Translations under genes and position numbers: made by a program
Source: Bradyrhizobium erythrophlei
GTDB taxonomy: Bacteria > Pseudomonadota > Alphaproteobacteria > Rhizobiales > Xanthobacteraceae
Length of the DNA: 64,000 nt
NCBI RefSeq assembly: GCF_900129505.1
Contig: NZ_LT670818.1
Coordinates: 8,403,001-8,467,000, forward strand
Direction: 5' to 3'
Notes under the pieces: model-generated
Databases searched by the model: none
Seen by the model: only the letters and a program-made list of their open reading frames with translations
Told to the model about the DNA's origin: nothing
Shown here: positions 1 through 64,000 of the stretch, piece by piece
Position numbering within the stretch: position 1 is the first letter of the stretch
How the letters are laid out: the number at the start of each line of letters is the position of its first letter

Positions 1-49
1 ATCCATACGCCGCGACTTTCTTTTCAACCTTGATCAGCGGTGGTTATGG

Positions 50-69
50 GTCCCGGCGTTCGCCGGGAC
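50..69. repeat. Short palindromic hairpin downstream of fumarase
   Basis: GTCCCGGC and GCCGGGAC form a perfect 8-bp stem around a GTTC loop, 20 nt past the fumarase stop. The same core recurs in many rhizobial intergenic regions (from memory). It may also act as a terminator, although no T-run follows it on the minus strand. Confidence 0.55.
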
Positions 70-89
70 GACAACTGTCAGGCACTCCC

Positions 90-1769
90 TCACCCCAAAT
101 TCAATTCCTTGAAGAAGTCGTTGCCCTTGTCGTCGATGATGATGAAGGCCGGGAAATCCTCGACCTCGATGCGCCAGATCGCTTCCATGCCGAGCTCGGG
201 ATATTCCACCACCTCGACCTTCTTGATGCAGTGCTCGGCAAGGTTCGCCGCAGCACCTCCGATCGAGCCGAGATAGAAGCCGCCGTGCTTCTTGCAGGCC
301 TCGCGCACCGCGACCGCGCGGTTGCCCTTCGCCACCATCACCATCGAGCCGCCCGCAGCCTGGAACTGGTCGACGAAGGAGTCCATCCGTCCCGCAGTGG
401 TCGGGCCGAACGCGCCGGAGGCGTAGCCTTCCGGCGTCTTGGCGGGACCGGCGTAATAGACCGGATGGTTCTTGAAATAATCCGGCAGCGGTTCGCCCTT
501 CTCCAGCCGCTCGCGCAGTTTGGCATGCGCGGAATCGCGCGCCACGATCATGGTGCCGGTCAGCGACAGCCGGGTTTTTATCGGGTGTTTTGAAAGCGTT
601 GCGAGAATATCCTTCATCGGCTGGTTAAGGTCGATCTTCACCACCTCGCCGCCTAGCGCGTGCTCGACCACCGGCAGATATTGCGCCGGATTATGCTCGA
701 GCTCCTCGAGATAGACGCCGTCTTTCGTGATCTTGCCGAGCACCTGGCGGTCGGCCGAGCAGGACACGCCAAGCCCGATCGGCAGCGAGGCGCCGTGGCG
801 CGGCAAGCGGATGACCCGCACATCGTGACAGAAATACTTGCCGCCGAACTGCGCACCGACGCCGAGCGACTGCGTCATTTTCAGGATCTCCTGCTCCATC
901 TCAAGATCGCGGAAGGCGTTGCCGTCGGCCGAGCCGTGGGTCGGCAGTGCGTCGAGATACCGGGCGGAAGCCAGCTTGACGGTTTTCATGCAGAGTTCGG
1001 CGGACGTGCCGCCGATCACGATCGCGAGGTGATAAGGCGGGCACGCGGCGGTGCCAAGCGTGAGCACTTTCTCCTTCAGGAACGCCAGCATGCGATCCCT
1101 CGTCAAAACCGACGGCGTCGCCTGGAACAGAAAGCTCTTGTTGGCGCTTCCGCCGCCCTTGGCCATGAACATGAACTTGTAGGCCAAATCTGAATCTAAA
1201 GAGCCGCCCTCGGCATAGATCTCGCACTGCGCCGGCATGTTGTTGGCGGTGTTTTTCTCCTCATACATCGACAGCGGCGCCACCTGGGAATAGCGCAGGT
1301 TGCGGCGCAAGTAAGCGTCGCGCGCGCCTTCCGAGAGTGCGGCCTCGTCGTCGCCGTCGGTGATGATTCGAGACCCCTTCTTGCCCATGATGATGGCGGT
1401 GCCGGTATCCTGGCACATCGGCAGCACCCCGCCGGCGGCGATGTTGGCGTTCTTGAGGAAATCAAAGGCGACGAACTTGTCGTTGTCGCTGGCCTCGGGA
1501 TCGTCGAGGATCGCGCGCAGCTGCTTCAGGTGCCCCGGGCGCAGATAGTGATTGATCTCGCCGAACGCCGCCTCGGACAGTGCCCGTAGCGCCTCGCGCG
1601 ACACCACCAGCATGTCCTTGCCCAGGACCTTCTCGACCCGCACGCCCTCGGTTGTGATCTTCTTGTACGGCGCGGTGTCAGCGCCGAGCGGAAACAGCGG
1701 GGTGTGCTTGTAGGGCGGAACGGGTTTTGGGTCGGGAAAGGCGGTGGGAGCGTTCATGGGGAGGCTCAC
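90..1769 (-). CDS. fumA: Class I (iron-sulfur) fumarate hydratase
   Basis: The 559-aa product matches the full length of class I fumarases, which interconvert fumarate and L-malate in the TCA cycle using an oxygen-sensitive [4Fe-4S] cluster. Visible family features are the N-terminal segment [12 protein letters not shown] with a cluster-type cysteine, further cysteines in [15 protein letters not shown] and GVSCSADRQ, and the C-terminal beta domain with LSGTM-like ([11 protein letters not shown]), GPTTAGRMD and GGAAA motifs. The ATG start gives a proline-rich leader before the conserved part. It stands alone: the gene on its 5' side is a toxin-antitoxin remnant on the same strand, about 110 nt away. 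The assignment is firm; only fumA versus fumB naming is arbitrary. Confidence 0.95.
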
Positions 1770-1878
1770 GAGGCTGGAAGCCGGACGCGTCCATGGGAGA
1801 CAGCGCCGACGGTTAAAGCGGTTCTAAGCATTTTTCAGATAAAGGGAAGGTCCCGGGTGCACGCCCATGCGTGGCCTC

Positions 1879-2121
1879 TCACCCCTTCCCTTCCTGCTTC
1901 TCTGCATAGGCATCCACCAACGCGCGGATCATGCGCTGGTATGGCACGCGGCGCTGGCGGGCGGCGCGCTTGAAAAATGCCACCGAACGCTGCGACAGGC
2001 TCAGCGTCACCTTCACATTGTCCTCGCGCGGGACCAGCCGGTCCGGAGACGGCAAGAAGTCTTCGACGATCCTGACTCGGCCGATCTCGCCTTTGCTGTA
2101 TTTAACCGTTGGCTTTTTCAT
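1879..2121 (-). CDS. brnA: BrnA-type CopG/ribbon-helix-helix antitoxin
   Basis: 80 aa from the ATG at 2121 (MKKPTVKYSKGE...). The part NVKVTLSLSQRSVAFFKRAA followed by a basic C-terminal helix (QRRVPYQRMIRALVDAY) looks like the CopG-like fold of BrnA antitoxins, which bind and neutralise the BrnT RNase and repress their own operon. A longer in-frame start at 2199 exists, but its extra N-terminus is just the frameshifted end of brnT. The start codon lies inside the last 20 nt of the brnT remnant, the usual brnT-brnA overlap. The antitoxin is intact although the toxin gene is disabled. Confidence 0.75.
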   Translation of the reverse strand: MKKPTVKYSKGEIGRVRIVEDFLPSPDRLVPREDNVKVTLSLSQRSVAFFKRAARQRRVPYQRMIRALVDAYAEKQEGKG

Positions 2122-2376
2122 AGATCGCCTTTCCTTTCCGCCAGTAGCCCGCCCCGAAAATCCTGATCTTCCGGTTTCGCCATGTGAGCGCACCGTCATG
2201 ACAGCACCTTCGACCCGGCCGAAACAGAAATAACGCTACTCGCTGCCGCCGTGACTTAGATCTTCAGCGATGACGCGCAACGGATCTAGAAACGCCAACT
2301 GGGCAAGTTCAAAGCCGATACCATGCTTGGCCCGATTGCCCCTGTCTTTGGTGGCGTCCCATTCGAAGTCGGACAT
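2102..2376 (-). pseudogene. brnT: brnT toxin remnant (nonsense codon plus frameshift)
   Basis: Reading leftward from the ATG at 2376 gives MSDFEWDATKDRGNRAKHGI, then a FELAQLAFLDPLRV stretch, a clear BrnT N-terminus (WD..K...N..KHG). A TAG at 2236-2238 interrupts it after GGSE. The same frame goes on as RYFCFGRVEGAVMTVR, then the frame shifts by one base near 2184-2190, after which TWRNRKIRIFGAGYWRKGKA and IYEKANG finish the protein at 2102. Restoring one T near 2188 rejoins the frames. BrnT proteins are about 90 aa, and this reconstructed product fits. With two independent lesions a functional RNase is very unlikely. Confidence 0.8.
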
Positions 2377-2584
2377 AGGCCTGAACAATTGTCTGGTATG
2401 TTAAATCTACCATACTTTTGTATGGCTGAAAAGACTTCGGCTCTCACGGCTTTTGGGGCGTCGCGGATGACAGCAAGCCGGCTTCCTACTGCTCCCCCAG
2501 CGGGCTTGATGACCGTCCAGACGATGGCGGTGAGACTTGCGCTACCGGCTCGCGGACGCTTCAATGGTGCAAAGGGGCAATCAC

Positions 2585-3070
2585 ATGACACTGAGACGAC
2601 AATTTTCGGGATCGACTTTCTTCGCCGCGCCGCTTGTCGCAATCGGGCTGACCATATCAATCGCCCCGCCCGCGCGGGCCGATCACTGCGACGATCTTGC
2701 CAACCAGCTCAAGAACCAGATCGACGGGCTCAAGGTCGGCATCACCGCCGCCAACATCATCTATCTGTCGCATCCGCAGGCCAAGGAGCTCTCGCTCGGC
2801 TGTACCGGACGCAACTACAAGAACGAGCTGTACGCCAAGCAGGACGGCCACAAGCCGAAGCCGCCCTTTCTCGACCTCGTCGGAAGTGCCACGGCCATCA
2901 TTTTTACCCTGCCGAAGGACGACGCCCTGACCGGCGCCACGCGCTGCATGAAGCGGATGGGATTGCTGCGCGGTGACACCATCAAGATGCGCTACCGCCG
3001 GCTGAACTTCGAGTGCAACCGCACCAGGACCGAGGCATCGATCACGGTCACCCGCGATACCGATGAATGA
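2585..3070 (+). CDS. Small secreted protein of unknown function
   Basis: 161 aa from the ATG at 2585; an upstream in-frame ATG at 2537 would only add a leader before the signal peptide. The N-terminus MTLRRQFSGSTFFAAPLVAI followed by hydrophobic residues and PARA-DHC is a typical Sec signal peptide with cleavage after ARA. The mature part has four cysteines (DHCDDLA, LGCTGRN, TRCMKRM, FECNRT), consistent with two disulfides in the periplasm. I do not recognise a named domain. No co-directional neighbour is close enough to suggest an operon. Confidence 0.75.
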   Translation: MTLRRQFSGSTFFAAPLVAIGLTISIAPPARADHCDDLANQLKNQIDGLKVGITAANIIYLSHPQAKELSLGCTGRNYKNELYAKQDGHKPKPPFLDLVGSATAIIFTLPKDDALTGATRCMKRMGLLRGDTIKMRYRRLNFECNRTRTEASITVTRDTDE

Positions 3071-3262
3071 GAAAGCGCGGGCGCAGGTTGCCCGATCGCG
3101 ACGATTTTAGGAAATACCGATCTTTTCCAGGGATATTTCAGCCTCCCGTTCACCATGTGCCGGGAAGGGACCCGATGCGCGGGATTTTGGGGATTGGATT
3201 CATAAAGCATTCGCCTGCTCGCCGTCACTGTCTGGCGTGAACGAGCTTCAGGGAAATCAATC

Positions 3263-3445
3263 ATGAGCATTTCGAGCATTTCGAGCAGCCCGCCGCCCGT
3301 CCAGATAAAGGCTCCCGAGGCCAGCGAACCCAAGGGACCGGGCGTGAAGGTCGACGGCGACGGCGACGACGCCAGCGCGTCGCAGCAGACGGTGCAGGCG
3401 CCGCTTCCGCCGGGACAGGGAACGCGAGTCGACCAGATCGCCTGA
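3263..3445 (+). CDS. Small proline/acid-rich protein (60 aa)
   Basis: A 60-aa product starting MSISSISSSPPPVQIKAPEA and ending PLPPGQGTRVDQIA. It has no signal peptide, membrane segment or cysteine, and looks disordered (S, P, D, G rich). I recall similar short proteins in Bradyrhizobium genomes, which supports it as a real gene, but the function is unknown. The gene stands alone, followed directly by a palindromic repeat. Confidence 0.6.
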   Translation: MSISSISSSPPPVQIKAPEASEPKGPGVKVDGDGDDASASQQTVQAPLPPGQGTRVDQIA

Positions 3446-3465
3446 GGCGATAGACAACTAAAACT

Positions 3466-3587
3466 CGTCATACGCGGGCAGAAGCGCGAAGCGCGTCTTC
3501 GCGCTAGACAACCTGCGTATCCATCCAGCTTCGCAAGCGGGCTTTTTTTGAGGAAGCTCGATTGGCGGTTCAAGTCCGGCAATGACG
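3466..3587. repeat. Mosaic intergenic palindromic repeat
   Basis: The ends CGTCATACGCGGGC and CCGGCAATGACG are near-inverted, with internal hairpins such as AGCGCGAAGCGCG and a T-run. It resembles the multi-copy CGTCAT...ATGACG repeats of Bradyrhizobium (from memory). It separates the 60-aa gene from the methyltransferase remnant. Confidence 0.5.
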
Positions 3588-3663
3588 GTTGGTGTGTGAG
3601 CGCCAAACCTTCGCCTGAAAACGGCGTGATCATCGTGAACCCGCGGACACGCGGAACACGTCC

Positions 3664-4337
3664 ATGATCGCAAAACTATTGCTTCAGAACCTGATCTGGA
3701 CCGTCGCGATGGGCGCGCTGTTGTTCGTGCCCGCGGGCACGCTGCACTGGCCGGCGGCGTGGCTGTTCCTTGGCACGATCGGAATTCTCGGCGTCGCCGG
3801 CCGCCTGTGGCGCAACACGATCCGGCGCTGCTCAATGAGCGCATGCGCCCGATCATGCAGGACGCCCAGCCGGCCGCCGACAAGAAATTCATCCTGGTGT
3901 TCGGCTTTGCGGCGCTGATCTGGTTCCTCGCGATCGGGCTCGATATGCGCGCACACGGGGTGAGAATCCCGAGCGAGGTGCAGGCGCTGGGATTTTTGAT
4001 GCTGCTGTTCTCCTCCGGCTTCATCCTGTGGGTGATGTGCGAGAACTCGTTCGCGGCTCCCGTGATCAAACCGCAGACCGAACGCGGCCACCGCGTGATC
4101 TCAAGTGGTCCCTACGCTTTTGTCCGGCATCCCATGTACAGCGGCACCGTGTTGTTTTTCGTCGGCGCGCCGCTGCTGCTGCTGGGCTCGTGGTGGGGCA
4201 TCGCGCTATCGCCTCTGTTCGCCGTGCTGTTCGCCTTGCGCATCGCCATCGAGGAACGCGCGCTGCGCGCGGGCCTGCCCGGCTATGCCGATTATGCAGC
4301 GCGGGTGCGCTACCGGCTGGTACCCGGACTTTGGTGA
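3664..4337 (+). pseudogene. Isoprenylcysteine methyltransferase-like membrane protein, frameshifted
   Basis: Frame 1 from the ATG at 3664 reads MIAKLLLQNLIWTVAMGALL and on to GVAGRLW near 3810. The rest of the family, from AQHDPALLNERMRPIM to GYADYAARVRYRLVPGLW (4337), continues in a different frame. The C-terminal half has the SAM-binding signature of isoprenylcysteine carboxyl methyltransferase/NnrU-like proteins (RGHRVISSGPYAFVRHPMY) between hydrophobic helices. The junction CTGTGGCGCAAC is one TGGC unit shorter than a plausible CTG-TGGC-TGGC-GCAAC ancestor, so loss of a tandem tetramer is an inferred cause. Either half alone would lack essential helices. A sequencing error remains possible. 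Confidence 0.7.
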
Positions 4338-4378
4338 GGGTTATACTGCGGCCTATCGAAACAGCGGACACGCAAACG

Positions 4379-4738
4379 ATGCCCAGTTCCATCACCTATA
4401 CCGGCGGCTGCCATTGCGGTCTGGTGCGTTTCGAATGCACCACCGACCTTGCCATGGTCACCGCGTGCAACTGCTCGATCTGCACCAAGAAGGGCCTACA
4501 TTTCGCGTTCCTGGCGCCGGAAAAATTTCAGCTGCGCGCCGGCGAGGACAACGTGAAGGAATACCTCTTCAACAAGCACGCGATCCGGCATCAGTTCTGC
4601 CAGGATTGCGGCGTCGAGGTGTTCGCCCGCGGCAAGAAGCCCGACGGCAGCGAGGTGGTGGCGCTCAACGTCAGCTGCATCGATGGCGTTGAGCTCGCAA
4701 AGCTCGCGATGACGCCGATCGACGGGAGAAACCGCTAG
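4379..4738 (+). CDS. GFA-family (glutathione-dependent formaldehyde-activating-like) zinc protein
   Basis: 119 aa from the ATG at 4379. The zinc-binding cysteines characteristic of the GFA/CENP-V fold are visible: GGCHCGLVRFEC near the N-terminus, TACNCSICTKKG, and HQFCQDCGVEVFARG. Family members bind zinc; the named activity (hydroxymethylglutathione formation) is proven for very few, so the substrate is unknown. The start follows the methyltransferase remnant by 41 nt. It converges on a GST gene, with a strong hairpin between them. Confidence 0.85.
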   Translation: MPSSITYTGGCHCGLVRFECTTDLAMVTACNCSICTKKGLHFAFLAPEKFQLRAGEDNVKEYLFNKHAIRHQFCQDCGVEVFARGKKPDGSEVVALNVSCIDGVELAKLAMTPIDGRNR

Positions 4739-4772
4739 GGATCGTCTCTTTCTCGGCATTGGCGGTGTGCTC

Positions 4773-4799
4773 CCTCGCCCCGCTCTTCGCGGGGTGAGG
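4773..4799. terminator. Hairpin between convergent GFA and GST genes
   Basis: CCTCGCCCCGC and GCGGGGTGAGG pair over 11 positions (one G-U) around a TCTTC loop. Its place between convergent stop codons suits a bidirectional terminator, but no clear T-tract follows on either strand. It may instead be a copy of a rhizobial repeat. Confidence 0.5.
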
Positions 4800-4821
4800 T
4801 AAAGATTCCGTCGCGCACTGC

Positions 4822-5529
4822 CTACAGATCCAGTTCTTTGTAATGCCGGAAAATGCCGTCCTCGTTGAAGGCGATACGACGGTCGCTGCCGAGATAGGCC
4901 TTGATGTTGGGCCTCGCGGCGACGCGGTCGTGCAGGCCGATCAGGCCGGGAATATTGCGCTCGAACGTCTTCATGCGCTTGGGGAAGGCATAGCGCAGCC
5001 CCTCCACGATCTGGAACAGCGAGAGATCGACGTAAGTCGGCCGGCGGCCGGTCAAATAGGAGCCGCCATTGTTCTTCAACAGATTCTCGAAATACCCCAG
5101 ATATTTCGGCACCCGTTCGTTCCAGAACTCCTCGCTGCGTTTTTTCGCCGGTCCCCGCTGGTCCTCGTAGTACAGCGACGGCCCGAGCGGATGATGGGTG
5201 TCGTGGATCTCCAGCACGAGATCGGCAACCGTGAGCTGCAGCTGGTGCACCCATAGCTTTCCCTCCTCCGGCTTCGGCGCCAACCCAAGGCGCGGGCCGA
5301 GATAGAGCAGGATGTTGGCGGTCTGCCCAACCACGAGCTTGCCGGCTTTCAGAAACGGCGGCGCGAAGGGCGGCGTGCCCTTGCCCACCTCCATCATCCG
5401 CATCATCGCGGCCATGCCGCGCTCGCTGCGCGCCACATCGGCGTAATCGGCGCCGGCCTCTTCCAGAGCGAGACGGACATATTCGCCGCGGCCCTGGATG
5501 CCTGGCCAGTAATAGAGTTCGTAGCGCAT
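4822..5529 (-). CDS. Glutathione S-transferase family protein
   Basis: 235 aa, the usual length for a cytosolic GST. The N-terminal thioredoxin-like half (MRYELYYWPGIQGRGEYVRL... then PPFLKAGKLVVGQTANILLYLG) has the proline and the Gln-Thr-Ala glutathione-binding turn. The C-terminal half (from about residue 95) is helical, with the SYLTGRRPTYVDLSLFQIVE capping box region of GSTs. The Tyr-rich start and R-G-E-Y-V-R-L resemble the sigma/alpha-like classes. Substrate unknown. It is transcribed away from a 340-nt gene-free stretch that presumably holds its promoter. Confidence 0.88.
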   Translation of the reverse strand: MRYELYYWPGIQGRGEYVRLALEEAGADYADVARSERGMAAMMRMMEVGKGTPPFAPPFLKAGKLVVGQTANILLYLGPRLGLAPKPEEGKLWVHQLQLTVADLVLEIHDTHHPLGPSLYYEDQRGPAKKRSEEFWNERVPKYLGYFENLLKNNGGSYLTGRRPTYVDLSLFQIVEGLRYAFPKRMKTFERNIPGLIGLHDRVAARPNIKAYLGSDRRIAFNEDGIFRHYKELDL

Positions 5530-5870
5530 GAAGCCCCCTCGTCGGTTTTGCAGCTTTAAGGAGAGATTAAAGCATTGGTTCGCGGCGTCGATATAGAGAG
5601 CTCCATCGCCGCATGCCGGCTCCGCTTACCGAATGTCGGTGATGCGGGAAACATTCCGCGCAGCCGGGCGGCGCTGGACGAACCGACGGCCTCTTGAATC
5701 CTCGTCGCTTGATCGGGTTCGGTCCATGTCCGCTTCCCGTCCTACGCAGGGGTTCGCTGAAGGCCGCGCAACGGCCCATCCCGGCTCATGGTTTCGCCAA
5801 CATACTGACACGTTCGGTGGCTTTCTCTCCGTGCGGCAGGGGATTTCGCAAACTCTCGGAGTCCTCCACG
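5530..5870. other. Gene-free stretch between divergent genes
   Basis: About 340 nt between the GST gene (minus) and the secreted CHAP-like gene (plus). The open frames here are short, overlap one another and lack family features. I see no clear promoter or repeat, although both flanking promoters should lie here. Confidence 0.5.
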
Positions 5871-6320
5871 ATGCGGAAAACCGTTTGTACTGTAACGTTG
5901 TTATTGCTTGCTTCTCCTCAAGCCCAAGCCCATCCCCACCATCATCATCGTCACCAATTTCTGAACGCCATGGCGTCGTTCAACGGTGACGTTCAAATGG
6001 ACGAAAGAATCGTCAGTTCGCGCCCTTCCGGTTGCCCGCACGCGTTCTGTGGGTGCGAGGCGTCCCTATTCCGTTTTGGCCGAATCATTCCGCAACTCAA
6101 TCTCGCTTCGAACTGGCGCCGTTTCCCACATGGCGCCCCGGCGCCGGGCATGGCGGCGGTCCGATCAGGCCACGTCATGATCTTGCAGAGCCAGGTCGCG
6201 CGCGACATCTGGTACGTACATGACGGCAATTCCGGCGGTCACGTGACCCGCGAACATCCGCGTTCGATTGCCGGTTACACCATCGTCGATCCGGGCTCGG
6301 CATCGTTCGCACTGCGCTGA
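5871..6320 (+). CDS. Secreted CHAP-like Cys/His protein
   Basis: 149 aa from the ATG at 5871 (MRKTVCTVTLLLLASPQAQA signal peptide, then a HPHHHHRH metal-binding-like stretch). The core PHAFCGCEASLFRFGRI, PGMAAVRSGHVMIL and GGHVTREHPRSIAGYTIV resembles the rhizobial relatives of CHAP/NlpC cysteine hydrolases (Cys in FCGCE, His in GGHVT). Such enzymes cut peptidoglycan cross-links, but activity here is not shown. Longer in-frame starts upstream would bury the signal peptide. It stands alone between divergent and convergent neighbours. Confidence 0.65.
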   Translation: MRKTVCTVTLLLLASPQAQAHPHHHHRHQFLNAMASFNGDVQMDERIVSSRPSGCPHAFCGCEASLFRFGRIIPQLNLASNWRRFPHGAPAPGMAAVRSGHVMILQSQVARDIWYVHDGNSGGHVTREHPRSIAGYTIVDPGSASFALR

Positions 6321-6429
6321 TGAAGCGCAGGCCGCGGGCCTATTTTGTCCCGGTGATCCCCCGCTCGAACGACAAAGGCGCCGCGGCATGAACCGCGGCG
6401 CCCTTGCATCATCATCGCTTGACCGGCGA

Positions 6430-7386
6430 TCAGGTCTGCTGGATCGCCGAGAGTTCCCAATTGCCGCCGCGCTCGCGCAGGAAGGTCCACACTTCGGTGA
6501 CTTCCGAAGGCTGCTCGCTGCCCTCAACCAGCCGGCCGCTGGCGCGATCGACGGTCTTGTCAATCAGCGAGAACCGCATCGCCACGCTGGCGAAATCGGT
6601 GTCGCCCTCGCGCCAGGCTTCGGCAAGGTCGCCCTGCAGCAGCTTGGTGCCGGAGACCTTGTTGACGACGTTGCGCGCGCGGTTCGCCTCGAGGTCTTTG
6701 GTGAAATACGACACCATCTCGGGCGTCGCCATCGTGTGCAGCTTCGCGACATCCTCGTTCGACCACGCCGCCTGGATATCGCCCAGCAACCGCTCGAACG
6801 CTTCGTAGTCGGCGGGCAAGATTTCGAGCGGCGCGCTGCCCGATCCCATGCCAAACCCGGTGGCTGCAGCGCGGAAGCCCGTCGGCGCACCGGGCGCCGC
6901 AGCGGGACCGGCATAGGCGGCAGCCGTTTCATGGCGGCGCTGCCACCATGACATCGCCAGCCGGACCACGATGAAGATCAGGCCGATCTGCAGGATCAGG
7001 CCGAAGATCGAGGACAATCCGCCCAGACCGCCGAACATGCCGCCGCCGAACAACATGCCGAGCAGGCCGGCGCCAAGGAAGCCAGCGGCGAGGCCGCCGA
7101 GCAGGCCGCGGCCGGGCCGGTTGAAGAAGCCGCCGCCGGCAGACGCCGGCGCGCCGATCCCGGGGCTGCCGGGCTGGGTAAAGGTGCGGTTGAACGGTTG
7201 GGCGCCGCCGGGCGCCGTCGAGGTGCTGGGCGGCGGCGCGAAGGTCCGCGTTCCCCGCGAACCCGAGCCGAAGCCGCCGCCGACGCGCGCGTCGGCCGGC
7301 GAGACGGCGGCCACGACGGGCAGCGCCAGCGCTAAGGTGACGGCAATCGCCTGAACGATGCCGCGGGCGCGTTGCGTGAATTTCAT
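6430..7386 (-). CDS. Tim44-like domain membrane protein
   Basis: 318 aa from the ATG at 7386 (MKFTQRARGIVQAIAVTLAL signal/anchor), chosen over an upstream start at 7503 that has no hydrophobic leader. A Gly/Pro-rich linker is followed by glycine-rich transmembrane segments (GRGLLGGLAAGFLGAGLLGM, then IFGLILQIGLIFIVVRLAMS). The Tim44-like/NTF2-like domain begins at about residue 190 (DYEAFERLLGDIQAAWSNED, MATPEMVSYFTKDL, then VTEVWTFLRERGGNWELSAI). Bacterial members are membrane proteins of unclear role; mitochondrial Tim44 belongs to the import motor. Monocistronic by position. Confidence 0.85.
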   Translation of the reverse strand: MKFTQRARGIVQAIAVTLALALPVVAAVSPADARVGGGFGSGSRGTRTFAPPPSTSTAPGGAQPFNRTFTQPGSPGIGAPASAGGGFFNRPGRGLLGGLAAGFLGAGLLGMLFGGGMFGGLGGLSSIFGLILQIGLIFIVVRLAMSWWQRRHETAAAYAGPAAAPGAPTGFRAAATGFGMGSGSAPLEILPADYEAFERLLGDIQAAWSNEDVAKLHTMATPEMVSYFTKDLEANRARNVVNKVSGTKLLQGDLAEAWREGDTDFASVAMRFSLIDKTVDRASGRLVEGSEQPSEVTEVWTFLRERGGNWELSAIQQT

Positions 7387-7552
7387 GTCTGTTTCCCTAA
7401 TTCCCCGGCAGGGGGAAGCGCCCCTAACATGGGCAGTGCTGCCTAAAAGTGAAGCCATGATGGGCAAACCCGGCTGCGGCCCTCGGTCGCGGGGATGCGT
7501 CAATTGGGCAGATTTTCGGGGCGTTTGGGGCCGCCTACGCGCGTAGTGGCAG

Positions 7553-7657
7553 CGTCATTCCGGGGCGATGCGAAAAGCATCGAACTACGATGTGCAATTG
7601 CACATCGGAGAATCTCGAGATTCCGGGTCTGGTGCTTCGCACCATCCCGGAATGACG
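7553..7657. repeat. Compound palindromic repeat downstream of cckA
   Basis: The ends are inverted (CGTCATTCCGGG and CCCGGAATGACG). Inside lie a 20-bp perfect palindrome at 7588-7607 and a GGTGC-TTC-GCACC hairpin at 7631-7643. It looks like a rhizobial multi-hairpin intergenic repeat that would fold in the cckA 3' transcript. Confidence 0.7.
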
Positions 7658-7679
7658 GCTGAGTTTTCGATGGATGCAA

Positions 7680-10238
7680 TCACGAAGGTGCCATCGTCTC
7701 CTTCACCGCAGCCACGAGCTGGCTCAGCGTAAACGGCTTCGGCAGGAACGCAAATTGCTGGTTCTCCGGCAGGCTCTTCTCGAAGGCGTCTTCCGCGTAG
7801 CCCGACACGAAGATGATCTTGAGATCCGGATTGCGGCCGCGCATCGCCTTGAGCAAGGTCGGGCCGTCCATCTCCGGCATCACCACGTCGGAAACGACGA
7901 GATCGACCGCACCGTCCTTTTCTTCCAGCGCCTCCAGCGCCTCGATACCGTTCGAGGCCTCGATCACGCTGTAGCCGCGCGAGCGCAGGCCGCGCGCGTT
8001 CAGCGAGCGCAGGCCCTCCTCGTCCTCGACCAGCAGGATGGTGCCCTGCCCGGTCAGATCGGTGCGCGGCTTCGTCTCCGCCGACGTTTCCTTGGGCGCG
8101 CCACTCGTCGCGTGCACTTCGGGCGCAATCTCCGGCTCGGCAAGATGCCGCGGCAGGAAGATATGGAACGAGGTGCCCTTGCCGGCTTCGGAATCCACAT
8201 AGACGAAGCCGCCGGTCTGCTTGACGATGCCGTACACCGTCGACAGGCCGAGCCCGGTGCCCTTGCCGACTTCCTTGGTCGAGAAAAACGGCTCGAAAAT
8301 CTTGTCGACGATATCGGCGGGAATGCCGGTGCCGGTATCCGATATGTCGATCCGCACATAATCCGCCGGCGGCATGCCCTTATAGGCGAGTTGCGCGGAC
8401 TCTTCGGCCGCGAGGTTGGCGGTCCGCACCGTCAGCTTGCCGCCTTCGGGCATGGCGTCGCGGGCGTTGACCGCGAGATTGACGATCACCTGCTCGAATT
8501 GCGACAGATCCACCTTGATCGGCCACAGGTCGCGGCCGTGCACCACCTCTAGCTTGACCTTTTCGCCGATCAGCCGCTTCAGCAGGTTTTCGATATCCGA
8601 CAGCGACTCGCCGAGATCGAGCACCTGCGGCCGCAATGTCTGCTTGCGCGAGAAAGCCAGCAGATGCCGCACCAGTGCCGCGGCGCGGTTAGCATTCTGC
8701 TTGATCTGCATGATGTCCTGGAACGACGGATCGGTCGGCTTGTGCGCGTTCAGCAGGAAGTCGGTCGCCATCATGATGGCCGAGAGCACGTTGTTGAAAT
8801 CGTGCGCGATGCCGCCGGCGAGCTGGCCGACCATTTCCATCTTCTGCGACTGGTTGATCTGGTTCTCCAGCGCGCGCCGCTCGGTGGTCTCGAGCAGGTA
8901 GACGATCGCGGCCTCGGTGTCGCGCTCGTCTTCCTCGACCGAGGTAACGAAGAACTGGCCCCAGCGCTCCTTGGCCCCTTCGAGCATCACCTCGACGGGT
9001 GCAATATCGCCCTGCCCTTCGGCGGCCTGATTGATCGCCGCGATCACCAGATGGCGGTCGCGCTCGCTCACCGCGCGGAAGATCGACTTGCCGGCCGCGC
9101 TCTCCGGGTTCAGGCTTTGCGCCAGCTTGGCATAGCGGGCATTGGCGCGCACCACGGCGCCGCTGCGGTCGACAGTCGCGATCGCCATCGGGGTGTGGTC
9201 GAAGAATCGCATGAAGCGGACTTCGGCGGCGCGCTGCGGATCGGCGCGCTCGTCGCGCGCGCGGCTGATCACGAGCGTGCGCGAGGCGCCGGGCACGCCG
9301 TCAGCGCCGAAGGCCAGCTTGTGGTAGAGCCGCACCGGCATGGTCTTGCCGCCGCGCATCCGCAGATCGATGTCGAAAACTTCGGTTTTGACTTCGCCGG
9401 GCATCGGCGGAATCGAGGTCAACAGCGCCGCCCCGTCGCCGGACACGATGTCGCTCAGCTTCAGACCGCCCGAGCCGATCTCGGCGAGGTCGTGATCCAG
9501 CCAGTTCGCCAGCGTGGCGTTGACATAGACGATGTCGCCGACGGGACTAACCGAGAAGAAGCCGCACGGCGCATGATCGAGATATTCGATCGCGTGCTGC
9601 AGCTCCTGGAATACGTCCTCCTGCCGCTCGCGGTCGCGGGTGATGTCGGCGATCGACCAGACCGCGTATTTCGCCTCGCGCGTGTTTCCGCCGAGCGGCC
9701 GGACCCGCATCCGCAGCCAGCGGCCGTTGGCGCCGTCGGTGCCCGCGATGCGGACCTCTTCCTGCTGTCGCTTGCCTTCGCGCGCCGCCTTGAGTAGGCG
9801 AAACACCGCCTCCGACACGTCGGGATTGCCGATGAATACCCGTTCCACCGGGCGCACGTCGAGCGGGGTTGCGGCGCCCGTCAGCGCGAGATAGGCGGCG
9901 TTGGAATAGACGATGTGGCCGCGCGGATCAGTGACGGCGAGGCCGTCATAGGCCTGGTCGGCGATACTGCCCTTGACCGGATCGTCGGCGGCGCGATCGG
10001 AGAACCGGATGATGCCGGCGGCGAACGCGAACAAATTGAACAGCCCGACCATGGCGAGCAGCGCCAGAAGGCCCAGGATGTAGGGCTGCGCCTGCGTCCG
10101 GCCGAGCGTCATCAGCGCTATCGCCACCGCGACGATACCGCCGGCCACCAGCAGCACCAGCACGATCGAGCCGCGCCGCCCGGGCTCGTGGACGGCCATC
10201 GGCTCGCGTGGCGAATCAGTGTCAAAATCGGCGGTCAT
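7680..10238 (-). CDS. cckA: Hybrid sensor histidine kinase CckA
   Basis: 852 aa. Two membrane helices (about 24-46 and 52-77) are followed by three PAS-like regions (about 95-200, 215-330 and 340-455), a HisKA domain with phospho-acceptor His479 (GGIAHDFNNVLSAI), an HATPase domain (NLAVNARDAMPEGG; DTGTGIP; GTGLGLSTVYGIV) and a C-terminal receiver with Asp784 (VVSDVVMPEMDGP) and KPF. This is the CckA architecture. In Alphaproteobacteria CckA phosphorylates ChpT, which feeds CtrA and so controls cell cycle and class II flagellar genes. It lies 162 nt downstream of flhB on the same strand, and CtrA-type boxes occur before flgB and a flagellin in this window. Confidence 0.93.
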   Translation of the reverse strand: MTADFDTDSPREPMAVHEPGRRGSIVLVLLVAGGIVAVAIALMTLGRTQAQPYILGLLALLAMVGLFNLFAFAAGIIRFSDRAADDPVKGSIADQAYDGLAVTDPRGHIVYSNAAYLALTGAATPLDVRPVERVFIGNPDVSEAVFRLLKAAREGKRQQEEVRIAGTDGANGRWLRMRVRPLGGNTREAKYAVWSIADITRDRERQEDVFQELQHAIEYLDHAPCGFFSVSPVGDIVYVNATLANWLDHDLAEIGSGGLKLSDIVSGDGAALLTSIPPMPGEVKTEVFDIDLRMRGGKTMPVRLYHKLAFGADGVPGASRTLVISRARDERADPQRAAEVRFMRFFDHTPMAIATVDRSGAVVRANARYAKLAQSLNPESAAGKSIFRAVSERDRHLVIAAINQAAEGQGDIAPVEVMLEGAKERWGQFFVTSVEEDERDTEAAIVYLLETTERRALENQINQSQKMEMVGQLAGGIAHDFNNVLSAIMMATDFLLNAHKPTDPSFQDIMQIKQNANRAAALVRHLLAFSRKQTLRPQVLDLGESLSDIENLLKRLIGEKVKLEVVHGRDLWPIKVDLSQFEQVIVNLAVNARDAMPEGGKLTVRTANLAAEESAQLAYKGMPPADYVRIDISDTGTGIPADIVDKIFEPFFSTKEVGKGTGLGLSTVYGIVKQTGGFVYVDSEAGKGTSFHIFLPRHLAEPEIAPEVHATSGAPKETSAETKPRTDLTGQGTILLVEDEEGLRSLNARGLRSRGYSVIEASNGIEALEALEEKDGAVDLVVSDVVMPEMDGPTLLKAMRGRNPDLKIIFVSGYAEDAFEKSLPENQQFAFLPKPFTLSQLVAAVKETMAPS

Positions 10239-10400
10239 AGCGGGCGATGCAGCCTGTCGACATGGATGTGGCGCACCTTCAACGTACGCTTAACTCCCTG
10301 AGTGCCTGAATCGGACCCGCCAACGCAAGTCCGCAGGCCCGCAATTTCGTTCAAAGCGGGGCATTTCCGGCCCCTTCCACAATTCTCCGCCCGGCCAGGT

Positions 10401-11480
10401 TCACGCCCGCCGGTTGAAAACCCCGCGCTTGAGCCCCATCACATAGCCGATGATCTCGGCCACCGCGTGATAATGTTCCACCGGGATTTCGTCGTCGATC
10501 TCCACCGTCGCATACAACGCCCGCGCCAGCGGCACGTTCTCGACGATCGGGATATCGTGTTTGCCTGCGACTTCCCTGATCTTGAGCGCGATGGTGTCGA
10601 TGCCCTTGGCGACGCAGACTGGCGCCGACATGCCGCGTTCGTAACTGAGCGCCACCGCGTAGTGGGTCGGGTTGGTGATGATCACGGAGGCCTTGGGAAC
10701 CGCGGCCATCATGCGCTTCTTCATGCGCTGCTGGCGCAGCTGCCTGATGCGGCCCTTGACGTGGGGATCGCCTTCGGACTGCTTGAACTCCTGCTTCATC
10801 TCCTGCAGCGACATCTTCTGCCGCTCGAACCACTGCCGGTACTGGAACAGATAATCCGCGATCGCGACCGCCGCGAGCATCGCCACCACCGCACCCATCA
10901 GATGCACGGTCAGGCTGGTGGTCGCACTGAGAATCATGCCCGGGTCGAAGTGCATGAACGACTCCAGACGATGACGCTCCGGCCACAGGATCGCCGTCAT
11001 GACCGCGCCGAGCGCGATCAGCTTGAAGAGCCCCTTGGCGAAATTCGCCGCCGCCTGCTTGCCGAAAATCCGCTTCAGACCCGACGCAGGCGAGACCTTG
11101 CTGAATTTGGGCTTCAGGGACTCGGCCGACCACACCAGCCGATGCTGCACCATATTGCCGGCGATCGCCGCCAGCGCCAGCAGCAGGAACGGCACACCGA
11201 GTGCCGCCATCAGCACATAGCCGAGCGACTGCGTCAGCACCAGAAGGCTCGCACCGTCGGTATGGATCATCCAGGATTTGGCGATCAGGTTGCGCAGCGG
11301 CATCAGGATGCCGCCGCCGATCGATCCGGAAAACGTCTGCAGCACCAGCGTACCGCCGGCGATCACGAACCAGGTGTTGATTTCCTGGCTTTTGGCGACG
11401 TCGCCGCGTTCGTGGGCGTCGTCCAGCCGTTTTTGCGTAGGGTCTTCTGTTTTATCGGAACTGTCGTTCTCGTCGGCCAT
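10401..11480 (-). CDS. flhB: Flagellar export switch protein FlhB
   Basis: 359 aa with the hydrophilic N-terminus (DKTEDPTQKRLDDAHERGDV), four membrane segments and a C-terminal cytoplasmic domain carrying the autocleavage site N270-P-T-H (VIITNPTHYAVAL). FlhB switches the flagellar type III exporter from rod/hook to filament substrates after cleavage between Asn and Pro. It is last in the minus-strand run flgB-flgC-fliE-fliQ-fliR-flhB, 12 nt after fliR. The long plus-strand frame opposite (10302-12122) is a codon-bias shadow. Confidence 0.97.
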   Translation of the reverse strand: MADENDSSDKTEDPTQKRLDDAHERGDVAKSQEINTWFVIAGGTLVLQTFSGSIGGGILMPLRNLIAKSWMIHTDGASLLVLTQSLGYVLMAALGVPFLLLALAAIAGNMVQHRLVWSAESLKPKFSKVSPASGLKRIFGKQAAANFAKGLFKLIALGAVMTAILWPERHRLESFMHFDPGMILSATTSLTVHLMGAVVAMLAAVAIADYLFQYRQWFERQKMSLQEMKQEFKQSEGDPHVKGRIRQLRQQRMKKRMMAAVPKASVIITNPTHYAVALSYERGMSAPVCVAKGIDTIALKIREVAGKHDIPIVENVPLARALYATVEIDDEIPVEHYHAVAEIIGYVMGLKRGVFNRRA

Positions 11481-11492
11481 TTCTTGCCACTT

Positions 11493-12263
11493 TCACTTGA
11501 GCGGGATCAGCTCATGCATGACGCCGATGAAGTAATCGAGGAAGGTTCCCATCAGCGCCGTGAGAACGAGCGCGAAGATCAGGAAACCGAACAGGATCGC
11601 GAGCGGCACGCCGACGAAATAGACCTGCATCTGCGGCATCAGCCGCGCCAGGACGCCAAGCCCGATATTGAACACGAGGCCGAACACCAGAAATGGCGCC
11701 GAAAGCTGCATGCCGATCTTGAAGGCGGCGGCGAAGGCGCGGGTGGCCAGCGCCGCGACGTCGCCGCTCGGCATGACCTCGCCGGGCGAAAAGATCGTAT
11801 AGCTGTCGTTGAGGGCCGCAATCACGAGGTGATGGCTGTCGGTCGCAAACAGCAGCGTAATGCCGAGCAGCGTGAGGAAGTTGCCGATCAAGAGGCCCTG
11901 CTGGCCCTGGGTCGGATCGACCGCGGTGACGAAGCCGAGGCCCATCTGCTGGGCGATCACGCTTCCTGCGACCTGCAGCGCCGAGAGCGTCACCCGGGCG
12001 GTAGCCCCCAGAACGATGCCGATGATGATCTCGTACACCATCAATACCAGCAGCGACGAGATCGACTGCATGTCGATATGATAGGCCGCGCGGTGCAGCG
12101 GCAGGATGATCAGCGTCAATAACAGTGCGATCGCGAGCTTGATGCGAACCGGAATGTTGGTTTCGCCGAGCCCCGGCAACAGCATCACCATGGCACCGAT
12201 GCGGGCGAACACCAGCATGAAGGCGGCGGCAAGCGCGGGCAACAATGAGACATCGATGCGCAT
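11493..12263 (-). CDS. fliR: Flagellar export gate protein FliR
   Basis: 256 aa, hydrophobic throughout, with the conserved stretches FARIGAMVMLLPGLGETNIP, QMGLGFVTAVDPTQGQQ and FNIGLGVLARLMPQMQVYFV typical of FliR/SctT. FliR forms the export gate with FliP and FliQ in the inner membrane at the basal body. It lies 17 nt after fliQ and 12 nt before flhB, the same order as in other bacteria. The start ATG at 12263 gives the usual short N-terminus. Confidence 0.97.
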   Translation of the reverse strand: MRIDVSLLPALAAAFMLVFARIGAMVMLLPGLGETNIPVRIKLAIALLLTLIILPLHRAAYHIDMQSISSLLVLMVYEIIIGIVLGATARVTLSALQVAGSVIAQQMGLGFVTAVDPTQGQQGLLIGNFLTLLGITLLFATDSHHLVIAALNDSYTIFSPGEVMPSGDVAALATRAFAAAFKIGMQLSAPFLVFGLVFNIGLGVLARLMPQMQVYFVGVPLAILFGFLIFALVLTALMGTFLDYFIGVMHELIPLK

Positions 12264-12280
12264 TGGTCACGCATACTGCA

Positions 12281-12544
12281 TCAACCGCCTATGATTCGCG
12301 ATGATATACGCATCATGTGGCTGTGCAGCGCATCCGCCATGAACGGCAAGGCGAGCAATAACGTCACGAAGATCGCGAGAATCTTCGGCACGAACACCAG
12401 CGTCTGTTCCTGGATCTGGGTCAGCGCCTGGAACAGCGACACCACCACGCCGACCACGAGGCCGACCACCATCAAGGGCGACGACACCACCACGATGGTC
12501 CAGATCGCGTCGCGCGCCACGTCAAGGGTTTCAGCACCGGTCAT
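12281..12544 (-). CDS. fliQ: Flagellar export gate protein FliQ
   Basis: 87 aa from the ATG at 12544 (MTGAETLDVARDAIWTIVVV), with two transmembrane helices and the signature FQALTQIQEQTLVFVPKILA of FliQ/SctS. The open frame extends further upstream, but that part crosses a palindromic repeat and has no family similarity, so the shorter start is right. It is part of the FliPQR gate, and is separated from fliE by a 119-nt gap filled by a repeat. Confidence 0.95.
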   Translation of the reverse strand: MTGAETLDVARDAIWTIVVVSSPLMVVGLVVGVVVSLFQALTQIQEQTLVFVPKILAIFVTLLLALPFMADALHSHMMRISSRIIGG

Positions 12545-12564
12545 TTCGAATTCCCTTTTTCTCG

Positions 12565-12659
12565 TCTCACGGTGAGGAGCGCGCTCTTCGCGCGCGTCTC
12601 GAACCATGAAGCCCGTGTGGTTTTCCATCCTTCGAGACGCCGGCTCCTCAGGATGAGGA
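12565..12659. repeat. Palindromic repeat inside the flagellar operon
   Basis: Paired arms: GCGTCTCGAACCATG pairs with CATCCTTCGAGACGC (two mismatches), and GGTGAGGAGC pairs with GCTCCTCAGGATGAGG. This is a dumbbell-type repeat that I recognise from many Bradyrhizobium intergenic regions. It fills the only large gap within the flgB-flhB operon, between fliE and fliQ. Confidence 0.75.
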
Positions 12660-12663
12660 CCGA

Positions 12664-12972
12664 TCAGATCGGCATCTTCATGATGTCTTCGTAGGACGCG
12701 ATCACACGGTCGCGCACCGACACCAGGGTCGAGACCGCGACGTCGGTTTCCGCCACCGCCGTCACCACGTCCATCACGTTGGCCTTGCCCTGCGCCATCG
12801 ACACCGTTTGGGCGTCGGATTTCTTGCCGGCGTCGAGCACGCTGCCGATCGCGTCCTTGAGCAGCGCGCCGAACGAGGGGCCGCCGCTCTCGGAGCCCTT
12901 GCCGGCGCCGCCGGTATCGAGAATGCGGGCGAGATTGGCGTAGGCATTGGCAGCGACTGTGGGTGAAGCCAT
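12664..12972 (-). CDS. fliE: Flagellar hook-basal body protein FliE
   Basis: 102 aa, the usual FliE size. The C-terminal part with NVMDVVTAVAETDVAVSTLV followed by VRDRVIASYEDIMKMPI is the conserved FliE helix-loop-helix with the typical YxxIMxMPI end. FliE joins the MS ring and export gate to the proximal rod. It lies 17 nt after flgC. Confidence 0.96.
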   Translation of the reverse strand: MASPTVAANAYANLARILDTGGAGKGSESGGPSFGALLKDAIGSVLDAGKKSDAQTVSMAQGKANVMDVVTAVAETDVAVSTLVSVRDRVIASYEDIMKMPI

Positions 12973-12989
12973 GGTTCAAGCTTTCCTGT

Positions 12990-13415
12990 TCAGGCCTTGA
13001 GGATGTCGAGCGTGCGCTGAATCATCCGGCGCGTGGCGCTGATGATGTTGAGGTTCGCTTCATAGGATCGTTGCGCGTCGCGCATATCGGTCATTTCGAT
13101 CAGCGGATTGACGTTGGGGAATTTGACGTTGCCGGCGGCGTCCGCGGCCGGATTGCCGGGGTCGTGCTTGACGCGAAACGCCGACGGATCGGGCCTGATC
13201 TTGCCGAGCGTCACGGTATTGGCATCCAGCGTGCGGTCGAGCGCAGAGGAAAATGTCGGGACCTTGCGGCGATAGGGGTCGCCGCCGGCGCTCTGCGCCG
13301 TGGAATCCGCGTTGGCGATGTTTTCCGAAATCACCCGCATCCGCCCGGCCTGCGCGCGCAGGCCCGAGGTCGCGATGCCCATCGAGCGGGCGAAATCGTT
13401 CATATCGTTGGCCAT
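12990..13415 (-). CDS. flgC: Proximal rod protein FlgC
   Basis: 141 aa. It has the N-terminal rod signature (MGIATSGLRAQAGRMRVISE, NIANADST), the FlgC-specific GGDPYRRKVPTF motif, and a C-terminal coiled segment (MRDAQRSYEANLNIISATRR). FlgC is exported and polymerises into the rod after FliE and FlgB. It follows flgB by 28 nt. Confidence 0.96.
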   Translation of the reverse strand: MANDMNDFARSMGIATSGLRAQAGRMRVISENIANADSTAQSAGGDPYRRKVPTFSSALDRTLDANTVTLGKIRPDPSAFRVKHDPGNPAADAAGNVKFPNVNPLIEMTDMRDAQRSYEANLNIISATRRMIQRTLDILKA

Positions 13416-13443
13416 GATCTGTTACCTCGGCTCTTGTCAGCGC

Positions 13444-13848
13444 CTAGCCCTTGCCAATCGCGGTCTTCAGGAGATGCAGGCTCTTGCCATAGAGCGAGGT
13501 CACCGCCGCGTAGTCCATCTGGTTGGCGGAAACCTTGAGCATTTCGTCTTCCAGATTGACCGCATTGCCGGCGGGCCTGGTCTGGAAACCCGCCCGCTTG
13601 TTCTGATCGAAGGTCGGGTCGTTGCCCGACTGGGCGATATGCGAGGTCGTGGTGCGCATCATCGCCAGCGTCCCCATCGATCCCGCAGGCGCGCCGCTCT
13701 TGTCGAATTTCGGCTCGACCAGATCGCGCGGCTTGAAATTCGGCGTGTCGGAGTTGGAAACGTTCTCGGACAGCACCCGCTGGCGCTCCTGGTGCCACTG
13801 CATCTTGGTACGCAACGCCGAGAGGACCGGAAGATCGTTGATGGACAT
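13444..13848 (-). CDS. flgB: Proximal rod protein FlgB
   Basis: 134 aa. The rod signature is RQRVLSENVSNSDTPNFKPRD near the N-terminus; the C-terminus (SANQMDYAAVTSLYGKSLHL) is helical as in other FlgB proteins. It is the first gene of the minus-strand export/rod operon, so the region upstream (13849-14230) should hold the promoter. A perfect CtrA-type box sits there, 69-83 nt before the start. Confidence 0.95.
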   Translation of the reverse strand: MSINDLPVLSALRTKMQWHQERQRVLSENVSNSDTPNFKPRDLVEPKFDKSGAPAGSMGTLAMMRTTTSHIAQSGNDPTFDQNKRAGFQTRPAGNAVNLEDEMLKVSANQMDYAAVTSLYGKSLHLLKTAIGKG

Positions 13849-13916
13849 CGGCTACCGCTCCACTTTCCCTGCCGGGCACCATGGCCTCGGGTAGGCAGAA
13901 TTTGCCGCGTGTATAG

Positions 13917-13931
13917 TTAACAGCCGGTTAA
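13917..13931 (-). promoter_or_regulatory. CtrA-type box upstream of flgB
   Basis: TTAA-N7-TTAA with N7 = CAGCCGG on the plus strand. Read toward flgB it is TTAA-CCGGCTG-TTAAC, matching the full alphaproteobacterial CtrA consensus including the trailing C. It lies about 70 nt upstream of the flgB ATG, in the 382-nt gap before fliO. Confidence 0.72.
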
Positions 13932-14230
13932 TTTGCGGGAGCCGGTGGACGGCCCGGGCTCGAGCCGCCGATTCGCGCAACGGGCATCAATTATGCGCAT
14001 TTTCGCCACGAAAGCTGCGTTAACCAACCAAATCGATCCAATCCGAAACCCAAGAAGTCATTTTGGCCCAGCCGATTCATGGGTTATTAAGATGTGGGAC
14101 GCGGCAGCTTTTGCCGCAGGATGTTAAGAATTAGGGCCGGGTTCAGGCTTTTTTTCGCCGTCTGTTGCATCGATTCGGATCTGCGTGCGACGGACGGGAG
14201 ACAAGAAATCGCTATTTGCCGGGGACACAC

Positions 14231-15292
14231 ATGCAGGCACTGACATTCTTCTTCGCGTTCGTGGCCGTGCTGGCACTGATCGGGGTCGCCGCCTGGCTGG
14301 TTCGCCGATTCGCCGGCAGCCGCCTCGGCACCAATACCAATCGCGGGCGGATGCCGCGGCTGGCCGTGATCGACGCCGCCGCCGTGGACGGCCGCCGGCG
14401 CCTGGTGCTGGTGCGCCGCGACAATGTCGAACATCTGCTGATGATCGGCGGCCCGACCGATATCGTCGTGGAACCCAATATCGTGCGCGCGATGCCTGGA
14501 CGCGAGCAGTTGCCGCAACGGGCCGGCGTCGCCGCCGAGCCGCCGTCCCGGGTTGCGCCGCTGCCCGACGCCGCCTGGGCCGACAGCATTGGGCCGGGCT
14601 TCGAACAGGCCGAGCCGCAAATGCCCGAACCGCCGCCGCGGCCGGTCCGCCCCTCGTTCGCCGACGAAATCCGCCGTCCGGCGCTGGCCGAACGGCGCGG
14701 CGAGCCCACGCGTGGAGAACCCATGCGCGGCGAGCCTTCGCGCAGCGAGCCTTTGCGCAACGAATCTGGGCGTAACGAGCCGATGCGCGGCGATCCCCTG
14801 GCCGGTTTCGCCCCGGAGCCGCTCGGTAATCCGCTTGGCGGCCGTCCCGAATCTCGCCCCGAGCCACGCGTCGAACCGATGCCGATGCCCTCGCGCGCGA
14901 CACCGCGCAGCGAATCGATGATGCCCCGCCCGCCGCGCCCGAGCGAGATGCCGAAGGCACCGCCTCCGCTTCGCGCCGCTGAACGGCCGGCCGCGCCACC
15001 TCCCCCACCTCCCCCTCCTGTCCCGCCGGCCCCTGCAATGTCCGCGGCCGACCAAAATCTTGCCGAGATGGCGCAACGGCTGGAGGCCGCACTTCGCCGG
15101 CCCGCCGGCGAAGCCGCTGAGCCGAGGGTCGGCGCGCCGCCGGTTGCGCCCGAACCGCCGCCCGCCCGCGCCGCCACCCGCAGCGAGCCCCCGGCGGCCC
15201 CGCCGGTTGCCTCGCCCTCGCCGAAGAGCGGCTTTGAAAATCTCGAAGACGAGATGGCGTCCTTGCTGGGCCGTCCAAAGTCCCCTTCGTGA
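14231..15292 (+). CDS. fliO: FliO-family flagellar biosynthesis protein with long Pro-rich tail
   Basis: 353 aa from the ATG at 14231. A single N-terminal membrane helix (MQALTFFFAFVAVLALIGVA) is followed by a FliO beta domain (LAVIDAAAVDGRRRLVLVRR, NVEHLLMIGGPTDIVVEPNI). The remaining 240 residues or so are low-complexity Pro/Arg/Glu, including seven pentapeptide units of R-G-E-P-x type (14696-14800) and a proline run. Classical FliO is about 100-150 aa; it stabilises FliP during gate assembly. The stop overlaps the fliP GTG, supporting coupled translation. The tail is probably disordered; its job is unknown. Confidence 0.88.
   Translation: MQALTFFFAFVAVLALIGVAAWLVRRFAGSRLGTNTNRGRMPRLAVIDAAAVDGRRRLVLVRRDNVEHLLMIGGPTDIVVEPNIVRAMPGREQLPQRAGVAAEPPSRVAPLPDAAWADSIGPGFEQAEPQMPEPPPRPVRPSFADEIRRPALAERRGEPTRGEPMRGEPSRSEPLRNESGRNEPMRGDPLAGFAPEPLGNPLGGRPESRPEPRVEPMPMPSRATPRSESMMPRPPRPSEMPKAPPPLRAAERPAAPPPPPPPPVPPAPAMSAADQNLAEMAQRLEAALRRPAGEAAEPRVGAPPVAPEPPPARAATRSEPPAAPPVASPSPKSGFENLEDEMASLLGRPKSPS
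14696..14800 (+). repeat. Seven 15-nt coding repeats (R-G-E-P-x) in fliO
   Basis: Seven consecutive in-frame 15-nt units encode RGEPT RGEPM RGEPS RSEPL and then RNESG, RNEPM, RGDPL. The units are diverged at DNA level, so this is an older expansion rather than a fresh microsatellite. Confidence 0.8.
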
Positions 15293-16041
15293 GATCGGCG
15301 ACCTTCCCGCGTAGAGTTTTATTTTTCCTAGTCCTGATCACCGCCGGTTCGCTGGCGGCGCCTGCGTTCGCGCAGGACATCAGCATCAATCTCGGCCAGG
15401 GCAATGGCGGCGTCACCGAGCGGGCGATCCAGCTGATCGCGCTATTGACGGTGCTCTCGATCGCGCCGTCGATCCTGATCATGATGACGTCGTTCACCCG
15501 CATCGTGGTCGTGCTGTCGCTGTTGCGCACCGCCTTGGGCACCGCGACCGCGCCGCCAAACTCCGTCATCATCGCGCTGGCGATGTTCCTGACCGCGTTC
15601 GTGATGGGGCCGGTGCTGCAGAAATCCTATGACGACGGCATCAAGCCGCTGGTCGCCAACCAGATCAGCGTCGAGGAAGCGTTGCAGCGGGCCGCGGTGC
15701 CGTTGCGCGGCTTCATGCAGAAGAACGTGCGCGAGAAAGACCTGAAACTGTTCATGGACCTGTCGGGCGAACCGCCGCCGGCCACGCCCGAGGACATGTC
15801 GCTGCGGATCCTGGTGCCGGCCTTCATGATCTCCGAGCTGAAACGCGCCTTCGAGATCGGCTTCCTGCTGTTCCTCCCCTTTCTGATCATCGACCTCGTG
15901 GTCGCTTCGGTCCTGATGTCGATGGGCATGATGATGCTGCCACCGGTCGTGGTGTCGTTGCCGTTCAAGTTGATCTTCTTCGTGCTGGTCGACGGCTGGT
16001 CGCTGGTGGCGGGCAGCCTGGTGCAAAGCTACGGCGGCTAG
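15289..16041 (+). CDS. fliP: Flagellar export gate protein FliP
   Basis: 250 aa from a GTG at 15289 that overlaps the fliO stop. A cleavable signal (VLFFLVLITAGSLAAPAFAQ) is typical of FliP. Core motifs follow: RAIQLIALLTVLSIAPSILI, MMTSFTRIVVVLSLLRTALG, the periplasmic segment FMQKNVREKDLKLFM, and FEIGFLLFLPFLIIDLVVAS then MGMMMLPPVVVSLPFKL. FliP pentamer forms the pore of the FliPQR gate. Nothing flagellar follows on this strand, so fliO-fliP looks like a two-gene unit. Confidence 0.97.
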   Translation: MRSATFPRRVLFFLVLITAGSLAAPAFAQDISINLGQGNGGVTERAIQLIALLTVLSIAPSILIMMTSFTRIVVVLSLLRTALGTATAPPNSVIIALAMFLTAFVMGPVLQKSYDDGIKPLVANQISVEEALQRAAVPLRGFMQKNVREKDLKLFMDLSGEPPPATPEDMSLRILVPAFMISELKRAFEIGFLLFLPFLIIDLVVASVLMSMGMMMLPPVVVSLPFKLIFFVLVDGWSLVAGSLVQSYGG

Positions 16042-16166
16042 CTCGCCGATCCAGCGCCGGCTGCGTCGATTTCTATCCACCATTGACTTCCCTCAAGGCC
16101 ACGCAAACCGAAAGGCATTACCGTACTTAGCGCGCCTTGCCTTGCTCGCAACGATAGAGACGGCCG

Positions 16167-16614
16167 ATGGATGCGAACATCAGAGAGAAAATTCTGACGA
16201 TCCTGGACAAACACCGCATCATGACGGTCGCAACGCTGCGGCCCGACGGTTGGCCGCAGGCAACGACCGTCGGCTATGTGAACGAAGGCCTGACGCTGTA
16301 TTTTCTCTGCGGCCTTGACAGCCAGAAGGCAATCTGGCGCTGGACAATCGGCTGTCGCTGACGATCGACCACGACACCCCGAACCTAATGGCCATCACTG
16401 GCCTTTCGATGGCGGCGCGCGCCCATGCGGTGGAGGATCGGGCCGAAGCAGAAAAGGTCTTGCGCATGCTGCCGCTGAAATACCCCGAGGCGCCGCCTTT
16501 GCCGATGAAGATGCCGAACCCGGATGAAATCCGCCTGTCCGCGTCACCCCGACGGTCATTTCCCTGCTCGACTACTCGAAGGGATTCGGACACACGGATC
16601 TCCTCACCTGCTGA
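16167..16614 (+). pseudogene. Pyridoxamine 5'-phosphate oxidase-like protein, two frameshifts
   Basis: The ATG at 16167 opens MDANIREKILTILDKHRIMT, VATLRPDGWPQATTVGYVNE, a PNPOx-like split-barrel start. After DSQKA (about 16335) the frame breaks; NLALDNRLSLTIDHDT-type sequence continues one frame over (restoring one A in GCAATCTGG rejoins them) up to PDEIRL. A second one-base loss near 16540 breaks it again, and RVTPTVISLLDYSKGFGHTD plus LLTC finishes at 16614. The three pieces together make a normal-length FMN-binding protein of about 149 aa. Two separate one-base losses make it a likely pseudogene. Confidence 0.78.
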
Positions 16615-16794
16615 TCGCATGATCCCGGCGCCCTGCGGCTATCCGGGCCATGTCCCCCGCCTCCCGGCGCAGCGTCGGCAGGCGGCGCCGGATGGGATGC
16701 CCAATCGCAGGCCGGCCCTGCGATCAATCAGCTGTTCCGTAGCGCCCCGCGCGTCCTTATGATGGGCGCTAGCGCAACCCCGGGGACCGCATCC

Positions 16795-17685
16795 ATGCCG
16801 CAGCCATTCGACCGCGCCGCAGAAGATCTCGGCAATTCGGTCCATCTCGAGCACGTCAACGTCCAGGTCCCCGACCAGCGCCTGGCGACGCTATTCTATG
16901 TCGCCGGACTCGGCCTTACCCGCGACCCCTATCTGATGGTGTCCGACACCAATATGTGGGTCAACGTCGGCAGGAGCCAGTTTCATTTGCCGAGCGGCAA
17001 GGCGCAGGTGCTGCGCGGCCATACCGGGATCGTCATCGCCGGCCGCGAGGCCCTGCTCGACCGGCTCGCATCGGTCGCCGGGAAACTGGATGGCACCACC
17101 TTCGCGTTCAGCGAGCACAATGACCACGTCGAGGCCATCTGTCCCTGGGGCAATCGCATACGCTGCTACGAACCGGATGCCGCGCGCTTCGGGCGCATCA
17201 CGCTCGGCATCCCCTATGTCGAGTTCGAGGTACCGCCCGGGACCGTGAAAGGCATCTGCGCCTTTTATCCGCAGATCATGGGGATACCCGCCGAATACAA
17301 AAACGGCGACGGCGCCCTGGCGCGCGTGAAGATGGCGAAGGACCAGTTTCTGCAGTTCCGCGAAACCGATCGGCCATTGCCGGAATACGATGGCCACCAT
17401 GTGCAGATGTACATCACGAACTTCTCCGGTCCTTACCGCGTGTTGTCGGAACGCGGCCTGGTCTCCCAGGAAGACAACCAGTACCAATACCGATTTCGCG
17501 ACATCGTCGATCCCGCCGATGGCAGGCACCTGTTCACGGTCGAGCACGAGGTGCGCAGCGCCACCCATCCGATGTATCTGCGGCCGCTGATCAACCGCAA
17601 TCCGGCGCAGAGCAACCGCACTTACGCCGATGGCCACGACCAATGGCTCTGGGCGATGGGGCCGGACCAGTTCGACGGACGCTAG
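16795..17685 (+). CDS. VOC-superfamily (glyoxalase-fold) protein, function unknown
   Basis: 296 aa from the ATG at 16795 (MPQPFDRAAEDLGNSVHLEH); ATGs at 16759 and 16762 are also in frame but add an unconserved leader. HLEHVNVQVPDQRLATLFYV followed by AGLGLTRDPYLM is a clear VOC beta-alpha-beta start, with a metal-type His in LEHVNV. A second module is suggested by GIPYVEFEVPPGTVKGICAF and HHVQMYITNFSG. VOC enzymes include dioxygenases, isomerases and resistance proteins; the reaction here cannot be told. Confidence 0.75.
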   Translation: MPQPFDRAAEDLGNSVHLEHVNVQVPDQRLATLFYVAGLGLTRDPYLMVSDTNMWVNVGRSQFHLPSGKAQVLRGHTGIVIAGREALLDRLASVAGKLDGTTFAFSEHNDHVEAICPWGNRIRCYEPDAARFGRITLGIPYVEFEVPPGTVKGICAFYPQIMGIPAEYKNGDGALARVKMAKDQFLQFRETDRPLPEYDGHHVQMYITNFSGPYRVLSERGLVSQEDNQYQYRFRDIVDPADGRHLFTVEHEVRSATHPMYLRPLINRNPAQSNRTYADGHDQWLWAMGPDQFDGR

Positions 17686-18071
17686 CTCTTTCTTTCCGGC
17701 CGGATCGATCGTCGCGCGCTGTCGGGAGAAAAACCGCAACCGCCGGACGGACGCAACACGCTGATTGCGCTTCACGCGCTGCGCCGGCTTCATGCCGGCA
17801 GCGCAAAGCGGCGTCACCCGGGCGGGGACGCCAATTTGTCGCGGATGGCATCTTTCGAACCGTTCGCGGTGTCTGACCATAATTCCGTCAACTCACCAAT
17901 TTCAGAATGATTGAGGCCGCCGGACAAACTGAGTCGGCGCATCTGCCAAAAACCCGCTTCGAACCATTCTGGAAACCATTGCTACCAAGAAACAAGGCAA
18001 CGAGCACCGGGTTCGGCGATTGTGGGAGCGTTTCATTTGACGATCCAAATTCAACTTGATGGAGTACCGAC
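17686..18071. other. Gene-free stretch (386 nt)
   Basis: Between the VOC gene and the histidine-run gene. The short open frames lack start or domain support. It should contain the promoter of the gene at 18072, but I see no convincing -35/-10 pair, operator or repeat. Confidence 0.5.
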
Positions 18072-18491
18072 TTGAAAAATCACATCGCCTTCCTGTTATG
18101 CGGTGCCACCGGCCTTTTGACCTTCAATGGCGCCGGCGCGGCGCCTTCCCCATCCGCCTCCGCCCCGGTTCAGTCCTATGCCGACCTCCTGGAGCCGATT
18201 CCGAATGCCCTGACGGCGCTCATCACGGATGACCTGACCAAGGCACACCAGCCGAAACCGCTGTTGCAGCTCGCTCAATATCACCATCACCACCATCATC
18301 ATCACCATTCGTTCTACCACCACCACCACCACCACCACCACCACCATCACCATCACCACGGCTATTTCGGCGGCGGGATCGTGGTCGCACCTCCCGCGTA
18401 CGGCTATGGACCCGACTGCTATCTCCAGCGACGCGTCGTGATCACGCCCTACGGCGAACGCATCGTGCGCAATGTCCGGGTTTGCGATTGA
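18072..18491 (+). CDS. Secreted histidine-run protein
   Basis: 139 aa with a Sec signal peptide (MKNHIAFLLCGATGLLTFNG, then AGAAPS). A mid-region has 9 and then 14 consecutive histidines separated by SFY. The C-terminus (VVAPPAYGYGPDCYLQRRVV, ITPYGERIVRNVRVCD) has two cysteines and resembles short secreted rhizobial proteins. The histidines suggest binding of Zn, Ni or Cu in the periplasm, but this is inference. Nine uninterrupted CAC codons make a trinucleotide tract that could change length. Two closed cysteine-containing motifs follow, and a hairpin ends the transcript. Confidence 0.75.
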   Translation: MKNHIAFLLCGATGLLTFNGAGAAPSPSASAPVQSYADLLEPIPNALTALITDDLTKAHQPKPLLQLAQYHHHHHHHHHSFYHHHHHHHHHHHHHHGYFGGGIVVAPPAYGYGPDCYLQRRVVITPYGERIVRNVRVCD

Positions 18492-18540
18492 GCAAGAGCA
18501 CCGGTTCACCGCCGTCAGCGGGATGAACCGAACAAAAAGG

Positions 18541-18567
18541 CGAAGGAGACATTTTTGGTCTCCTTCG
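18541..18567 (+). terminator. Terminator-like hairpin after the histidine-run gene
   Basis: CGAAGGAGAC and GTCTCCTTCG form a perfect 10-bp stem with loop ATTTTTG, 50 nt past the stop codon. The T-run lies in the loop rather than after the stem, so termination may be partial. Confidence 0.55.
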
Positions 18568-18622
18568 TCCTGACTGCGCTACCTGGCCGCGGCAGGTTTG
18601 GCCCGCGTTTGAGCGCTGCGGC

Positions 18623-19156
18623 TTGCATTTGCTTGCGTTCGCGATTTCATTGAGCGAACATCAGCCATTCAATCCGCGGCCTTGTCATTTGGACCAGCAA
18701 CACCCGAGAACCTGTGGCGACTGCACGGCGTGCTGCGACGGCTGGCTGCAGATCGAAGTGCGTGGACACCATATCCGGCCGGGCAAGCCGTGTCCGTTCA
18801 GTGTCGCAAACCAGTGCTCGATCTACAGCGAACGCCCCCAAAAACCCTGCCGCGAATTCATTTGCGGATGGTTGGTCGCTTCAAGCCCGTTGCCGGAATG
18901 GATACGTCCGGACAAATCCGGCGTGATCATGCTCGCGGCGAATTTTTTCTGGCGCGGCATGCCGGTCGACGTGTTGGTCGCAGCCGAAGCTGGCCCGAAG
19001 AAGAAAGCGCTGGACTGGCTCATGAAGTTCAGCGCTGAAAAGAAGCGCCTGCTAATCTACCAGGTGAAAGACGAGTGGTTCGCCTTTGGGCCGCCGGCCT
19101 TTCAGGCCGAGATTACCGAACGCATTGCGCGCGGCGAGAAACCCTGGGCGGGCTGA
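18623..19156 (+). CDS. YkgJ-like cysteine-cluster protein
   Basis: Up to 177 aa. The cluster TCGDCTACCDGW, then CPFSVANQCSIYSERPQKPC and REFICGW, is the CxxCxxCC type that probably binds zinc or an Fe-S centre. No ATG precedes the motif; possible TTG starts are 18623 and 18650, so the N-terminus is uncertain. The rest (VIMLAANFFWRGMPVDVLVA) is a soluble alpha/beta part. The function of the family is unknown. Single gene. Confidence 0.72.
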   Translation: MHLLAFAISLSEHQPFNPRPCHLDQQHPRTCGDCTACCDGWLQIEVRGHHIRPGKPCPFSVANQCSIYSERPQKPCREFICGWLVASSPLPEWIRPDKSGVIMLAANFFWRGMPVDVLVAAEAGPKKKALDWLMKFSAEKKRLLIYQVKDEWFAFGPPAFQAEITERIARGEKPWAG

Positions 19157-19317
19157 ACGCGGCTTCGCGAGTGCGACGGGAATTTTGCACTGCACAACCA
19201 GGGCTTGTTCGGGCGTGGATGGGCTGGTGACCGCCCTATCAAATGCAGCGTTTTGGGATACCCAATGCAAGATACGCGGCGCGAGCAACGCCCGAGAAAT
19301 TTCCATGATTCCCATAG

Positions 19318-19353
19318 ATTGTTGCAGCACAACAATAAAAATGTACCATTTTT
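19318..19353. promoter_or_regulatory. Two adjacent palindromes upstream of the porin
   Basis: ATTGTTG-CAGCA-CAACAAT (19318-19336) is followed immediately by AAAAATG-TAC-CATTTTT (19337-19353). They lie 118-153 nt before the porin ATG, in an AT-rich patch of a GC-rich genome, and look like operator sites for dimeric regulators. The second could alternatively be a weak terminator for the gene ending at 19156. Confidence 0.45.
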
Positions 19354-19470
19354 ACTACAGGTTACAAATCTTCAACAAAACGGTCTGCGAAGCCTTCCTA
19401 TTGGCATTTGGTATACATTACGCTGCATCGCCTTCAAGTAGAAATGGGCGCAAAGCGGTGGGGAATTGCC

Positions 19471-21114
19471 ATGAGGAATAAACTTCTTTCGGGGACGGCT
19501 TGCGCCGCGCTCTGTCTGGTCTCGTTCAGCGGCGCGGCGCGATCGGCGACCCTCGATGACGTAATGGCGCGGCTCGACAAGATCGAAAAAGAAAATGCCG
19601 AATTGCGTTCGAAGGTGCGCAGTCTCTCCGCAAAACCGGCTGCCGTATCGGTAGCCGCGGCACCGGCTGTTACCGATCCGAGCAAGTTCAAGGGTAATCC
19701 CGTTCTGCACGGCAGCGTCGCGACTTCGCCGGCACCGGTGCCGCCACCCGGCCCGATGATTGCCGGCATTCCGGTAAAAGCGGGCCCGTTGACGCCGTTG
19801 ATCGACAACACGACCGTCACGCTCTACGGATCGATCGATCTGTCCGGGGACATTTTCAATCCATCGGTGTTCGATCAGGGGACCAAACTCGGTGTCGCGA
19901 GCAACATCTCGAGTTTCGGCGTCCGGGTGAGGCATAACCTCGCGCCCTACGGCTGGGAAGGCATGGCGGTCGTCGCGCAATTGGAATCTCAGGTCGATTT
20001 CGCGTCCGCCCCGACCGAGCGCGCCGCACTTGGAACGCGCGACAGCTATCTGGGGCTGGAGGGCCCGTGGGGCGCCATCAAGGCCGGCAAGAGCGATACG
20101 CCCTACAAGAAGTCCACCGCTGCGATGGACCCGTTCACGCGAACGCTCGGCGACTACAATTCGATCATGGGCAACACGGGCGGAGACAACCGCGCCGAGT
20201 TCGATTGGCGGATGAACCACGCGGTCTGGTACGAATCGCCGATCTACAACGGCTTCCAGTTCAGCGCGCTGGCTTCCCCCGGTCAGAATTACGCCAAGGA
20301 CAACAGCGACTATTCGTACGGCGACGCGTTTCAATGTAACGGCGCGTCGAGCCGCGGCAGCGGCAGCAACTTCCCCGGCACCGGGGGCGCCGTGGCCGGC
20401 AATATCGGCGGCAACGGTTGTACCGACGGTTCTTACGGCAATGCCTATAGCGCGGCTTTGACCTACAAGAACGGCCCGTTTAATGCGATCGCCGCCTATG
20501 AGCTCCATGAAGGGGTCAATCGTCACGGCGACGACGGACTCGAACCTGGTCTGATCGCTCCGGTCTTCCTGGCCGACGGTTCTCAGGTCCTCACCGGCGT
20601 TCACAATGAATGGGCCGCGAAAGTCGGCGGCGGCTACCACTTCAACGACGGCCTCGGCGATCTCCAGCTGAACGCCTTCTACGAGTGGATTAGACGCGAA
20701 GTAACTGCGATCGAGCAGCCCTTCAATGAACGCTCCCGCGACGCCGTGTTTGCAAGCGCCACCCAGATGATTGGCAAGTGGGCAATCAGCGGGTCCTATG
20801 CCCACGCCTTCAGTAGTCCGGGCAACCCCGCGATGTTGAGCGTCAATGATCCCGTGCTTGCGTCGGCCGCGACCTTGCAAGGAAACCTGTTCGCAAATGA
20901 CGCCAGCCAGTATGCGATCGGCGCCCGTTACTACTTCAACAATTGGGCCAGCTGGTACGTCGTTGCCTCTCAGCTCAACCAGGGTCCGGGAGCGCATTAC
21001 TGTCTCGGCGCCAGCGGTCATGGCTATCAGGTCTGCTCTCGCGACGCGGCCAACGACACAATCGGCGGCGCGACGATCAGAGCTGCTACCACGGGCATGA
21101 CGTTTAACTTCTGA
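19471..21114 (+). CDS. Outer-membrane porin with N-terminal coiled coil
   Basis: 547 aa from the ATG at 19471; an upstream in-frame start at 19408 would spoil the signal peptide (MRNKLLSGTACAALCLVSFS, then GAARS-A). A short coiled coil follows (LDDVMARLDKIEKENAELRS, KVRSL), as in trimeric porins anchored to peptidoglycan. The barrel part has repeated amphipathic strands (TLYGSIDLSGDIF, SSFGVRVRHNL, YLGLEGPWGAIKAGKSDTPY) and ends MTFNF with a C-terminal Phe, the usual outer-membrane insertion signal. It resembles the Gram-negative porin_4 type seen in Burkholderia and Bradyrhizobium. Substrate unknown. A strong hairpin follows. Confidence 0.85.
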   Translation: MRNKLLSGTACAALCLVSFSGAARSATLDDVMARLDKIEKENAELRSKVRSLSAKPAAVSVAAAPAVTDPSKFKGNPVLHGSVATSPAPVPPPGPMIAGIPVKAGPLTPLIDNTTVTLYGSIDLSGDIFNPSVFDQGTKLGVASNISSFGVRVRHNLAPYGWEGMAVVAQLESQVDFASAPTERAALGTRDSYLGLEGPWGAIKAGKSDTPYKKSTAAMDPFTRTLGDYNSIMGNTGGDNRAEFDWRMNHAVWYESPIYNGFQFSALASPGQNYAKDNSDYSYGDAFQCNGASSRGSGSNFPGTGGAVAGNIGGNGCTDGSYGNAYSAALTYKNGPFNAIAAYELHEGVNRHGDDGLEPGLIAPVFLADGSQVLTGVHNEWAAKVGGGYHFNDGLGDLQLNAFYEWIRREVTAIEQPFNERSRDAVFASATQMIGKWAISGSYAHAFSSPGNPAMLSVNDPVLASAATLQGNLFANDASQYAIGARYYFNNWASWYVVASQLNQGPGAHYCLGASGHGYQVCSRDAANDTIGGATIRAATTGMTFNF

Positions 21115-21134
21115 GCATCTGCGGATATGGGATG

Positions 21135-21160
21135 AAGGGGGACTTTGACGAGTCCCCCTT
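21135..21160 (+). terminator. Rho-independent-type terminator of the porin gene
   Basis: AAGGGGGACT and AGTCCCCCTT pair perfectly over 10 bp around a 6-nt loop (TTGACG), followed by TCTCTCGTC. It sits 20 nt past the porin stop. Confidence 0.75.
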
Positions 21161-21307
21161 TCTCTCGTCTCCCGGGACTTTTGCTTGGAGCCCGCGAATC
21201 TAGATCACGCCCTGGTCCGATAAAATGCTACGAAAAAACTGGTTCTATCGGCGCTCCGCCGCGCTAGAATTGGGTGAACTCGCAGGCGATACAGGGAGGG
21301 CCGACCC

Positions 21308-21628
21308 GTGGATATGCAACCCCCGCCGGCCTTTGTGCAGCTTGTGCAGGCCGAAGTCCCCGATGCGCCGGTCGATCCGGCGCCCGTCGAGGTCAACGTA
21401 TTCAAATACATCCCGGAATCGGCGACCGCGGTGACGATGATCGTGACGCTGACGCCGCCGACCGGCCAGGCCGTGATCTATGCAGCCGGCCACGAGAATG
21501 ACGGCACTGTATTCAAGGGGCCGCGTTCGATCGACGAAGTCAAGCTTTCCGGTCCAACGATCTACGTGAAGCTTTACGGAGCAACGAGCTTCGATATCCA
21601 GTACATCAATTACAGGCAGCGCGAGTGA
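21308..21628 (+). CDS. Small protein of unknown function (106 aa)
   Basis: Starts at a GTG (21308) or the ATG two codons on (21314). The sequence MQPPPAFVQLVQAEVPDAPV then VFKYIPESATAVTMIVTLTP suggests a small beta-rich soluble domain without signal peptide, membrane helix or cysteine. I do not recognise the family. It ends 34 nt before the first GT41 gene, so it may be its operon partner. Confidence 0.55.
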   Translation: MDMQPPPAFVQLVQAEVPDAPVDPAPVEVNVFKYIPESATAVTMIVTLTPPTGQAVIYAAGHENDGTVFKGPRSIDEVKLSGPTIYVKLYGATSFDIQYINYRQRE

Positions 21629-21662
21629 ACGCTGCGCTGTTCGGCTGAAGACGAACGACGCT

Positions 21663-24161
21663 GTGGGACATCCTACACCCGAGCAGCTGTTAAAAAATGC
21701 CGTCGCGGCACAACGCAGTGGCGCGCTCGCGGATGCGAAGCGGCTTTATGCCGCCGTGTTGAAAATCGATCCCGTCAACGCCGCCGCGTTTGGCAACCTT
21801 GCCATCATTGCGGCCCAGCAGGGCGACCTCGCAGCCGCCGAGCGGCTCATGCGCCGGGAAATCGAGCTGAGGCCCAATTATGCGGCGAGCTACAACAATC
21901 TCGGCTCGCTGCTGCAGCAGCAGGCCAGGCCGGCAGACGCCATTGTCGCTCACCGGCAGGCGATAAAACTCAATCCGAATTATGCCGAGGCGCATTTTGC
22001 GCTCGGCAACGCGCTCGGGCAGCTGGGCAGGCTCGACGAAGCGATGGAGGCCTATCGATCCGCCATCAAGGCGAAGCGCGATTATCCAGAAGCCCACAAC
22101 AACATTGGCGTGCTTCTGCAGATGCAAGGCAGGCTCGAGCAGGCAGCGTCGGCGTATCGCGAGGCGACCACGCTGAGGCCGGCCTATGCGGAAGCCCAGT
22201 TCAACTTCGGCACGGCGCTGCATCGGATGCATGACCTGGAAGCCGCCGAAGCGGCGTATCGGCGGGCGGTCTCGCTCGATCCCGCGATTGCCGTGATCCA
22301 CAACAATCTGGGAACCGTCCTGAAGGATCAGGGCCGGCCCGATGCGGCACTGGCGACGTTTGATGATGCCATCAGGCTGAATCCGAACTATGCGGAGGCG
22401 TTCTACAATCGAGCGATGGTGCTGCTGCAGCAGGCGCGAGCGGAGGAAGCGCTGGCGGCCTATGGCCAGGCCATCGCGCTTCGAAAGGATTATCCCGATG
22501 CGATCAACAATGCCGGTATCGTGCTTCAGGAACTAGGACGCGCCGGTGAGGCGATCGAGCTTTACCGCCGGCTCCTCGAACAAACGCCGGCGCACGCCGA
22601 TGCCTGCAACAACATGGGGACCGCGCTGCTGACGGAAGGACGCGCCGACGAAGCGCGGACGGCGTTCGAGCAGGCGCTGACCCACAAGCCCGATTTCCCC
22701 GAGGCATTTTACAACCTCGGAAATGCCTACCGGGAACGCGGCGATCTCAAAGGCGCGATCGCGGCCTATCGAAACGCCCTGCATCTCCGGCCCGATTACG
22801 CGGATGCGTTCAGCCAGCTCGTGTATCACCGTGCGCAGGCCTGCGACTGGGACAATTCTGAAGCGGAGCAGGAAGCGCTCGTCGAAATGACGCGGCGGGG
22901 AGTTCGTGTTCCGCCTTTCTCTCTGTTTTCGACGCCTGCATCCGCATCCGATCAACTGCTCTGCGCCCGGCAATGGATCCGCCCGGTCAGGCCGCCGCCG
23001 AATTACGCCTTTGACCATCATCCTGTCGCCGGGCGGGGACGCATTCGTCTCGGCTACCTGTCCGGGGATTTTCATCAGCACGCGACAGCACAGTTGATGG
23101 CGGAATTGTTCGAGCAGCACGATCGCGAGCGATTCGAAGTGCTGGCTTATTCCTATGGGCCTGACGACAATAGCGCGATGCGCGCGCGGCTTGCTTCCGC
23201 GTTCGATCGTCTTGTCGACATTCGCGCGCTGTCGCATCACGATGCGGCGCGAACCATTCACGCGGACAGGGTCGATATCCTGATCGATCTCAAGGGCTAT
23301 ACCCATCATGCGCGGCCCGCGATATCAGCCTATCGCCCGGCGCCGGTGCAGGTGAGTTATCTCGGATATCCGGCTACCATGGGGGCGGATTTCATCGACT
23401 ACATCATCGTCGATCCGTTTGTCGTCCCGCAAGACCAGCAACCATTCTTCTCAGAGAGACTGGTTCATCTTCCAGGCTGCTACCAGGTCAACGACAGAGA
23501 GCGGAAGATGGCGGGCGCGGCCGGGTCGCGACAGGATTGGGGATTGCCCGCCGCTGCGCTGGTGTTCTGCAGCTTCAATAATAGTTACAAGATATCGCCG
23601 GCGATTTTCGATATCTGGATGCGCCTGCTCCGCTCCGTGCCCGGTAGCGTTCTGTGGCTGCTCGAGACCAACGATCTGGTCAAAGACAATTTGCGCCTCG
23701 AAGCCGGCAAGCGCGGTGTCGAAGCCGGACAGCTGATATTTGCTCCCATCGTTTCGCCGGCAGAGCATCTCGGACGTCACCGGCATGCCGATCTGTTTCT
23801 CGACACCCTGCCCTGCAATGCGCATACCACGGCTAGCGACGCGCTGTGGGCCGGGCTGCCGGTCCTCACCTGCAGCGGTGACACGTTTGCGGGCCGTGTG
23901 GCGGGCAGCCTGCTCATGGCGACCGGCCTAGCGGAACTGGTCACGGGATCGGTCGAAGACTATGAGGGGACGGCTCTGGCCCTGGCGCGCGATCCGCAAC
24001 GCTTGCGCGCGTTGCGGAACAGATTGGAGAACAATCGTGGCGCGAGCGCCCTCTTCGATCTGCCAAAATCGACCGCAAATATTGAAGCGGCCTACGCGCG
24101 GATGTGGCAAACTTGGAGTTCCGGACAGGAGCCGGCCGCTTTTTCGATCGAAAGCGCTTGA
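21663..24161 (+). CDS. TPR / GT41 (OGT/SPINDLY-type) O-linked N-acetylglucosaminyltransferase-like protein
   Basis: 832 aa from a GTG at 21663. About eleven TPR units cover residues 5-395 (recurring N-P-x-Y-A-E-A-x-x-N-L-G). The C-terminal GT41 domain has SYLGYPATMGADFIDYIIVD, the UDP-binding lysine context FCSFNNSYKISPAIFDIWMR, and HADLFLDTLPCNAHTTASDA followed by LWAGLPVLT, all aligning with human OGT motifs. Bacterial relatives, such as Caulobacter FlmG with its TPR plus glycosyltransferase, modify proteins including flagellins. The acceptor here is unknown. It is followed by a small secreted protein gene and a second GT41 gene. Confidence 0.88.
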   Translation: MGHPTPEQLLKNAVAAQRSGALADAKRLYAAVLKIDPVNAAAFGNLAIIAAQQGDLAAAERLMRREIELRPNYAASYNNLGSLLQQQARPADAIVAHRQAIKLNPNYAEAHFALGNALGQLGRLDEAMEAYRSAIKAKRDYPEAHNNIGVLLQMQGRLEQAASAYREATTLRPAYAEAQFNFGTALHRMHDLEAAEAAYRRAVSLDPAIAVIHNNLGTVLKDQGRPDAALATFDDAIRLNPNYAEAFYNRAMVLLQQARAEEALAAYGQAIALRKDYPDAINNAGIVLQELGRAGEAIELYRRLLEQTPAHADACNNMGTALLTEGRADEARTAFEQALTHKPDFPEAFYNLGNAYRERGDLKGAIAAYRNALHLRPDYADAFSQLVYHRAQACDWDNSEAEQEALVEMTRRGVRVPPFSLFSTPASASDQLLCARQWIRPVRPPPNYAFDHHPVAGRGRIRLGYLSGDFHQHATAQLMAELFEQHDRERFEVLAYSYGPDDNSAMRARLASAFDRLVDIRALSHHDAARTIHADRVDILIDLKGYTHHARPAISAYRPAPVQVSYLGYPATMGADFIDYIIVDPFVVPQDQQPFFSERLVHLPGCYQVNDRERKMAGAAGSRQDWGLPAAALVFCSFNNSYKISPAIFDIWMRLLRSVPGSVLWLLETNDLVKDNLRLEAGKRGVEAGQLIFAPIVSPAEHLGRHRHADLFLDTLPCNAHTTASDALWAGLPVLTCSGDTFAGRVAGSLLMATGLAELVTGSVEDYEGTALALARDPQRLRALRNRLENNRGASALFDLPKSTANIEAAYARMWQTWSSGQEPAAFSIESA

Positions 24162-24174
24162 GAGGATAGAGACC

Positions 24175-24486
24175 ATGCTGATGCGTATCATCGTTGCCTT
24201 CGCGTCCGTTCTGGCATTCGGCACCGGCAGTGGATTTGCCGACGCCTATAAGGCACGCGGGCACCACCACCGCCACGCGGGTGTCGTCCGGGCGGCGCCG
24301 CCGGCCGTTGCGCCGGCGCCATATGACGGCCCAACGCTCGTATTGCATCCTGCCTCAAACATCGCGTGTGATACGCCCTATCGTTCGACGCGGGCACTGC
24401 CGTGCGATCAGCCGGTCTGGGTCTACGGTAGCCCATGCGAGGTGGATCTGAGTCTCGGACGCTCCCGGTCGTGCGACTGGCGTTAG
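24175..24486 (+). CDS. Small secreted Cys-containing protein
   Basis: 103 aa from the ATG at 24175, 13 nt past the GT41 stop. Signal peptide MLMRIIVAFASVLAFGTGSG-FADA, then a short GHHHRH stretch, a Pro/Ala linker, and four cysteines (NIACDTPY, ALPCDQPVWVYGSPCEVDLS, RSCDWR). It is placed between two GT41 genes with short gaps (13 and 29 nt), so it is probably co-transcribed and could be a partner or substrate, but that is only positional inference. No named family recognised. Confidence 0.68.
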   Translation: MLMRIIVAFASVLAFGTGSGFADAYKARGHHHRHAGVVRAAPPAVAPAPYDGPTLVLHPASNIACDTPYRSTRALPCDQPVWVYGSPCEVDLSLGRSRSCDWR

Positions 24487-24515
24487 ACGGCAGCGGTCGT
24501 TTTCGAGATACCGCC

Positions 24516-26744
24516 ATGAATGCCGGGGGCCATTCCGAGCAGCAGCTTGCAGCCGCGATGGCTCATCATCGTGCCGGCCGCCTGGCCGAGGCCGAACGGC
24601 TGTACCGGCTTGCCTGTGACGATGATCCGAAGAATGCGCGCGCCTTTCACTTGTTGGGAGTGGTTGCCCATCAGCTAGGGCGCCCCGATGCGGCATCGCT
24701 CGTCGGCCGGGCAGTGACACTCGATCCGCGCTTCGCCGAGGCCCACAACGACAGAGGCGCGATCCTCGCGGCCAATAGATCGTTTACCGACGCAGTCGCC
24801 TGCTTCGAGCGGGCCGTGAGCCTCAATCCCGGATATCATGAGGCTCGCAACAATCTCGCGCGGGGATTGCGATCGCTTGGCCGCTTCGGTGAAGCGCTGG
24901 TACAGTTCGAACAGATACTAAAGTACGCGCCGGATTCTCCGGTTGCGCATTTCAATCTGGCATCGGTGTTCGAATTGGCCGGCCGAAAGTCGGATGCCGA
25001 AAGTCATTACTGCAGCGCCATTTCACTACGACCCGATTTTGTTGATGCGCATATCCATCTTGCCTTGCTGCTCTTGGATTTGGATCGGCTGCCCGAAGCG
25101 CTGGTTCATGCGGAACGCGCGGTCGCACTGCGTCCGGACAGTGCCGGCGCGCGCAATAATCTTGGCAATATTCTCAGGACCATGGGCCTGCGCGATGCGG
25201 CGATTGCGCAATACGAGGCGGCGCTCGGGACCGATCCGAGCTCTTTCATGGCGCATTACAATTGTGGCGTAGCGCTGCGCGGTGAGGCACGAATTGCAGA
25301 AGCAAGACGGCATTTCGCGCAAGCCCTGGCGCTCAAGCCAAACTTTCTCGAAGCCGAATTGGCCCTGTGCATGGCGGAGCTTCCGGCACTCTACAATGAT
25401 GAACCCGAGATCGCCGAGCGGCGCGACGCCTATGCAGGCCGGCTCGCCGGGCTCTGCGCGGACACCGCGAGTGCCGAAGCACCTGCAGCACTGGCGGAGA
25501 CGATCGGCTCGCACCAGCCGTTTTATCTGCCCTATCAGGGCCGTAACGATCGAGAGCTTCAGGTCTTGTACGGCTCGATGGTTTGCGGCGTGATGGCTGC
25601 GCGATACGATGCGCCCGTTATGCCTGCCGCGCCAGGTCCGGGGGAGCCGATCCGCCTTGGTATCGTCAGCGGGTTCTTCAGACAACACTCGAATTGGAAG
25701 ATCCCGATCAAGGGATGGCTTAGCGAACTGGACCGAACGCGATTCCATGTGTCCGGCTATTACACCAGCGGAGAGCGGGATGATCAGACCGAGATGGCCG
25801 CGACATTGTGCAGACGTTTCGTGCAGGGCCCGCTGTCGCTCGATGCATGGCGGCGCACGATCCTGGACGATGCGCCCGATATCCTGATCTTTCCTGAAAT
25901 TGGAATGGACAAGGTATCGGCCCAGCTGGCGGCGCAGCGCCTCGCGGCGGTTCAATGCGCTTCCTGGGGGCATCCGGTCACCAGCGGTTTTCCGACGATC
26001 GATTATTTCATCAGCAGCGATCTCATGGAGCCGGCAGGAGCCGCGGCTCAATATTCCGAGCGGTTGATCCGGCTTCCGAATCTCTCGATCTACTACGAAC
26101 CATCGGACGTTCCGGCTCGCGGCGTTGACCGGACACAGCTGGGTTTGCGCGCAGATTCCGTGGCTTTTTGGTGCTGTCAGTCCTTGCCCAAATACCTGCC
26201 GCAGTTTGACCAGGTCTTTGCGCGCATTGCCGCCAAGGTTCCCGGCTGCCAGTTCACGTTTATCGAATTCGCGGGCGGCCGGGGTGTCACGGAGATGTTT
26301 CGCGGGCGCCTTGATCGCGCGTTCCTGGCCCTAGGCCTGAAGGCGGCCGATCACTGCGTTTTTCTGCCACGTCTGGCCCCGGACCATTTTGTTGCTGCGA
26401 TCGGTCAATGCGACGTAGTGCTGGACAGCATTGGATGGTCGGGTTGCAACTCCATTCTGGAGAGCCTGGTTCACAATGTTCCCATCGTCACCCTGCCCGG
26501 TGACACGATGCGCGCCCGGCATGCCGCCGCTATCCTGGAAAGGATGGGGATGCGCGAGACGACGGCGCGGACCGTCGACGACTACGTCTCGATCGCAGTG
26601 TCGCTCGGCCGTGATGCGGCAAAACGGGCTGAGTTTTCCACCCGAATCGCAAACAAGAAGCAACTCGTTTACCGCGATCGCGTCTGCATCGCCGCCCTCG
26701 AGGCATTTCTGGACAAAGCCGCCCGCCCTGGCCAAGAAGTCTGA
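24516..26744 (+). CDS. Second TPR / GT41-like glycosyltransferase (divergent)
   Basis: 742 aa from the ATG at 24516 (MNAGGHSEQQLAAAMAHHRA); a longer frame reaches upstream but overlaps the secreted-protein gene. TPRs span about residues 10-290. The C-terminal domain keeps GT41 landmarks in diverged form: ASWGHPVTSGFPTIDYFISS, FWCCQSLPKYLPQFDQVFAR and CDVVLDSIGWSGCNSILESL followed by VHNVPIVTLPGD. The OGT-like HTT motif is replaced by CNS, so the donor or chemistry may differ from the first copy. The two are not recent duplicates. Probably one operon with the preceding genes. Confidence 0.83.
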   Translation: MNAGGHSEQQLAAAMAHHRAGRLAEAERLYRLACDDDPKNARAFHLLGVVAHQLGRPDAASLVGRAVTLDPRFAEAHNDRGAILAANRSFTDAVACFERAVSLNPGYHEARNNLARGLRSLGRFGEALVQFEQILKYAPDSPVAHFNLASVFELAGRKSDAESHYCSAISLRPDFVDAHIHLALLLLDLDRLPEALVHAERAVALRPDSAGARNNLGNILRTMGLRDAAIAQYEAALGTDPSSFMAHYNCGVALRGEARIAEARRHFAQALALKPNFLEAELALCMAELPALYNDEPEIAERRDAYAGRLAGLCADTASAEAPAALAETIGSHQPFYLPYQGRNDRELQVLYGSMVCGVMAARYDAPVMPAAPGPGEPIRLGIVSGFFRQHSNWKIPIKGWLSELDRTRFHVSGYYTSGERDDQTEMAATLCRRFVQGPLSLDAWRRTILDDAPDILIFPEIGMDKVSAQLAAQRLAAVQCASWGHPVTSGFPTIDYFISSDLMEPAGAAAQYSERLIRLPNLSIYYEPSDVPARGVDRTQLGLRADSVAFWCCQSLPKYLPQFDQVFARIAAKVPGCQFTFIEFAGGRGVTEMFRGRLDRAFLALGLKAADHCVFLPRLAPDHFVAAIGQCDVVLDSIGWSGCNSILESLVHNVPIVTLPGDTMRARHAAAILERMGMRETTARTVDDYVSIAVSLGRDAAKRAEFSTRIANKKQLVYRDRVCIAALEAFLDKAARPGQEV

Positions 26745-26936
26745 AAATCAGAATAACCTGCATGCCGCAGGTCCGACACCCATTCGGACCTTGCTGAGCC
26801 GACTTGCCCCTGATGACAAGGATCGGTATCCAAGTTAACGAATTGTGGCCCGGGTGTAAGATCGCCTGCAGCACCAGGGGCATTGGACTGAGCCTACGGG
26901 AGCCAGCAAAGGGGTCGGTCCGTTCGGACGAGAGCA

Positions 26937-28268
26937 ATGGCCAGCAAGCGAACGTCGCGCCCCCCTCTTCCGTCCCGGTCAGAGCTGCGAGAGCAGGTAG
27001 CTGAACTCGCTGCGCAGCAAGCGGCCATGTCGGAGGTGCTTCGCGCGATCGCCAGCTCGCCGCACGACCTTCAACCCGTCTTTGAGACCATCCTCGACAG
27101 CGCCACGCGGCTCTGCCGAGTTGATTCGGCGGCCCTGCGTCTCTCCGAAGAAGGGGGCGCACGCCGCGTCGCACAGAGACTTACGCCGGGCGCGGCCGCC
27201 CAGTGGACAGGACCACCACCTCTCGCGCGACCAGGCACCTTTCTGGGTGGGCTCGCTATCAGAAAAACGCCCCTCCACATTCCCGATATAACGCAACATG
27301 AAAGTTATGTCGGGGGCGATCCCACCGTAGTGGCCGCCGTCGATTTGGGAGGAATGCGGACACAACTTTCCGTACCGCTGTTGAAGGACGATCACGTCAT
27401 CGGATATATCGGCCTTGCACGGCGGCGGCTGCAGCCCTTCACGGACAGGGAAATCGAGCTTGTCACCGATTTCGCCAGGCAGGCGACAATCGCGCTGGAC
27501 ATTACGCGTCGCGAGCGGGAGCTTCGCGAGGTCCAGGGGGAGCTCGCACGCGCCAATCGCGTTGCCATTCTTGGACAACTCACCGCCTCTATTGCCCATG
27601 AGCTCAGGCAGCCCTTGACCGGCCTCGCCGTGAACGCGAACGCCGGCCTGAACTGGCTCGCGCTGCAACCGCCCGACCTCGGGAAGGCAAAACGCACTTT
27701 CGAGAGCATTGTCGAGGATAGCCGTCGCGCAGGCGACATCATAAATAGCCTGATGGACCTCACGAAGAAGGAGGCGCCGCGGAAGGAGCTTTTGGACATC
27801 AATGACGCGATCGTGGAGGTCGCTGCGCTGATCCACAGCAAAGCCCTCAAGAGCGGCGTTTCGATACACAAGCAGCTCGCACCGCGTTTGCCCCGTCTTC
27901 AGGGCGACCGAGTGCAATTGCAGCAGGTGGTTCTGAACTTGATCGCCAACGCCATTCAGGCGATGAGCGGCCTCTCGGAGGGCAAGCGAGAGCTGCAGAT
28001 CAGCACCGAGAGAACGGAGAACGGCGTGGGGGTTGCCTGCCGGGATACCGGTCCAGGGTTGACGCCGGAAACGCTGGACCGTCTGTTCGAGCCATTCTAC
28101 ACGACGAGATCTGACGGTATGGGCATGGGACTGTCGATCTGCCGTTCCATCGTCCAAGCACATGGCGGGCGACTATGGGCGACCGCCTGCAAGCCGAAAG
28201 GCGCTCTATTTCAGTTCACGATCCCTGCCGACCAAGACGATGGCGGATTTGAATCCACGATGAGCTAA
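26937..28268 (+). CDS. GAF-domain sensor histidine kinase
   Basis: 443 aa, no membrane segment, so cytosolic. A short coiled coil (SELREQVAELAAQQAAMSEV) leads into a GAF domain (about 40-190; LSVPLLKDDHVIGYIGLARR, PFTDREIELVTDFARQATIA). A HisKA domain has His221 (LTASIAHELRQPLTGLAVNA), and the HATPase domain has NLIANAIQAM, DTGPGLTPETL and GMGMGLSICRSIV. The signal and output are unknown: no response regulator gene lies nearby, so it is an orphan kinase. The gap to the GT41 gene is 192 nt. Confidence 0.9.
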   Translation: MASKRTSRPPLPSRSELREQVAELAAQQAAMSEVLRAIASSPHDLQPVFETILDSATRLCRVDSAALRLSEEGGARRVAQRLTPGAAAQWTGPPPLARPGTFLGGLAIRKTPLHIPDITQHESYVGGDPTVVAAVDLGGMRTQLSVPLLKDDHVIGYIGLARRRLQPFTDREIELVTDFARQATIALDITRRERELREVQGELARANRVAILGQLTASIAHELRQPLTGLAVNANAGLNWLALQPPDLGKAKRTFESIVEDSRRAGDIINSLMDLTKKEAPRKELLDINDAIVEVAALIHSKALKSGVSIHKQLAPRLPRLQGDRVQLQQVVLNLIANAIQAMSGLSEGKRELQISTERTENGVGVACRDTGPGLTPETLDRLFEPFYTTRSDGMGMGLSICRSIVQAHGGRLWATACKPKGALFQFTIPADQDDGGFESTMS

Positions 28269-28324
28269 AGAGCAGACGCGCAGGCAGCAAGGTGCACCGC
28301 TCTGGACGGCGCTCAAGGCGCGCG

Positions 28325-31300
28325 CTATTTCGCCGCGTCAGCCCGCGTCAAACCGATGATCCGCGGCAGCGAGCCGGTGTGGACCGGTTCGGCGCCCTCC
28401 ACGCCCGGCGGCAGCGGCGCGCGCGCGGTCGCGTCCGGGAAGCGCGTCTTCATCTCGCGCAGGAAGCCGTCGAGCGTGTCGACCTTCGCGGCCATCTTGG
28501 CGATCTCCGCGAATTCGGCGCTGTTGGCGCCGGCCGGTTTGCTCGCGGTATCGAAGGCGGCCCGGTCGGCATCGCCGTTCATCAACGGCACATATTTTTC
28601 GCGGAATCGCGCCAGCCCGATGGCATCCTCGGCCAGCGCATATCCGACCACCGCGCGGATCACGTCGCCCTTCTCGGCGGGGCTCAAGGGTCTGAAGTCG
28701 CGCCAGCGGTCGCTGTAGTAGAGTTCGATCTGTTCGGAGGCCTCGCGCCAGCGTCGCGCCGCCCAGTAGATATCGGAGCGCAGCCGGATTGCCTCGCGGC
28801 CGGAAATGTTGGAAATGATGTCGAGCGCGAGGTCGTGGCGTCCGACGTCGCTCTGTGCGCGCGCTTCCAGTAGCAGCCGCTGCTGACGCAATTCGCCCGA
28901 CAGATCGGCAATGCGCGTGGAACGAAGTGCGGTGATCGCGCGATCCGGCTTGCGGTTAGTCAAATAGACCATGGCGAGCCGCGCCGCGACCTGGGCGCGC
29001 GCCGCGCCCTCCAGCCGCTTGTCGACCTGATACTGCAGCAGTTCGCTGGCCTGATCGAGCAAATCGACCGCGACCAGCCGGTCCGCGAGCTTTCGGATCA
29101 TCTCGTCGCCGCGTCGCCCGATCGGCGTCAGATCGCGATTTTCATAGAACATGCCGAGCGCGTCGACCGGCGGAAGATCGTCGCCCTTCGGACTGAGAAA
29201 CAGCTGCGCGAACAGCGCCGACGCAATGTCCTGGCTCTGCCGCGAGGCTTCCGAATTGGACTGCAGCCTGGTCGCGGTCTTGGCCGCCTGGAAGGCTTCG
29301 CCGTAGCGCCCGGTTTCGGCGTAGATGCGCTCCAGCAGCAGCAGCGTCTTCACCTCGATGCCGTCGCCCCGCCACATTGCCTGCAGCGTTTCGAGTTCGC
29401 GCAAGGCGTCGAGCTGGCTGATTTCGTCACGTCTCTGCTTGAGCGCGATCTCGCGCAGCTTGGCCTCGGCCGCAGCGGCGCGGTCCGGCGATTCGACGGC
29501 AGCCCTGTACTGATCCAGCGCATCCTTGTCGTGTCCGAGTCCTTCGGCGAGCCAGCCGCGCAGCACCGCGGTCGCGGGTTTCGCCTCGGGCGCAACGCCG
29601 ATGACATCCAGCTCGCTGCTGCGCTTCGATGCCCCCGGAAAGTCCTTGACCTCGAGCGCCGCGCGCATCGAATCGGTGAGAACGATGCGCTGCAACTCGG
29701 TCGGCAGCGAGGGGATCACCACTTCGGAATTCTTGAATTTCTCCCGCGCGTCCGTCCACTTCTCCTGGCGCGCATAGGCCAGCGCCTTCCACAATTGCGA
29801 ATCGTAATTGCCGCCGACCACTGGGTTGTTGAGGTCCTTTAGCGCCCTATCCGGACGCCCGATCAGGCTGTTGGCGACCGAACGCATGACCAGCGCATTG
29901 GGGTCCTCGAGACCCGCCTTGGCGCCGGAAAGGGCGAGATCGAGCACGCCCTTGGCTTCGTGATACCACGCCCGCGACATGTAGAAGCGGGCGAGATCGA
30001 GGTTCGCCGCAATGCGCCGGTCGGCCTCGGCGGCCCCGGCCGCGGTGATCAGTTCGTCCTCGCGCGCGATGAAATTCCCCTCCTGGCCCTTGCGCCACTC
30101 GATCGGGTCGAAAACCGGACGCGCGGCCGACGTCGCGCGCTGCGCGCCGACCTCGGCCGACGAGAGCGTCAGGCCGCCGGGCCGGCCGAGCAGAACCTTG
30201 TCCGATATGATTTGGGCGGTGACGTCGTCGGAGTTCGGACGAAGCGCGACACCGTGGATGGATTCGAGCAGCGACAGTTCGACGAAATCCTGCCGCTTGA
30301 TGAAGCCGCGAACCGGTGCCCCTGCCGTCACTACGATGATTGTGTCGCCGGCGTCCGGATCGGTGAGCCTGTGCAGCCGGCCGGCCTTGGCAAGCGGCAC
30401 CGTGACATTGGCGAGCGAAGGATCGGCGATGTTGCGGACCGCCACCAAAGGCTGGCTGGGCGTCCGCAGCACGTCGGAAAAATTGAGCGTCCAATTCGCG
30501 CTGCCCGGCTCGTCATCGCTCGTCAGCGAGGGCAGTTGCGGGCGGTTCAAACGAATGCGGATCGCCTGCCCGTTCTCCAGCGCAAATATGCCGACATCCG
30601 ATATGATCGATCCGCCCTTGTTGCGGATCGGCTCGACATCGATCGGTTTTGCGGAATCGAACACCAGCCAGACCGCGTCGGCGCGGCGAAACAGGGCCGC
30701 CGGCGTCGGCGCGGCGAACGAAAAGGTCAGGCTCAGGCCTTCGCTGGTTCGCATTGCCACCACACCGGTCGTGCCCTCGCCGGCCTTGCCCGCCGCAGCA
30801 GGCTTGGTCTCGGCCGCGGGCTCCACGGCGGCGGCTGGCATCTTTTGCCGCGGCGGCTCGGCCAGCGCGGGCGGGGCTTCCTGCGCAGCCTCTTGCCTCG
30901 GCGCTTCGGACTTTGCCGCCTCGGACATCGGCGGCTCGGACGCTGGCGCTTCGGATTTTGACATCTCGGATTTGGGCGGCTCTGCGACCGGCGATGGTGC
31001 CAGCGCTGGCTCGGACCTGACCTCGATATTGGCCTCCTTGGCGATCGCCTCCGAGGTCGGCGGCACGATGGCAGCCGGCCGTCGTGGCGGCGCCGGCGGC
31101 TCGGAGAGCTTCGCCATCGGCACGGCCGGCACCGCCTCGGCGCGAGCCGGCGCGGCATGGCCGGGTGCTGCGGCCTCACGGCCCGCCGGCGCGTGCGAGG
31201 CATCCGCCGCGGGCGAAGGCAGCGCCGCCGGCTTCTGCGGCGCCTGGAAGGCAACGTCGATCACGTAGTTCTTCTCTTCGCGGAAGGAGTGGACATCGAC

Positions 31301-32119
31301 ATCGCCGATCAGCGTCATTTCCACCGCGGTCGCCTCGCCGTCGACCTTCTGATTGATCGAGGCGATGTTCGGCGGCGCTGCCTCCTTGGCATCCGCCAGA
31401 TCGAAAGTCAGCGACGCATTGAACTGCAGCGTCAGCTTCTGATCGTTCAATACCGAGGAGACGCCGACGCCATCCGGCATCTCGAACACGAATCGCACGA
31501 AGGTCGGCTGCACCGAGGTACGCACGCGAACCGGCGGACGCTTCTTGGCCTCCGCCTCGGCGCGCTGCAGGCGAAGCGCGCGCTCGGCGGCGCGGGCGCG
31601 CTCGGCGAGCTCGCGGACCACCTCCTGCGGCAGGCTGGGCGGCGGACCGTCCCAGGAATCGGGCAAGAGATCGACGAATACCCGCTCGCCGGCGGTCATG
31701 GTATTGACGGTCACCCGGCGCGCCAGCGACAGCCGGATCGCCGAACCATCGGGATCGCGCCGTGCGGAATTGACGTAATCGGGCGCATATTCAGGCAACC
31801 GGTCGACCGCAATATCCACCGGCTGGACGAAACGAATGACCAGGATCGAGCCGGCGGTGGTCACATCGGAAGGAACATCTTTGGCGAGTTTCAGGATCAG
31901 CCTGGCGTAGCCCCCGGAAGTGGAAAACGTCGCCTCGCCCTTGACCGCATCGGCGGCGCGGCAGGCGCCGGAAAAGCTCACGCCGACCAGGACCAGCACC
32001 GTCGCGAGCCACGAAACGCGGCGGAGGCGACACTGCGCCGCCCGAGCGCCGGCGCGGGCTTGCGACCAAACTCCAGCGGCAGCCTTTCGCGCCATTCCAA
32101 AGGGTACTTTCAGCTTCAA
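28325..32119 (-). CDS. Large periplasmic AMIN-like/TPR protein of the motility operon
   Basis: 1264 aa. An N-terminal hydrophobic segment (about residues 36-55, ATVLVLVGVSFSGACRA) directs export. Beta-rich AMIN-like segments follow (FSTSGGYARLILKLAKDVPS; VQPTFVRFVFEMPDGVGVSS), then a Pro/Glu/Ser-rich linker with repeated KSEAP-like units, another AMIN-like segment (LSLTFSFAAPTPAALFRRAD) and a long helical TPR-like region from about residue 690 to the end. It lies 80 nt downstream of motE in the fliL-fliM-DUF6468-motE run. AMIN domains bind peptidoglycan or polysaccharide, so a role in anchoring stator or basal body to the wall is plausible, not shown. Confidence 0.75.
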   Translation of the reverse strand: MKLKVPFGMARKAAAGVWSQARAGARAAQCRLRRVSWLATVLVLVGVSFSGACRAADAVKGEATFSTSGGYARLILKLAKDVPSDVTTAGSILVIRFVQPVDIAVDRLPEYAPDYVNSARRDPDGSAIRLSLARRVTVNTMTAGERVFVDLLPDSWDGPPPSLPQEVVRELAERARAAERALRLQRAEAEAKKRPPVRVRTSVQPTFVRFVFEMPDGVGVSSVLNDQKLTLQFNASLTFDLADAKEAAPPNIASINQKVDGEATAVEMTLIGDVDVHSFREEKNYVIDVAFQAPQKPAALPSPAADASHAPAGREAAAPGHAAPARAEAVPAVPMAKLSEPPAPPRRPAAIVPPTSEAIAKEANIEVRSEPALAPSPVAEPPKSEMSKSEAPASEPPMSEAAKSEAPRQEAAQEAPPALAEPPRQKMPAAAVEPAAETKPAAAGKAGEGTTGVVAMRTSEGLSLTFSFAAPTPAALFRRADAVWLVFDSAKPIDVEPIRNKGGSIISDVGIFALENGQAIRIRLNRPQLPSLTSDDEPGSANWTLNFSDVLRTPSQPLVAVRNIADPSLANVTVPLAKAGRLHRLTDPDAGDTIIVVTAGAPVRGFIKRQDFVELSLLESIHGVALRPNSDDVTAQIISDKVLLGRPGGLTLSSAEVGAQRATSAARPVFDPIEWRKGQEGNFIAREDELITAAGAAEADRRIAANLDLARFYMSRAWYHEAKGVLDLALSGAKAGLEDPNALVMRSVANSLIGRPDRALKDLNNPVVGGNYDSQLWKALAYARQEKWTDAREKFKNSEVVIPSLPTELQRIVLTDSMRAALEVKDFPGASKRSSELDVIGVAPEAKPATAVLRGWLAEGLGHDKDALDQYRAAVESPDRAAAAEAKLREIALKQRRDEISQLDALRELETLQAMWRGDGIEVKTLLLLERIYAETGRYGEAFQAAKTATRLQSNSEASRQSQDIASALFAQLFLSPKGDDLPPVDALGMFYENRDLTPIGRRGDEMIRKLADRLVAVDLLDQASELLQYQVDKRLEGAARAQVAARLAMVYLTNRKPDRAITALRSTRIADLSGELRQQRLLLEARAQSDVGRHDLALDIISNISGREAIRLRSDIYWAARRWREASEQIELYYSDRWRDFRPLSPAEKGDVIRAVVGYALAEDAIGLARFREKYVPLMNGDADRAAFDTASKPAGANSAEFAEIAKMAAKVDTLDGFLREMKTRFPDATARAPLPPGVEGAEPVHTGSLPRIIGLTRADAAK

Positions 32120-32199
32120 GGATCGCTCGCGACAGGGCGCCCTCCCCCCACGCGGTCGAATCCTAGAATTGGCGAATTAAGGTCCTGTTAAATATCCCG

Positions 32200-33003
32200 C
32201 TAATTGGGCTTTTGCGGCAGCATCTTGCCTTCGATTTTGGGAAGATCGGCGGCGGAAGCGGAAGTCGATTTATCCGATCCGGCGCGGCGGGCCATTTCGA
32301 CGGTCAGCCGCTCGGCCGCCTCCGTCGACATGAGGCCGAGAATATCGGACATCTTGCGCGGCGCGATCTGGGTTGCGATTTCGATCAGCACCGGCATTTC
32401 GAGGTGGTCGAACACCTTGGCGGCGTCCTTCGGCTTCATGCCCTCGTACATGGTGATGATGCCCTTGAAGCGGGCGTTATCGGCTTCGGCCTTCTGCTGG
32501 GTCGCGGTGGTGATGCGCGATTCCGTCGCCTTCAACTCCTCGGTCTGCGCCTCGATGCGTTTCTCGGCGGCCTTGAGCAGGCTTTCGCGAATGTCGATTT
32601 CGCGCGCCCTCGTCTCGAGCTCCTGGCGCCGCGCCTGCAGCCGCTCCAGGATCGCGCGCTCCGACGGCGACACCGACGGGGCTTGCTCGGGATAGACCAC
32701 GGTGCCCTCAGCGGGCTTCACTTCCGGCGGGGCGGGCTTGGCGGCCTCGTCCTTCGGCTTCTCGTGCGTCGAACCGGTGATGTCGTCGGGGTCGGCCTTG
32801 TTATTGCCGCCCGGGAAGTTGAGGTTTTTCTGCGCCCAGGACAATTTACCCGACAATTTTTCCGACAACTTGCCCGGTTGCTGCGGCTGATAATCGAACA
32901 CGTAGCCGCCATCGATCACGAGGCCGGCGATCTTGAGCACCGCAAGCCCTGCGATCGCGATCAGCACGACCGGAATCACGCGAATGTCACGAAGCGATTT
33001 CAT
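32200..33003 (-). CDS. motE: MotE-family motility protein (MgtE-N-like domain)
   Basis: 267 aa. One N-terminal membrane helix (VIPVVLIAIAGLAVLKIAGL), a Pro/Lys linker, a coiled coil (about 115-185; LERLQARRQELETRAREIDI) and a C-terminal MgtE-N-like helical domain (ITMYEGMKPKDAAKVFDHLE followed by MPVLIEIATQIAPRKMSDIL). This is the layout of rhizobial MotE, a periplasmic chaperone for MotC in Sinorhizobium. No motC is in the window, so the partner here may be the large TPR protein downstream. Its start overlaps the DUF6468 stop by 4 nt. Confidence 0.82.
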   Translation of the reverse strand: MKSLRDIRVIPVVLIAIAGLAVLKIAGLVIDGGYVFDYQPQQPGKLSEKLSGKLSWAQKNLNFPGGNNKADPDDITGSTHEKPKDEAAKPAPPEVKPAEGTVVYPEQAPSVSPSERAILERLQARRQELETRAREIDIRESLLKAAEKRIEAQTEELKATESRITTATQQKAEADNARFKGIITMYEGMKPKDAAKVFDHLEMPVLIEIATQIAPRKMSDILGLMSTEAAERLTVEMARRAGSDKSTSASAADLPKIEGKMLPQKPN

Positions 33004-33449
33004 GCGGCGAGGCCACCAGGCCTTCTGCGGTCGGAAAACGCCTGGGCCGCCGCCGCCACTGCCTTGGCGCTCGAGACCCTGGGCGGCGACGCCACGGGCG
33101 GCGGCTCCGCGTCGGTCGCGGGCCGTGCGGCGACCGCGATCTTGGAGAGCCGGCGGAATATATTGTCGCCTTCCGCGAGCTGGTTTTTCAGCTGCTGCGA
33201 CATCCGCTCGGCGGAAGTCAGCTGGCTGCCGAGATGCTCGTTGACGTCACGCACGGTGTGCTTGAGGCCGCCGATCGCGCGCTCGGCGATTTCGGTTGCG
33301 GTGATCAGTTCGGCGATCGTCGCCTTCAGCGAATGTTCATCCGCCTTCAGCCGCTTCAACCTTGAGTTCAAAACCATGCAGTAACCGATTGTCAATATTA
33401 GCAACATCGCCACAAGGCTCTCGATCGCTACTCCGAGTAAATGACTCAT
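33000..33449 (-). CDS. DUF6468 flagellar-locus membrane protein
   Basis: 149 aa. An N-terminal membrane helix (MSHLLGVAIESLVAMLLILT) is followed by a coiled coil (LKADEHSLKATIAELITATE, then RAIGGLKHTVRDV) and a Pro/Ala tail. The conserved N-terminal part corresponds to DUF6468, which is found beside fliM/motE in Alphaproteobacteria. It overlaps fliM by 4 nt upstream and motE by 4 nt downstream, so all three are translationally coupled. Role unknown; the topology suggests a small inner-membrane scaffold. Confidence 0.78.
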   Translation of the reverse strand: MSHLLGVAIESLVAMLLILTIGYCMVLNSRLKRLKADEHSLKATIAELITATEIAERAIGGLKHTVRDVNEHLGSQLTSAERMSQQLKNQLAEGDNIFRRLSKIAVAARPATDAEPPPVASPPRVSSAKAVAAAAQAFSDRRRPGGLAA

Positions 33450-34648
33450 TGGGCCTCCAATGCCTTGTTTTGCTCATCGGCCTTCTCGAACATCGCGAAG
33501 GTGGTATTGGGCTTGCGCAATTGCTTGGTGACGCGAATGGCGACGCGATCGCCGACACGCCCCATCCTCCCCTCGGTCAGGATGACCTTGCCGCAGCGCA
33601 CCTCGACCAGCGCGTCGGCGCGCATTTCGAGCGGCAAGGTGTCGCCGACCTTCAGCTTCATCAGCTGCTTGAGCGGAATCTCGGCCTCGTAGAGCACGGC
33701 ATCGACCGAAATCTCGGCTTGCCCGACCTCGGTTGCGAAGTGACCTTCCCAGATCGGATCACGGCCGAATTTCTCGCCCATGAACATCTGCAGCAGCACC
33801 GGGCGGATCGGCTCGATGGTCGCGTAAGGCAGCAGCAATTCGATATTGCCGCCGCGGTCCTCCATGTCGATGTGCAGCCGCACCAGGATGGCGGCGTTGG
33901 CGGGCCGGCTGATCGCTGCGAAGCGCGGATTGGTCTCCAGCCGGTCGATGGTGAAGGTCACCGGCGACAGCGGCCGGAACGCCTGCTCGGCGTCGGACAG
34001 CACCACTTCGACCAGCCGCTTGACGAGGTTGGTCTCGATCGTGGTGTAGGGCCGGCCTTCGATGCGCAGCGAGGTCTGGCCGCGGCGGCCGCCGAGCAGC
34101 ACGTCGATCATCGAATAGATCAGGCTGGAATCCACGGTGGCGAGGCCGAAATTCTCCCATTCCTCGGCCTTGAACACCGAAAGCACTGCCGGCAGCGGAA
34201 TCGAATTCATGTAGTCGCCGAACCGTACCGAGGTGATGCGGTCGAGTGAGACCTCGACGTTGTCAGAGGTGAAATTGCGCAACGAGGTGGTCATCAGCCG
34301 CACCAGGCGGTCGAAGACGATTTCGAGCATCGGCAGACGCTCGTAGGACACCATCGCCGAATCGATGATGGCACGGATGCCGGAGTGGTCGTCGAGATTG
34401 ACCTCGCCGGCGGTGAAACCGAGCAGGTTGTCGATTTCCTCCTGGGAAAGAACCCGCTCGCCGCCGTTCTTGCCGCCGCCGAAATCGCGGCTGCCATCCT
34501 CGACCATGGCGGCCCATTGCAGCGCCATGGTTTCGGAGAGTTCATTGGCCGCAGCCGCCTCCGCGGCCTCGGCGGGATCCTCCGAATCGAGCGAGGCTTC
34601 CCACTGGGCTGCAATTGCATCCTGGTCGACTGGATCGTTGCCCGCCAT
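33446..34648 (-). CDS. fliM: Flagellar motor switch protein FliM
   Basis: 400 aa. The N-terminal region has the LSQEEIDNLLGF CheY-binding-type motif. The central domain (YERLPMLEIVFDRLVRLMTT, SLRNFTSDNVEVSLD) and the C-terminal SpoA domain (LMKLKVGDTLPLEMRADALV, VRCGKVILTEGRMGRVGDRV) complete FliM. The N-terminal extension of about 60 residues is longer than in enteric FliM. It forms the C-ring that sets rotation direction. fliL lies 18 nt upstream; the next gene overlaps its stop. Confidence 0.96.
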   Translation of the reverse strand: MAGNDPVDQDAIAAQWEASLDSEDPAEAAEAAAANELSETMALQWAAMVEDGSRDFGGGKNGGERVLSQEEIDNLLGFTAGEVNLDDHSGIRAIIDSAMVSYERLPMLEIVFDRLVRLMTTSLRNFTSDNVEVSLDRITSVRFGDYMNSIPLPAVLSVFKAEEWENFGLATVDSSLIYSMIDVLLGGRRGQTSLRIEGRPYTTIETNLVKRLVEVVLSDAEQAFRPLSPVTFTIDRLETNPRFAAISRPANAAILVRLHIDMEDRGGNIELLLPYATIEPIRPVLLQMFMGEKFGRDPIWEGHFATEVGQAEISVDAVLYEAEIPLKQLMKLKVGDTLPLEMRADALVEVRCGKVILTEGRMGRVGDRVAIRVTKQLRKPNTTFAMFEKADEQNKALEAQ

Positions 34649-34666
34649 GTTGCTAAGCTCGTCTCG

Positions 34667-35164
34667 TCATTGAATGATGACTTCCTTGAACAGCACGGCG
34701 TTGATCTGGTTCGGTGCGAGCGCGACGTTGACCCGCTTGGTCAGTTCTTCCTTCAGCCGGAACAGCCCCGCCGAACCGTTGAGATCGCCCGGACGCAACT
34801 CGCGCAAATAGCTCTGGAAGATGTCGGTGACGCGCGGCATCGACGGCTTGATCGCCTCGACCTGCTTCTCTTCCTTGACCTCGAGCACGAGCTTGACCTT
34901 GAGATATTGCACGCGCTCACCGGGAGCGCCGGCCAGATTGACCATCATGTCCGGCACCTCGACGAAGGACGGCGGCTTCGGCGGCGGCGCTTCGGCGTGC
35001 ACTTCCTCCGCGCCGTGCCGGAAGAAGAGGAAATAGGTCGCAGCACCCCCGCCGAGAACGGCGAACAGACCGACGACCATGATGATCAGCTTGAGTTTGC
35101 CTTTGGGCGCGGATGCGACTTCTCCGCCTTCCGCTGCGCCTTCAGCCTGTTCGCCCTCTGCCAT
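34667..35164 (-). CDS. fliL: Flagellar basal body-associated protein FliL
   Basis: 165 aa. An N-terminal cytoplasmic stretch is followed by one membrane helix (LKLIIMVVGLFAVLGGGAAT) and a periplasmic domain (SFVEVPDMMVNLAGAPGERV, QYLKVKLVLEVKEEKQVEA) ending ALAPNQINAVLFKEVIIQ, as in FliL. It rings the stator units and helps engage them. First gene of the minus-strand switch/stator operon, with its promoter expected in the 372-nt gap shared with flgF. Confidence 0.94.
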   Translation of the reverse strand: MAEGEQAEGAAEGGEVASAPKGKLKLIIMVVGLFAVLGGGAATYFLFFRHGAEEVHAEAPPPKPPSFVEVPDMMVNLAGAPGERVQYLKVKLVLEVKEEKQVEAIKPSMPRVTDIFQSYLRELRPGDLNGSAGLFRLKEELTKRVNVALAPNQINAVLFKEVIIQ

Positions 35165-35279
35165 CGCCCGCCCGGTCCGCTCTCAGGGAAAATGAACTCG
35201 ATGCCGCGAGGCTGGCCGTGACGCGATACAAATGCCCCCAGCGCACACGCGCTCTCTTGATGGTGACGCTAAGGTAACA

Positions 35280-35287
35280 ATGGTTAA
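35280..35287 (-). promoter_or_regulatory. Possible CtrA half-site upstream of fliL
   Basis: On the minus strand this reads TTAACCAT, the half-site form described for CtrA, 116 nt before the fliL start. Extending it as TTAA-N7-TACC gives two mismatches to a full box, so this is a weak call. Confidence 0.35.
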
Positions 35288-35416
35288 TGGAACCTTTCTT
35301 TTGCCGGCGAGGTGGGAAAAAGTTGCCGGGCAAACATGGTCAACAAGACCTTTCTGCCGCCCGCGATGACCCCCGGCCAAACACCTATCCCCTTATGAAA
35401 CAATGACTTTCCGGTT

Positions 35417-35432
35417 TGGCACGGCTTTCGCT
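35417..35432 (+). promoter_or_regulatory. Sigma-54-type -24/-12 promoter of flgF
   Basis: TGGCACGGCTTTCGCT matches TGGCACG-N4-TTGCW apart from TC for TT, with the GG and GC dinucleotides correctly 10 nt apart. It lies 105 nt upstream of the flgF ATG and points toward it. Rod, ring and hook genes in Caulobacter are sigma-54 dependent. Confidence 0.62.
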
Positions 35433-35536
35433 CTACTGAATGGCGAACCGCGGCTTGGGAGAGCCTCTGGTTCGGAAGGATCGGCAGGAAAGCTTGGGAG
35501 AGCCGGACTGCGGATCGTCAGAGGGGAGAACCACCG

Positions 35537-36301
35537 ATGGAGAATACGCTTCTCGTCGGACTATCGCGGCAGATGGTGCTGGAACGGCAGATGGATGTCG
35601 TCGCCAACAACGTCGCGAACGTCAACACCAACGGCTTCAAGGCCGACAACTCGCTGTTTCAGGAATACCTGAAGTCCGGCGCGCATGAAGACAATTTCGT
35701 GGGAAGCGACCGCGCCGTCTCCTACGTGCTGGACCGCGGCACCTACAAGGACATGTCGGCTGGCCCGACTGAAGAGACCAAGAATCCGCTCGATGTCGCA
35801 ATCGACGGCGGCGGCTTCCTGGTGGTGCAGACCGCGGGCGGCGAACGCTACACCCGCGACGGCGGCCTCAACATCAACAATCAGGGCCAGCTCGTGACGG
35901 CGGCCGGCGATCCCGTGCTCGGCGGCTCCGGCCCGATCGTATTTCAGCCGACCGACCACGACGTCTCGATCGCTTCCGACGGCAACATCACCGTGGTCGA
36001 AGGCCTCAACCACATCGACTCGGTGCGCGGCAAGCTCCGGATGGTCAGTTTTGCGGATGCGCAGAAGCTCCTGAAAGAGGGCTCCAACCTTTATTCGGCG
36101 GATAACGGCGCCACCGCGCAGCCGGACTCCACCTCGAGGCTGCGCCAGGGGTTCATCGAAAAGTCCAACGTCAACTCGGTCACGGAAATGAGCCGCATGA
36201 TCGAGGTGACGCGCACCTACACCCAGATCGCGACCCTGCTGCAGCAGCAGAGCGATTTGCACAAGACCGCCATCCAGCAACTTGCCGACGTTCCGGCGTA
36301 G
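35537..36301 (+). CDS. flgF: Distal rod protein FlgF
   Basis: 254 aa. Starts MENTLLVGLSRQMVLERQMD followed by VVANNVANVNTNGFK, the rod-protein N-terminal signature. GGGFLVVQTAGGERYTRDGG is the FlgF/FlgG core motif, and the C-terminus (SRMIEVTRTYTQIATLLQQQ) is the conserved coil. FlgF makes the first part of the distal rod. First of flgF-flgG-flgA-flgH. Confidence 0.96.
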   Translation: MENTLLVGLSRQMVLERQMDVVANNVANVNTNGFKADNSLFQEYLKSGAHEDNFVGSDRAVSYVLDRGTYKDMSAGPTEETKNPLDVAIDGGGFLVVQTAGGERYTRDGGLNINNQGQLVTAAGDPVLGGSGPIVFQPTDHDVSIASDGNITVVEGLNHIDSVRGKLRMVSFADAQKLLKEGSNLYSADNGATAQPDSTSRLRQGFIEKSNVNSVTEMSRMIEVTRTYTQIATLLQQQSDLHKTAIQQLADVPA

Positions 36302-36326
36302 AGGCTCATTCAGTTGAATGAGCCTC
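36301..36326 (+). terminator. Perfect hairpin at the flgF stop codon
   Basis: GAGGCTCATTC-AGTT-GAATGAGCCTC, an 11-bp perfect stem whose first base is the last base of the flgF stop codon. There is no T-run. It may attenuate or stabilise the mRNA between flgF and flgG. Confidence 0.5.
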
Positions 36327-36342
36327 GTCCGCAATTTTAACT

Positions 36343-36391
36343 AAGCATGATCTGTTCCGAAAACCGGCAACCACTTTTCGGAATCATGCTT
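36343..36391. repeat. Rhizobial palindromic repeat between flgF and flgG
   Basis: AAGCATGAT...ATCATGCTT outer arms with internal TTCCGAAAA and TTTTCGGAA arms around CCGGCAACCAC. This is the same family as the copy at 39062-39110, and is very common in Rhizobiales intergenic regions. Confidence 0.75.
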
Positions 36392-36406
36392 GAAGGAAAC
36401 TGACCC

Positions 36407-37195
36407 ATGCGCGCTTTATATACCGCGGCGACCGGGATGGCGGCCCAGGAACTGAACGTCCAGGTCATCTCCAACAACATCGCCAACTTGCGCACTACCG
36501 GCTTCAAGAAGCAGCGCGCGGCGTTCCAGGACCTGATCTATGACCACGTGCGCCGGGTCGGCGCGCAGGCGTCCGACCAGGGCACCATCCTGCCCGTCGG
36601 CGTCGACATCGGCGGCGGCGTCAAGACCGTCGGCACGCCGCGGCAGATGACGCAAGGCACCCTGTCGCAGACCGGCAACGATCTCGACATCGCGATCCGC
36701 GGCGAAGGCTTCTTCAAGATCCAGATGCCGGACGGCACCTACACCTATACCCGCGACGGCACGTTCCAGATGGACGCCACCGGCCGCGTCGTCAACGCGC
36801 AGGGCAATCCGGTGCAGCCGACCATCACCATCCCGCAGAATTCGACCGGCATCACCATCAACACGCAGGGCCAGCTCTCGGTGACCTTGCCGGGGTCGAC
36901 GACGCCGACCACGGTCGGGCAGATCGGCCTGACGCGCTTCATCAACAAGGCCGGCCTCCAGCCGATCGGCGACAACTCGTTCACGGACACCCCGGCCTCG
37001 GGCGCGCCGCAGGACGGCCTCGCCAGCGCCGACGGTTATGGCGACATGCAGCAGGGCAATCTCGAACAGGCCAATGTCGAGGTCGTCAGCGAGATTTCCG
37101 ACCTGATCGCGGCCCAGCGCGCCTACGAGATGAACGCCAAGGTCATCAGCGCCGCCGACCAGATGCTGCAATCCGCCTCCGCGCTGTTCCGCTAG
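36407..37195 (+). CDS. flgG: Distal rod protein FlgG
   Basis: 262 aa, starting MRALYTAATGMAAQELNVQV followed by ISNNIANLRTTGFKKQR. GEGFFKIQMPDGTYTYTRDG and QGNLEQANVEVVSEISDLIA, AQRAYEMNAKVISAADQMLQ are exact FlgG hallmarks. It forms most of the distal rod. The gap to flgF (105 nt) holds a hairpin and a palindromic repeat; flgA follows after 5 nt. Confidence 0.98.
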   Translation: MRALYTAATGMAAQELNVQVISNNIANLRTTGFKKQRAAFQDLIYDHVRRVGAQASDQGTILPVGVDIGGGVKTVGTPRQMTQGTLSQTGNDLDIAIRGEGFFKIQMPDGTYTYTRDGTFQMDATGRVVNAQGNPVQPTITIPQNSTGITINTQGQLSVTLPGSTTPTTVGQIGLTRFINKAGLQPIGDNSFTDTPASGAPQDGLASADGYGDMQQGNLEQANVEVVSEISDLIAAQRAYEMNAKVISAADQMLQSASALFR

Positions 37196-37200
37196 GGGTC

Positions 37201-38304
37201 ATGATGATGAAACTTCGCTCCCTCTTCCTTGCCGCCGCCCTGCTAGCAAGTGCTGCCACCGCGGCATCGGCGCAGGATGGCGACGACGTGATCGCCGCCC
37301 CCGCACTGCGCGCCAATGTCACTGTCTCCGGCGAGGTGGTGCGGATCGGCGACGTCATCGACAATGCCGGAAACGCCGCGCAGATCGCGATCTATCGCGC
37401 GCCGGATCTCGGCACCACCGGCACGCTGCCGACCGCGCAGGTGCTCACCGCGCTGCGCGCGCACCGGGTGATCGGCGTCGATACCAGGAATTTACAGCAG
37501 ATCACGGTGACACGGCTCGCCCGCACCATCGACGCCGGCGATATCGAACGGCAGGTGGCGCAGGCGCTGGAGCGCCACAACGGGCTCGGCGAAGCCGCCA
37601 ATCTCAGCCTGACCTTCGATCGCGACGTCGAGGATATGAAGCTCGACGCGTCGAACACCGGCGCGATGCAGCCCTCGGCGCTGCGCTACGATTCCCGCAG
37701 CGGCCGTTTCGACATCACCTTCGACATCGCCAACAGCAACGTTTCGACGCCGACCCGGCTGCGCTTCACCGGCAGCGTGATCGAGACCATGGAAGCCGCC
37801 GTGCTGGCCCGCAATATCGACCGCAACGAGGTGATCAAATCCTCCGACGTCGTGGTCGAGCGGCGGCCGAAAGCGGAAGTCGGCACCGATGCCGCCAGTC
37901 GCGACCGCGCGGTCGGCATGCAGGCGCGCCGCCAGCTTCGCGCCGGCCAGGCGCTCAGGGTCGCCGACCTCACCAAGCCCGATCTGGTGCAGCGCGACCA
38001 GACCGTCGTCCTGATCTATGAGGCCTCCGGCCTCTATCTCACGATCCGCGGCAAGGCGCTGGAAGGCGGCACCGAAGGCGACGTCGTCAGCGTGCTCAAT
38101 TTGCAATCCAAGCGCACGGTGACAGGCACCGTGATTGGCCGCGGCCAGGTCGCGATATCGATCGCGATGCCGCGCGCGCCGGAGACCGCCGACGCCACCC
38201 CCTCGCCTTCGCCGGATCAAACCTCGTCGATCCCTTCAGACAAAGCCGCTTCCCCTGTCGCCCTCGCCAACACCACTTCGCCCGCCGCTCCAAAAACCGA
38301 GTAA
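37201..38304 (+). CDS. flgA: P-ring assembly chaperone FlgA
   Basis: 367 aa with a signal peptide (MMMKLRSLFLAAALLASAAT, AASAQ). The C-terminal SAF-like domain is visible (LARNIDRNEVIKSSDVVVER, RRQLRAGQALRVADLTKPDL, VQRDQTVVLIY). The N-terminal half is longer than enteric FlgA, as is usual in Alphaproteobacteria, and a Pro/Ser tail ends the protein. FlgA chaperones FlgI in the periplasm. The stop overlaps the flgH start by 1 nt. Confidence 0.93.
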   Translation: MMMKLRSLFLAAALLASAATAASAQDGDDVIAAPALRANVTVSGEVVRIGDVIDNAGNAAQIAIYRAPDLGTTGTLPTAQVLTALRAHRVIGVDTRNLQQITVTRLARTIDAGDIERQVAQALERHNGLGEAANLSLTFDRDVEDMKLDASNTGAMQPSALRYDSRSGRFDITFDIANSNVSTPTRLRFTGSVIETMEAAVLARNIDRNEVIKSSDVVVERRPKAEVGTDAASRDRAVGMQARRQLRAGQALRVADLTKPDLVQRDQTVVLIYEASGLYLTIRGKALEGGTEGDVVSVLNLQSKRTVTGTVIGRGQVAISIAMPRAPETADATPSPSPDQTSSIPSDKAASPVALANTTSPAAPKTE

Positions 38305-39062
38305 TGTTCATGTCCAGGTCCCGTCGTAACCGTATCCTTCTGACCAGCACGTCGCTGGTGATCCTTGTCGTCGCGAGCGGATGCTCGTCGATCGACCGGC
38401 TGTCGCAGATCGGCGAACAGCCCAAGCTCGCGTCGATAGAAAATCCGACCGCGCAGCCCGGCTACAAGCCGGTGCAGATGCCGATGCCGAAACCGGAGAC
38501 GGTGTCGTACAACGCCAACTCGCTGTGGCGGAACGGCTCCAGGGCCTTCTTCAAGGACCAGCGCGCCGCGCGCATCGGCGACCTCCTGACGGTGACGGTG
38601 AACATCACCGACAAGGCCAACATCGCCAACGAGACCCAGCGCAGCCGCACCAACAAGGAAGATTCGGGGATCACCGACTTCATCGGCGCCCAGACAATTA
38701 CGCAAGCGCACAAGATCCTGCCCGGCCGCATCCTGACCGCGGACTCCACGGCCTCCAGCGACGGCAAGGGTTCGGTCAACCGCCAGGAAGCGTTGCAGAC
38801 CAACGTCGCTGCCGTGGTCACGCAGGTGCTGCCCAACGGCAACCTCGTGGTCGAGGGCAAACAGGAGATCCGCGTCAATTTCGAAATCCGCGAACTGATC
38901 GTCGCCGGCATCGTGCGGCCGGAGGATATCCAGAGCGACAACACCATCGATTCCTCGAAGATCGCGCAGGCCCGCATCGCCTATGGCGGCCGCGGCCAGA
39001 TCATGGACGTGCAGCAGCCGCGTTACGGCCAGCAGGTGATGGACGTGCTGCTGCCGTTCTAG
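38304..39062 (+). CDS. flgH: L-ring lipoprotein FlgH
   Basis: 252 aa. Lipoprotein signal with lipobox ASGC (LVILVVASGCSSIDRL). Family motifs are SLWRNGSRAFFKDQRAARIG followed by DLLTVTVNI, and LPNGNLVVEGKQEIRVNFEI plus VRPEDIQSDNTIDSSKIAQA. It forms the outer-membrane L ring. Last gene of the flgF operon, followed by a palindromic repeat. Confidence 0.97.
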   Translation: MFMSRSRRNRILLTSTSLVILVVASGCSSIDRLSQIGEQPKLASIENPTAQPGYKPVQMPMPKPETVSYNANSLWRNGSRAFFKDQRAARIGDLLTVTVNITDKANIANETQRSRTNKEDSGITDFIGAQTITQAHKILPGRILTADSTASSDGKGSVNRQEALQTNVAAVVTQVLPNGNLVVEGKQEIRVNFEIRELIVAGIVRPEDIQSDNTIDSSKIAQARIAYGGRGQIMDVQQPRYGQQVMDVLLPF

Positions 39063-39110
39063 GGCATGACCCCAGAAGGTGGAAACCGGTTTTTGGATAA
39101 GGTCATGCCC
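39062..39110. repeat. Rhizobial palindromic repeat after flgH
   Basis: GGGCATGACC and GGTCATGCCC form perfect outer arms around a TGGAAACCGGTTTTTGG core, the same family as the copy at 36343-36391 between flgF and flgG. May double as the operon 3' end. Confidence 0.75.
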
Positions 39111-39227
39111 AACTAAAGAGTTAAACAAGCTCCCACATCACATCGCGAACCTAGGCGCGATGCGATGTACTACGCGGCCTCCGTCAGCTCCCCTGCCGGA
39201 GGCCGCGATCGTTTCTGGATGCAACAT

Positions 39228-39316
39228 GTAGGGTGGGAAGGCGCATTTGCGCCGTGCCCACCGGGCAGGTTCGTTGTGCGCAAGTTGGTGGGCACGCTTC
39301 GCTTTGCCCACCCTAC
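39228..39316. repeat. GTAGGGTGGG...CCCACCCTAC inverted repeat
   Basis: Outer arms GTAGGGTGGG and CCCACCCTAC enclose GGCGCATTTGCGCC and a GTGGGCACGCTTCGC segment. This is a widespread intergenic repeat of Bradyrhizobium and other Proteobacteria (from memory). Confidence 0.7.
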
Positions 39317-39415
39317 CTTCTACCGTGAGCCTCACAGGCACAGCTGGCAAAGCCGATTCCAGGCACTACATCAGGAGACGACGTCAGCCCCGCCAACTTT
39401 TTTCCCCCACCGCTT

Positions 39416-40153
39416 GTGAAAAAATCCGTGCTCATCTTTCTTCTCCTGATCATCGCTCCCGTCAGCGTGTCCGCGGCCAACTACCTTCTCGGCGACGCCA
39501 GGGGAAACTGGCAGACGGCCGACAGGTCGAGCGCGGGACTGCTTCCGAAACCGTCAGCGCATCCCGACGCGCTGATTCGGGTCTATGCCGCGCGCACGGT
39601 ACGCTGGCGCGGAATCTTCGCCGTTCACACCTGGATTGTTCTCAAGGAGCGCGGCGCGCCACGCTACAGCCGTTACGACTACACCGCCTGGGGCGACCCG
39701 ATCCGCGTCGATGGTTTTGCCCCGGACGGACGATGGTTCGGCGCTGTGCCCGAATCCGTCGTCGCCGTCGACGGCGGGGAAGCAGAAAAACTCATTCCAA
39801 AAATTCGTTCGGTGATCGAGAACTACAGGTTTCGCGCCTATGGCGATTACAGCGCGTGGCCGGGTCCGAATTCGAATACGTTCGTTCAGGCCATCCTGGA
39901 CGCCGTACCCGAACTCAACGCGGTGCTGCCGCCGACCGCGATCGGAAAGGATTATCCCTATGACGGCGCGTGGTTTGGCCTCACGCCGTCGCGAACCGGC
40001 GCCTTCGTCTCGCTCGGCGGTTATCTCGGCCTGACCATCGGCTGGATCGAGGGGTTAGAGCTGAATTTCTTCGGCGGCGTCCTCGGCTTCGACATACGCC
40101 GCCCCGCGCTGAAGTTGCCGGGAATTGGCCGGCTCGGTGTTCCGCTGACATAG
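39416..40153 (+). CDS. DUF3750-family secreted protein
   Basis: 245 aa from a GTG at 39416, with a signal peptide (MKKSVLIFLLLIIAPVSVSA). The central part (IRVYAARTVRWRGIFAVHTW, IVLKERGAPRYSRYDY; YRAYGDYSAWPGPNSNTFVQ-like) matches DUF3750, in which His and Asn-Ser-Asn-Thr-Phe residues are conserved and a hydrolase-like fold is suspected. Single gene, converging on the HD gene. Function unknown. Confidence 0.75.
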   Translation: MKKSVLIFLLLIIAPVSVSAANYLLGDARGNWQTADRSSAGLLPKPSAHPDALIRVYAARTVRWRGIFAVHTWIVLKERGAPRYSRYDYTAWGDPIRVDGFAPDGRWFGAVPESVVAVDGGEAEKLIPKIRSVIENYRFRAYGDYSAWPGPNSNTFVQAILDAVPELNAVLPPTAIGKDYPYDGAWFGLTPSRTGAFVSLGGYLGLTIGWIEGLELNFFGGVLGFDIRRPALKLPGIGRLGVPLT

Positions 40154-40191
40154 CGCCTCGTAGGGAGGCAGCAGAGGTGACGTCACCCCGC

Positions 40192-41064
40192 CTACCGCTG
40201 CGGTCCGGACAGCGAGATGTCGCGTTCGGCGCGGAACACGTTGCTGTAGAGGTTCGCGATCCACTGGCGGCCGCTCGAGGTCTTGTTGAGATAGCGGATT
40301 TCGGTCTGGATGTGCGGCGCCACGCTGTCCCAGTAGAATTGCGGGTAGCGATTGACGATGTCGGCGGGTGAATCATAGCCTAGCTGGCGGTTGACGCCGA
40401 CTTCCTCGAACTCGTGGTAAAGGGCGTTGGATTTTCTGAGGTAGTTGGGATCGCCGAGCTGGCCGATGAAATCCGCGGCCCGGACGATCGAGGCCTCTTT
40501 ACCGTATTCCTGGCCGGCGGCGGCAGGAAACCGGGTTCCTTCGATAGCATCGGCAATGCGCTTGTGGTCGAGCGGAGCCATGCCTTCGATCCGCCGCATC
40601 ACGTAAAGCTTCGAGCGGTCGACATGATGAGCCATCAGGCCCGCGTCCGATGACCCGCGCGGCAGAGTTATCTTGCGGCCGGTCGCATCGATCACATAGC
40701 CGTCCGCGTCGTCGTCGTCGAACAGGCCGCGCACATAGCCGATGTCATGGGTAAGGCAGGCAAGGATGACATGTGCATAGTCGTCCGCGGTAAACTGTTC
40801 ATGCAGCGCGCGGCCGCGGAGGATATCGTGTCCCGCCAGGGTGACCAGCAGTGTGTGCTCGATATTGTGGTAGAGCGCGTCGCTGTTGCCGATGCATTCG
40901 AGCGCGATGCGAGCGGCGTTCGGGACCATCTCCACCAGCGGCGTCTGGGTGCCGAACCGGCGACGCATATAGGAGCGGAGAAACTTATCCAGCGCATTCG
41001 CAGCCAGTTCAGGTAAAGTCATCATCGATGCCGCCCCCGCCGCCTGATCCTTTTCTTGCGTCAA
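40192..41064 (-). CDS. HD-domain metal-dependent phosphohydrolase-like protein
   Basis: 290 aa. The HD signature is spread over HNIEHTLLVTLAGHDILRGR, CLTHDIGYVRGLFDDDDAD and, further on, MAHHVDRSKLYVMRR and IVRAADFIGQLG, giving the His, His-Asp and Asp metal ligands. HD enzymes cleave phosphate esters of nucleotides; the substrate is unknown. It ends with TSSGRQWIANLYSNVFRAER. Promoter expected in the 361-nt divergent gap before the synthetase gene. Confidence 0.8.
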   Translation of the reverse strand: MTQEKDQAAGAASMMTLPELAANALDKFLRSYMRRRFGTQTPLVEMVPNAARIALECIGNSDALYHNIEHTLLVTLAGHDILRGRALHEQFTADDYAHVILACLTHDIGYVRGLFDDDDADGYVIDATGRKITLPRGSSDAGLMAHHVDRSKLYVMRRIEGMAPLDHKRIADAIEGTRFPAAAGQEYGKEASIVRAADFIGQLGDPNYLRKSNALYHEFEEVGVNRQLGYDSPADIVNRYPQFYWDSVAPHIQTEIRYLNKTSSGRQWIANLYSNVFRAERDISLSGPQR

Positions 41065-41425
41065 CTCCCGACTTCCCGTTTAAGCGAACCGGCCGGCATC
41101 ATAACGCATCTCCGGACCGCTCACCACACGCCGAATGGTGCACCAGGGAGGAAAGCGGAAGTATATTGCGGCGCAGTTGCTCCGCGTCCGCTCGCTGAAA
41201 GGCGATATCGTGTTAGCGGAATACCGATTCCGGCGCGCACCAGGGCGGGCGTGCCTCCGGAGGCCTGATGACCCGTTTCGAACATCGGCGAAGGACAGCA
41301 AACGCGGCGCTTCGCCCCGTTTTCGCCTCGCTCGCCTACAATCGCAACCATTCTCCCAGGATTGAAATAGCGCCGTAGCGCGGCCCGTTCACGCTGAGCG
41401 CCTGTCAGCAACGGGAGTCCACCCC
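41065..41425. other. Divergent intergenic stretch (361 nt)
   Basis: Lies between the HD gene and the acyl-CoA synthetase gene and must hold both promoters. The open frames here are short and overlap one another. I see no clear palindrome or repeat. Confidence 0.5.
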
Positions 41426-43024
41426 ATGAAGATGAGTCCGATAAATACCTTGATGCACCAGGCGCAAACCCGGCCAAAAAGTACGGCGTTCGTGTTTCAC
41501 GACGAGATCTGGACCTACGAACGGCTTGCGACCGAGGCCGGTCGCCTTGCGCGCGGGCTTTCGGCGCGCGGTGTCGCGCCGGGGGATCGCGTCGCCCTTC
41601 ATATGATGAACAGGCCCGAAATGCTCGTCGCCTACTATGCCTGTTTCAAATTGGGGGCGATCGCAGCGCCATTGCGAACCGCGTTCAAATTTGCCGAACT
41701 CGCGCCCCTGCTGCAGCGGCTGAAACCCGCGCTCTACATCGGCGAGATCGGCCTCTACGACAATGTCGCGCCGGTCGACGCTTCGATCCTCGCGCCGGAC
41801 AGGCGCTTCGTCGTCGATGGATCGTTCGAAGACCAAGGCGTCCAGCCCTGGGAAACGCTGTTGGAGACGATCAATCACGAGAATTTGTCGTTCGCGCCCG
41901 CTTCCTACAAGCCGGCGGTGCTCATCAACACGTCAGGCTCGACGGGCGAGCCCAAATTCGTCGTTCATACGCCGGAAACGCTGGCTGAATCCGCCGACCT
42001 GCTCATCAAGCATTGGGGATTGTCGGACGACGATGTCGTGGTCATGCCTCTGCCCATGGCGCATATGAGTGGGCTGATCATCTTCCTCGCCAATATCGCG
42101 CTCGGTACACCCTTCACCTTGCTGGAGGGATTCGACCCCGACGCCGTCCTCGACAGCATCGAACGCGATCGTGGCACCTGGTATCTTGGTTTCCCGTCCC
42201 AATACGCGGCGCTGCTCGAATCCCAGCGCGCCCGTCCCCGCGACCTGGCTTCCTTGCGGATCTGCCTGACCGGAGCAGATACCTGCCCGGTCGATCTGCA
42301 GCGCCGCGCTCCTTCGATCGTTGGCGCGCCGCTCTACAATCTCTGGGCCGCGACGGAAGCGGTGGGATCCCTGACCTTTGGCCTGCGGCATGGACCGGTG
42401 GCCCGCATTGTGAAGGGCGCGCAGATCAAGTTGATCGACGAGAATGGCGCCGAGGTCGCCGACGGCGAAATCGGCGAACTGCTGGTCCGGGGGGCCAACG
42501 TCTTCGCCGGTTACTGGAACGACCCCGAAGCGACCGAGAAAAGCCTGAGGGGCGGCTGGTATCGTACCGGCGATCTGATGCGGCGCGGCGAGGGAGACGA
42601 GATCTGGTTCGTAGCCCGCAAGAAGGACATCATCATTCGCGGCGGCACCAACATCTCGCCTGCCGAAGTGGAGCAGGCGCTGGTCGCCTGCCACCCGGCG
42701 GTCGAGCAAGCCGCGGTGGTGGGCATTCCGGATGCCGTGCTTGGCCAGCGCGTGTTCGGTTTCGTGACGCTGGCCGACGGGACCAGGGACACCGTCGTTT
42801 CCAAAATCCTTCGCAACGTCGCGACGCGGCTTGCATCCTATAAAGTCCCGGAGGGTCTCGAAGTCATCGACGAATTGCCCCGCAACGCCCTGAGCAAGGT
42901 CGATCGCAACATGTTGAAGACGATGGCGCTCGACATCAGCAAGACCGGCCAGATCGGAGCAGCGCCTTCGCGGATGCAACAGCCCGACGAGCGCGCGACC
43001 CGGCGCGTCGCCGGGAATAGATAG
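41426..43024 (+). CDS. AMP-dependent acyl-CoA synthetase/ligase
   Basis: 532 aa (or from the second ATG at 41432). ANL-superfamily motifs are the P-loop TSGSTGEPK at residues 169-177, YNLWAATEAVGSLTFGL (A5-like), GGWYRTGDLMRRGEGDE (A7), ARKKDIIIRGGTNISPAEVE (A8) and LPRNALSKVDRN with the catalytic lysine (A10). These enzymes activate a carboxylate as acyl-AMP and transfer it to CoA. Substrate unknown; a fatty or aromatic acid is likely. Single gene. Confidence 0.9.
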   Translation: MKMSPINTLMHQAQTRPKSTAFVFHDEIWTYERLATEAGRLARGLSARGVAPGDRVALHMMNRPEMLVAYYACFKLGAIAAPLRTAFKFAELAPLLQRLKPALYIGEIGLYDNVAPVDASILAPDRRFVVDGSFEDQGVQPWETLLETINHENLSFAPASYKPAVLINTSGSTGEPKFVVHTPETLAESADLLIKHWGLSDDDVVVMPLPMAHMSGLIIFLANIALGTPFTLLEGFDPDAVLDSIERDRGTWYLGFPSQYAALLESQRARPRDLASLRICLTGADTCPVDLQRRAPSIVGAPLYNLWAATEAVGSLTFGLRHGPVARIVKGAQIKLIDENGAEVADGEIGELLVRGANVFAGYWNDPEATEKSLRGGWYRTGDLMRRGEGDEIWFVARKKDIIIRGGTNISPAEVEQALVACHPAVEQAAVVGIPDAVLGQRVFGFVTLADGTRDTVVSKILRNVATRLASYKVPEGLEVIDELPRNALSKVDRNMLKTMALDISKTGQIGAAPSRMQQPDERATRRVAGNR

Positions 43025-43315
43025 GCCCGGCTCGACAAACCGCGGGTCGCACACAGGGGAAGAAAACCGCCTCCGAGTGCTGGGAAGAAAACAAACGTTC
43101 TAACGTTCTAAAGTATGGAGGCGGGTTCTAAGTATTGCCTACTCAAAACTGGGCGGTAGTCCGTAAGTCTACCGTCCAAGGTCGCGTCCAACACGGATCG
43201 TTGGGTTAGCGAAGCTCTTCTTCGCCTCGGGTGCCGCGATTTGCTGCACCTGGCATCTAGCGGCTTCAAGTTACCAGTATCCGCGCGTACTTGTATCCGC
43301 GCGCGCTTGGAAATT

Positions 43316-43996
43316 TCAATGATTGACGAGTGCTGCGGCTTCCGGCCCTTTGGCAGGGGCGGGTTTATTGGACCGCACGAACAGAAAATGGGATGCCACG
43401 GATATTTGTGCGTCCGCGCTGCCGTCTTGGCCGATGAGGATTAGTCCCGCTCCGCCATTAGCTACAGTTAGAATGACGGGCTCGCCGTTCCACGTCCTGA
43501 TTGGCTCCATTCCGATGATAAGAAATTCACCGATGGGCTGGTCAAAATATTGAAGCCTTAGTTGCGGACCGATCTCTGCTGCCGCAAGTCCAAAACCCAA
43601 CTGTTTAGCGCGTGCGTAAATATCCGCCAGCGATGCAGTATCGGTCGGAAAGCCGAGTTCGCTTGCCGACACCGTAAAAAGCTCCACGCTTGTTTTCGTA
43701 GTGCTGAGGGTAAAGCTCGGTCGAGCGAGAATTTCCCCAGCCGAGTTTCCGATGCCGCAACCTACTGCATCCAACGCGCTATTTAGGGCAAACAAATCTG
43801 CAAACGTTCCCACCGTGATCGTCTTCCACACCGGAACATCGATGGCGGATCTGATCAGAATTTGCGGCATAGTGGCTGAGGGCGTTTTCTTGAGCCTCAG
43901 TTGGTTTTGCAGGACATCTCGCGCCGTGCATTGACTTCTAGCTTCGCTCGCGAATAGGAGGATGCACGCGGTGCAGAGCGTCGCAACGATGAGCAT
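43316..43996 (-). CDS. Secreted protein of unknown function
   Basis: 226 aa from the ATG at 43996, chosen because it opens directly with a signal peptide (MLIVATLCTACILLFASEAR-SQC); starts at 44071 and 44113 add a polar leader. The mature part (TITVGTFADLFALNSALDAV, GCGIGNSAGEILARPSFTLS; IGEFLIIGMEPIRTWNGEPV, ILTVANGGAG) is alpha/beta with two cysteines. I do not recognise the family. Base composition is less GC-rich than nearby genes, a possible sign of acquired DNA. Confidence 0.65.
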   Translation of the reverse strand: MLIVATLCTACILLFASEARSQCTARDVLQNQLRLKKTPSATMPQILIRSAIDVPVWKTITVGTFADLFALNSALDAVGCGIGNSAGEILARPSFTLSTTKTSVELFTVSASELGFPTDTASLADIYARAKQLGFGLAAAEIGPQLRLQYFDQPIGEFLIIGMEPIRTWNGEPVILTVANGGAGLILIGQDGSADAQISVASHFLFVRSNKPAPAKGPEAAALVNH

Positions 43997-44359
43997 ACCG
44001 CTACGGTGGCATTGTGGCCAACGATACGGCACGGTATGGCAACCGATTTCCTTGCAAGCAGTTCGGCCCATAATGGCCTCTCTTGCGCAGCGACGTCGCG
44101 TGTTGAAATTCAATCAGACTATTAACTGAGTACAATCGGCCCGCGCGGTTCGCCGAGGCAACCTCCGCTCCCGAACCCGACAGGAGTAAGTCCCGCAAAC
44201 GTCGCAAAAGGTTCAACAACGAGGCCGGGACGACGAACTTAATAAAGGTCAGCGTGGCTGGCCTGGTGTCGGCGGCCGCTTCTCGTCGCAATGATGCGTG
44301 GCTTTTCTTTTTCGGATTGCGCTACGCTCGATCCGGCCGAAGAGTTACCGACGCGACGC

Positions 44360-44374
44360 GACGGGCAAATCAGT
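44360..44374 (+). repeat. 15-bp direct repeat, left copy
   Basis: GACGGGCAAATCAGT, identical to 46781-46795. The pair brackets the cyclase-SUMF1 and DUF4399 genes in the same orientation. The flanking bases differ, so only these 15 bp (and the weak surroundings) are shared. Confidence 0.8.
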
Positions 44375-44400
44375 AGATGCTACGGGCCCTGAATTCAGAG

Positions 44401-44418
44401 ATGTGAAGCGGCTCACAT
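44401..44418. promoter_or_regulatory. CRP-type palindrome upstream of the cyclase gene
   Basis: ATGTGA-N6-TCACAT with N6 = AGCGGC, a perfect match to the enteric CRP core TGTGA-N6-TCACA. It lies 169-186 nt upstream of the ATG of a class III adenylate cyclase fusion, so cAMP feedback is plausible. Alphaproteobacterial CRP homologues may prefer a different sequence. Confidence 0.5.
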
Positions 44419-44586
44419 TCGAATATCGCGATTTGAGCTATTAGGTGCTGACCCGTTTGAGCAAGGCTTCAATTGGCTTGTCCCAACCCGGCAGTGTGAT
44501 AAGCTGCTATTGGCGAGTTCAAATTTCTACGGATAGTAGTTGTCCGTCCCTAGCACTGCTGTTTGCGGTGTGTGGAGACCCAGGTC

Positions 44587-46176
44587 ATGGGTGAAATTCG
44601 CAAATTGAAATCGAGCAGAGGTGGCGATCCCCCGCGAGAGTCAACGCCGCGCCGTCTTGCTGCGATTGTCGCCGGCGATATCGCTGGCTACAGCCGCCTC
44701 ATGCAGATCGATGAAGAAGGAACGCATCTTCGCGTTAAGCGGATCGAGCGTGACCTCATAGAGCCCAGCATTGTGGGGCATCACGGAAGGCTCGTCAAAA
44801 CCACTGGTGACGGATTTATTGCGATTTTCGACAGTCCTGTCGAAGCTGTGCGGTGCGGTATCGTCATCCAGCAAAACATGGTTGGACGCAACGCATCGAT
44901 GCCGAAGCATCATTGGATTGAATATCGGATTGGTGTCAATCTTGGCGACGTTATCGTCGAAGCAGACGACGTTTTCGGCGATGGCGTCAATATCGCCACG
45001 CGCCTCGAGGGTATTGCCGATCCTGGCCAGGTTTACATCTCGGGCGGCATTTACGAGCAGATAAAGCACAAGCTGGTTTGCGGATATGAGTCGCTCGGAG
45101 ATCGAAAAGTAAAGAACATCACGGATCCGGTAAGAGTCTACCGTGTGCTTCCGGATCCGGCCGCTTTCAACAGGACCCGAAAACGACGCGAGAATATTCT
45201 GATTTTTTTGCTGAGCCTCGTTCTGCTGTCCATCGCAAGCAGCGCGCTTTGGTATTTGCTTCGGCAACCGTATGGAAAAGCGCGGGATCAGGCATCAACC
45301 CAGGTTTCGCCGTCGCCGGTACCCCTTGCGAAACCATCAGCGCCGCTACCTCAGCCTTCGCCTTCGGCAGCCCCCGCCACTCAGGAAGCAACGCCCCAAA
45401 CTCAGCCGGCTCCTTCGATGGCTCCAGCTGCGAAGCAAGCGACGTCGCAACCCCTGATCGCGTCTCCAGCCGCGCCTGCAACACGGCCGACATCGGCGGT
45501 CCGAGAGCCCGAAATGAACATGCTTCGAGGCGGTAGCTTCCTCATGGGCAGCAATGACGATGTCACGGAGAAGCCGACCCACCAGGTCACGATCAAGCCG
45601 TTTGCGATCAGTCGGTATCCGATTTCCGTGCGCGAATGGAACGAATGCGCTGCCGCGAAGGCATGTGCGTTCGTGGCAACCGGCAAAGATGACGCGCCCG
45701 TCACGAACGTGAGTTGGAGCGATGCCAAGCAATTTGCTGCCTGGCTCGCGGGCGCAACGCGGAAGGCATATCGGCTCCCAAGCGAAGCCGAATGGGAATA
45801 TGCCGCCCGCGGGGGCACGCAAACCAGGTACTGGTGGGGCGACCAGGTTCAATCCGGCATGGCCAACTGCAAGAACTGCAATGACATTGCAACCGCCGAG
45901 CAACCAATCAAGGTCGGAAGTTTTACGCCAAATCCGTTTGGGCTGTATGACATGGGTGGTGGCGTCGATCAGTGGGTAGAGGATTGTTGGCACAAGCATT
46001 ATCAGGGCGCCCCGTCGGACGGGTCACCGTGGGTCGAGAGCGACTGCACTTCGCATGTCATTCGGTCTGGGTCCTGGAAGAATGACGCGCGCTATGCGCG
46101 GCCGGCGAACCGCGATAGTTACGACACCAACGTTCGATATCCGACACACGGGTTGCGGATCGCTCTATCTCCTTAA
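44587..46176 (+). CDS. Class III adenylate/guanylate cyclase fused to a SUMF1-like domain
   Basis: 529 aa from the ATG at 44587 (a TTG at 44563 is also in frame). The cyclase domain (about 22-185) has the two metal-binding aspartates D31 (VAGDIAGYSRLM) and D75 (TTGDGFIAIFDSP) and YRIGVNLGDVIVEADDVFGD. A membrane helix (about 203-225) follows, then a Pro/Ala/Gln-rich linker. The C-terminal SUMF1/FGE-like domain (about 312-529) has LRGGSFLMGSNDD, YRLPSEAEWEYAARGG and IRSGSWKNDARYARPANRD. FGE catalytic cysteines are absent at the usual place, so it is probably a binding or sensing domain. Likely a transmembrane sensor making cAMP or cGMP. Confidence 0.88.
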   Translation: MGEIRKLKSSRGGDPPRESTPRRLAAIVAGDIAGYSRLMQIDEEGTHLRVKRIERDLIEPSIVGHHGRLVKTTGDGFIAIFDSPVEAVRCGIVIQQNMVGRNASMPKHHWIEYRIGVNLGDVIVEADDVFGDGVNIATRLEGIADPGQVYISGGIYEQIKHKLVCGYESLGDRKVKNITDPVRVYRVLPDPAAFNRTRKRRENILIFLLSLVLLSIASSALWYLLRQPYGKARDQASTQVSPSPVPLAKPSAPLPQPSPSAAPATQEATPQTQPAPSMAPAAKQATSQPLIASPAAPATRPTSAVREPEMNMLRGGSFLMGSNDDVTEKPTHQVTIKPFAISRYPISVREWNECAAAKACAFVATGKDDAPVTNVSWSDAKQFAAWLAGATRKAYRLPSEAEWEYAARGGTQTRYWWGDQVQSGMANCKNCNDIATAEQPIKVGSFTPNPFGLYDMGGGVDQWVEDCWHKHYQGAPSDGSPWVESDCTSHVIRSGSWKNDARYARPANRDSYDTNVRYPTHGLRIALSP

Positions 46177-46198
46177 AAGCCTCGGAGGAGCGCGTCCC

Positions 46199-46624
46199 AT
46201 GAAGATCGTCCGGCTTATCGTGCTATCGGCAGCGCTGGCGGCTGTGTCGTGCGTTGCCCACGCTCAAGGAAAGTCTGCGCCAAAGGACGCGGTTCTGTAT
46301 TTCGTTTGGCCGCAGGACGGCACAACGATTAGAGGTGGCTTCTGGTGTCGTTTCGGTCTGCGGAACATGGGTGTCACCCACGCGGGCGACGATTTTCAGA
46401 ACAGCGGCCATCATCATTTGCTGGTTGATGTGAATGAACCACTCGATCCAAACGAGCCGATCCCTCAAGACAAGACCCATCTTCATTTCGGAGCGGGTCA
46501 AACCGAGACACGTATCGAGCTGCCACCCGGCAAACACACTCTCCAACTGGTATTAGGCGATGCCAAGCATTATCCGTTCAACCCGCCGCTCGTCTCAGAT
46601 AAAATTACGATCAGGATCAAGTAG
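46199..46624 (+). CDS. DUF4399-family periplasmic protein
   Basis: 141 aa from the ATG at 46199, 22 nt past the cyclase stop. Signal peptide MKIVRLIVLSAALAAVSCVA-HAQ. The core (VLYFVWPQDGTTIRGGFWCR, FGLRNMGVTHAGDDFQNSGH, HHLLVDVNEP; TEIELPPGKHTLQLVLGDAK-like) is the DUF4399 beta-sandwich, with a conserved HHH/HLHF histidine set that could bind metal. Probably co-transcribed with the cyclase-SUMF1 gene, so it might supply the periplasmic signal; that is inference. Confidence 0.82.
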   Translation: MKIVRLIVLSAALAAVSCVAHAQGKSAPKDAVLYFVWPQDGTTIRGGFWCRFGLRNMGVTHAGDDFQNSGHHHLLVDVNEPLDPNEPIPQDKTHLHFGAGQTETRIELPPGKHTLQLVLGDAKHYPFNPPLVSDKITIRIK

Positions 46625-46739
46625 GATTGGTTTGGTTGCGGTTCATATTTTTTGGATTCGAACCGACCTGCAATGGAGATTGCGGAAAGTCTGATTGAGG
46701 CAGAACTTGAGAACTGAAGCCGCATGAGTGCGCGGCAGC

Positions 46740-47270
46740 AGATACGCGCGTCCGTCAGATCGCTGCTGCGGGATCTGCCCGACGGGCAAATCAGTGACTT
46801 GCCTGTCCAGCCCTCTTTGCAAAAATATTCTGATTTTCCGAAGACCCAAATCACCTTTATAACCCTCGCCGTCCTATCCCACAGAGGGGCGGCTCGAGAT
46901 CGTCACGGACGCGGGACAGGATGCGGTGGACGCATTGGCGCTTTTGACGAACAGCGCCGGATGCGGACGGTGAAGTCGTGTGGTCCTGATGCCCCGACGC
47001 TGGCATCAAGTGGGCGGAGCAATCCGCCGATGACGGTGACAAAAAAGCCCGGTCACCGGGGAGAGTACGAAATAAGCCGTAAAACCATTGCGCGGGGAAT
47101 GTCGGGCGTTTTCCGGTGTGACCGTGGTGACTAACGCGCGTGCTTTCTACACTACACGCGCGGCTGCGGGCGCATCGGGCGCCCGGCATTCCCTGCGCCC
47201 TCCGATGGGAGAGGGCGGAACCAGCAGGCCAAAACTCGCGCGAAACATGCAGCGAGATCGCGAAGGCGTA
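46740..47270. repeat. Copy of a long Bradyrhizobium intergenic element (about 530 bp)
   Basis: The string of blocks (a CGACGGGCAAATCA block, GTCCAGCCCTCTTTGCAAAA, GATCGTCACGGACGCGGGAC, a GTGGACGC block, GACGGTGAAGTCGTGTGGTC, CGGTCACCGGGGAGA, TAAGCCGTAAAACCATTGCG) follows an order I recall from many Bradyrhizobium genomes. Open frames in it (for example 46724-47134) are not conserved as proteins to my knowledge. The role is unknown. It ends just before another repeat at 47277. Confidence 0.6.
46781..46795 (+). repeat. 15-bp direct repeat, right copy
   Basis: GACGGGCAAATCAGT, identical to 44360-44374. It lies near the left end of the 530-bp element, so the left copy may be a relic of a second such element. 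Confidence 0.8.
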
Positions 47271-47276
47271 TTTAGT

Positions 47277-47397
47277 CGTCATTGCGAGCCAACGGGTCGC
47301 GCGAATGCGCGCCCGATGACAGGCTCCGCGAAGCAATCCATCTTGCCTCGCAAGAAAGAGTGGATTGCTTCGTCGCTTCGCTTCGTTCGCAATGACG
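47277..47397. repeat. CGTCATTGCGA...TCGCAATGACG inverted repeat
   Basis: Outer arms CGTCATTGCGA and TCGCAATGACG are perfect; inner arms CGAAGCAATCCA and TGGATTGCTTCG also pair. This is the classic GTCATTGCGAGC repeat of Bradyrhizobium, 32 nt from the hydratase stop. Confidence 0.8.
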
Positions 47398-47428
47398 TTT
47401 AGGCAACCACGCAACGCGTAAACCGCAC

Positions 47429-48214
47429 TCACGCGAAGTTCGCGCCCACCTTCCCCAGCCCGACCAGCTCCATGATCACCTCATCGCCGGCGTTGAGCCA
47501 CGCCGTTTTCACGAGGCTCCCGGTCAGCACGATCTCGCCCGCGCGCAGACCCTTGGCCCCGGCGGCGAGATGGTTGGCGAGCCACGCGAGCGCGTGATGG
47601 GGATGGCCGAGCACGTCGGCGCCGGTGCCCTGCCCGACCGCCTTGCCGTTGATGAGCGCGCGCCCGATCACCTTGAGCAGGTCGGGCGCGGAAGATCGCG
47701 GCACGGGCTGGCCGAGCACGCAGCCGGCGGCGAAGAAGTCATCCGCGACCAGCGTGGGCGCGCCCATCGTCTCCCAATTGACGTAGCGGTCGTCGACGAT
47801 CTCGATCGCGGGATAGTAGGCATCGACCGCCTCCGCGACCCACTCGGCCGTGAACGGCTCTTCCGTCGCCGCAAGGTCGCGCGCGAGCCGCACCGCGATT
47901 TCGCATTCGACGCCGACGCGGATGAAATCTTTTGTGTTCAGCGAAACGCCGCTGTCGTGAACGCCTTTTGCAAAGACGCCGCCGCCGCAAGGGTGCGGGA
48001 TGTCGAGATATTGCTGCATCACCGCGCTGGTACAGCCGATCTTGTAGCCGATGCGGGCGCCGACATCGGATGCCAGAAGATCGTGAACCGCGTCCTGAAT
48101 CAGGTAGCCGTCCGCTTCGGTATCCGGCGCTATCCCGGCGGCCAGGCGCTCAAGCGGCGTGCGGCTGCGGCGGGCGGCGGCGATGGTTTCCGCAGCGGCG
48201 CGAATGTCGGTCAT
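47429..48214 (-). CDS. 2-keto-4-pentenoate hydratase-family protein (MhpD-like)
   Basis: 261 aa, the usual MhpD length. Family motifs are ARIGYKIGCTSAVMQQYL, VGVECEIAVRLARDL (Glu-x-Glu metal ligands), AVDAYYPAIEIVDDRYVNWE and GHPHHALAWLANHLAA, GLRAGEIVLTGSL. Members hydrate or decarboxylate 2-oxo-4-enoates in meta-cleavage pathways. No other catabolic gene is nearby, so the substrate is open. It is downstream of dksA on the same strand with a 63-nt gap. Confidence 0.85.
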   Translation of the reverse strand: MTDIRAAAETIAAARRSRTPLERLAAGIAPDTEADGYLIQDAVHDLLASDVGARIGYKIGCTSAVMQQYLDIPHPCGGGVFAKGVHDSGVSLNTKDFIRVGVECEIAVRLARDLAATEEPFTAEWVAEAVDAYYPAIEIVDDRYVNWETMGAPTLVADDFFAAGCVLGQPVPRSSAPDLLKVIGRALINGKAVGQGTGADVLGHPHHALAWLANHLAAGAKGLRAGEIVLTGSLVKTAWLNAGDEVIMELVGLGKVGANFA

Positions 48215-48277
48215 CGGCGGCCTCCGTTAAATCAGTCCGCCCCAAACAACAAAAAGACCGCACGCGGCGGCCGGTCC

Positions 48278-48688
48278 CTATTCGTCGCGATAGACCTTCT
48301 CGCGTTTCTCGTGGCGCTCCTGCGCCTCCACCGAGAGGGTCGCGATCGGACGCGCCTCCAGCCGCTTCAGCGAGATCGGCTCGCCGGTCTCCTCGCAATA
48401 GCCGTAGGTGTTGTCCTCGATGCGCTGCAGCGCCGCGTCGATCTTGGAGATCAGCTTGCGCTGGCGGTCGCGGGCACGCAGTTCGATCGCGCGATCGGTT
48501 TCCGAGGAAGCGCGGTCGGCGAGATCGGGGTGATTGACGTTTTCTTCCTGCAGGGTCTGCAAGGTGATTCGCGATTCCCTGAGGATTTCGTCCTTCCACG
48601 CCAAAAGCTTCGCGCGAAAATAATCGCGCTGCCGGTCGTTCATGAAAGGCTCTTTTTCGGAGGGTCGATAGTTCTTCAACTTTTCCAA
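48278..48688 (-). CDS. dksA: RNA polymerase-binding regulator DksA
   Basis: 136 aa. A coiled-coil hairpin (DYFRAKLLAWKDEILRESRI and on to ARDRQRKLISKIDAALQRIE) carries DLADRASSETDRA at its tip. The C-terminal zinc-finger region is NTYGYCEETGEPISLKRLEA, then RPIATLSVEAQERHEK: only one of the four zinc cysteines remains, as in other rhizobial DksA proteins. DksA binds the polymerase secondary channel and acts with ppGpp. Start MEKLKNYRPSEKEPFM is the family N-terminus. Confidence 0.93.
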   Translation of the reverse strand: MEKLKNYRPSEKEPFMNDRQRDYFRAKLLAWKDEILRESRITLQTLQEENVNHPDLADRASSETDRAIELRARDRQRKLISKIDAALQRIEDNTYGYCEETGEPISLKRLEARPIATLSVEAQERHEKREKVYRDE

Positions 48689-48886
48689 GGAAGCCAGCCC
48701 ATCTGTACGTTTTATCGCCGCGGCGCTGCGGCGCTGGTCGGCCCGAAAAGTGTCGGTCCGCGCGCGCCTTATATAGCGGCGTCATGTGACAGACAATATC
48801 GGCCACCACTGCCAAACTGTGCGCTGCGGGGTTTCCCCGGCAGGAACCTGTGAGCAACCTTAAAGCCCCCCGGATACCGCCCGGGC

Positions 48887-49303
48887 TCAGTACTGCCCGG
48901 CCTTGGCCAATTCGACCTCGACCCGCAGCTCGATCTCGGACAGCACGGCGTCCAGGCCGGGGTCGCCGGAGGAGGATTTGAGGTTGGCGGCGGCATCCCG
49001 CAGCCGGCTGACCGTCGAGGCGTCGAAATTGCCGGACAGAAGCCCGATCTTGAGGTCGTCCAGCACGTCGAGCGCGCCCTTGCCGCGCTGCACCGAACGC
49101 TTGCGGCGCTCGGTCGGGTCTTCCTCGATGCCCTGCAGCGCCAGGAGCGCGTCGATATTCGCCGCCGCCCGGGGTGCGGAGGCGGCGCGGGTCTCCTCCG
49201 GGGCTGCCGCCGCGTCCGGCAAGGAAAAGCCGCTCGAGGAGGTTCGCTTGGTATTTGCGGCCGGAGATCCGATTGTGGTGCCGTTCGGTCCGTAGATGCG
49301 CAT
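48887..49303 (-). CDS. fliX: Flagellar assembly regulator FliX
   Basis: 138 aa. MRIYGPNGTTI at the start, the central ANIDALLALQGIEEDPTERR and KRSVQRGKGALDVLDDLKIG, and the C-terminus LSEIELRVEVELAKAGQY match alphaproteobacterial FliX. In Caulobacter FliX links class II basal-body assembly to the sigma-54 activator FlbD. The gene is divergent from flgI, as in Caulobacter, with a 345-nt shared regulatory region. flbD is not in the window. Confidence 0.9.
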   Translation of the reverse strand: MRIYGPNGTTIGSPAANTKRTSSSGFSLPDAAAAPEETRAASAPRAAANIDALLALQGIEEDPTERRKRSVQRGKGALDVLDDLKIGLLSGNFDASTVSRLRDAAANLKSSSGDPGLDAVLSEIELRVEVELAKAGQY

Positions 49304-49429
49304 GGTCTTAGGCTTCCTGCGTGGCCCGGATCGGTGCAGCCAAATCCGGGGTCAGCGTCTCGTCTATACCGGGCAGATCGCTTCGCTCAGCCGGGCTACC
49401 AAGTTCCCAGGAGTTTCGTCCGTTTATGG

Positions 49430-49444
49430 TTAACGGGACGTAAA
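49430..49444 (-). promoter_or_regulatory. Near-match CtrA box upstream of fliX
   Basis: Read toward fliX: TTTA-CGTCCCG-TTAAC, one mismatch from TTAA-N7-TTAAC, 127-141 nt before the fliX start. A second weaker candidate, TTAA-CTCTGGC-ATAA, lies at 49500-49514. Confidence 0.4.
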
Positions 49445-49559
49445 CAGCCCGGCAAAATCTGCCGCCGGCGGCCAGTTCTGCCACCGCGGCACCTCATAAT
49501 TAACTCTGGCATAAAAAAATTCTCACATGACATCAATTACTTGATTGGAAAAAATGGCG

Positions 49560-49575
49560 TGGCACCGATCTCGCA
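49560..49575 (+). promoter_or_regulatory. Sigma-54-type -24/-12 promoter of flgI
   Basis: TGGCACCGATCTCGCA has the GG and GC dinucleotides 10 nt apart and differs from TGGCACG-N4-TTGCA at two positions. It lies 74 nt upstream of the flgI ATG. It shares the TC for TT change with the flgF promoter at 35417. Confidence 0.6.
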
Positions 49576-49648
49576 TAGCTGACGCCGGATCGGCCGTCAT
49601 GGGAGTGGCGCCCGGGTCCGGTTCAAGGACCTCAGCGGGGAGCAGAGG

Positions 49649-50773
49649 ATGGCTAGCGTCCGTTCGGCAACAGTTTTCGGGGTGGCCAGTGTCGCGCTTT
49701 TGGCGCTGGCGCTGTCCGTGCTGCCGGCTTCCGCGACCTCGCGGATCAAGGATCTCGCCAATATCGAGGGCGTGCGGCAGAACCAGCTGATCGGCTACGG
49801 CCTCGTCGTCGGCCTCAATGGAACCGGCGATACCCTGAACAACATCCCCTTCACCAAGCAATCGCTGCAGGCGATGCTGGAACGGATGGGCGTCAACATC
49901 CGCGGCGCCACCATCCGTACCGGCAATGTCGCCGCCGTCATGGTCACCGGCAATTTGCCGGCGTTCGGCACCCAGGGCACGCGGATGGACGTCACCGTCT
50001 CCGCGCTCGGCGATTCCAAGAACCTGCAGGGCGGCACCCTGCTCGTCACCCCCCTGCTCGGCGCCGACGGCAACGTCTATGCGGTGGCGCAGGGCTCGGT
50101 CGCGGTCGCCGGTTTTCAGGCCGAAGGGGCTGCCGCCAGCGTGGTCCGCGGCGTGCCGACCGTCGGCCGCATCGCCAACGGGGCCATCATCGAGCGCGAG
50201 ATCGAGTTCGCGCTCAATCGCCTGCCCAACGTGCGGCTGGCGCTGCGCAATGCCGATTTCACCACCGCCAAGCGCATCGCCGCCGCGATCAACGACTACC
50301 TCGGCGTCAAGACCGCCGAGCCGATCGATCCCTCGACCGTGCAGCTCTCGGTTCCAACGGAATTCAAGGGCAACGTCGTCGCCTTCCTGACCGAGATCGA
50401 GCAGTTGCAGGTCGAGCCCGACCTCGCCGCCAAGATCGTGATCGACGAACGCTCCGGCGTCATCGTGATGGGCCGCGATGTCCGCGTCGCCACCGTCGCG
50501 GTCGCCCAGGGCAACCTCACCGTCTCGATCTCCGAAAGCCCGCAGGTGAGCCAGCCCAATCCGCAATCGCGCGGACGAACCGTGGTGACGCCCAATTCCA
50601 GCGTCAAGGTTTCCGAAGACGGCAAGAAGTTCGCGCTGGTGAAAGACAGCGTGTCGCTGCAGCAACTCGTCGACGGCCTCAACGGTTTGGGCATCGGCCC
50701 GCGCGACCTCATCAGCATCCTGCAGGCGATCAAGGCCGCCGGCGCGATCCAGGCCGACATCGAGGTGATGTGA
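49649..50773 (+). CDS. flgI: P-ring protein FlgI
   Basis: 374 aa with a signal peptide (ASVALLALALSVLPASATS-RIKD). The mature start RIKDLANIEGVRQNQLIGYG followed by LVVGLNGTGDTLNNIPFTKQ, then MLERMGVNIRG, and the C-terminal LVDGLNGLGIGPRDLISILQ, AIKAAGAIQADIEVM are exact family motifs. FlgI forms the periplasmic P ring with FlgA's help. Its stop overlaps the flgJ start (TGATG). Confidence 0.98.
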   Translation: MASVRSATVFGVASVALLALALSVLPASATSRIKDLANIEGVRQNQLIGYGLVVGLNGTGDTLNNIPFTKQSLQAMLERMGVNIRGATIRTGNVAAVMVTGNLPAFGTQGTRMDVTVSALGDSKNLQGGTLLVTPLLGADGNVYAVAQGSVAVAGFQAEGAAASVVRGVPTVGRIANGAIIEREIEFALNRLPNVRLALRNADFTTAKRIAAAINDYLGVKTAEPIDPSTVQLSVPTEFKGNVVAFLTEIEQLQVEPDLAAKIVIDERSGVIVMGRDVRVATVAVAQGNLTVSISESPQVSQPNPQSRGRTVVTPNSSVKVSEDGKKFALVKDSVSLQQLVDGLNGLGIGPRDLISILQAIKAAGAIQADIEVM

Positions 50774-51135
50774 TGCAGGCCAACCTCATCAACGGCAGCG
50801 CGGGCAGCATGCCCAGCAAGGCCGTCATGCCGATGTTCAACGGCCGGCCCGATCCCGCATTCGCCGAGGCGCTGAAGAAGGTATCGCCGCAGGCGCAGGC
50901 CAAGGCCAAGGCTACCGCGACCGATTTCGAGGCGATGTTTCTCAACTCGATGTTTTCGCAGATGACGAGCGGCATCAAGGGCGAAGGCCCGTTCGGCGAT
51001 ACGCCGGGCACCGGCGTGTGGCGCTCGATGCTGACCGAGCAATATTCGAAATCCTTCGCCAAGGCCGGCGGCGTCGGCATTTCCAAGGACGTCTATCACA
51101 CGCTGATCATGCAGCAAGCAGGTCGCGCCAGCTAG
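50773..51135 (+). CDS. flgJ: Single-domain rod-binding protein FlgJ (CheL-type)
   Basis: 120 aa from the ATG at 50773 (a GTG three bases upstream is possible). It has only the rod-binding half of FlgJ: AKATATDFEAMFLNSMFSQM, TSGIKGEGPFGDTPGTGVWR, SMLTEQYSKSFAKAGGVGIS. There is no C-terminal muramidase domain, as is normal in Alphaproteobacteria, where a separate lysozyme opens the wall. Coupled to flgI. Confidence 0.92.
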   Translation: MQANLINGSAGSMPSKAVMPMFNGRPDPAFAEALKKVSPQAQAKAKATATDFEAMFLNSMFSQMTSGIKGEGPFGDTPGTGVWRSMLTEQYSKSFAKAGGVGISKDVYHTLIMQQAGRAS

Positions 51136-51149
51136 CCTCTCAAGGGAAA

Positions 51150-51647
51150 ATGGACATGAATCAGAATCCTCAGCGGCGAGTGGCAACCACTCCGGCTCCA
51201 TCGGCCTCCACACCGGGCGATGCGCGCAAGCTCGCCGATAACATGATGGATGTGATGAGCGCCCTGCTCGGCGTCATCGAGCGCGAAACCGAACTGGTGC
51301 GGGCCGGCATGCTGCGCGAGGCGATGGCGTTGGAGCCACAGAAGACCGATCTGTCCCGCCGCTACGTCAACGCTGTCGGGCAGTTGAAGGCCAGCCAGAA
51401 ATACCTGTCGCAGACCGCGCCCGAGCTTCTGACCACGCTGCATCGTTATCACGACACGTTTCGCGCCATGCTGCAGATCAATCTCACGGTACTGGCAACC
51501 GCGCATGCGGTGTCGGAGAGCATCATTCGCGGCGTCAACACCGAGATGCAGCAGCGCAATATTCCCAACACCTATACGGCCGCCGGACGGCGTGCGACCC
51601 CCGGCCCGCGCCACATGACGCCGATCGCGGTCAGCCGCTCGATGTGA
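51150..51647 (+). CDS. FlbY/FlgN-like flagellar chaperone
   Basis: 165 aa from the ATG at 51150 (a second ATG at 51156), 14 nt after flgJ. It is mostly helical: ADNMMDVMSALLGVIERETE, LVRAGMLREAMALEPQKTDL and HDTFRAMLQINLTVLATAHA. A long helical N-terminal domain with a basic tail suits FlgN-type export chaperones of hook-associated proteins. Its place after flgI-flgJ corresponds to flbY in Caulobacter. The family call rests on layout and helix pattern, not on a sharp motif. Confidence 0.65.
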   Translation: MDMNQNPQRRVATTPAPSASTPGDARKLADNMMDVMSALLGVIERETELVRAGMLREAMALEPQKTDLSRRYVNAVGQLKASQKYLSQTAPELLTTLHRYHDTFRAMLQINLTVLATAHAVSESIIRGVNTEMQQRNIPNTYTAAGRRATPGPRHMTPIAVSRSM

Positions 51648-51861
51648 CCGCGCAGTGCTGGCGTTTTTTACTTCGCGCGAACCGGCTTTCCCTGCGCCCG
51701 AAAAGCGCCTTCCGGAAAATACCGACAATTTCCATTAATTTCGCGCGCCCGCGTCAGCAAGTCGTTCAGCGAATTCTCTAACAAAGCGTTGAGAGATATC
51801 AGGCCATAGTTGCCTGTGATGGAGGGTTGGGATTTGACTCGAGGGAGGCCAGGAGGCTGCC

Positions 51862-52227
51862 ATGAGTACGGATTTCAGCATCAGGCCGGTGGGGTCGCCG
51901 GCTGGTACACCTGTTATACAGCCGCCGAGCGAAGCGGCCAATAGCGCGGTCGCGACCGAATTGCCCGCAAGCCAAAGCGTCACGGCGGTGGACGCCAGCG
52001 TAGCCGTGCGCAACGATACAGAGGCGTCGAGCGATTACGTCTCGCATCAGGCCTTCATCGATCAGGCCGCGGCCTCGATCGTCTATCAGGTGGTGGATAG
52101 CCGCACGCAAGCGGTGGTCGCGCAATATCCCGACGAGGCCGTGCTGCGCCGCCGGGCGTATTTCCACACCCTCGACCTGACCAAGGGCGAGCCGACCCGT
52201 ATTCTCGCCACCGACCGCAAGGCCTGA
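51862..52227 (+). CDS. Small flagellar-locus protein with FlaG-like C-terminus
   Basis: 121 aa. The N-terminal half is polar and Ala/Pro/Ser-rich. The C-terminal half, ASIVYQVVDSRTQAVVAQYP then DEAVLRRRAYFHTL, resembles the FlaG pattern (valine-rich strand, D-x-x-T-x-x-V-x-x-x-P-x-E-x-x-L). FlaG proteins influence filament length or assembly in some bacteria. Monocistronic, converging on the flaF unit. The family link is tentative. Confidence 0.55.
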   Translation: MSTDFSIRPVGSPAGTPVIQPPSEAANSAVATELPASQSVTAVDASVAVRNDTEASSDYVSHQAFIDQAAASIVYQVVDSRTQAVVAQYPDEAVLRRRAYFHTLDLTKGEPTRILATDRKA

Positions 52228-52242
52228 AGTTTCGAGTCCGGA

Positions 52243-52632
52243 TTAACTGCTCAGGGTGGCGACCGCGGTGTCGAGATAGGTCGAGCCGGTGGCGGGATCG
52301 GTGAGGACGTTTTTCACCGTCGCAGTAGCCGCCCTGGTGCTCGTTGCAAGCTTGGTGAGCGTGAGCTTGGTATCGCCGATCCGAAACGAGTTGTCCTTGA
52401 TCAGAGCGGTCCCGAATTTGACCGTCCCGGCACTTTGATACTTCACCTGCGCACGGAAGCCAGAAACGCTCAAGACCTGAATCGTGAACGTCTTCTTGTC
52501 GGCGTACGTTCCCGACCAGGTGCCCTGATAGAGCTTTGGATCGACCGCGACATACTTGGTCTTGCTCGGAACGGTGGTCGCCGCTCCGACCGCCTTGTAA
52601 GCGGCCGACAGAATGCTCGCGATATCGCTCAT
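52243..52632 (-). CDS. Unknown protein downstream of flaF
   Basis: 129 aa. After MSDIASILSAAYKAVGAATT comes a Thr/Lys-rich, probably all-beta part (LYQGTWSGTYADKKTFTIQV, GFRAQVKYQSAGTVKFG). No signal peptide or cysteine. It lies 29 nt past flaF and is probably co-transcribed with it. Its threonine/serine-rich composition and locus suggest an exported flagellar accessory, but I recognise no family. Confidence 0.6.
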   Translation of the reverse strand: MSDIASILSAAYKAVGAATTVPSKTKYVAVDPKLYQGTWSGTYADKKTFTIQVLSVSGFRAQVKYQSAGTVKFGTALIKDNSFRIGDTKLTLTKLATSTRAATATVKNVLTDPATGSTYLDTAVATLSS

Positions 52633-52661
52633 GATCGCGCTCCGTTAGACCGAAAAAGCCG

Positions 52662-53027
52662 TCAGACCCGGCCGGACAGACCCGCGGCGAGATTGCAGTT
52701 GATTTCGATCAGCGATTTCAGCTTCGCCGGATCCGGGTTCATCTGCATTTCGATGGTCTGCTTCATCACGAACACGCCGATATTGGCGATGTTCTGGCGG
52801 ATTTCCAGCGGCTGCGGATTGTCGTTGGTCTCGGCCGCGCTCATGAAAATCGTCCACAGCCGGCGATTGAAGAGCAGCGCGTTGTACATGTTCTTGTCGG
52901 GACCGGTCCAGTTGGCCTGGACTTCCTGCAACTGCCTCGCCGCCTTCAGGAGTGCCTGCGCCTCGATTTCCCGGGGAGGTGCTGTCGTTTGCGACGTGCG
53001 GGCATAGGCTTGAGCGGCATGAGACAT
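52662..53027 (-). CDS. flaF: Flagellin assembly regulator FlaF
   Basis: 121 aa. MSHAAQAYARTSQTTAPPRE, LEAxALLKAARQLQ-type, NRRLWTIFMSAAETNDNPQP and LRQNIANIGVFVMKQTIE-like stretches match FlaF. In Caulobacter FlaF is a flagellin chaperone needed for secretion, acting with FlbT. It lies downstream of a flagellin gene after a strong terminator. Confidence 0.93.
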   Translation of the reverse strand: MSHAAQAYARTSQTTAPPREIEAQALLKAARQLQEVQANWTGPDKNMYNALLFNRRLWTIFMSAAETNDNPQPLEIRQNIANIGVFVMKQTIEMQMNPDPAKLKSLIEINCNLAAGLSGRV

Positions 53028-53191
53028 CCATCACCTTTGGTACGGCTTTACGCTGCGGGACAAATTCGAAACTGCCCAAGTTTTGTACGTCGGCTGCCTT
53101 TAAAATATGGTTAGCGTCCGTTTCCAAATTTGTCGGAAACCGGGCAAATCGCGCTTTGCCGGGTCCCGGGCGCCGCGTGGTCAAATCAAGA

Positions 53192-53219
53192 AAACGGCGG
53201 AGGGTTTCCCCCGCCGTTT
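53192..53219 (-). terminator. Terminator of the 53244-54797 flagellin gene
   Basis: AAACGGCGG and CCGCCGTTT pair, with an inner GGG/CCC and one bulged A. On the minus strand the stem is followed by TTCTTGATTT. Located 25 nt past the flagellin stop. Confidence 0.75.
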
Positions 53220-53243
53220 CGGTATCTGCCGTTATGGCCCGGA

Positions 53244-54797
53244 TCAGCGCAGCAGCTGCAGCACGCTCTGTTGCGACTGGTTGGCCAGCGCCAGCGCGGA
53301 CACCGCGATCGACTGGCGGGTCGACAGCGCCTGACTGTTGGCTGCTTCCTCGTTGGTGTCGGCCAACGTCAGGTTGGCCGAGCCGGTCTGCAGCACGTTG
53401 ATCAGGTTCTTGGAGAAGTCCTGGCGAATCTGCACGATCGACAGGTTGGAACCCAGCGAAGATGCTTCGGAGCGCAGCGAGGTGCTGGCGGCATTCAGCG
53501 AAGTGAGAACGTTGTTGGCCGAATTACTGTCCAGGAAATCAGTGCCCGCGGTGAGGGTCGCCAAACCTAGGCCGGCGAGATTGTAGGTGACGCCGTTGAT
53601 GTTCAAAGTCGACTTTCCGGTCTCGTTGAACGTCAGTTTCAAGGTGTCGCCGTTTAACAGGTTGATGCCGTTGAACGAAGCGTCCTGCGACGTGGTGTTG
53701 ATCTGATTGAGGACGTTGTTGTACTGCGCGACCAGGCCGGCGCGTGTTGCCTGCGAGTCCGGATCGGCGACCGGCGCGGGTGGGACCAGCCCGTTGAACG
53801 CCGCACCGGCGCCTGTGGCAGTGCCGGTGATCGCGCCGATCTTCGAGGAAGCCGCATCGTTTGTGGTCACGATGTTGATGACGCCGCTCGGGCTGATGCC
53901 GGCCTGCAGATTGTTGGCCGCCAGCACCGCATTGAGCTGGTTGAGCGTCGAGATTTGTCCGGAACCGGTGCCGAAGATGATGCTGGTTCCGTTGCCGTTG
54001 GCGGGCGGCGTGGGGCCGATGATGAGCGTCTGACCGCTGAGCGCGGGAGGGGTAATAGCCGTTTGGCCGGCCGTAAGACCGAGCTTCCCCAGCGTGGTCG
54101 CATTGCCGCCGATAAGCAGATTCGTCGTGGTGCCGGTGCTTAGGGTGAGCGCGCCGGCCGTGAGTGTCGAGGGGGTGCCTGTACCGGTGATGGTGTCAAT
54201 GGCCGAAAGCAAGTCGCCCACCGTCGCGGTGCTCAGGTCGAGCGACGCGCCGGTCGCGGTGATCGAATTGCCGTTGGTGCTGCTAAACGAGATCGTGCTG
54301 CCGTTGATCGTGAAGCTGTCCGTGGCGGCTGAAACGGCGGGAGTCAACGCGCTCAGCTTCGTGGTCTTCGCGGCCGCGCCCGTAATGGCCGTGCCGGTGA
54401 CGGTGTTGTTGGTTCCCGTGCCAAGCAGATTGGTTGGTGTTGCGCCGGGGATCGGCGCACTCGAAACATTGGACCTCGGCGTATAGCCGACGGTCGTCTG
54501 CAGCACCTGGCTGGCGATCGACTTGGCGCTGTCGACCAGCTTTTGCAGCGAGGTGATGCCGGTGTTGGCGGCCTGCAGGACCTGAACGCCATTGCCGATG
54601 CTGTCGAGCAGGTTGTTGATGTCGCTGGCGCGGTTGTCGAGGCCCTGCGCGGTGAAGAAGTTGGTCGGATTGTCGAGCGCCGTGTTGACCTTCTTGCCAC
54701 TGGCGAGACGGCCTTGGGTGGTGGCGAGGAGATCTGCGGTGGACTGCAGCGAGAGCAGGTTCTGGCGAACCGCTGCCGTGAGAACAATGCCGGACAT
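53244..54797 (-). CDS. fliC: Flagellin (copy with CtrA box array)
   Basis: 517 aa. The N-terminal D0/D1 part (LTAAVRQNLLSLQSTADLLA, TTQGRLASGKKVNTALDNPT) and C-terminal part (SNLSIVQIRQDFSKNLINVL, QTGSANLTLADTNEEAANSQ, then LLR) are nearly the same as in the neighbour flagellin. The middle (about 130-360) is Thr/Ser/Gly-rich and differs; it contains one copy of a module also repeated in FlgL (TINGSTISF...LLSAIDTITGTGTP). No cysteines are apparent. Preceded by five TTAA half-sites. Confidence 0.96.
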   Translation of the reverse strand: MSGIVLTAAVRQNLLSLQSTADLLATTQGRLASGKKVNTALDNPTNFFTAQGLDNRASDINNLLDSIGNGVQVLQAANTGITSLQKLVDSAKSIASQVLQTTVGYTPRSNVSSAPIPGATPTNLLGTGTNNTVTGTAITGAAAKTTKLSALTPAVSAATDSFTINGSTISFSSTNGNSITATGASLDLSTATVGDLLSAIDTITGTGTPSTLTAGALTLSTGTTTNLLIGGNATTLGKLGLTAGQTAITPPALSGQTLIIGPTPPANGNGTSIIFGTGSGQISTLNQLNAVLAANNLQAGISPSGVINIVTTNDAASSKIGAITGTATGAGAAFNGLVPPAPVADPDSQATRAGLVAQYNNVLNQINTTSQDASFNGINLLNGDTLKLTFNETGKSTLNINGVTYNLAGLGLATLTAGTDFLDSNSANNVLTSLNAASTSLRSEASSLGSNLSIVQIRQDFSKNLINVLQTGSANLTLADTNEEAANSQALSTRQSIAVSALALANQSQQSVLQLLR

Positions 54798-54810
54798 GTA
54801 GCAACCCTTC

Positions 54811-54835
54811 CGTAATTCTACCCCCGTAGTTCTAC
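54811..54835 (-). promoter_or_regulatory. Tandem CGTA(A/G)TTCTAC elements in a flagellin 5' region
   Basis: CGTAATTCTAC (54811-54821) and CCGTAGTTCTAC (54824-54835) form a near-direct repeat 13-38 nt upstream of the flagellin ATG. The second one also occurs as the palindrome CCGTAG-TT-CTACGG at 56688-56701, upstream of the other flagellin. Confidence 0.4.
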
Positions 54836-54846
54836 TGAGAATTCCT

Positions 54847-54896
54847 TTAAATTAGAGTTAACGGCGACTTAAGTTGTTCGGTTAACGCTTTGTTAA
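54847..54896 (-). promoter_or_regulatory. Array of three CtrA-type boxes upstream of flagellin
   Basis: TTAA half-sites start at 54847, 54858, 54869, 54882 and 54893. Spacers are 7, 7, 9 and 7 nt, giving three full TTAA-N7-TTAA boxes (54847-54861, 54858-54872, 54882-54896), two of which read TTAA-N7-TTAAC in the gene direction. The array lies 50-99 nt upstream of the ATG at 54797. Confidence 0.75.
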
Positions 54897-54954
54897 CAGC
54901 AGACGTACTCACCACCCGCGAAAGCCGCGCCTCGCCGGGTCGCCAAACGAAAAA

Positions 54955-54976
54955 GCGGCGGGGTTTCCCCCGCCGC
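54955..54976 (-). terminator. Terminator of the 55004-56539 flagellin gene
   Basis: GCGGCGGGG and CCCCGCCGC form a perfect 9-bp stem with loop TTTC; on the minus strand TTTT-CGTTTGG follows. It is 28 nt past the flagellin stop and 58 nt from the outer edge of the CtrA array of the next flagellin. Confidence 0.78.
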
Positions 54977-55003
54977 CTTCTTATTTTGCAGTATTGCCAG
55001 TAA

Positions 55004-56539
55004 TCAGCGCAGGAGCTGCAGCACGCTCTGTTGCGACTGGTTGGCCAGCGACAGCGCGGACACCGCGATCGACTGGCGGGTCGACAGCGCCTGGCTGTTG
55101 GCCGCTTCCTCGTTGGTATCGGCCAGCGTCAGGTTGGACGAGCCGGTCTGCAGCACGTTGATCAGGTTCTTGTTGAAGTCCTGGCGGATCTGCACGACCG
55201 ACAGGTTCGAACCCAGCGTGGATGCTTCGGACCGCAGCGTGGTGCTGGCAGAGTTCAGCGCGGTCAACGCCTTGTTGGCCGAACTGTTGTCCAGGAAGTC
55301 GGTGCCCTGGGTCAGGTTCGAAAGACCAAGGCCGCCGAGGTTGAAGGTGACGCCGGTGATGCTCAGCGTCGACTTTCCGGTTTCGTTGAACGTCAGCTTC
55401 AGGGTATCGCCGTTCAACAGGTTGACGCCGTTGAACGAAGCGTCCTGGGCCGTGGTGTTGATCTGGTTCACCACGTTGTTGTACTGCGCGACCAGGCTGT
55501 TCCGGGTCGCCTGCGAGTTCGGATCGACAACCGGCGCAGCAGGGGCTACTGCACTCGTGAACGCAGTGGCCGTGCCGCCGATGGTGCCGATCGTCGACGA
55601 AGCCGCATCGTTGGTGGTCACGATGTTGATCCTGCCGGTGGTGTCGATGCTGGCCTGCAGGTTGTTCGCCGCCAGCGCAGCATTGAGCCCGTTGAGCGTC
55701 GAGACCTGCCCGGCACCGGTACCGAAGCTGATATTGGTCGCAGTGCCGCCGCCGGTGGCAGCGATCGTGAGCGTCTCATTGGTCAGCGCGGGGTTCGTTC
55801 CGGTGTTGGTTCCGACAGCGACTCCGGTCGTGCCGGTCGCACCGCCAGCTATGACCTCGGCGGTGGTTGTGACGCTGGAGGTCACACCCGTTGTGCCCGA
55901 AGTGAACACCAACTTGCCGGCGGAAACCGAAGCGATGGTGGACCCGAACTGGTAGTTGGTGATGCTGGCAACATCAGATGCGCTCAGGCTGTTAGCGTTG
56001 AGTGCACTACCGGTTGCCGCGTTGTACGCCGTAACATTTGCCGAGTTGAGCGTGATGGTCTTGGCCGCAGCACCATCGACCGCGACCGTGAAGGTCGAGG
56101 AGCCCGCACCCAAATTGAGGGTCGTGAAGGCACCGGCGGTAACCGAACCAGCAGTGCCCGGGCCCAGCAGATTGGTCGCGGTCGCGCCGGTGATCGCGGT
56201 GGACGTAAAATTGGACTTGGTCGAATAGCCAACGGGGGTCTGCAGCACCTGGTTGGCGATCGACTTGGCGGTATCGACCAGGCTCTGCAGCGAGGTGATG
56301 CCGGTATTGGCGGCCTGCAGGATCTGCACGCCGTTGCCGATGCTGTCGAGCAGGTTGCTGATGTCGCCGGCGCGGTTGTCGAGGCCAGCCGCGGTGAAGT
56401 AGTTGGTGGGGTTGTCGAGGGCAGAGTTGACCTTCTTGCCACTGGCGAGACGGCCCTGGGTGGTGGAGAGAAGATCCGCGGTCGACTGGAGGGAGAGGAG
56501 GTTCTGGCGAACCGAAGCCGAAAGAACAATACCTGACAT
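55004..56539 (-). CDS. fliC: Flagellin (second copy)
   Basis: 511 aa. Conserved ends (LSASVRQNLLSLQSTADLLS, TTQGRLASGKKVNSALDNPT; C-terminal LADTNEEAANSQALSTRQSI ending LQLLR) almost match the neighbour; the middle (about 115-340) is a different Thr/Ala/Gly-rich surface domain (GAGSSTFTVAVDGAAAKTIT). The pattern of alike ends and unlike middle is typical of flagellin paralogues that diverged at the exposed face. It lacks a CtrA array upstream, so it may be controlled differently from the other copy. Confidence 0.96.
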   Translation of the reverse strand: MSGIVLSASVRQNLLSLQSTADLLSTTQGRLASGKKVNSALDNPTNYFTAAGLDNRAGDISNLLDSIGNGVQILQAANTGITSLQSLVDTAKSIANQVLQTPVGYSTKSNFTSTAITGATATNLLGPGTAGSVTAGAFTTLNLGAGSSTFTVAVDGAAAKTITLNSANVTAYNAATGSALNANSLSASDVASITNYQFGSTIASVSAGKLVFTSGTTGVTSSVTTTAEVIAGGATGTTGVAVGTNTGTNPALTNETLTIAATGGGTATNISFGTGAGQVSTLNGLNAALAANNLQASIDTTGRINIVTTNDAASSTIGTIGGTATAFTSAVAPAAPVVDPNSQATRNSLVAQYNNVVNQINTTAQDASFNGVNLLNGDTLKLTFNETGKSTLSITGVTFNLGGLGLSNLTQGTDFLDNSSANKALTALNSASTTLRSEASTLGSNLSVVQIRQDFNKNLINVLQTGSSNLTLADTNEEAANSQALSTRQSIAVSALSLANQSQQSVLQLLR

Positions 56540-56687
56540 TTTTCATACCTTTCTGGTGTGAAATACGAGTGCGTACGTTGCCCATCTTTTCTGATCGGCG
56601 ACCGGGGCACGGTGAAACCAAGCCTCTAACAAAAAATGAATTGGTACCGGACTACGGCTCACCCGAGCGCGCCGGCGGCCCCTTAAT

Positions 56688-56701
56688 CCGTAGTTCTACG
56701 G
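56688..56701. promoter_or_regulatory. Palindrome CCGTAG-TT-CTACGG between flagellin and flbT
   Basis: A perfect 6-bp inverted repeat with a 2-nt spacer, 149 nt upstream of the flagellin ATG (56539) and 185 nt upstream of flbT. Twelve of its bases recur before the other flagellin at 54824-54835. Confidence 0.42.
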
Positions 56702-56885
56702 TCACGCACTCGAAAAATAGAATTGAAAATGCTGGATATTTTCTCGCCGATGGGCGCGTTTACCGGGCGTTAACCACAATAGGAAAGGATTGCGGCTGCA
56801 TCGGCAAAAGAGCCGCGCCCATCTGGCGTCACTCGCATCGGCTTGTACCGATGGATCGCGTCAGAAGCGGCAACGGAGACCAGCC

Positions 56886-57308
56886 ATGGCTTTGAAAGTC
56901 GAACTCAAACCGCACGAACGCATCATCATCGGCGCCTGCGTGATCACCAACACCGATCAGCGCGCGCGGCTATTGATCGACGGCGACAACATTCCGATCC
57001 TGCGCGAGAAGGACATCCTGACGCCGGAGACCGCCGACACGCCGGCCAAGCTCGTCTATCTGGCGGTGCAGCTGATGTATATTTCGCCGGATCCGCAGGT
57101 CAATCACGGCACCTATTTCAACCTGGTGCGCGACATCGTTACCGCGGCGCCCAGCGCGTGGCCGATCATCGAGGAAATCAACACGGACATCTTGAGCGGC
57201 GAATTATATCATGCGTTGAAAGCGGCCAGGAAACTCGTCGCCTACGAGAAGACGCTGCTGGACCTCAATCGCAGTCACAACGCCGAAGCGGAACGGCACT
57301 CCGCCTGA
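56886..57308 (+). CDS. flbT: Flagellin translation regulator FlbT
   Basis: 140 aa from the ATG at 56886; an earlier in-frame start at 56790 adds a basic leader absent from the family. LKVELKPHERIIIGACVITN, DGDNIPILREKDILTPETAD and VYLAVQLMYISPDPQVNHGT are FlbT hallmarks. FlbT binds the flagellin mRNA leader and lowers its stability in Caulobacter, so elements in the flagellin 5' regions are natural targets. It converges on the PLP decarboxylase gene after 6 nt. Confidence 0.94.
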   Translation: MALKVELKPHERIIIGACVITNTDQRARLLIDGDNIPILREKDILTPETADTPAKLVYLAVQLMYISPDPQVNHGTYFNLVRDIVTAAPSAWPIIEEINTDILSGELYHALKAARKLVAYEKTLLDLNRSHNAEAERHSA

Positions 57309-57314
57309 GCACCG

Positions 57315-58862
57315 CTACATCGCCAGCGGCGGCGACTGCTCGACCTGCAGCACGCGGTCGTCACGCGAAGACGATCGCTGCGCTCCAAACTCCAGTACCG
57401 CCGAGATCAGCGCGTCGATGTCGCCGACATCGGTGCGATGATTGACGATCGCCGCGCGGATCGCGAGCTCGCCGCCGAGCAGCGTGGTGGACGGCACCGC
57501 GACGCCCGACTCCTGGATGTCGATGACGATGTCGCCGTTCACCTCGTTGGCTTCCGGCGCGCGATAGCGAAAGCACACGATATTGAGCTGCACCGGCGCC
57601 ATCAGCTCCAGCTGCGGCTCGGCCAGGATCCGCGCTTCCAGATATCGGGCAAGCGCGCAGGTGCGCGCGATCACCGCGCCCAGCTTCTCGGTGCCGTAGG
57701 CCTTCAGCGTGAACCAGGTCTTGAGCGCCCTGAACCCCCGCGACAGATCGGGACCGAGATCGCAGGGCCAGGGCGAGTTCGCGGCGAGCCCGCGGATTTC
57801 CCGGCGCAGATACGCCGCCGGCGCGGCAAAGGCGTCGCGGTGCCGAACGCCATCGCGGACGAGCAGGAAGCCGGCGTCATAGGGAACCTGTCCCCATTTG
57901 TGAAAATCGAGCGCGATCGAATCGGCGCCTTCGATTCCCGCCAGCCGCGGCGCCAACTCCGGCGAGAGAATTCCGAGCGCGCCAAAGGCGCCGTCGACGT
58001 GAAACCAGAGTCCCTCTTCGCGGCACAGCGCGCTCAATGCGGCGAGATCGTCGATGGCGCCGATATCCACCGTGCCGGCGGAGCCGACGACGAGGAACGG
58101 TTTGAGACCGGCCCAGCGGTCCAGCGCGATCTTCGCGCGTAGTGCTTCGACGTCGATGCGGTGATATCGATCGACCTGGACGCAATGTAACGCATCGCTG
58201 CCGAAGCCGGCGATATCCATCGCCTTGCTGATGCAGCCATGCGACGCCGTCGAAGCGTAAGCCGTCAACACTGCGCCGTCGCCGCCGAGGCCGTGGTGGC
58301 GCACCGATCGTCCGAGCGCGGCCGTGCGCGCCACCAGCACGGCCATCAGATTGGCCATCGACGTGCCGGTGACGAAAATTCCGCTGGCGCTGTCGGGGAA
58401 ACCGAACATCTGGCGCGTCCATTCGACGATCTGGCGCTCGACCTCGATCGGCATGTGATCGCGACCGCCGAGATTGGCATTGAGTCCGGCCGCCAGCATT
58501 TCCGCCAGCATGCCGACCGCGCTGCCGCCGCCATGCACCCATCCCATGAAGCCCGGATGAACATTGCCGGTCGCATAGGGAACGATGAAGTCGGTGAACT
58601 CCCGATAGACTTCGCCGAGATCGGAAGCAGCCCGCGGAAGTGCGGTGTGAAACCGCGCGCGAACTCCGTCCGGTATCGGTTGCCAGACCGGGCGTTCCCT
58701 GATGTCGGCGACGTAGTCGATCATGTCATCGAGCATGCGATGACCGAGCGCGCGGATGTCGTCCCAATCCTTCGGGTCGAGCGTCTCGCTCGGGGTAGGT
58801 TTCGGATCGAGCGTCCCGCTCGATTTGGATTGCGGCGGCGCCTCGCGCAACAATTCGGTCAC
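57315..58862 (-). CDS. Group II PLP-dependent amino-acid decarboxylase
   Basis: 515 aa, in the size range of aromatic-amino-acid/glutamate decarboxylases. The PLP lysine is K322 (IALDFHKWGQVPYDAGFLLV), with ring-stacking H208 (YASTASHGCISKAM) and D290 (LWFHVDGAFG). The N-terminal region NVHPGFMGWVHGGGSAVGML is typical of this group. It probably makes an amine from an amino acid; which one cannot be told. The N-terminal tail has a doubled TLDPK motif. Its ATG overlaps the stop of the ATP-grasp gene by 4 nt, so the two are coupled. It ends the island next to flbT. Confidence 0.88.
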   Translation of the reverse strand: MTELLREAPPQSKSSGTLDPKPTPSETLDPKDWDDIRALGHRMLDDMIDYVADIRERPVWQPIPDGVRARFHTALPRAASDLGEVYREFTDFIVPYATGNVHPGFMGWVHGGGSAVGMLAEMLAAGLNANLGGRDHMPIEVERQIVEWTRQMFGFPDSASGIFVTGTSMANLMAVLVARTAALGRSVRHHGLGGDGAVLTAYASTASHGCISKAMDIAGFGSDALHCVQVDRYHRIDVEALRAKIALDRWAGLKPFLVVGSAGTVDIGAIDDLAALSALCREEGLWFHVDGAFGALGILSPELAPRLAGIEGADSIALDFHKWGQVPYDAGFLLVRDGVRHRDAFAAPAAYLRREIRGLAANSPWPCDLGPDLSRGFRALKTWFTLKAYGTEKLGAVIARTCALARYLEARILAEPQLELMAPVQLNIVCFRYRAPEANEVNGDIVIDIQESGVAVPSTTLLGGELAIRAAIVNHRTDVGDIDALISAVLEFGAQRSSSRDDRVLQVEQSPPLAM

Positions 58863-60100
58863 GCCGCGCGCTCCCGTCCCTCCCGCGCGCGATGCATCAG
58901 CATCGCCGCGAATGCCTCGAAGATCTTGCGCATTTGCGGAGGCTTGTAGGGAAACAGTTCGGGCGAATCCATGTTGTGCACGACCGCGGTGTTGTCCGCC
59001 TCGAAGATCAAGAGATCCCCGAACTTGTTCTCCGCGCAGTCGATCGTGAAATAGTCGAGGCCGATTCGTTCGGCCATGCCGGCGAGCGCAGTGGCATGGC
59101 GGCGGGCGAAGCCGAAGTCGAAGGTGCGCATGAATGTCTCTTCCTCGAGACGCTTGGACGCGCTGTCGGACATTCCGGCGTTGAGATACCAGATGTCCCA
59201 GCGGTCGGCGATCGCCATGTGGCAGGCGTAAGGCTTGCCAGCGACGAATACGACGCGATACTTGCGAAACAGCCCGTCTTCATTGGCGTAGTCGACGAAG
59301 CGAGAAACGAAGAATTCCTGCTCGGTGCGCTCGGCGAGATATCGGCCGATCGCGGCACGATCGTCGATCTTGGCGAGCCCGACGCCGGCATGCGAACCGC
59401 GCGGCCGGACGATGAGGGGAAACGCAAGCTCGGCCGCGATGTACGCGGGCGAAAGATTTTCCTGAGCCACATCCGCCAATTGCGCCGACGTCGCGCATAT
59501 CGTCGCCGGAATGTCCAGCCCCACGACGCCTTGCAGCAGACGATGCAATTTGTCACGATCGAGGTGACAGACAAGACGCGGAGCATTCAGCATCGGCCGC
59601 GGCCAGCGCGGCGCCATCTCATCGATGATGCGAAGCGCCTCGTGGCATTCGTCGCTGTCGGAAGCGATCACGATCGCAACGTCATGATCGGGCAGTGGCA
59701 AGTCGATGCCCGGCATGACGTAGAGCGTCTTCAGCTCGATGCCGGATTCTTCCAGCAGGAACTCGATCGGCGTATTGCCGCCCATGTCGATTGCGGCCGC
59801 GAGCGCGAGCACGCGCAGTCTCGGCGGCTCGGCCGAGCATGGCGAGCGAAACAATTGATGGAAGCCGAGCACTTCCGCCTGAATGGACAGGCCTGTCGCT
59901 TTTTCGCCGAGCAGTTGCGCAATCAGCGAGAGATCGAGCCCCTCGCCCGGACCGGCCGTTCCGCCGACCACTTTCGCAATCAATTCGTCGCGCAACGGAC
60001 GCAGATCGACACCGTTGAACGCCATCGCGGTCAGTTTGGCAAATCCGATTCGATCCGCGCAGAACGGCTCGGCTTTGGCTTGATCAGAATCGGGCAGCAT
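58859..60100 (-). CDS. ATP-grasp ligase-like protein
   Basis: 413 aa. The N-terminal half (about 1-180) is not recognised. The C-terminal ATP-grasp domain (about 185-400) has AELAFPLIVRPRGSHAGVGL (lysine replaced by Arg, then the Gly-rich loop), EFFVSRFVDYANEDGLFRKY, and DLLIFEADNTAVVHNMDSPE with the Mg-binding Glu/Asn pair. ATP-grasp enzymes join a carboxylate to an amine or thiol via an acyl-phosphate. With a decarboxylase gene overlapping its end and a GT-A gene upstream, it may join an amine product to something else; that is inference. Confidence 0.78.
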   Translation of the reverse strand: MLPDSDQAKAEPFCADRIGFAKLTAMAFNGVDLRPLRDELIAKVVGGTAGPGEGLDLSLIAQLLGEKATGLSIQAEVLGFHQLFRSPCSAEPPRLRVLALAAAIDMGGNTPIEFLLEESGIELKTLYVMPGIDLPLPDHDVAIVIASDSDECHEALRIIDEMAPRWPRPMLNAPRLVCHLDRDKLHRLLQGVVGLDIPATICATSAQLADVAQENLSPAYIAAELAFPLIVRPRGSHAGVGLAKIDDRAAIGRYLAERTEQEFFVSRFVDYANEDGLFRKYRVVFVAGKPYACHMAIADRWDIWYLNAGMSDSASKRLEEETFMRTFDFGFARRHATALAGMAERIGLDYFTIDCAENKFGDLLIFEADNTAVVHNMDSPELFPYKPPQMRKIFEAFAAMLMHRAREGRERAA

Positions 60101-60183
60101 ATGAAAACTCCGGACATGACGTGCAAAGGGGATGACCGCGCCACGGCGGCGGACGCAGCACGGCGCTCAGTGCCGGCGCGGAT

Positions 60184-60975
60184 TCAAGCGGCATTCGCGG
60201 CTCTCGCCGGCGCGCTTGCGGCCGCGGCAAATTGCGAGGAGACATCGCCCTGAAACACCGACGGGCCGACATGATCGAGGCGGCTTTCGAGATCGGCCCA
60301 GATTTCGCCACCGATATCGGTCCAGCGTTTGCAGAAGGCGAAATCCTCGCTGAGATAGGTGCCGGTGGCGTGGTCGATCATGCAATCGAACAGCGCAAAG
60401 CGATTGGGACTTCCGGCGAGCGCATCGAGCGAATGTTCGCGGAAGAACTGCAGCGCTGCGTAGTCGGGATGCTGGCACATTTTTTCCAGCACTCGGCGCT
60501 GGATCATCAGGAAGCCGGTTCCCGCGTAGCGCACACGCGTAAATCCGCTGACGGCGACGACATGGTCGGGATCGTCGATCTCCAGCACGTAGTCGAGCTC
60601 GCCCCCCGGAGTTGCCGGTCGGTCGGACTGCAGCATCCGCCTCGCCTTGTTCCAGTTGACCCGCTTGATGGGATAGACACCGGCCACGACATCCGCTCCC
60701 GATTCGATCAACCGAAAAACCTGGTCGGGCGTGAAACCGATGTCCGCATCCACAAACAAAAGATGGGTCGCGGTGGGGTCGTCGAGAAAAAGCGTGACCA
60801 GGTTCGCTCGCGCCCTCGTAATCAGCGCGTCGCCGTCGCGCAGCGTGACCGAGAGGTCGAGATTGGACTTGGCACGAACCGCCCGCTGCAGCTGGAAGAT
60901 GGAGCCGGCATAGATGCTGGAGACCTGCCCGCCGAAGCAGGGCGTCGCCACCACGAGGTGAATTTGGTCGGTCAT
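60184..60975 (-). CDS. GT-A-fold glycosyltransferase-like protein
   Basis: 263 aa. The N-terminal Rossmann start (IHLVVATPCFGGQVSSIYAG), a DGDALITRARANLVTLFLDD helix and the DxD-type motif HLLFVDADIGFTPDQVFRL indicate a GT-A nucleotide-sugar fold. The rest (GVYPIKRVNWNKARRM; VRYAGTGFLMIQRRVLEKM; ATGTYLSEDFAFCKRWTDIG) fits a family found beside flagellar or glycosylation genes. Donor and acceptor unknown. The start is 62 nt from a near-match CtrA box. A gap of 83 nt leads to the ATP-grasp gene. Confidence 0.75.
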   Translation of the reverse strand: MTDQIHLVVATPCFGGQVSSIYAGSIFQLQRAVRAKSNLDLSVTLRDGDALITRARANLVTLFLDDPTATHLLFVDADIGFTPDQVFRLIESGADVVAGVYPIKRVNWNKARRMLQSDRPATPGGELDYVLEIDDPDHVVAVSGFTRVRYAGTGFLMIQRRVLEKMCQHPDYAALQFFREHSLDALAGSPNRFALFDCMIDHATGTYLSEDFAFCKRWTDIGGEIWADLESRLDHVGPSVFQGDVSSQFAAAASAPARAANAA

Positions 60976-61036
60976 GATCGGCTCCGAAACGGCAAGGCGG
61001 CAGCCCTGATTGTCACCAAACAGTAAATAGACGTGG

Positions 61037-61051
61037 TTAACGAATACCTAA
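61037..61051 (-). promoter_or_regulatory. Near-match CtrA box upstream of the GT-A gene
   Basis: Read toward the gene: TTAG-GTATTCG-TTAAC, one mismatch from TTAA-N7-TTAAC including the final C, 62-76 nt upstream of the ATG at 60975. It sits in the 99-nt gap between the PLP-enzyme gene and the GT-A gene, so the last three genes of the island may have their own start site. Confidence 0.5.
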
Positions 61052-61074
61052 CGCGCCGGGCCGCAATTCCACGG

Positions 61075-62763
61075 TCAGGCCGGCGACAGCGCGCCCCGGG
61101 ATGGTTCGGCCGACGGCAGAACGCCCAGATGTGCCAGCAACCACTCGATCTTCGAGACGACCGCGCCGACGCGACCCAGTTCACGCCGCACATTGGCGGC
61201 CGCGGTTTCCCCGTCCGGCGACCACGCCTCGGTGACGAGACGTGCGCCCGCGCAGATACGCAGCGCGGCGACGGGATGCGCGGTGGCTTCCCCCAACGCG
61301 ACGGGTTGGCCGACCAGGCAGGGCTGCGCGGCGATCTGCTGCTCGCGGCCGCTCTCGTTCACGGCAATGGCGTCGCCTGCATTCCGGGAGAGCGCCCGAT
61401 GGATCTTCCTGCAATCGGCGAGCGATAGCGCGCGGCCTTCGTGCCGGATCACAAACGGAAAGATCGTCGGCTGAGCCAGTTCCTCATCGTCAACGCCGCC
61501 GTCTTGCGGCGTCGCTTGCAGCGTCTCTTGGGGCGGCAGCAGGTGAAGCGATCGCGACGACGCGATGATCTGCTTCACCCCCTGCCCGAATGTCGTCAGA
61601 GCCAAGCTGCGAAATTCGTCCGGCACGCTGTAGTATGACCGGATTTCCGCGAGCGCGGCTTCCCAGCGAAGCCACTGGCCGAAATTTGCCCTGACCGGAA
61701 AGCGCGCGCGCAGCGCCGGCCAACTGCTCGGCCAGTCGCCACGGCTGCTATATTCATAGAGTCCCGGCGCAATCCGCGGGACTGCATCGAGAACCCCGGA
61801 GAAGCCCGCGGGCACCAGCAGCGCGCCGCTGAAGGCAGGCCCGGTGAAGAACTTCGAGCCCGTGACAATCACGATGCAACCGCGGTCGAGATATTTTCGC
61901 AGCCGCGGCCGGCCAAGGCGCATTTGGCAGGCATCGACAACGATTTGCACCCGGTCGGGCCAGCGGCGCCTGATTTCGTCGAGGCATTGTTCGCTCGGCG
62001 CCCGCCAGCCGAGCTTGGACGAATCCATGATTTGAAGAAGCACGCCGCTTCCATCGGCAAGCGATTTTTCGACCGCGCTGAGAACCCGTGAATCGCTGTC
62101 GGCTTGCGGGCGGCAATGGCCGGTCGCGTCGAACAATGGGAGCGCAACGCTGGTCACGGAATGAGCGAGCCCGGCGACAGGCTCTCCCTTTCGAACCCGG
62201 CTTCCGCTCGCCGTCGCGGTGCTGAAATGACGCCCTCGCGCGGTATCGCCGGTTCCGCTTCCGGTTTGATCGGCAGCCACAATGACCGTCGTCAACGCCG
62301 GACCGAGCACCGCCCGCGTCAGGAACAGCGCCTGAAGCTGCGAGTCGGTGCCTGACGGGGAAAAGACGACCTCGACGCCGGACCGGGACAGCCCGAAATG
62401 ATCCTTCAATTCACCGCGCATCGCTTCGATACGTGCGTCGAGCGCTTGCTCGATCCCGACGGCAATCGCGGACCGCATCAGCGATTCCCGCGCATCGCTC
62501 GCGCGCGCGTAAGCCCGCTCGGAAATCGATGTCGCGGTGCTCGAAGCAAAGCTCAGCGTGCCCGGGCAAGGCAGAGGCCGGCAGCCATATTGGTTCAACC
62601 CGCTCGCGGGATCGATGCTCAGTCGCGGATCGCCGCCGCCGCCAAGCAGACGGTCCAGCGGCAGGAACATTTCGGCCATGGCGGAAGATGATCGGGAGCG
62701 GCCGGAGGCCGGCTCCCAGGTCGCATGACGTCGAACGCCGCCGTCTGACATGACTTGCCCCAT
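61075..62763 (-). CDS. Fold-type I PLP enzyme of unknown reaction
   Basis: 562 aa from the ATG at 62763 (ATGs at 62751 and 62679 are also possible). PLP features are the phosphate cup VFSPSGTDSQLQ (about 133-144), D277 (VQIVVDACQMRLG) and the Schiff-base lysine K304 (VIVTGSKFFTGPAFSGALLV). The lysine context is kynureninase/cysteine-desulfurase-like, but the family is not one I can name. The gene starts 60 nt after the flgL stop, so it may be co-transcribed with flgL. Confidence 0.72.
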   Translation of the reverse strand: MGQVMSDGGVRRHATWEPASGRSRSSSAMAEMFLPLDRLLGGGGDPRLSIDPASGLNQYGCRPLPCPGTLSFASSTATSISERAYARASDARESLMRSAIAVGIEQALDARIEAMRGELKDHFGLSRSGVEVVFSPSGTDSQLQALFLTRAVLGPALTTVIVAADQTGSGTGDTARGRHFSTATASGSRVRKGEPVAGLAHSVTSVALPLFDATGHCRPQADSDSRVLSAVEKSLADGSGVLLQIMDSSKLGWRAPSEQCLDEIRRRWPDRVQIVVDACQMRLGRPRLRKYLDRGCIVIVTGSKFFTGPAFSGALLVPAGFSGVLDAVPRIAPGLYEYSSRGDWPSSWPALRARFPVRANFGQWLRWEAALAEIRSYYSVPDEFRSLALTTFGQGVKQIIASSRSLHLLPPQETLQATPQDGGVDDEELAQPTIFPFVIRHEGRALSLADCRKIHRALSRNAGDAIAVNESGREQQIAAQPCLVGQPVALGEATAHPVAALRICAGARLVTEAWSPDGETAAANVRRELGRVGAVVSKIEWLLAHLGVLPSAEPSRGALSPA

Positions 62764-62823
62764 ACCGCGATTGGTCCGCTGCCGCCGCAGCGGCGGAATT
62801 CACCCGCCAGCAGCGCCCGCGGA

Positions 62824-64000
62824 CTAGCCGACCGGAAGATACTTCGTCAGCGTCAGCTGAGAGAGCATCGACGTCGTCTGGTAGGACGCCTGCAGGCTGG
62901 TCTGAAGCGCCAGGATCTCGCTGGCTACCTGATCGGTAGAGACGGTTTCCGCCTGGTCGATGATGTTCTGCAGCATCGCCTTGGATTGCGTCTGCCGCGC
63001 GCCGGCGTCTTTCATGGTCGCCTGCGCGGTGGCCAGATCGGCCTGAATATCCTGAATGGTCTGCTGCCCCGTCTGCGGCTCGAGATTCTGCGTCACCCGC
63101 TGACTGAGTGCCTGGACCTGCAAGGCGCCGTTCGGATTCGTCGGCGAGGTCGTGACCGCGGCGAAAACCGCGAGATTTTGCAGCTGCGTCCGAATGGCCT
63201 GCTCGTTGGCGCGAATGCCGAATTGCACCGTCACCGACTGATCGATGCGCGAGGTCGCCGTTGCGCGGGCCGATCCGGGACCGGACTCGCCGGTGTACCA
63301 GGTGACGGTATTCGCGGGCGTGCCCGCGACCTGCGACGTCGCAGTACCAAGTGGGGAGCCGGCGACCCGCAGCGGCGGCAGTGCCGCGTTCGCGGCGCCG
63401 AGGCCCAGCGCCCCGAACGCGGCCGCGTTCGAACTCGTGACGGCCAGGCTCGTGCCGGTGCTGCTCTTCAGCGTAATCGCGCCGCCGCTGACGGTCGACG
63501 CGGCCGTGGTGCCGGTGAGCGCATCGATTTTCGAAAGCAGCGTCTGGACGTTATCGGTGACGTTGATCTGCTGGTTGCCGCTCGCGCCGGAGGCGAGGAA
63601 GGTAATGGTGGTGCCGTTGACGGTGATGGTATCGCCAAGCGCGAAACTGGCGCCAAGCGAGTTCGTGCCCGCAGCACCGGACAACGTCGTCGTGCCGCTG
63701 ATGGGCACAGGGCTCGCAGCCTTGTTATCGACGATGCTTCCTGCGACCTGCAGCGGCGGCAACGTCACCGACGGAGGCGTGCTGAAGCCAAGCGCCGCGA
63801 ACGCGGCCGCATTCGTAGTCGTGACGTTCAGGCTCGAGCCGGCGTTGCTGCGCAACGCGATCGCGCCGCCATTGACGGTCGACGGGATCGTGGTTCCGGT
63901 GATCGAATCGATTTTCGAGAGCAGCGTCTGGACACTGTCGGTGAGATTGAGCTGGTTACCGGTCGCGCCGGAGGCGACAAAGGTGATGGGCGTGCCGTTG
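62824..64000 (-). CDS. flgL: Hook-filament junction protein FlgL (3' part, cut by window end)
   Basis: 391 codons are inside the window; the reading frame stays open to the window end, so the start is outside. The C-terminus (ANEQAIRTQLQNLAVFAAVT; IQDIQADLATAQATMKDAGA; ILALQTSLQASYQTTSMLSQ) fits rhizobial FlgL, which joins hook-associated FlgK to the filament. Upstream of WYTGE are at least two copies of a module of about 127 residues (NG-TxITF-ASGA-GNQ...LLSKID..TGTT) like the flagellin hook IN motif. Apparent starts inside the module (such as 63855) are not real. Confidence 0.9.
   Translation of the reverse strand, partial: NGTPITFVASGATGNQLNLTDSVQTLLSKIDSITGTTIPSTVNGGAIALRSNAGSSLNVTTTNAAAFAALGFSTPPSVTLPPLQVAGSIVDNKAASPVPISGTTTLSGAAGTNSLGASFALGDTITVNGTTITFLASGASGNQQINVTDNVQTLLSKIDALTGTTAASTVSGGAITLKSSTGTSLAVTSSNAAAFGALGLGAANAALPPLRVAGSPLGTATSQVAGTPANTVTWYTGESGPGSARATATSRIDQSVTVQFGIRANEQAIRTQLQNLAVFAAVTTSPTNPNGALQVQALSQRVTQNLEPQTGQQTIQDIQADLATAQATMKDAGARQTQSKAMLQNIIDQAETVSTDQVASEILALQTSLQASYQTTSMLSQLTLTKYLPVG

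Follow-up and report, generated by a model that had tools for sequence, protein, structure and literature searches.

What do a predicted decarboxylase, an ATP-grasp protein, a putative glycosyltransferase and a further PLP protein do inside the flagellar gene cluster of Bradyrhizobium erythrophlei? The genes lie in a 64,000 bp stretch of DNA (the window) from a genome that is a single 9.18 Mb contig, and the listed matches that bear an organism name are to Bradyrhizobium. We think it probable that the island serves to modify the filament of the Bradyrhizobium flagellum, under a link to CtrA, and that the modification bears an amide, its chemistry being inferred from the predicted enzymes.

Organization of the island

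The four genes are intact, all are on the minus strand between flbT and flgL, and a check of the open reading frames and of the Pfam matches of the neighbours confirms the order and placement of the original prediction. In the direction of transcription they are PLP1 (61075-62763), encoding a 562-residue fold-type I PLP protein of an apparently undescribed family; GT (60184-60975), encoding a putative GT-A glycosyltransferase of 263 residues with the motif FVDADIGF; GRASP (58859-60100), a 413-residue protein with a TPR-like N-terminus and a predicted RimK/LysX-like ATP-grasp domain; and DEC (57315-58862), a predicted group II PLP amino-acid decarboxylase of 515 residues. The predicted overlap of the last two genes is present and amounts to 4 nt. 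All four are under purifying selection, with dN/dS values of 0.09-0.25 across three genome pairs.

The convergent neighbour is flbT (56880-57308, plus strand; PF07378, 2.4e-41), and the upstream neighbour is the C-terminal part of flgL (62824-64000, minus strand), which has weak matches to NF004669 (3.9e-10) and TIGR02550 (0.0016) and runs off the window; past it, beyond the window edge, is flgK as identified by Pfam (PF22638, 2e-38). The likely substrates are two flagellins encoded on the minus strand, flagellin 1 (55004-56539; 511 residues, matching PF00669 above the cut-off) and flagellin 2 (53244-54797; 517 residues).

Conservation within Bradyrhizobium

Among 146 genomes of the genus, GRASP is present in 95 at a threshold of E<=1e-90 and FlbT in 144; many flagellated members therefore manage without GRASP, which is missing at this threshold from 51. 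In 93 of these 95 genomes GRASP was seen next to flbT, the other two being G694 and G736. Among the FlbT matches listed, a GRASP copy is within 5 kb of flbT in 87 of the 95, and in 83 of those 87 the distance is 1.57-1.80 kb, approximately the length of the DEC gene. Seven of the other eight have no FlbT position among the matches listed and G736 has FlbT on another contig; inspection of six of these eight genomes shows flbT adjoining the island in all six. Together with the conserved upstream motif described below, this makes the flagellar link inside the genus well supported. Five genus genomes have two GRASP copies, and four of these were inspected (L114, L115, L155 and L156).

Thirty islands were compared gene by gene: that of the window, nine further loci, and twenty picked to cover odd cases, so that the set is not a random one. 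GRASP, DEC and flbT are present in all 30, flgL in 28, GT in 26 and PLP1 in 23. The four genes had been proposed as one set; GRASP and DEC do form a core, whereas PLP1 and GT vary. A TPR-glycosyltransferase-like gene (TPR-GT) is found within five of the islands, one island has both PLP1 and TPR-GT, and three have neither. The TPR-GT label reflects a profile built from three of the five genes, with Pfam support for that of L116 only (TPRs and a weak PF01075 match, 7.6e-7). PLP1 precedes GT in the window and in L160, and follows it in most other islands. In L157 and L158 a flagellin gene sits between DEC and flbT, and in L161 GRASP is split into two pieces in different frames. The islands in which flgL is missing from view are L153, which stops at a contig end, and L152, where none was seen; the latter island has a rearranged order, in which flagellins adjoin GRASP and flbT has the orientation of the island genes. 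In the ten islands with called genes, no sugar-biosynthesis gene, no pseudaminic-acid gene and no transporter gene was called. The missing sugar genes count against filament modification, as do the genus genomes that lack GRASP and the split gene of L161.

Such variation in content (GRASP duplicated or, once, split, genes lost, and one island rearranged) would fit a permissive gap between flgL and flbT that gathers unrelated cargo without flagellar function. We regard this as very improbable, however, given that GRASP and DEC are found together in every one of these islands, that dN/dS is low and the CtrA-type box is retained, and that these families turn up again at flagellar loci elsewhere. 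Mirror-tree correlations among the genes (r 0.58-0.74, 0/5000 permutations) are confounded by shared species history.

A CtrA-type box upstream of GT

A motif of the type TTAAN7TTAAC, which we take to be the CtrA box, is present as a near-match before GT, as had been predicted. The sequence TTAGGTATTCGTTAAC (61036-61051, minus strand) lies 76 nt before the GT start and has one mismatch to the motif; 38 of 20,000 base shuffles of the upstream stretch equalled it. The box is conserved in all 25 testable islands (L153 was left out, as its sequence ends too soon), with no mismatch in 15 and one in 10, at -64 to -93 relative to the GT start; these are related sequences, and hence not 25 independent events. 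It goes with GT in either order of PLP1 and GT. For the other three window genes, PLP1, GRASP and DEC, the 150 nt upstream contain no match with fewer than four mismatches. The window as a whole contains 42 matches with at most two mismatches against 25.8 expected, a number reached by one of 100 shuffles. In the 150 nt upstream of flagellin 2 there is a perfect match; flagellin 1 has none with fewer than three mismatches. In Caulobacter, CtrA is reported to bind the promoters of flmG, flmA and neuB (PMC7591256).

The predicted enzymes

DEC is a predicted group II PLP decarboxylase of family PF00282, which it matches at 209.4 bits against a cut-off of 27 (8.8e-62). The lysine proposed to hold the cofactor, K322, is invariant in 10 DEC proteins, as are D290 and H208, and 4obu and DOPA-type decarboxylases are among the best matches of known structure. 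Its substrate class is less easily assigned, as DEC misses the cut-offs of all NCBIfam models listed for it (DABA decarboxylase, for example, at 184 against 900 bits). Methanofuran-type synthesis was considered and set aside, the MfnA equivalog model TIGR03812 giving only 84 against 299.4 bits.

The ATP-grasp assignment of GRASP is weak for the protein alone (D-Ala ligase, 0.005; rimK_fam, 0.0067), which reaches no Pfam family cut-off and has no tyramine-ligase family among the matches listed. A profile of the family (46 rows), however, matches the RimK-type ligase PDB 3vpd at 5.2e-7 over positions 168-311, and R232, K280, R282, D354 and E367 are invariant in all 46 proteins; judged by the ATP-grasp fold, these likely catalytic residues presumably bind ATP and Mg. 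Profile similarity and conserved residues together place GRASP among the RimK/LysX-like ATP-grasp proteins, as a putative amide ligase. The same profile matches OGT-type TPRs at positions 22-98, a signal that comes partly from nine longer relatives in the alignment, several of them TPR-rich; in the island protein itself the TPR-like stretch is short, and Pfam gives no TPR match for it. Three longer GRASP paralogues are encoded far off in the same genome, two of them with TPRs by Pfam.

PLP1 of the window has no Pfam match, and no relevant Pfam family is found among 34 members of its family. The predicted PLP lysine, K304, is invariant in the 11 PLP1 proteins in which it was examined, and together with SGT 137-139 and D277 it is kept in all 34 members. 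Assignment as a class V aminotransferase or cysteine desulfurase was rejected for want of a family profile match: the cysteine-desulfurase model meets one of the 34 members, at 0.0013, and PDB 1t3i matches at 0.14. PLP1 thus appears to represent an undescribed family of fold-type I PLP proteins.

The GT-A assignment of GT draws on its DxD motif, F(V/I)DADIGF being present in 12 of 12 proteins of the family, and on the name Glycosyltransferase that UniRef gives to one relative; against it, GT has neither a Pfam nor a PDB match. Relatives are found in 12 of 190 genomes of the class, its own genome included, and twelve regions from ten of the eleven other genomes were examined. Two of these regions, from two other families, have flagellar genes nearby: in L132, GT adjoins a TPR-GT and lies upstream of flagellins and FliD, and in L134 it follows flgE- and flgK-like genes; the genomes concerned are G391 (flagellins) and G588 (flgE-flgK). 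GT relatives are not exclusively flagellar, since flagellin is absent from three of the eleven genomes.

Relatives outside the genus

Thirty-five distinct loci from outside Bradyrhizobium were scanned in six frames; several come from close relatives (five are of Rhizobium type, for example), and L055 repeats L041. Because they were selected for holding GRASP or PLP1, counts of cassettes among them are no unbiased census. A compact DEC-GRASP-PLP1 cassette is present in 16 of the 35 (L042, L043, L056, L057, L058-L062, L102, L106, L109, L111, L112, L113 and L117). Other combinations include PLP1-DEC at 3 kb from a GRASP of the distant type (L050), DEC and GRASP on opposite strands (L041), PLP1-DEC next to a different ATP-grasp protein (L103 and L104) and PLP1 next to PF14397 (L100). 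PLP1 has no recognised partner at the locus in L101, L105, L107, L108 and L110, nor has GRASP in L039, L040, L044, L045, L049, L051, L052, L063 and L064. An ATP-grasp neighbour of some kind accompanies PLP1 in 20 of the 25 non-genus PLP1 loci.

A few of the non-genus loci, in unrelated lineages, lie in flagellar contexts, and most show none in the stretches examined. In Ca. Raskinella, whose genome has a PF00669 match, DEC and GRASP are beside flagellin-, flbT-, flgL-, flgK- and flgE-like genes, flgE being named from its position and weak similarity. The cassette of a Nitrosomonadales MAG (L056) is surrounded by FliF, FliG and YcgR (PF07317) and accompanied by a second, TPR-rich GRASP relative. 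In G321, FlaG and FliD are directly upstream and flagellin is approximately 5 kb away on the same contig; FliG is approximately 5 kb from GRASP in G104, and flagellin is 9.7 kb from PLP1 in G563. We did not count G238 as flagellar, where PLP1 is 14 kb from flagellin and three nearer genes tested non-flagellar. The flagellar link extends in part beyond the genus, through GT relatives in two families and DEC, GRASP or PLP1 relatives in the flagellar clusters of Ca. Raskinella, the Nitrosomonadales MAG and G321.

The island could also act on a target other than flagellin, either a different surface structure or one of the hook-associated proteins (FlgK, FlgL or the cap). Its same-strand neighbour is flgL and not a flagellin gene, the Ca. 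Raskinella genes lie beyond flgE, and those of G321 are beside fliD. Yet the window flagellins are separated from the island by flbT alone, and in G391 a GT relative is beside flagellins, 3.5 kb away, and we consider a target other than flagellin improbable.

A more serious alternative, although still rather unlikely, is that DEC, GRASP and PLP1 make a diffusible amide (a signal, osmolyte or chelator) that is merely co-expressed with motility, leaving the filament unmodified. In the stretches examined, the non-genus cassettes are mostly non-flagellar: the remaining loci (Rhizobium, f81, f90, f24 and others) have no flagellar gene among the genes identified nearby. An EamA transporter beside the L112 cassette (f81), which also has chemoreceptor and mutS genes nearby, would fit a secreted small molecule, as would the ABC transporter that adjoins the cassette of L102, and MfnA and MfnD offer a reported precedent of a decarboxylase and an ATP-grasp ligase that yield a small-molecule amide (PMC8141765). 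Against this stand the adjacency to flbT across nearly all GRASP genomes of the genus, the TPR-like N-terminus of GRASP, the GT and TPR-GT partners, the recurrence of flagellar contexts elsewhere, and the lack of transporters in the ten gene-called islands. Among other neighbours, a phosphoethanolamine-transferase-like gene adjoins the cassette in Rhizobium L059 and RNase E adjoins two of the three f56 loci. A TyrRS-like gene beside the cassettes of L106 and L111 was considered as a pointer to tyrosine chemistry and dropped, as it may be a housekeeping gene.

The original prediction was to fail if its homologues occurred together mostly far from flagella in non-motile genomes. The outcome is mixed, and the prediction as a whole is partly supported: in the stretches examined most non-genus cassettes indeed do not adjoin flagellar genes, but 29 of the 30 carrier genomes tested have flagellin (23/24 and 6/6), the sole exception being 68% complete. 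This is weak evidence because the base rate in a sample of the phylum is 330/398 (PLP1 genomes with flagellin, 24/25; Fisher p=0.051), and we have dropped co-occurrence with flagellin as proof of a flagellar link. A rough binomial estimate, which gave 6e-4 for 5 flagellar contexts among 18 lineages when a rate of 4% was assumed, is post hoc, with the lineages nearer 19, and is not relied on.

Comparison with known systems

A survey of the literature by titles and abstracts, with most subscription papers outside its scope, gave no paper describing this gene set, in agreement with the original prediction. The accompanying claim that none of the four genes has a known flagellar role needs qualification for the ATP-grasp protein: loss of SfmE, an ATP-grasp protein of 412 residues, is reported to shift the mass of Shewanella flagellin (PMC3765264). 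SfmE is shared in kind with GRASP, likened by description; its partners in sfmABCDE differ, being the PseI-like SfmA, a predicted reductase and a predicted methyltransferase, and no PLP-enzyme word occurs in the available text of that paper (PMC3765264). The C. difficile type B flagellin locus likewise holds an ATP-grasp protein (PF13535), and its other genes are described as FemAB-like, ornithine-cyclodeaminase-like and FdtB-like, with no decarboxylase named in the available text (PMC5207246).

The FlmG-type cytoplasmic glycosylation of flagellin in Caulobacter has in common with the island a TPR-guided enzyme, CtrA-linked promoters and an alphaproteobacterial flagellum; the TPR domain of FlmG is reported to bind flagellins (PMC7591256). 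Some island relatives hold the TPR-glycosyltransferase-like gene, likened to FlmG by description and not by orthology. The island differs in that it also encodes DEC, GRASP and PLP1 and, in its gene-called examples, shows no pseudaminic-acid genes. As in the island, in methanofuran synthesis a PF00282-type decarboxylase (MfnA) supplies an amine to a ligase (MfnD), but the product there is a coenzyme and not a filament (PMC8141765), and DEC falls far under the MfnA cut-off. For Bradyrhizobium itself, flagellin glycosylation is only suggested in a review (PMC8429497). The main text of PMC6406911 contains neither the word decarboxylase nor any word with glycos-.

A plausible scenario for the island

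An amine- or amide-bearing decoration would be the most economical reading of the predicted enzymes. DEC would decarboxylate an amino acid to an amine, a product suggested by the fact that DEC always accompanies GRASP in the islands. GRASP would activate a carboxylate as an acyl phosphate and form an amide between it and the amine, and its TPR-like N-terminus may steer it to flagellin as the TPR domain of FlmG does. PLP1 may produce or trim a second precursor, and the sugar would be supplied by GT, and by the TPR-glycosyltransferase as well in some relatives. The amide could then be formed on a flagellin glycan or straight on an acidic side chain, prior to export. It is the pairing of DEC with GRASP, the FlmG-like TPR features and the precedent of SfmE that point to an amide-bearing modification of the filament. 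Taken jointly, the comparisons allow a bolder and distinctly tentative reading, in which a new class of filament modification employs a TPR-guided ATP-grasp ligase to couple the DEC amine as an amide directly to flagellin or its glycan, aided by an undescribed PLP family; on this reading flagella would have acquired the cassette on several occasions, and elsewhere it would serve other surface or secreted targets.

The comparisons outline a DEC-GRASP-PLP1 cassette that has no name as yet, together with a PLP family for which Pfam has no model. If the proposed function is correct, Bradyrhizobium, a major genus of soil and symbiotic bacteria, would have a filament with an amine- or amide-bearing group, by which the surface charge of the filament would be altered, and perhaps its recognition by plants or phages too.

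Relatives and neighbours of the island genes

The island lies between flbT and flgL, and its GRASP gene, which encodes an ATP-grasp protein with a TPR-like N-terminus, is split into two pieces in differing frames in one of the 30 genus islands read (L161, 3298-4328). The genome containing the window also carries three longer ATP-grasp paralogues (L046, 8935-10686 and 10805-12352; L047, 9175-10890), two of which are divergent neighbours with TPRs. A lone GRASP relative is adjoined by a TPR-sulfotransferase (L039, 9844-12860), one more modifying enzyme bearing a TPR. Outside the genus, DEC (the group II PLP decarboxylase) and PLP1 (the fold-type I PLP protein) adjoin a 944-aa protein that carries an acylphosphatase domain as well as two ATP-grasp regions (L104, 4739-7573), and in two genomes of one family PLP1 is directly followed by a tyrosyl-tRNA-synthetase-like gene (L106 and L111).

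Elsewhere in the window, a single ORF (44563-46176) combines guanylate-cyclase and sulfatase-modifying-factor domains, and a 1264-aa ORF upstream of flagellar genes (28325-32119) gave nothing over the cut-off in a Pfam search. Two genes that each join TPRs to GT41 (OGT-like) sequence (21663-24161 and 24435-26744), 31-33 kb from the island, are possible extra protein glycosyltransferases. As for GT, the putative GT-A glycosyltransferase of the island, a relative in a genome without flagellin adjoins very long ORFs of 1925 and 1065 aa (L139), and GT relatives may therefore serve other surface proteins.
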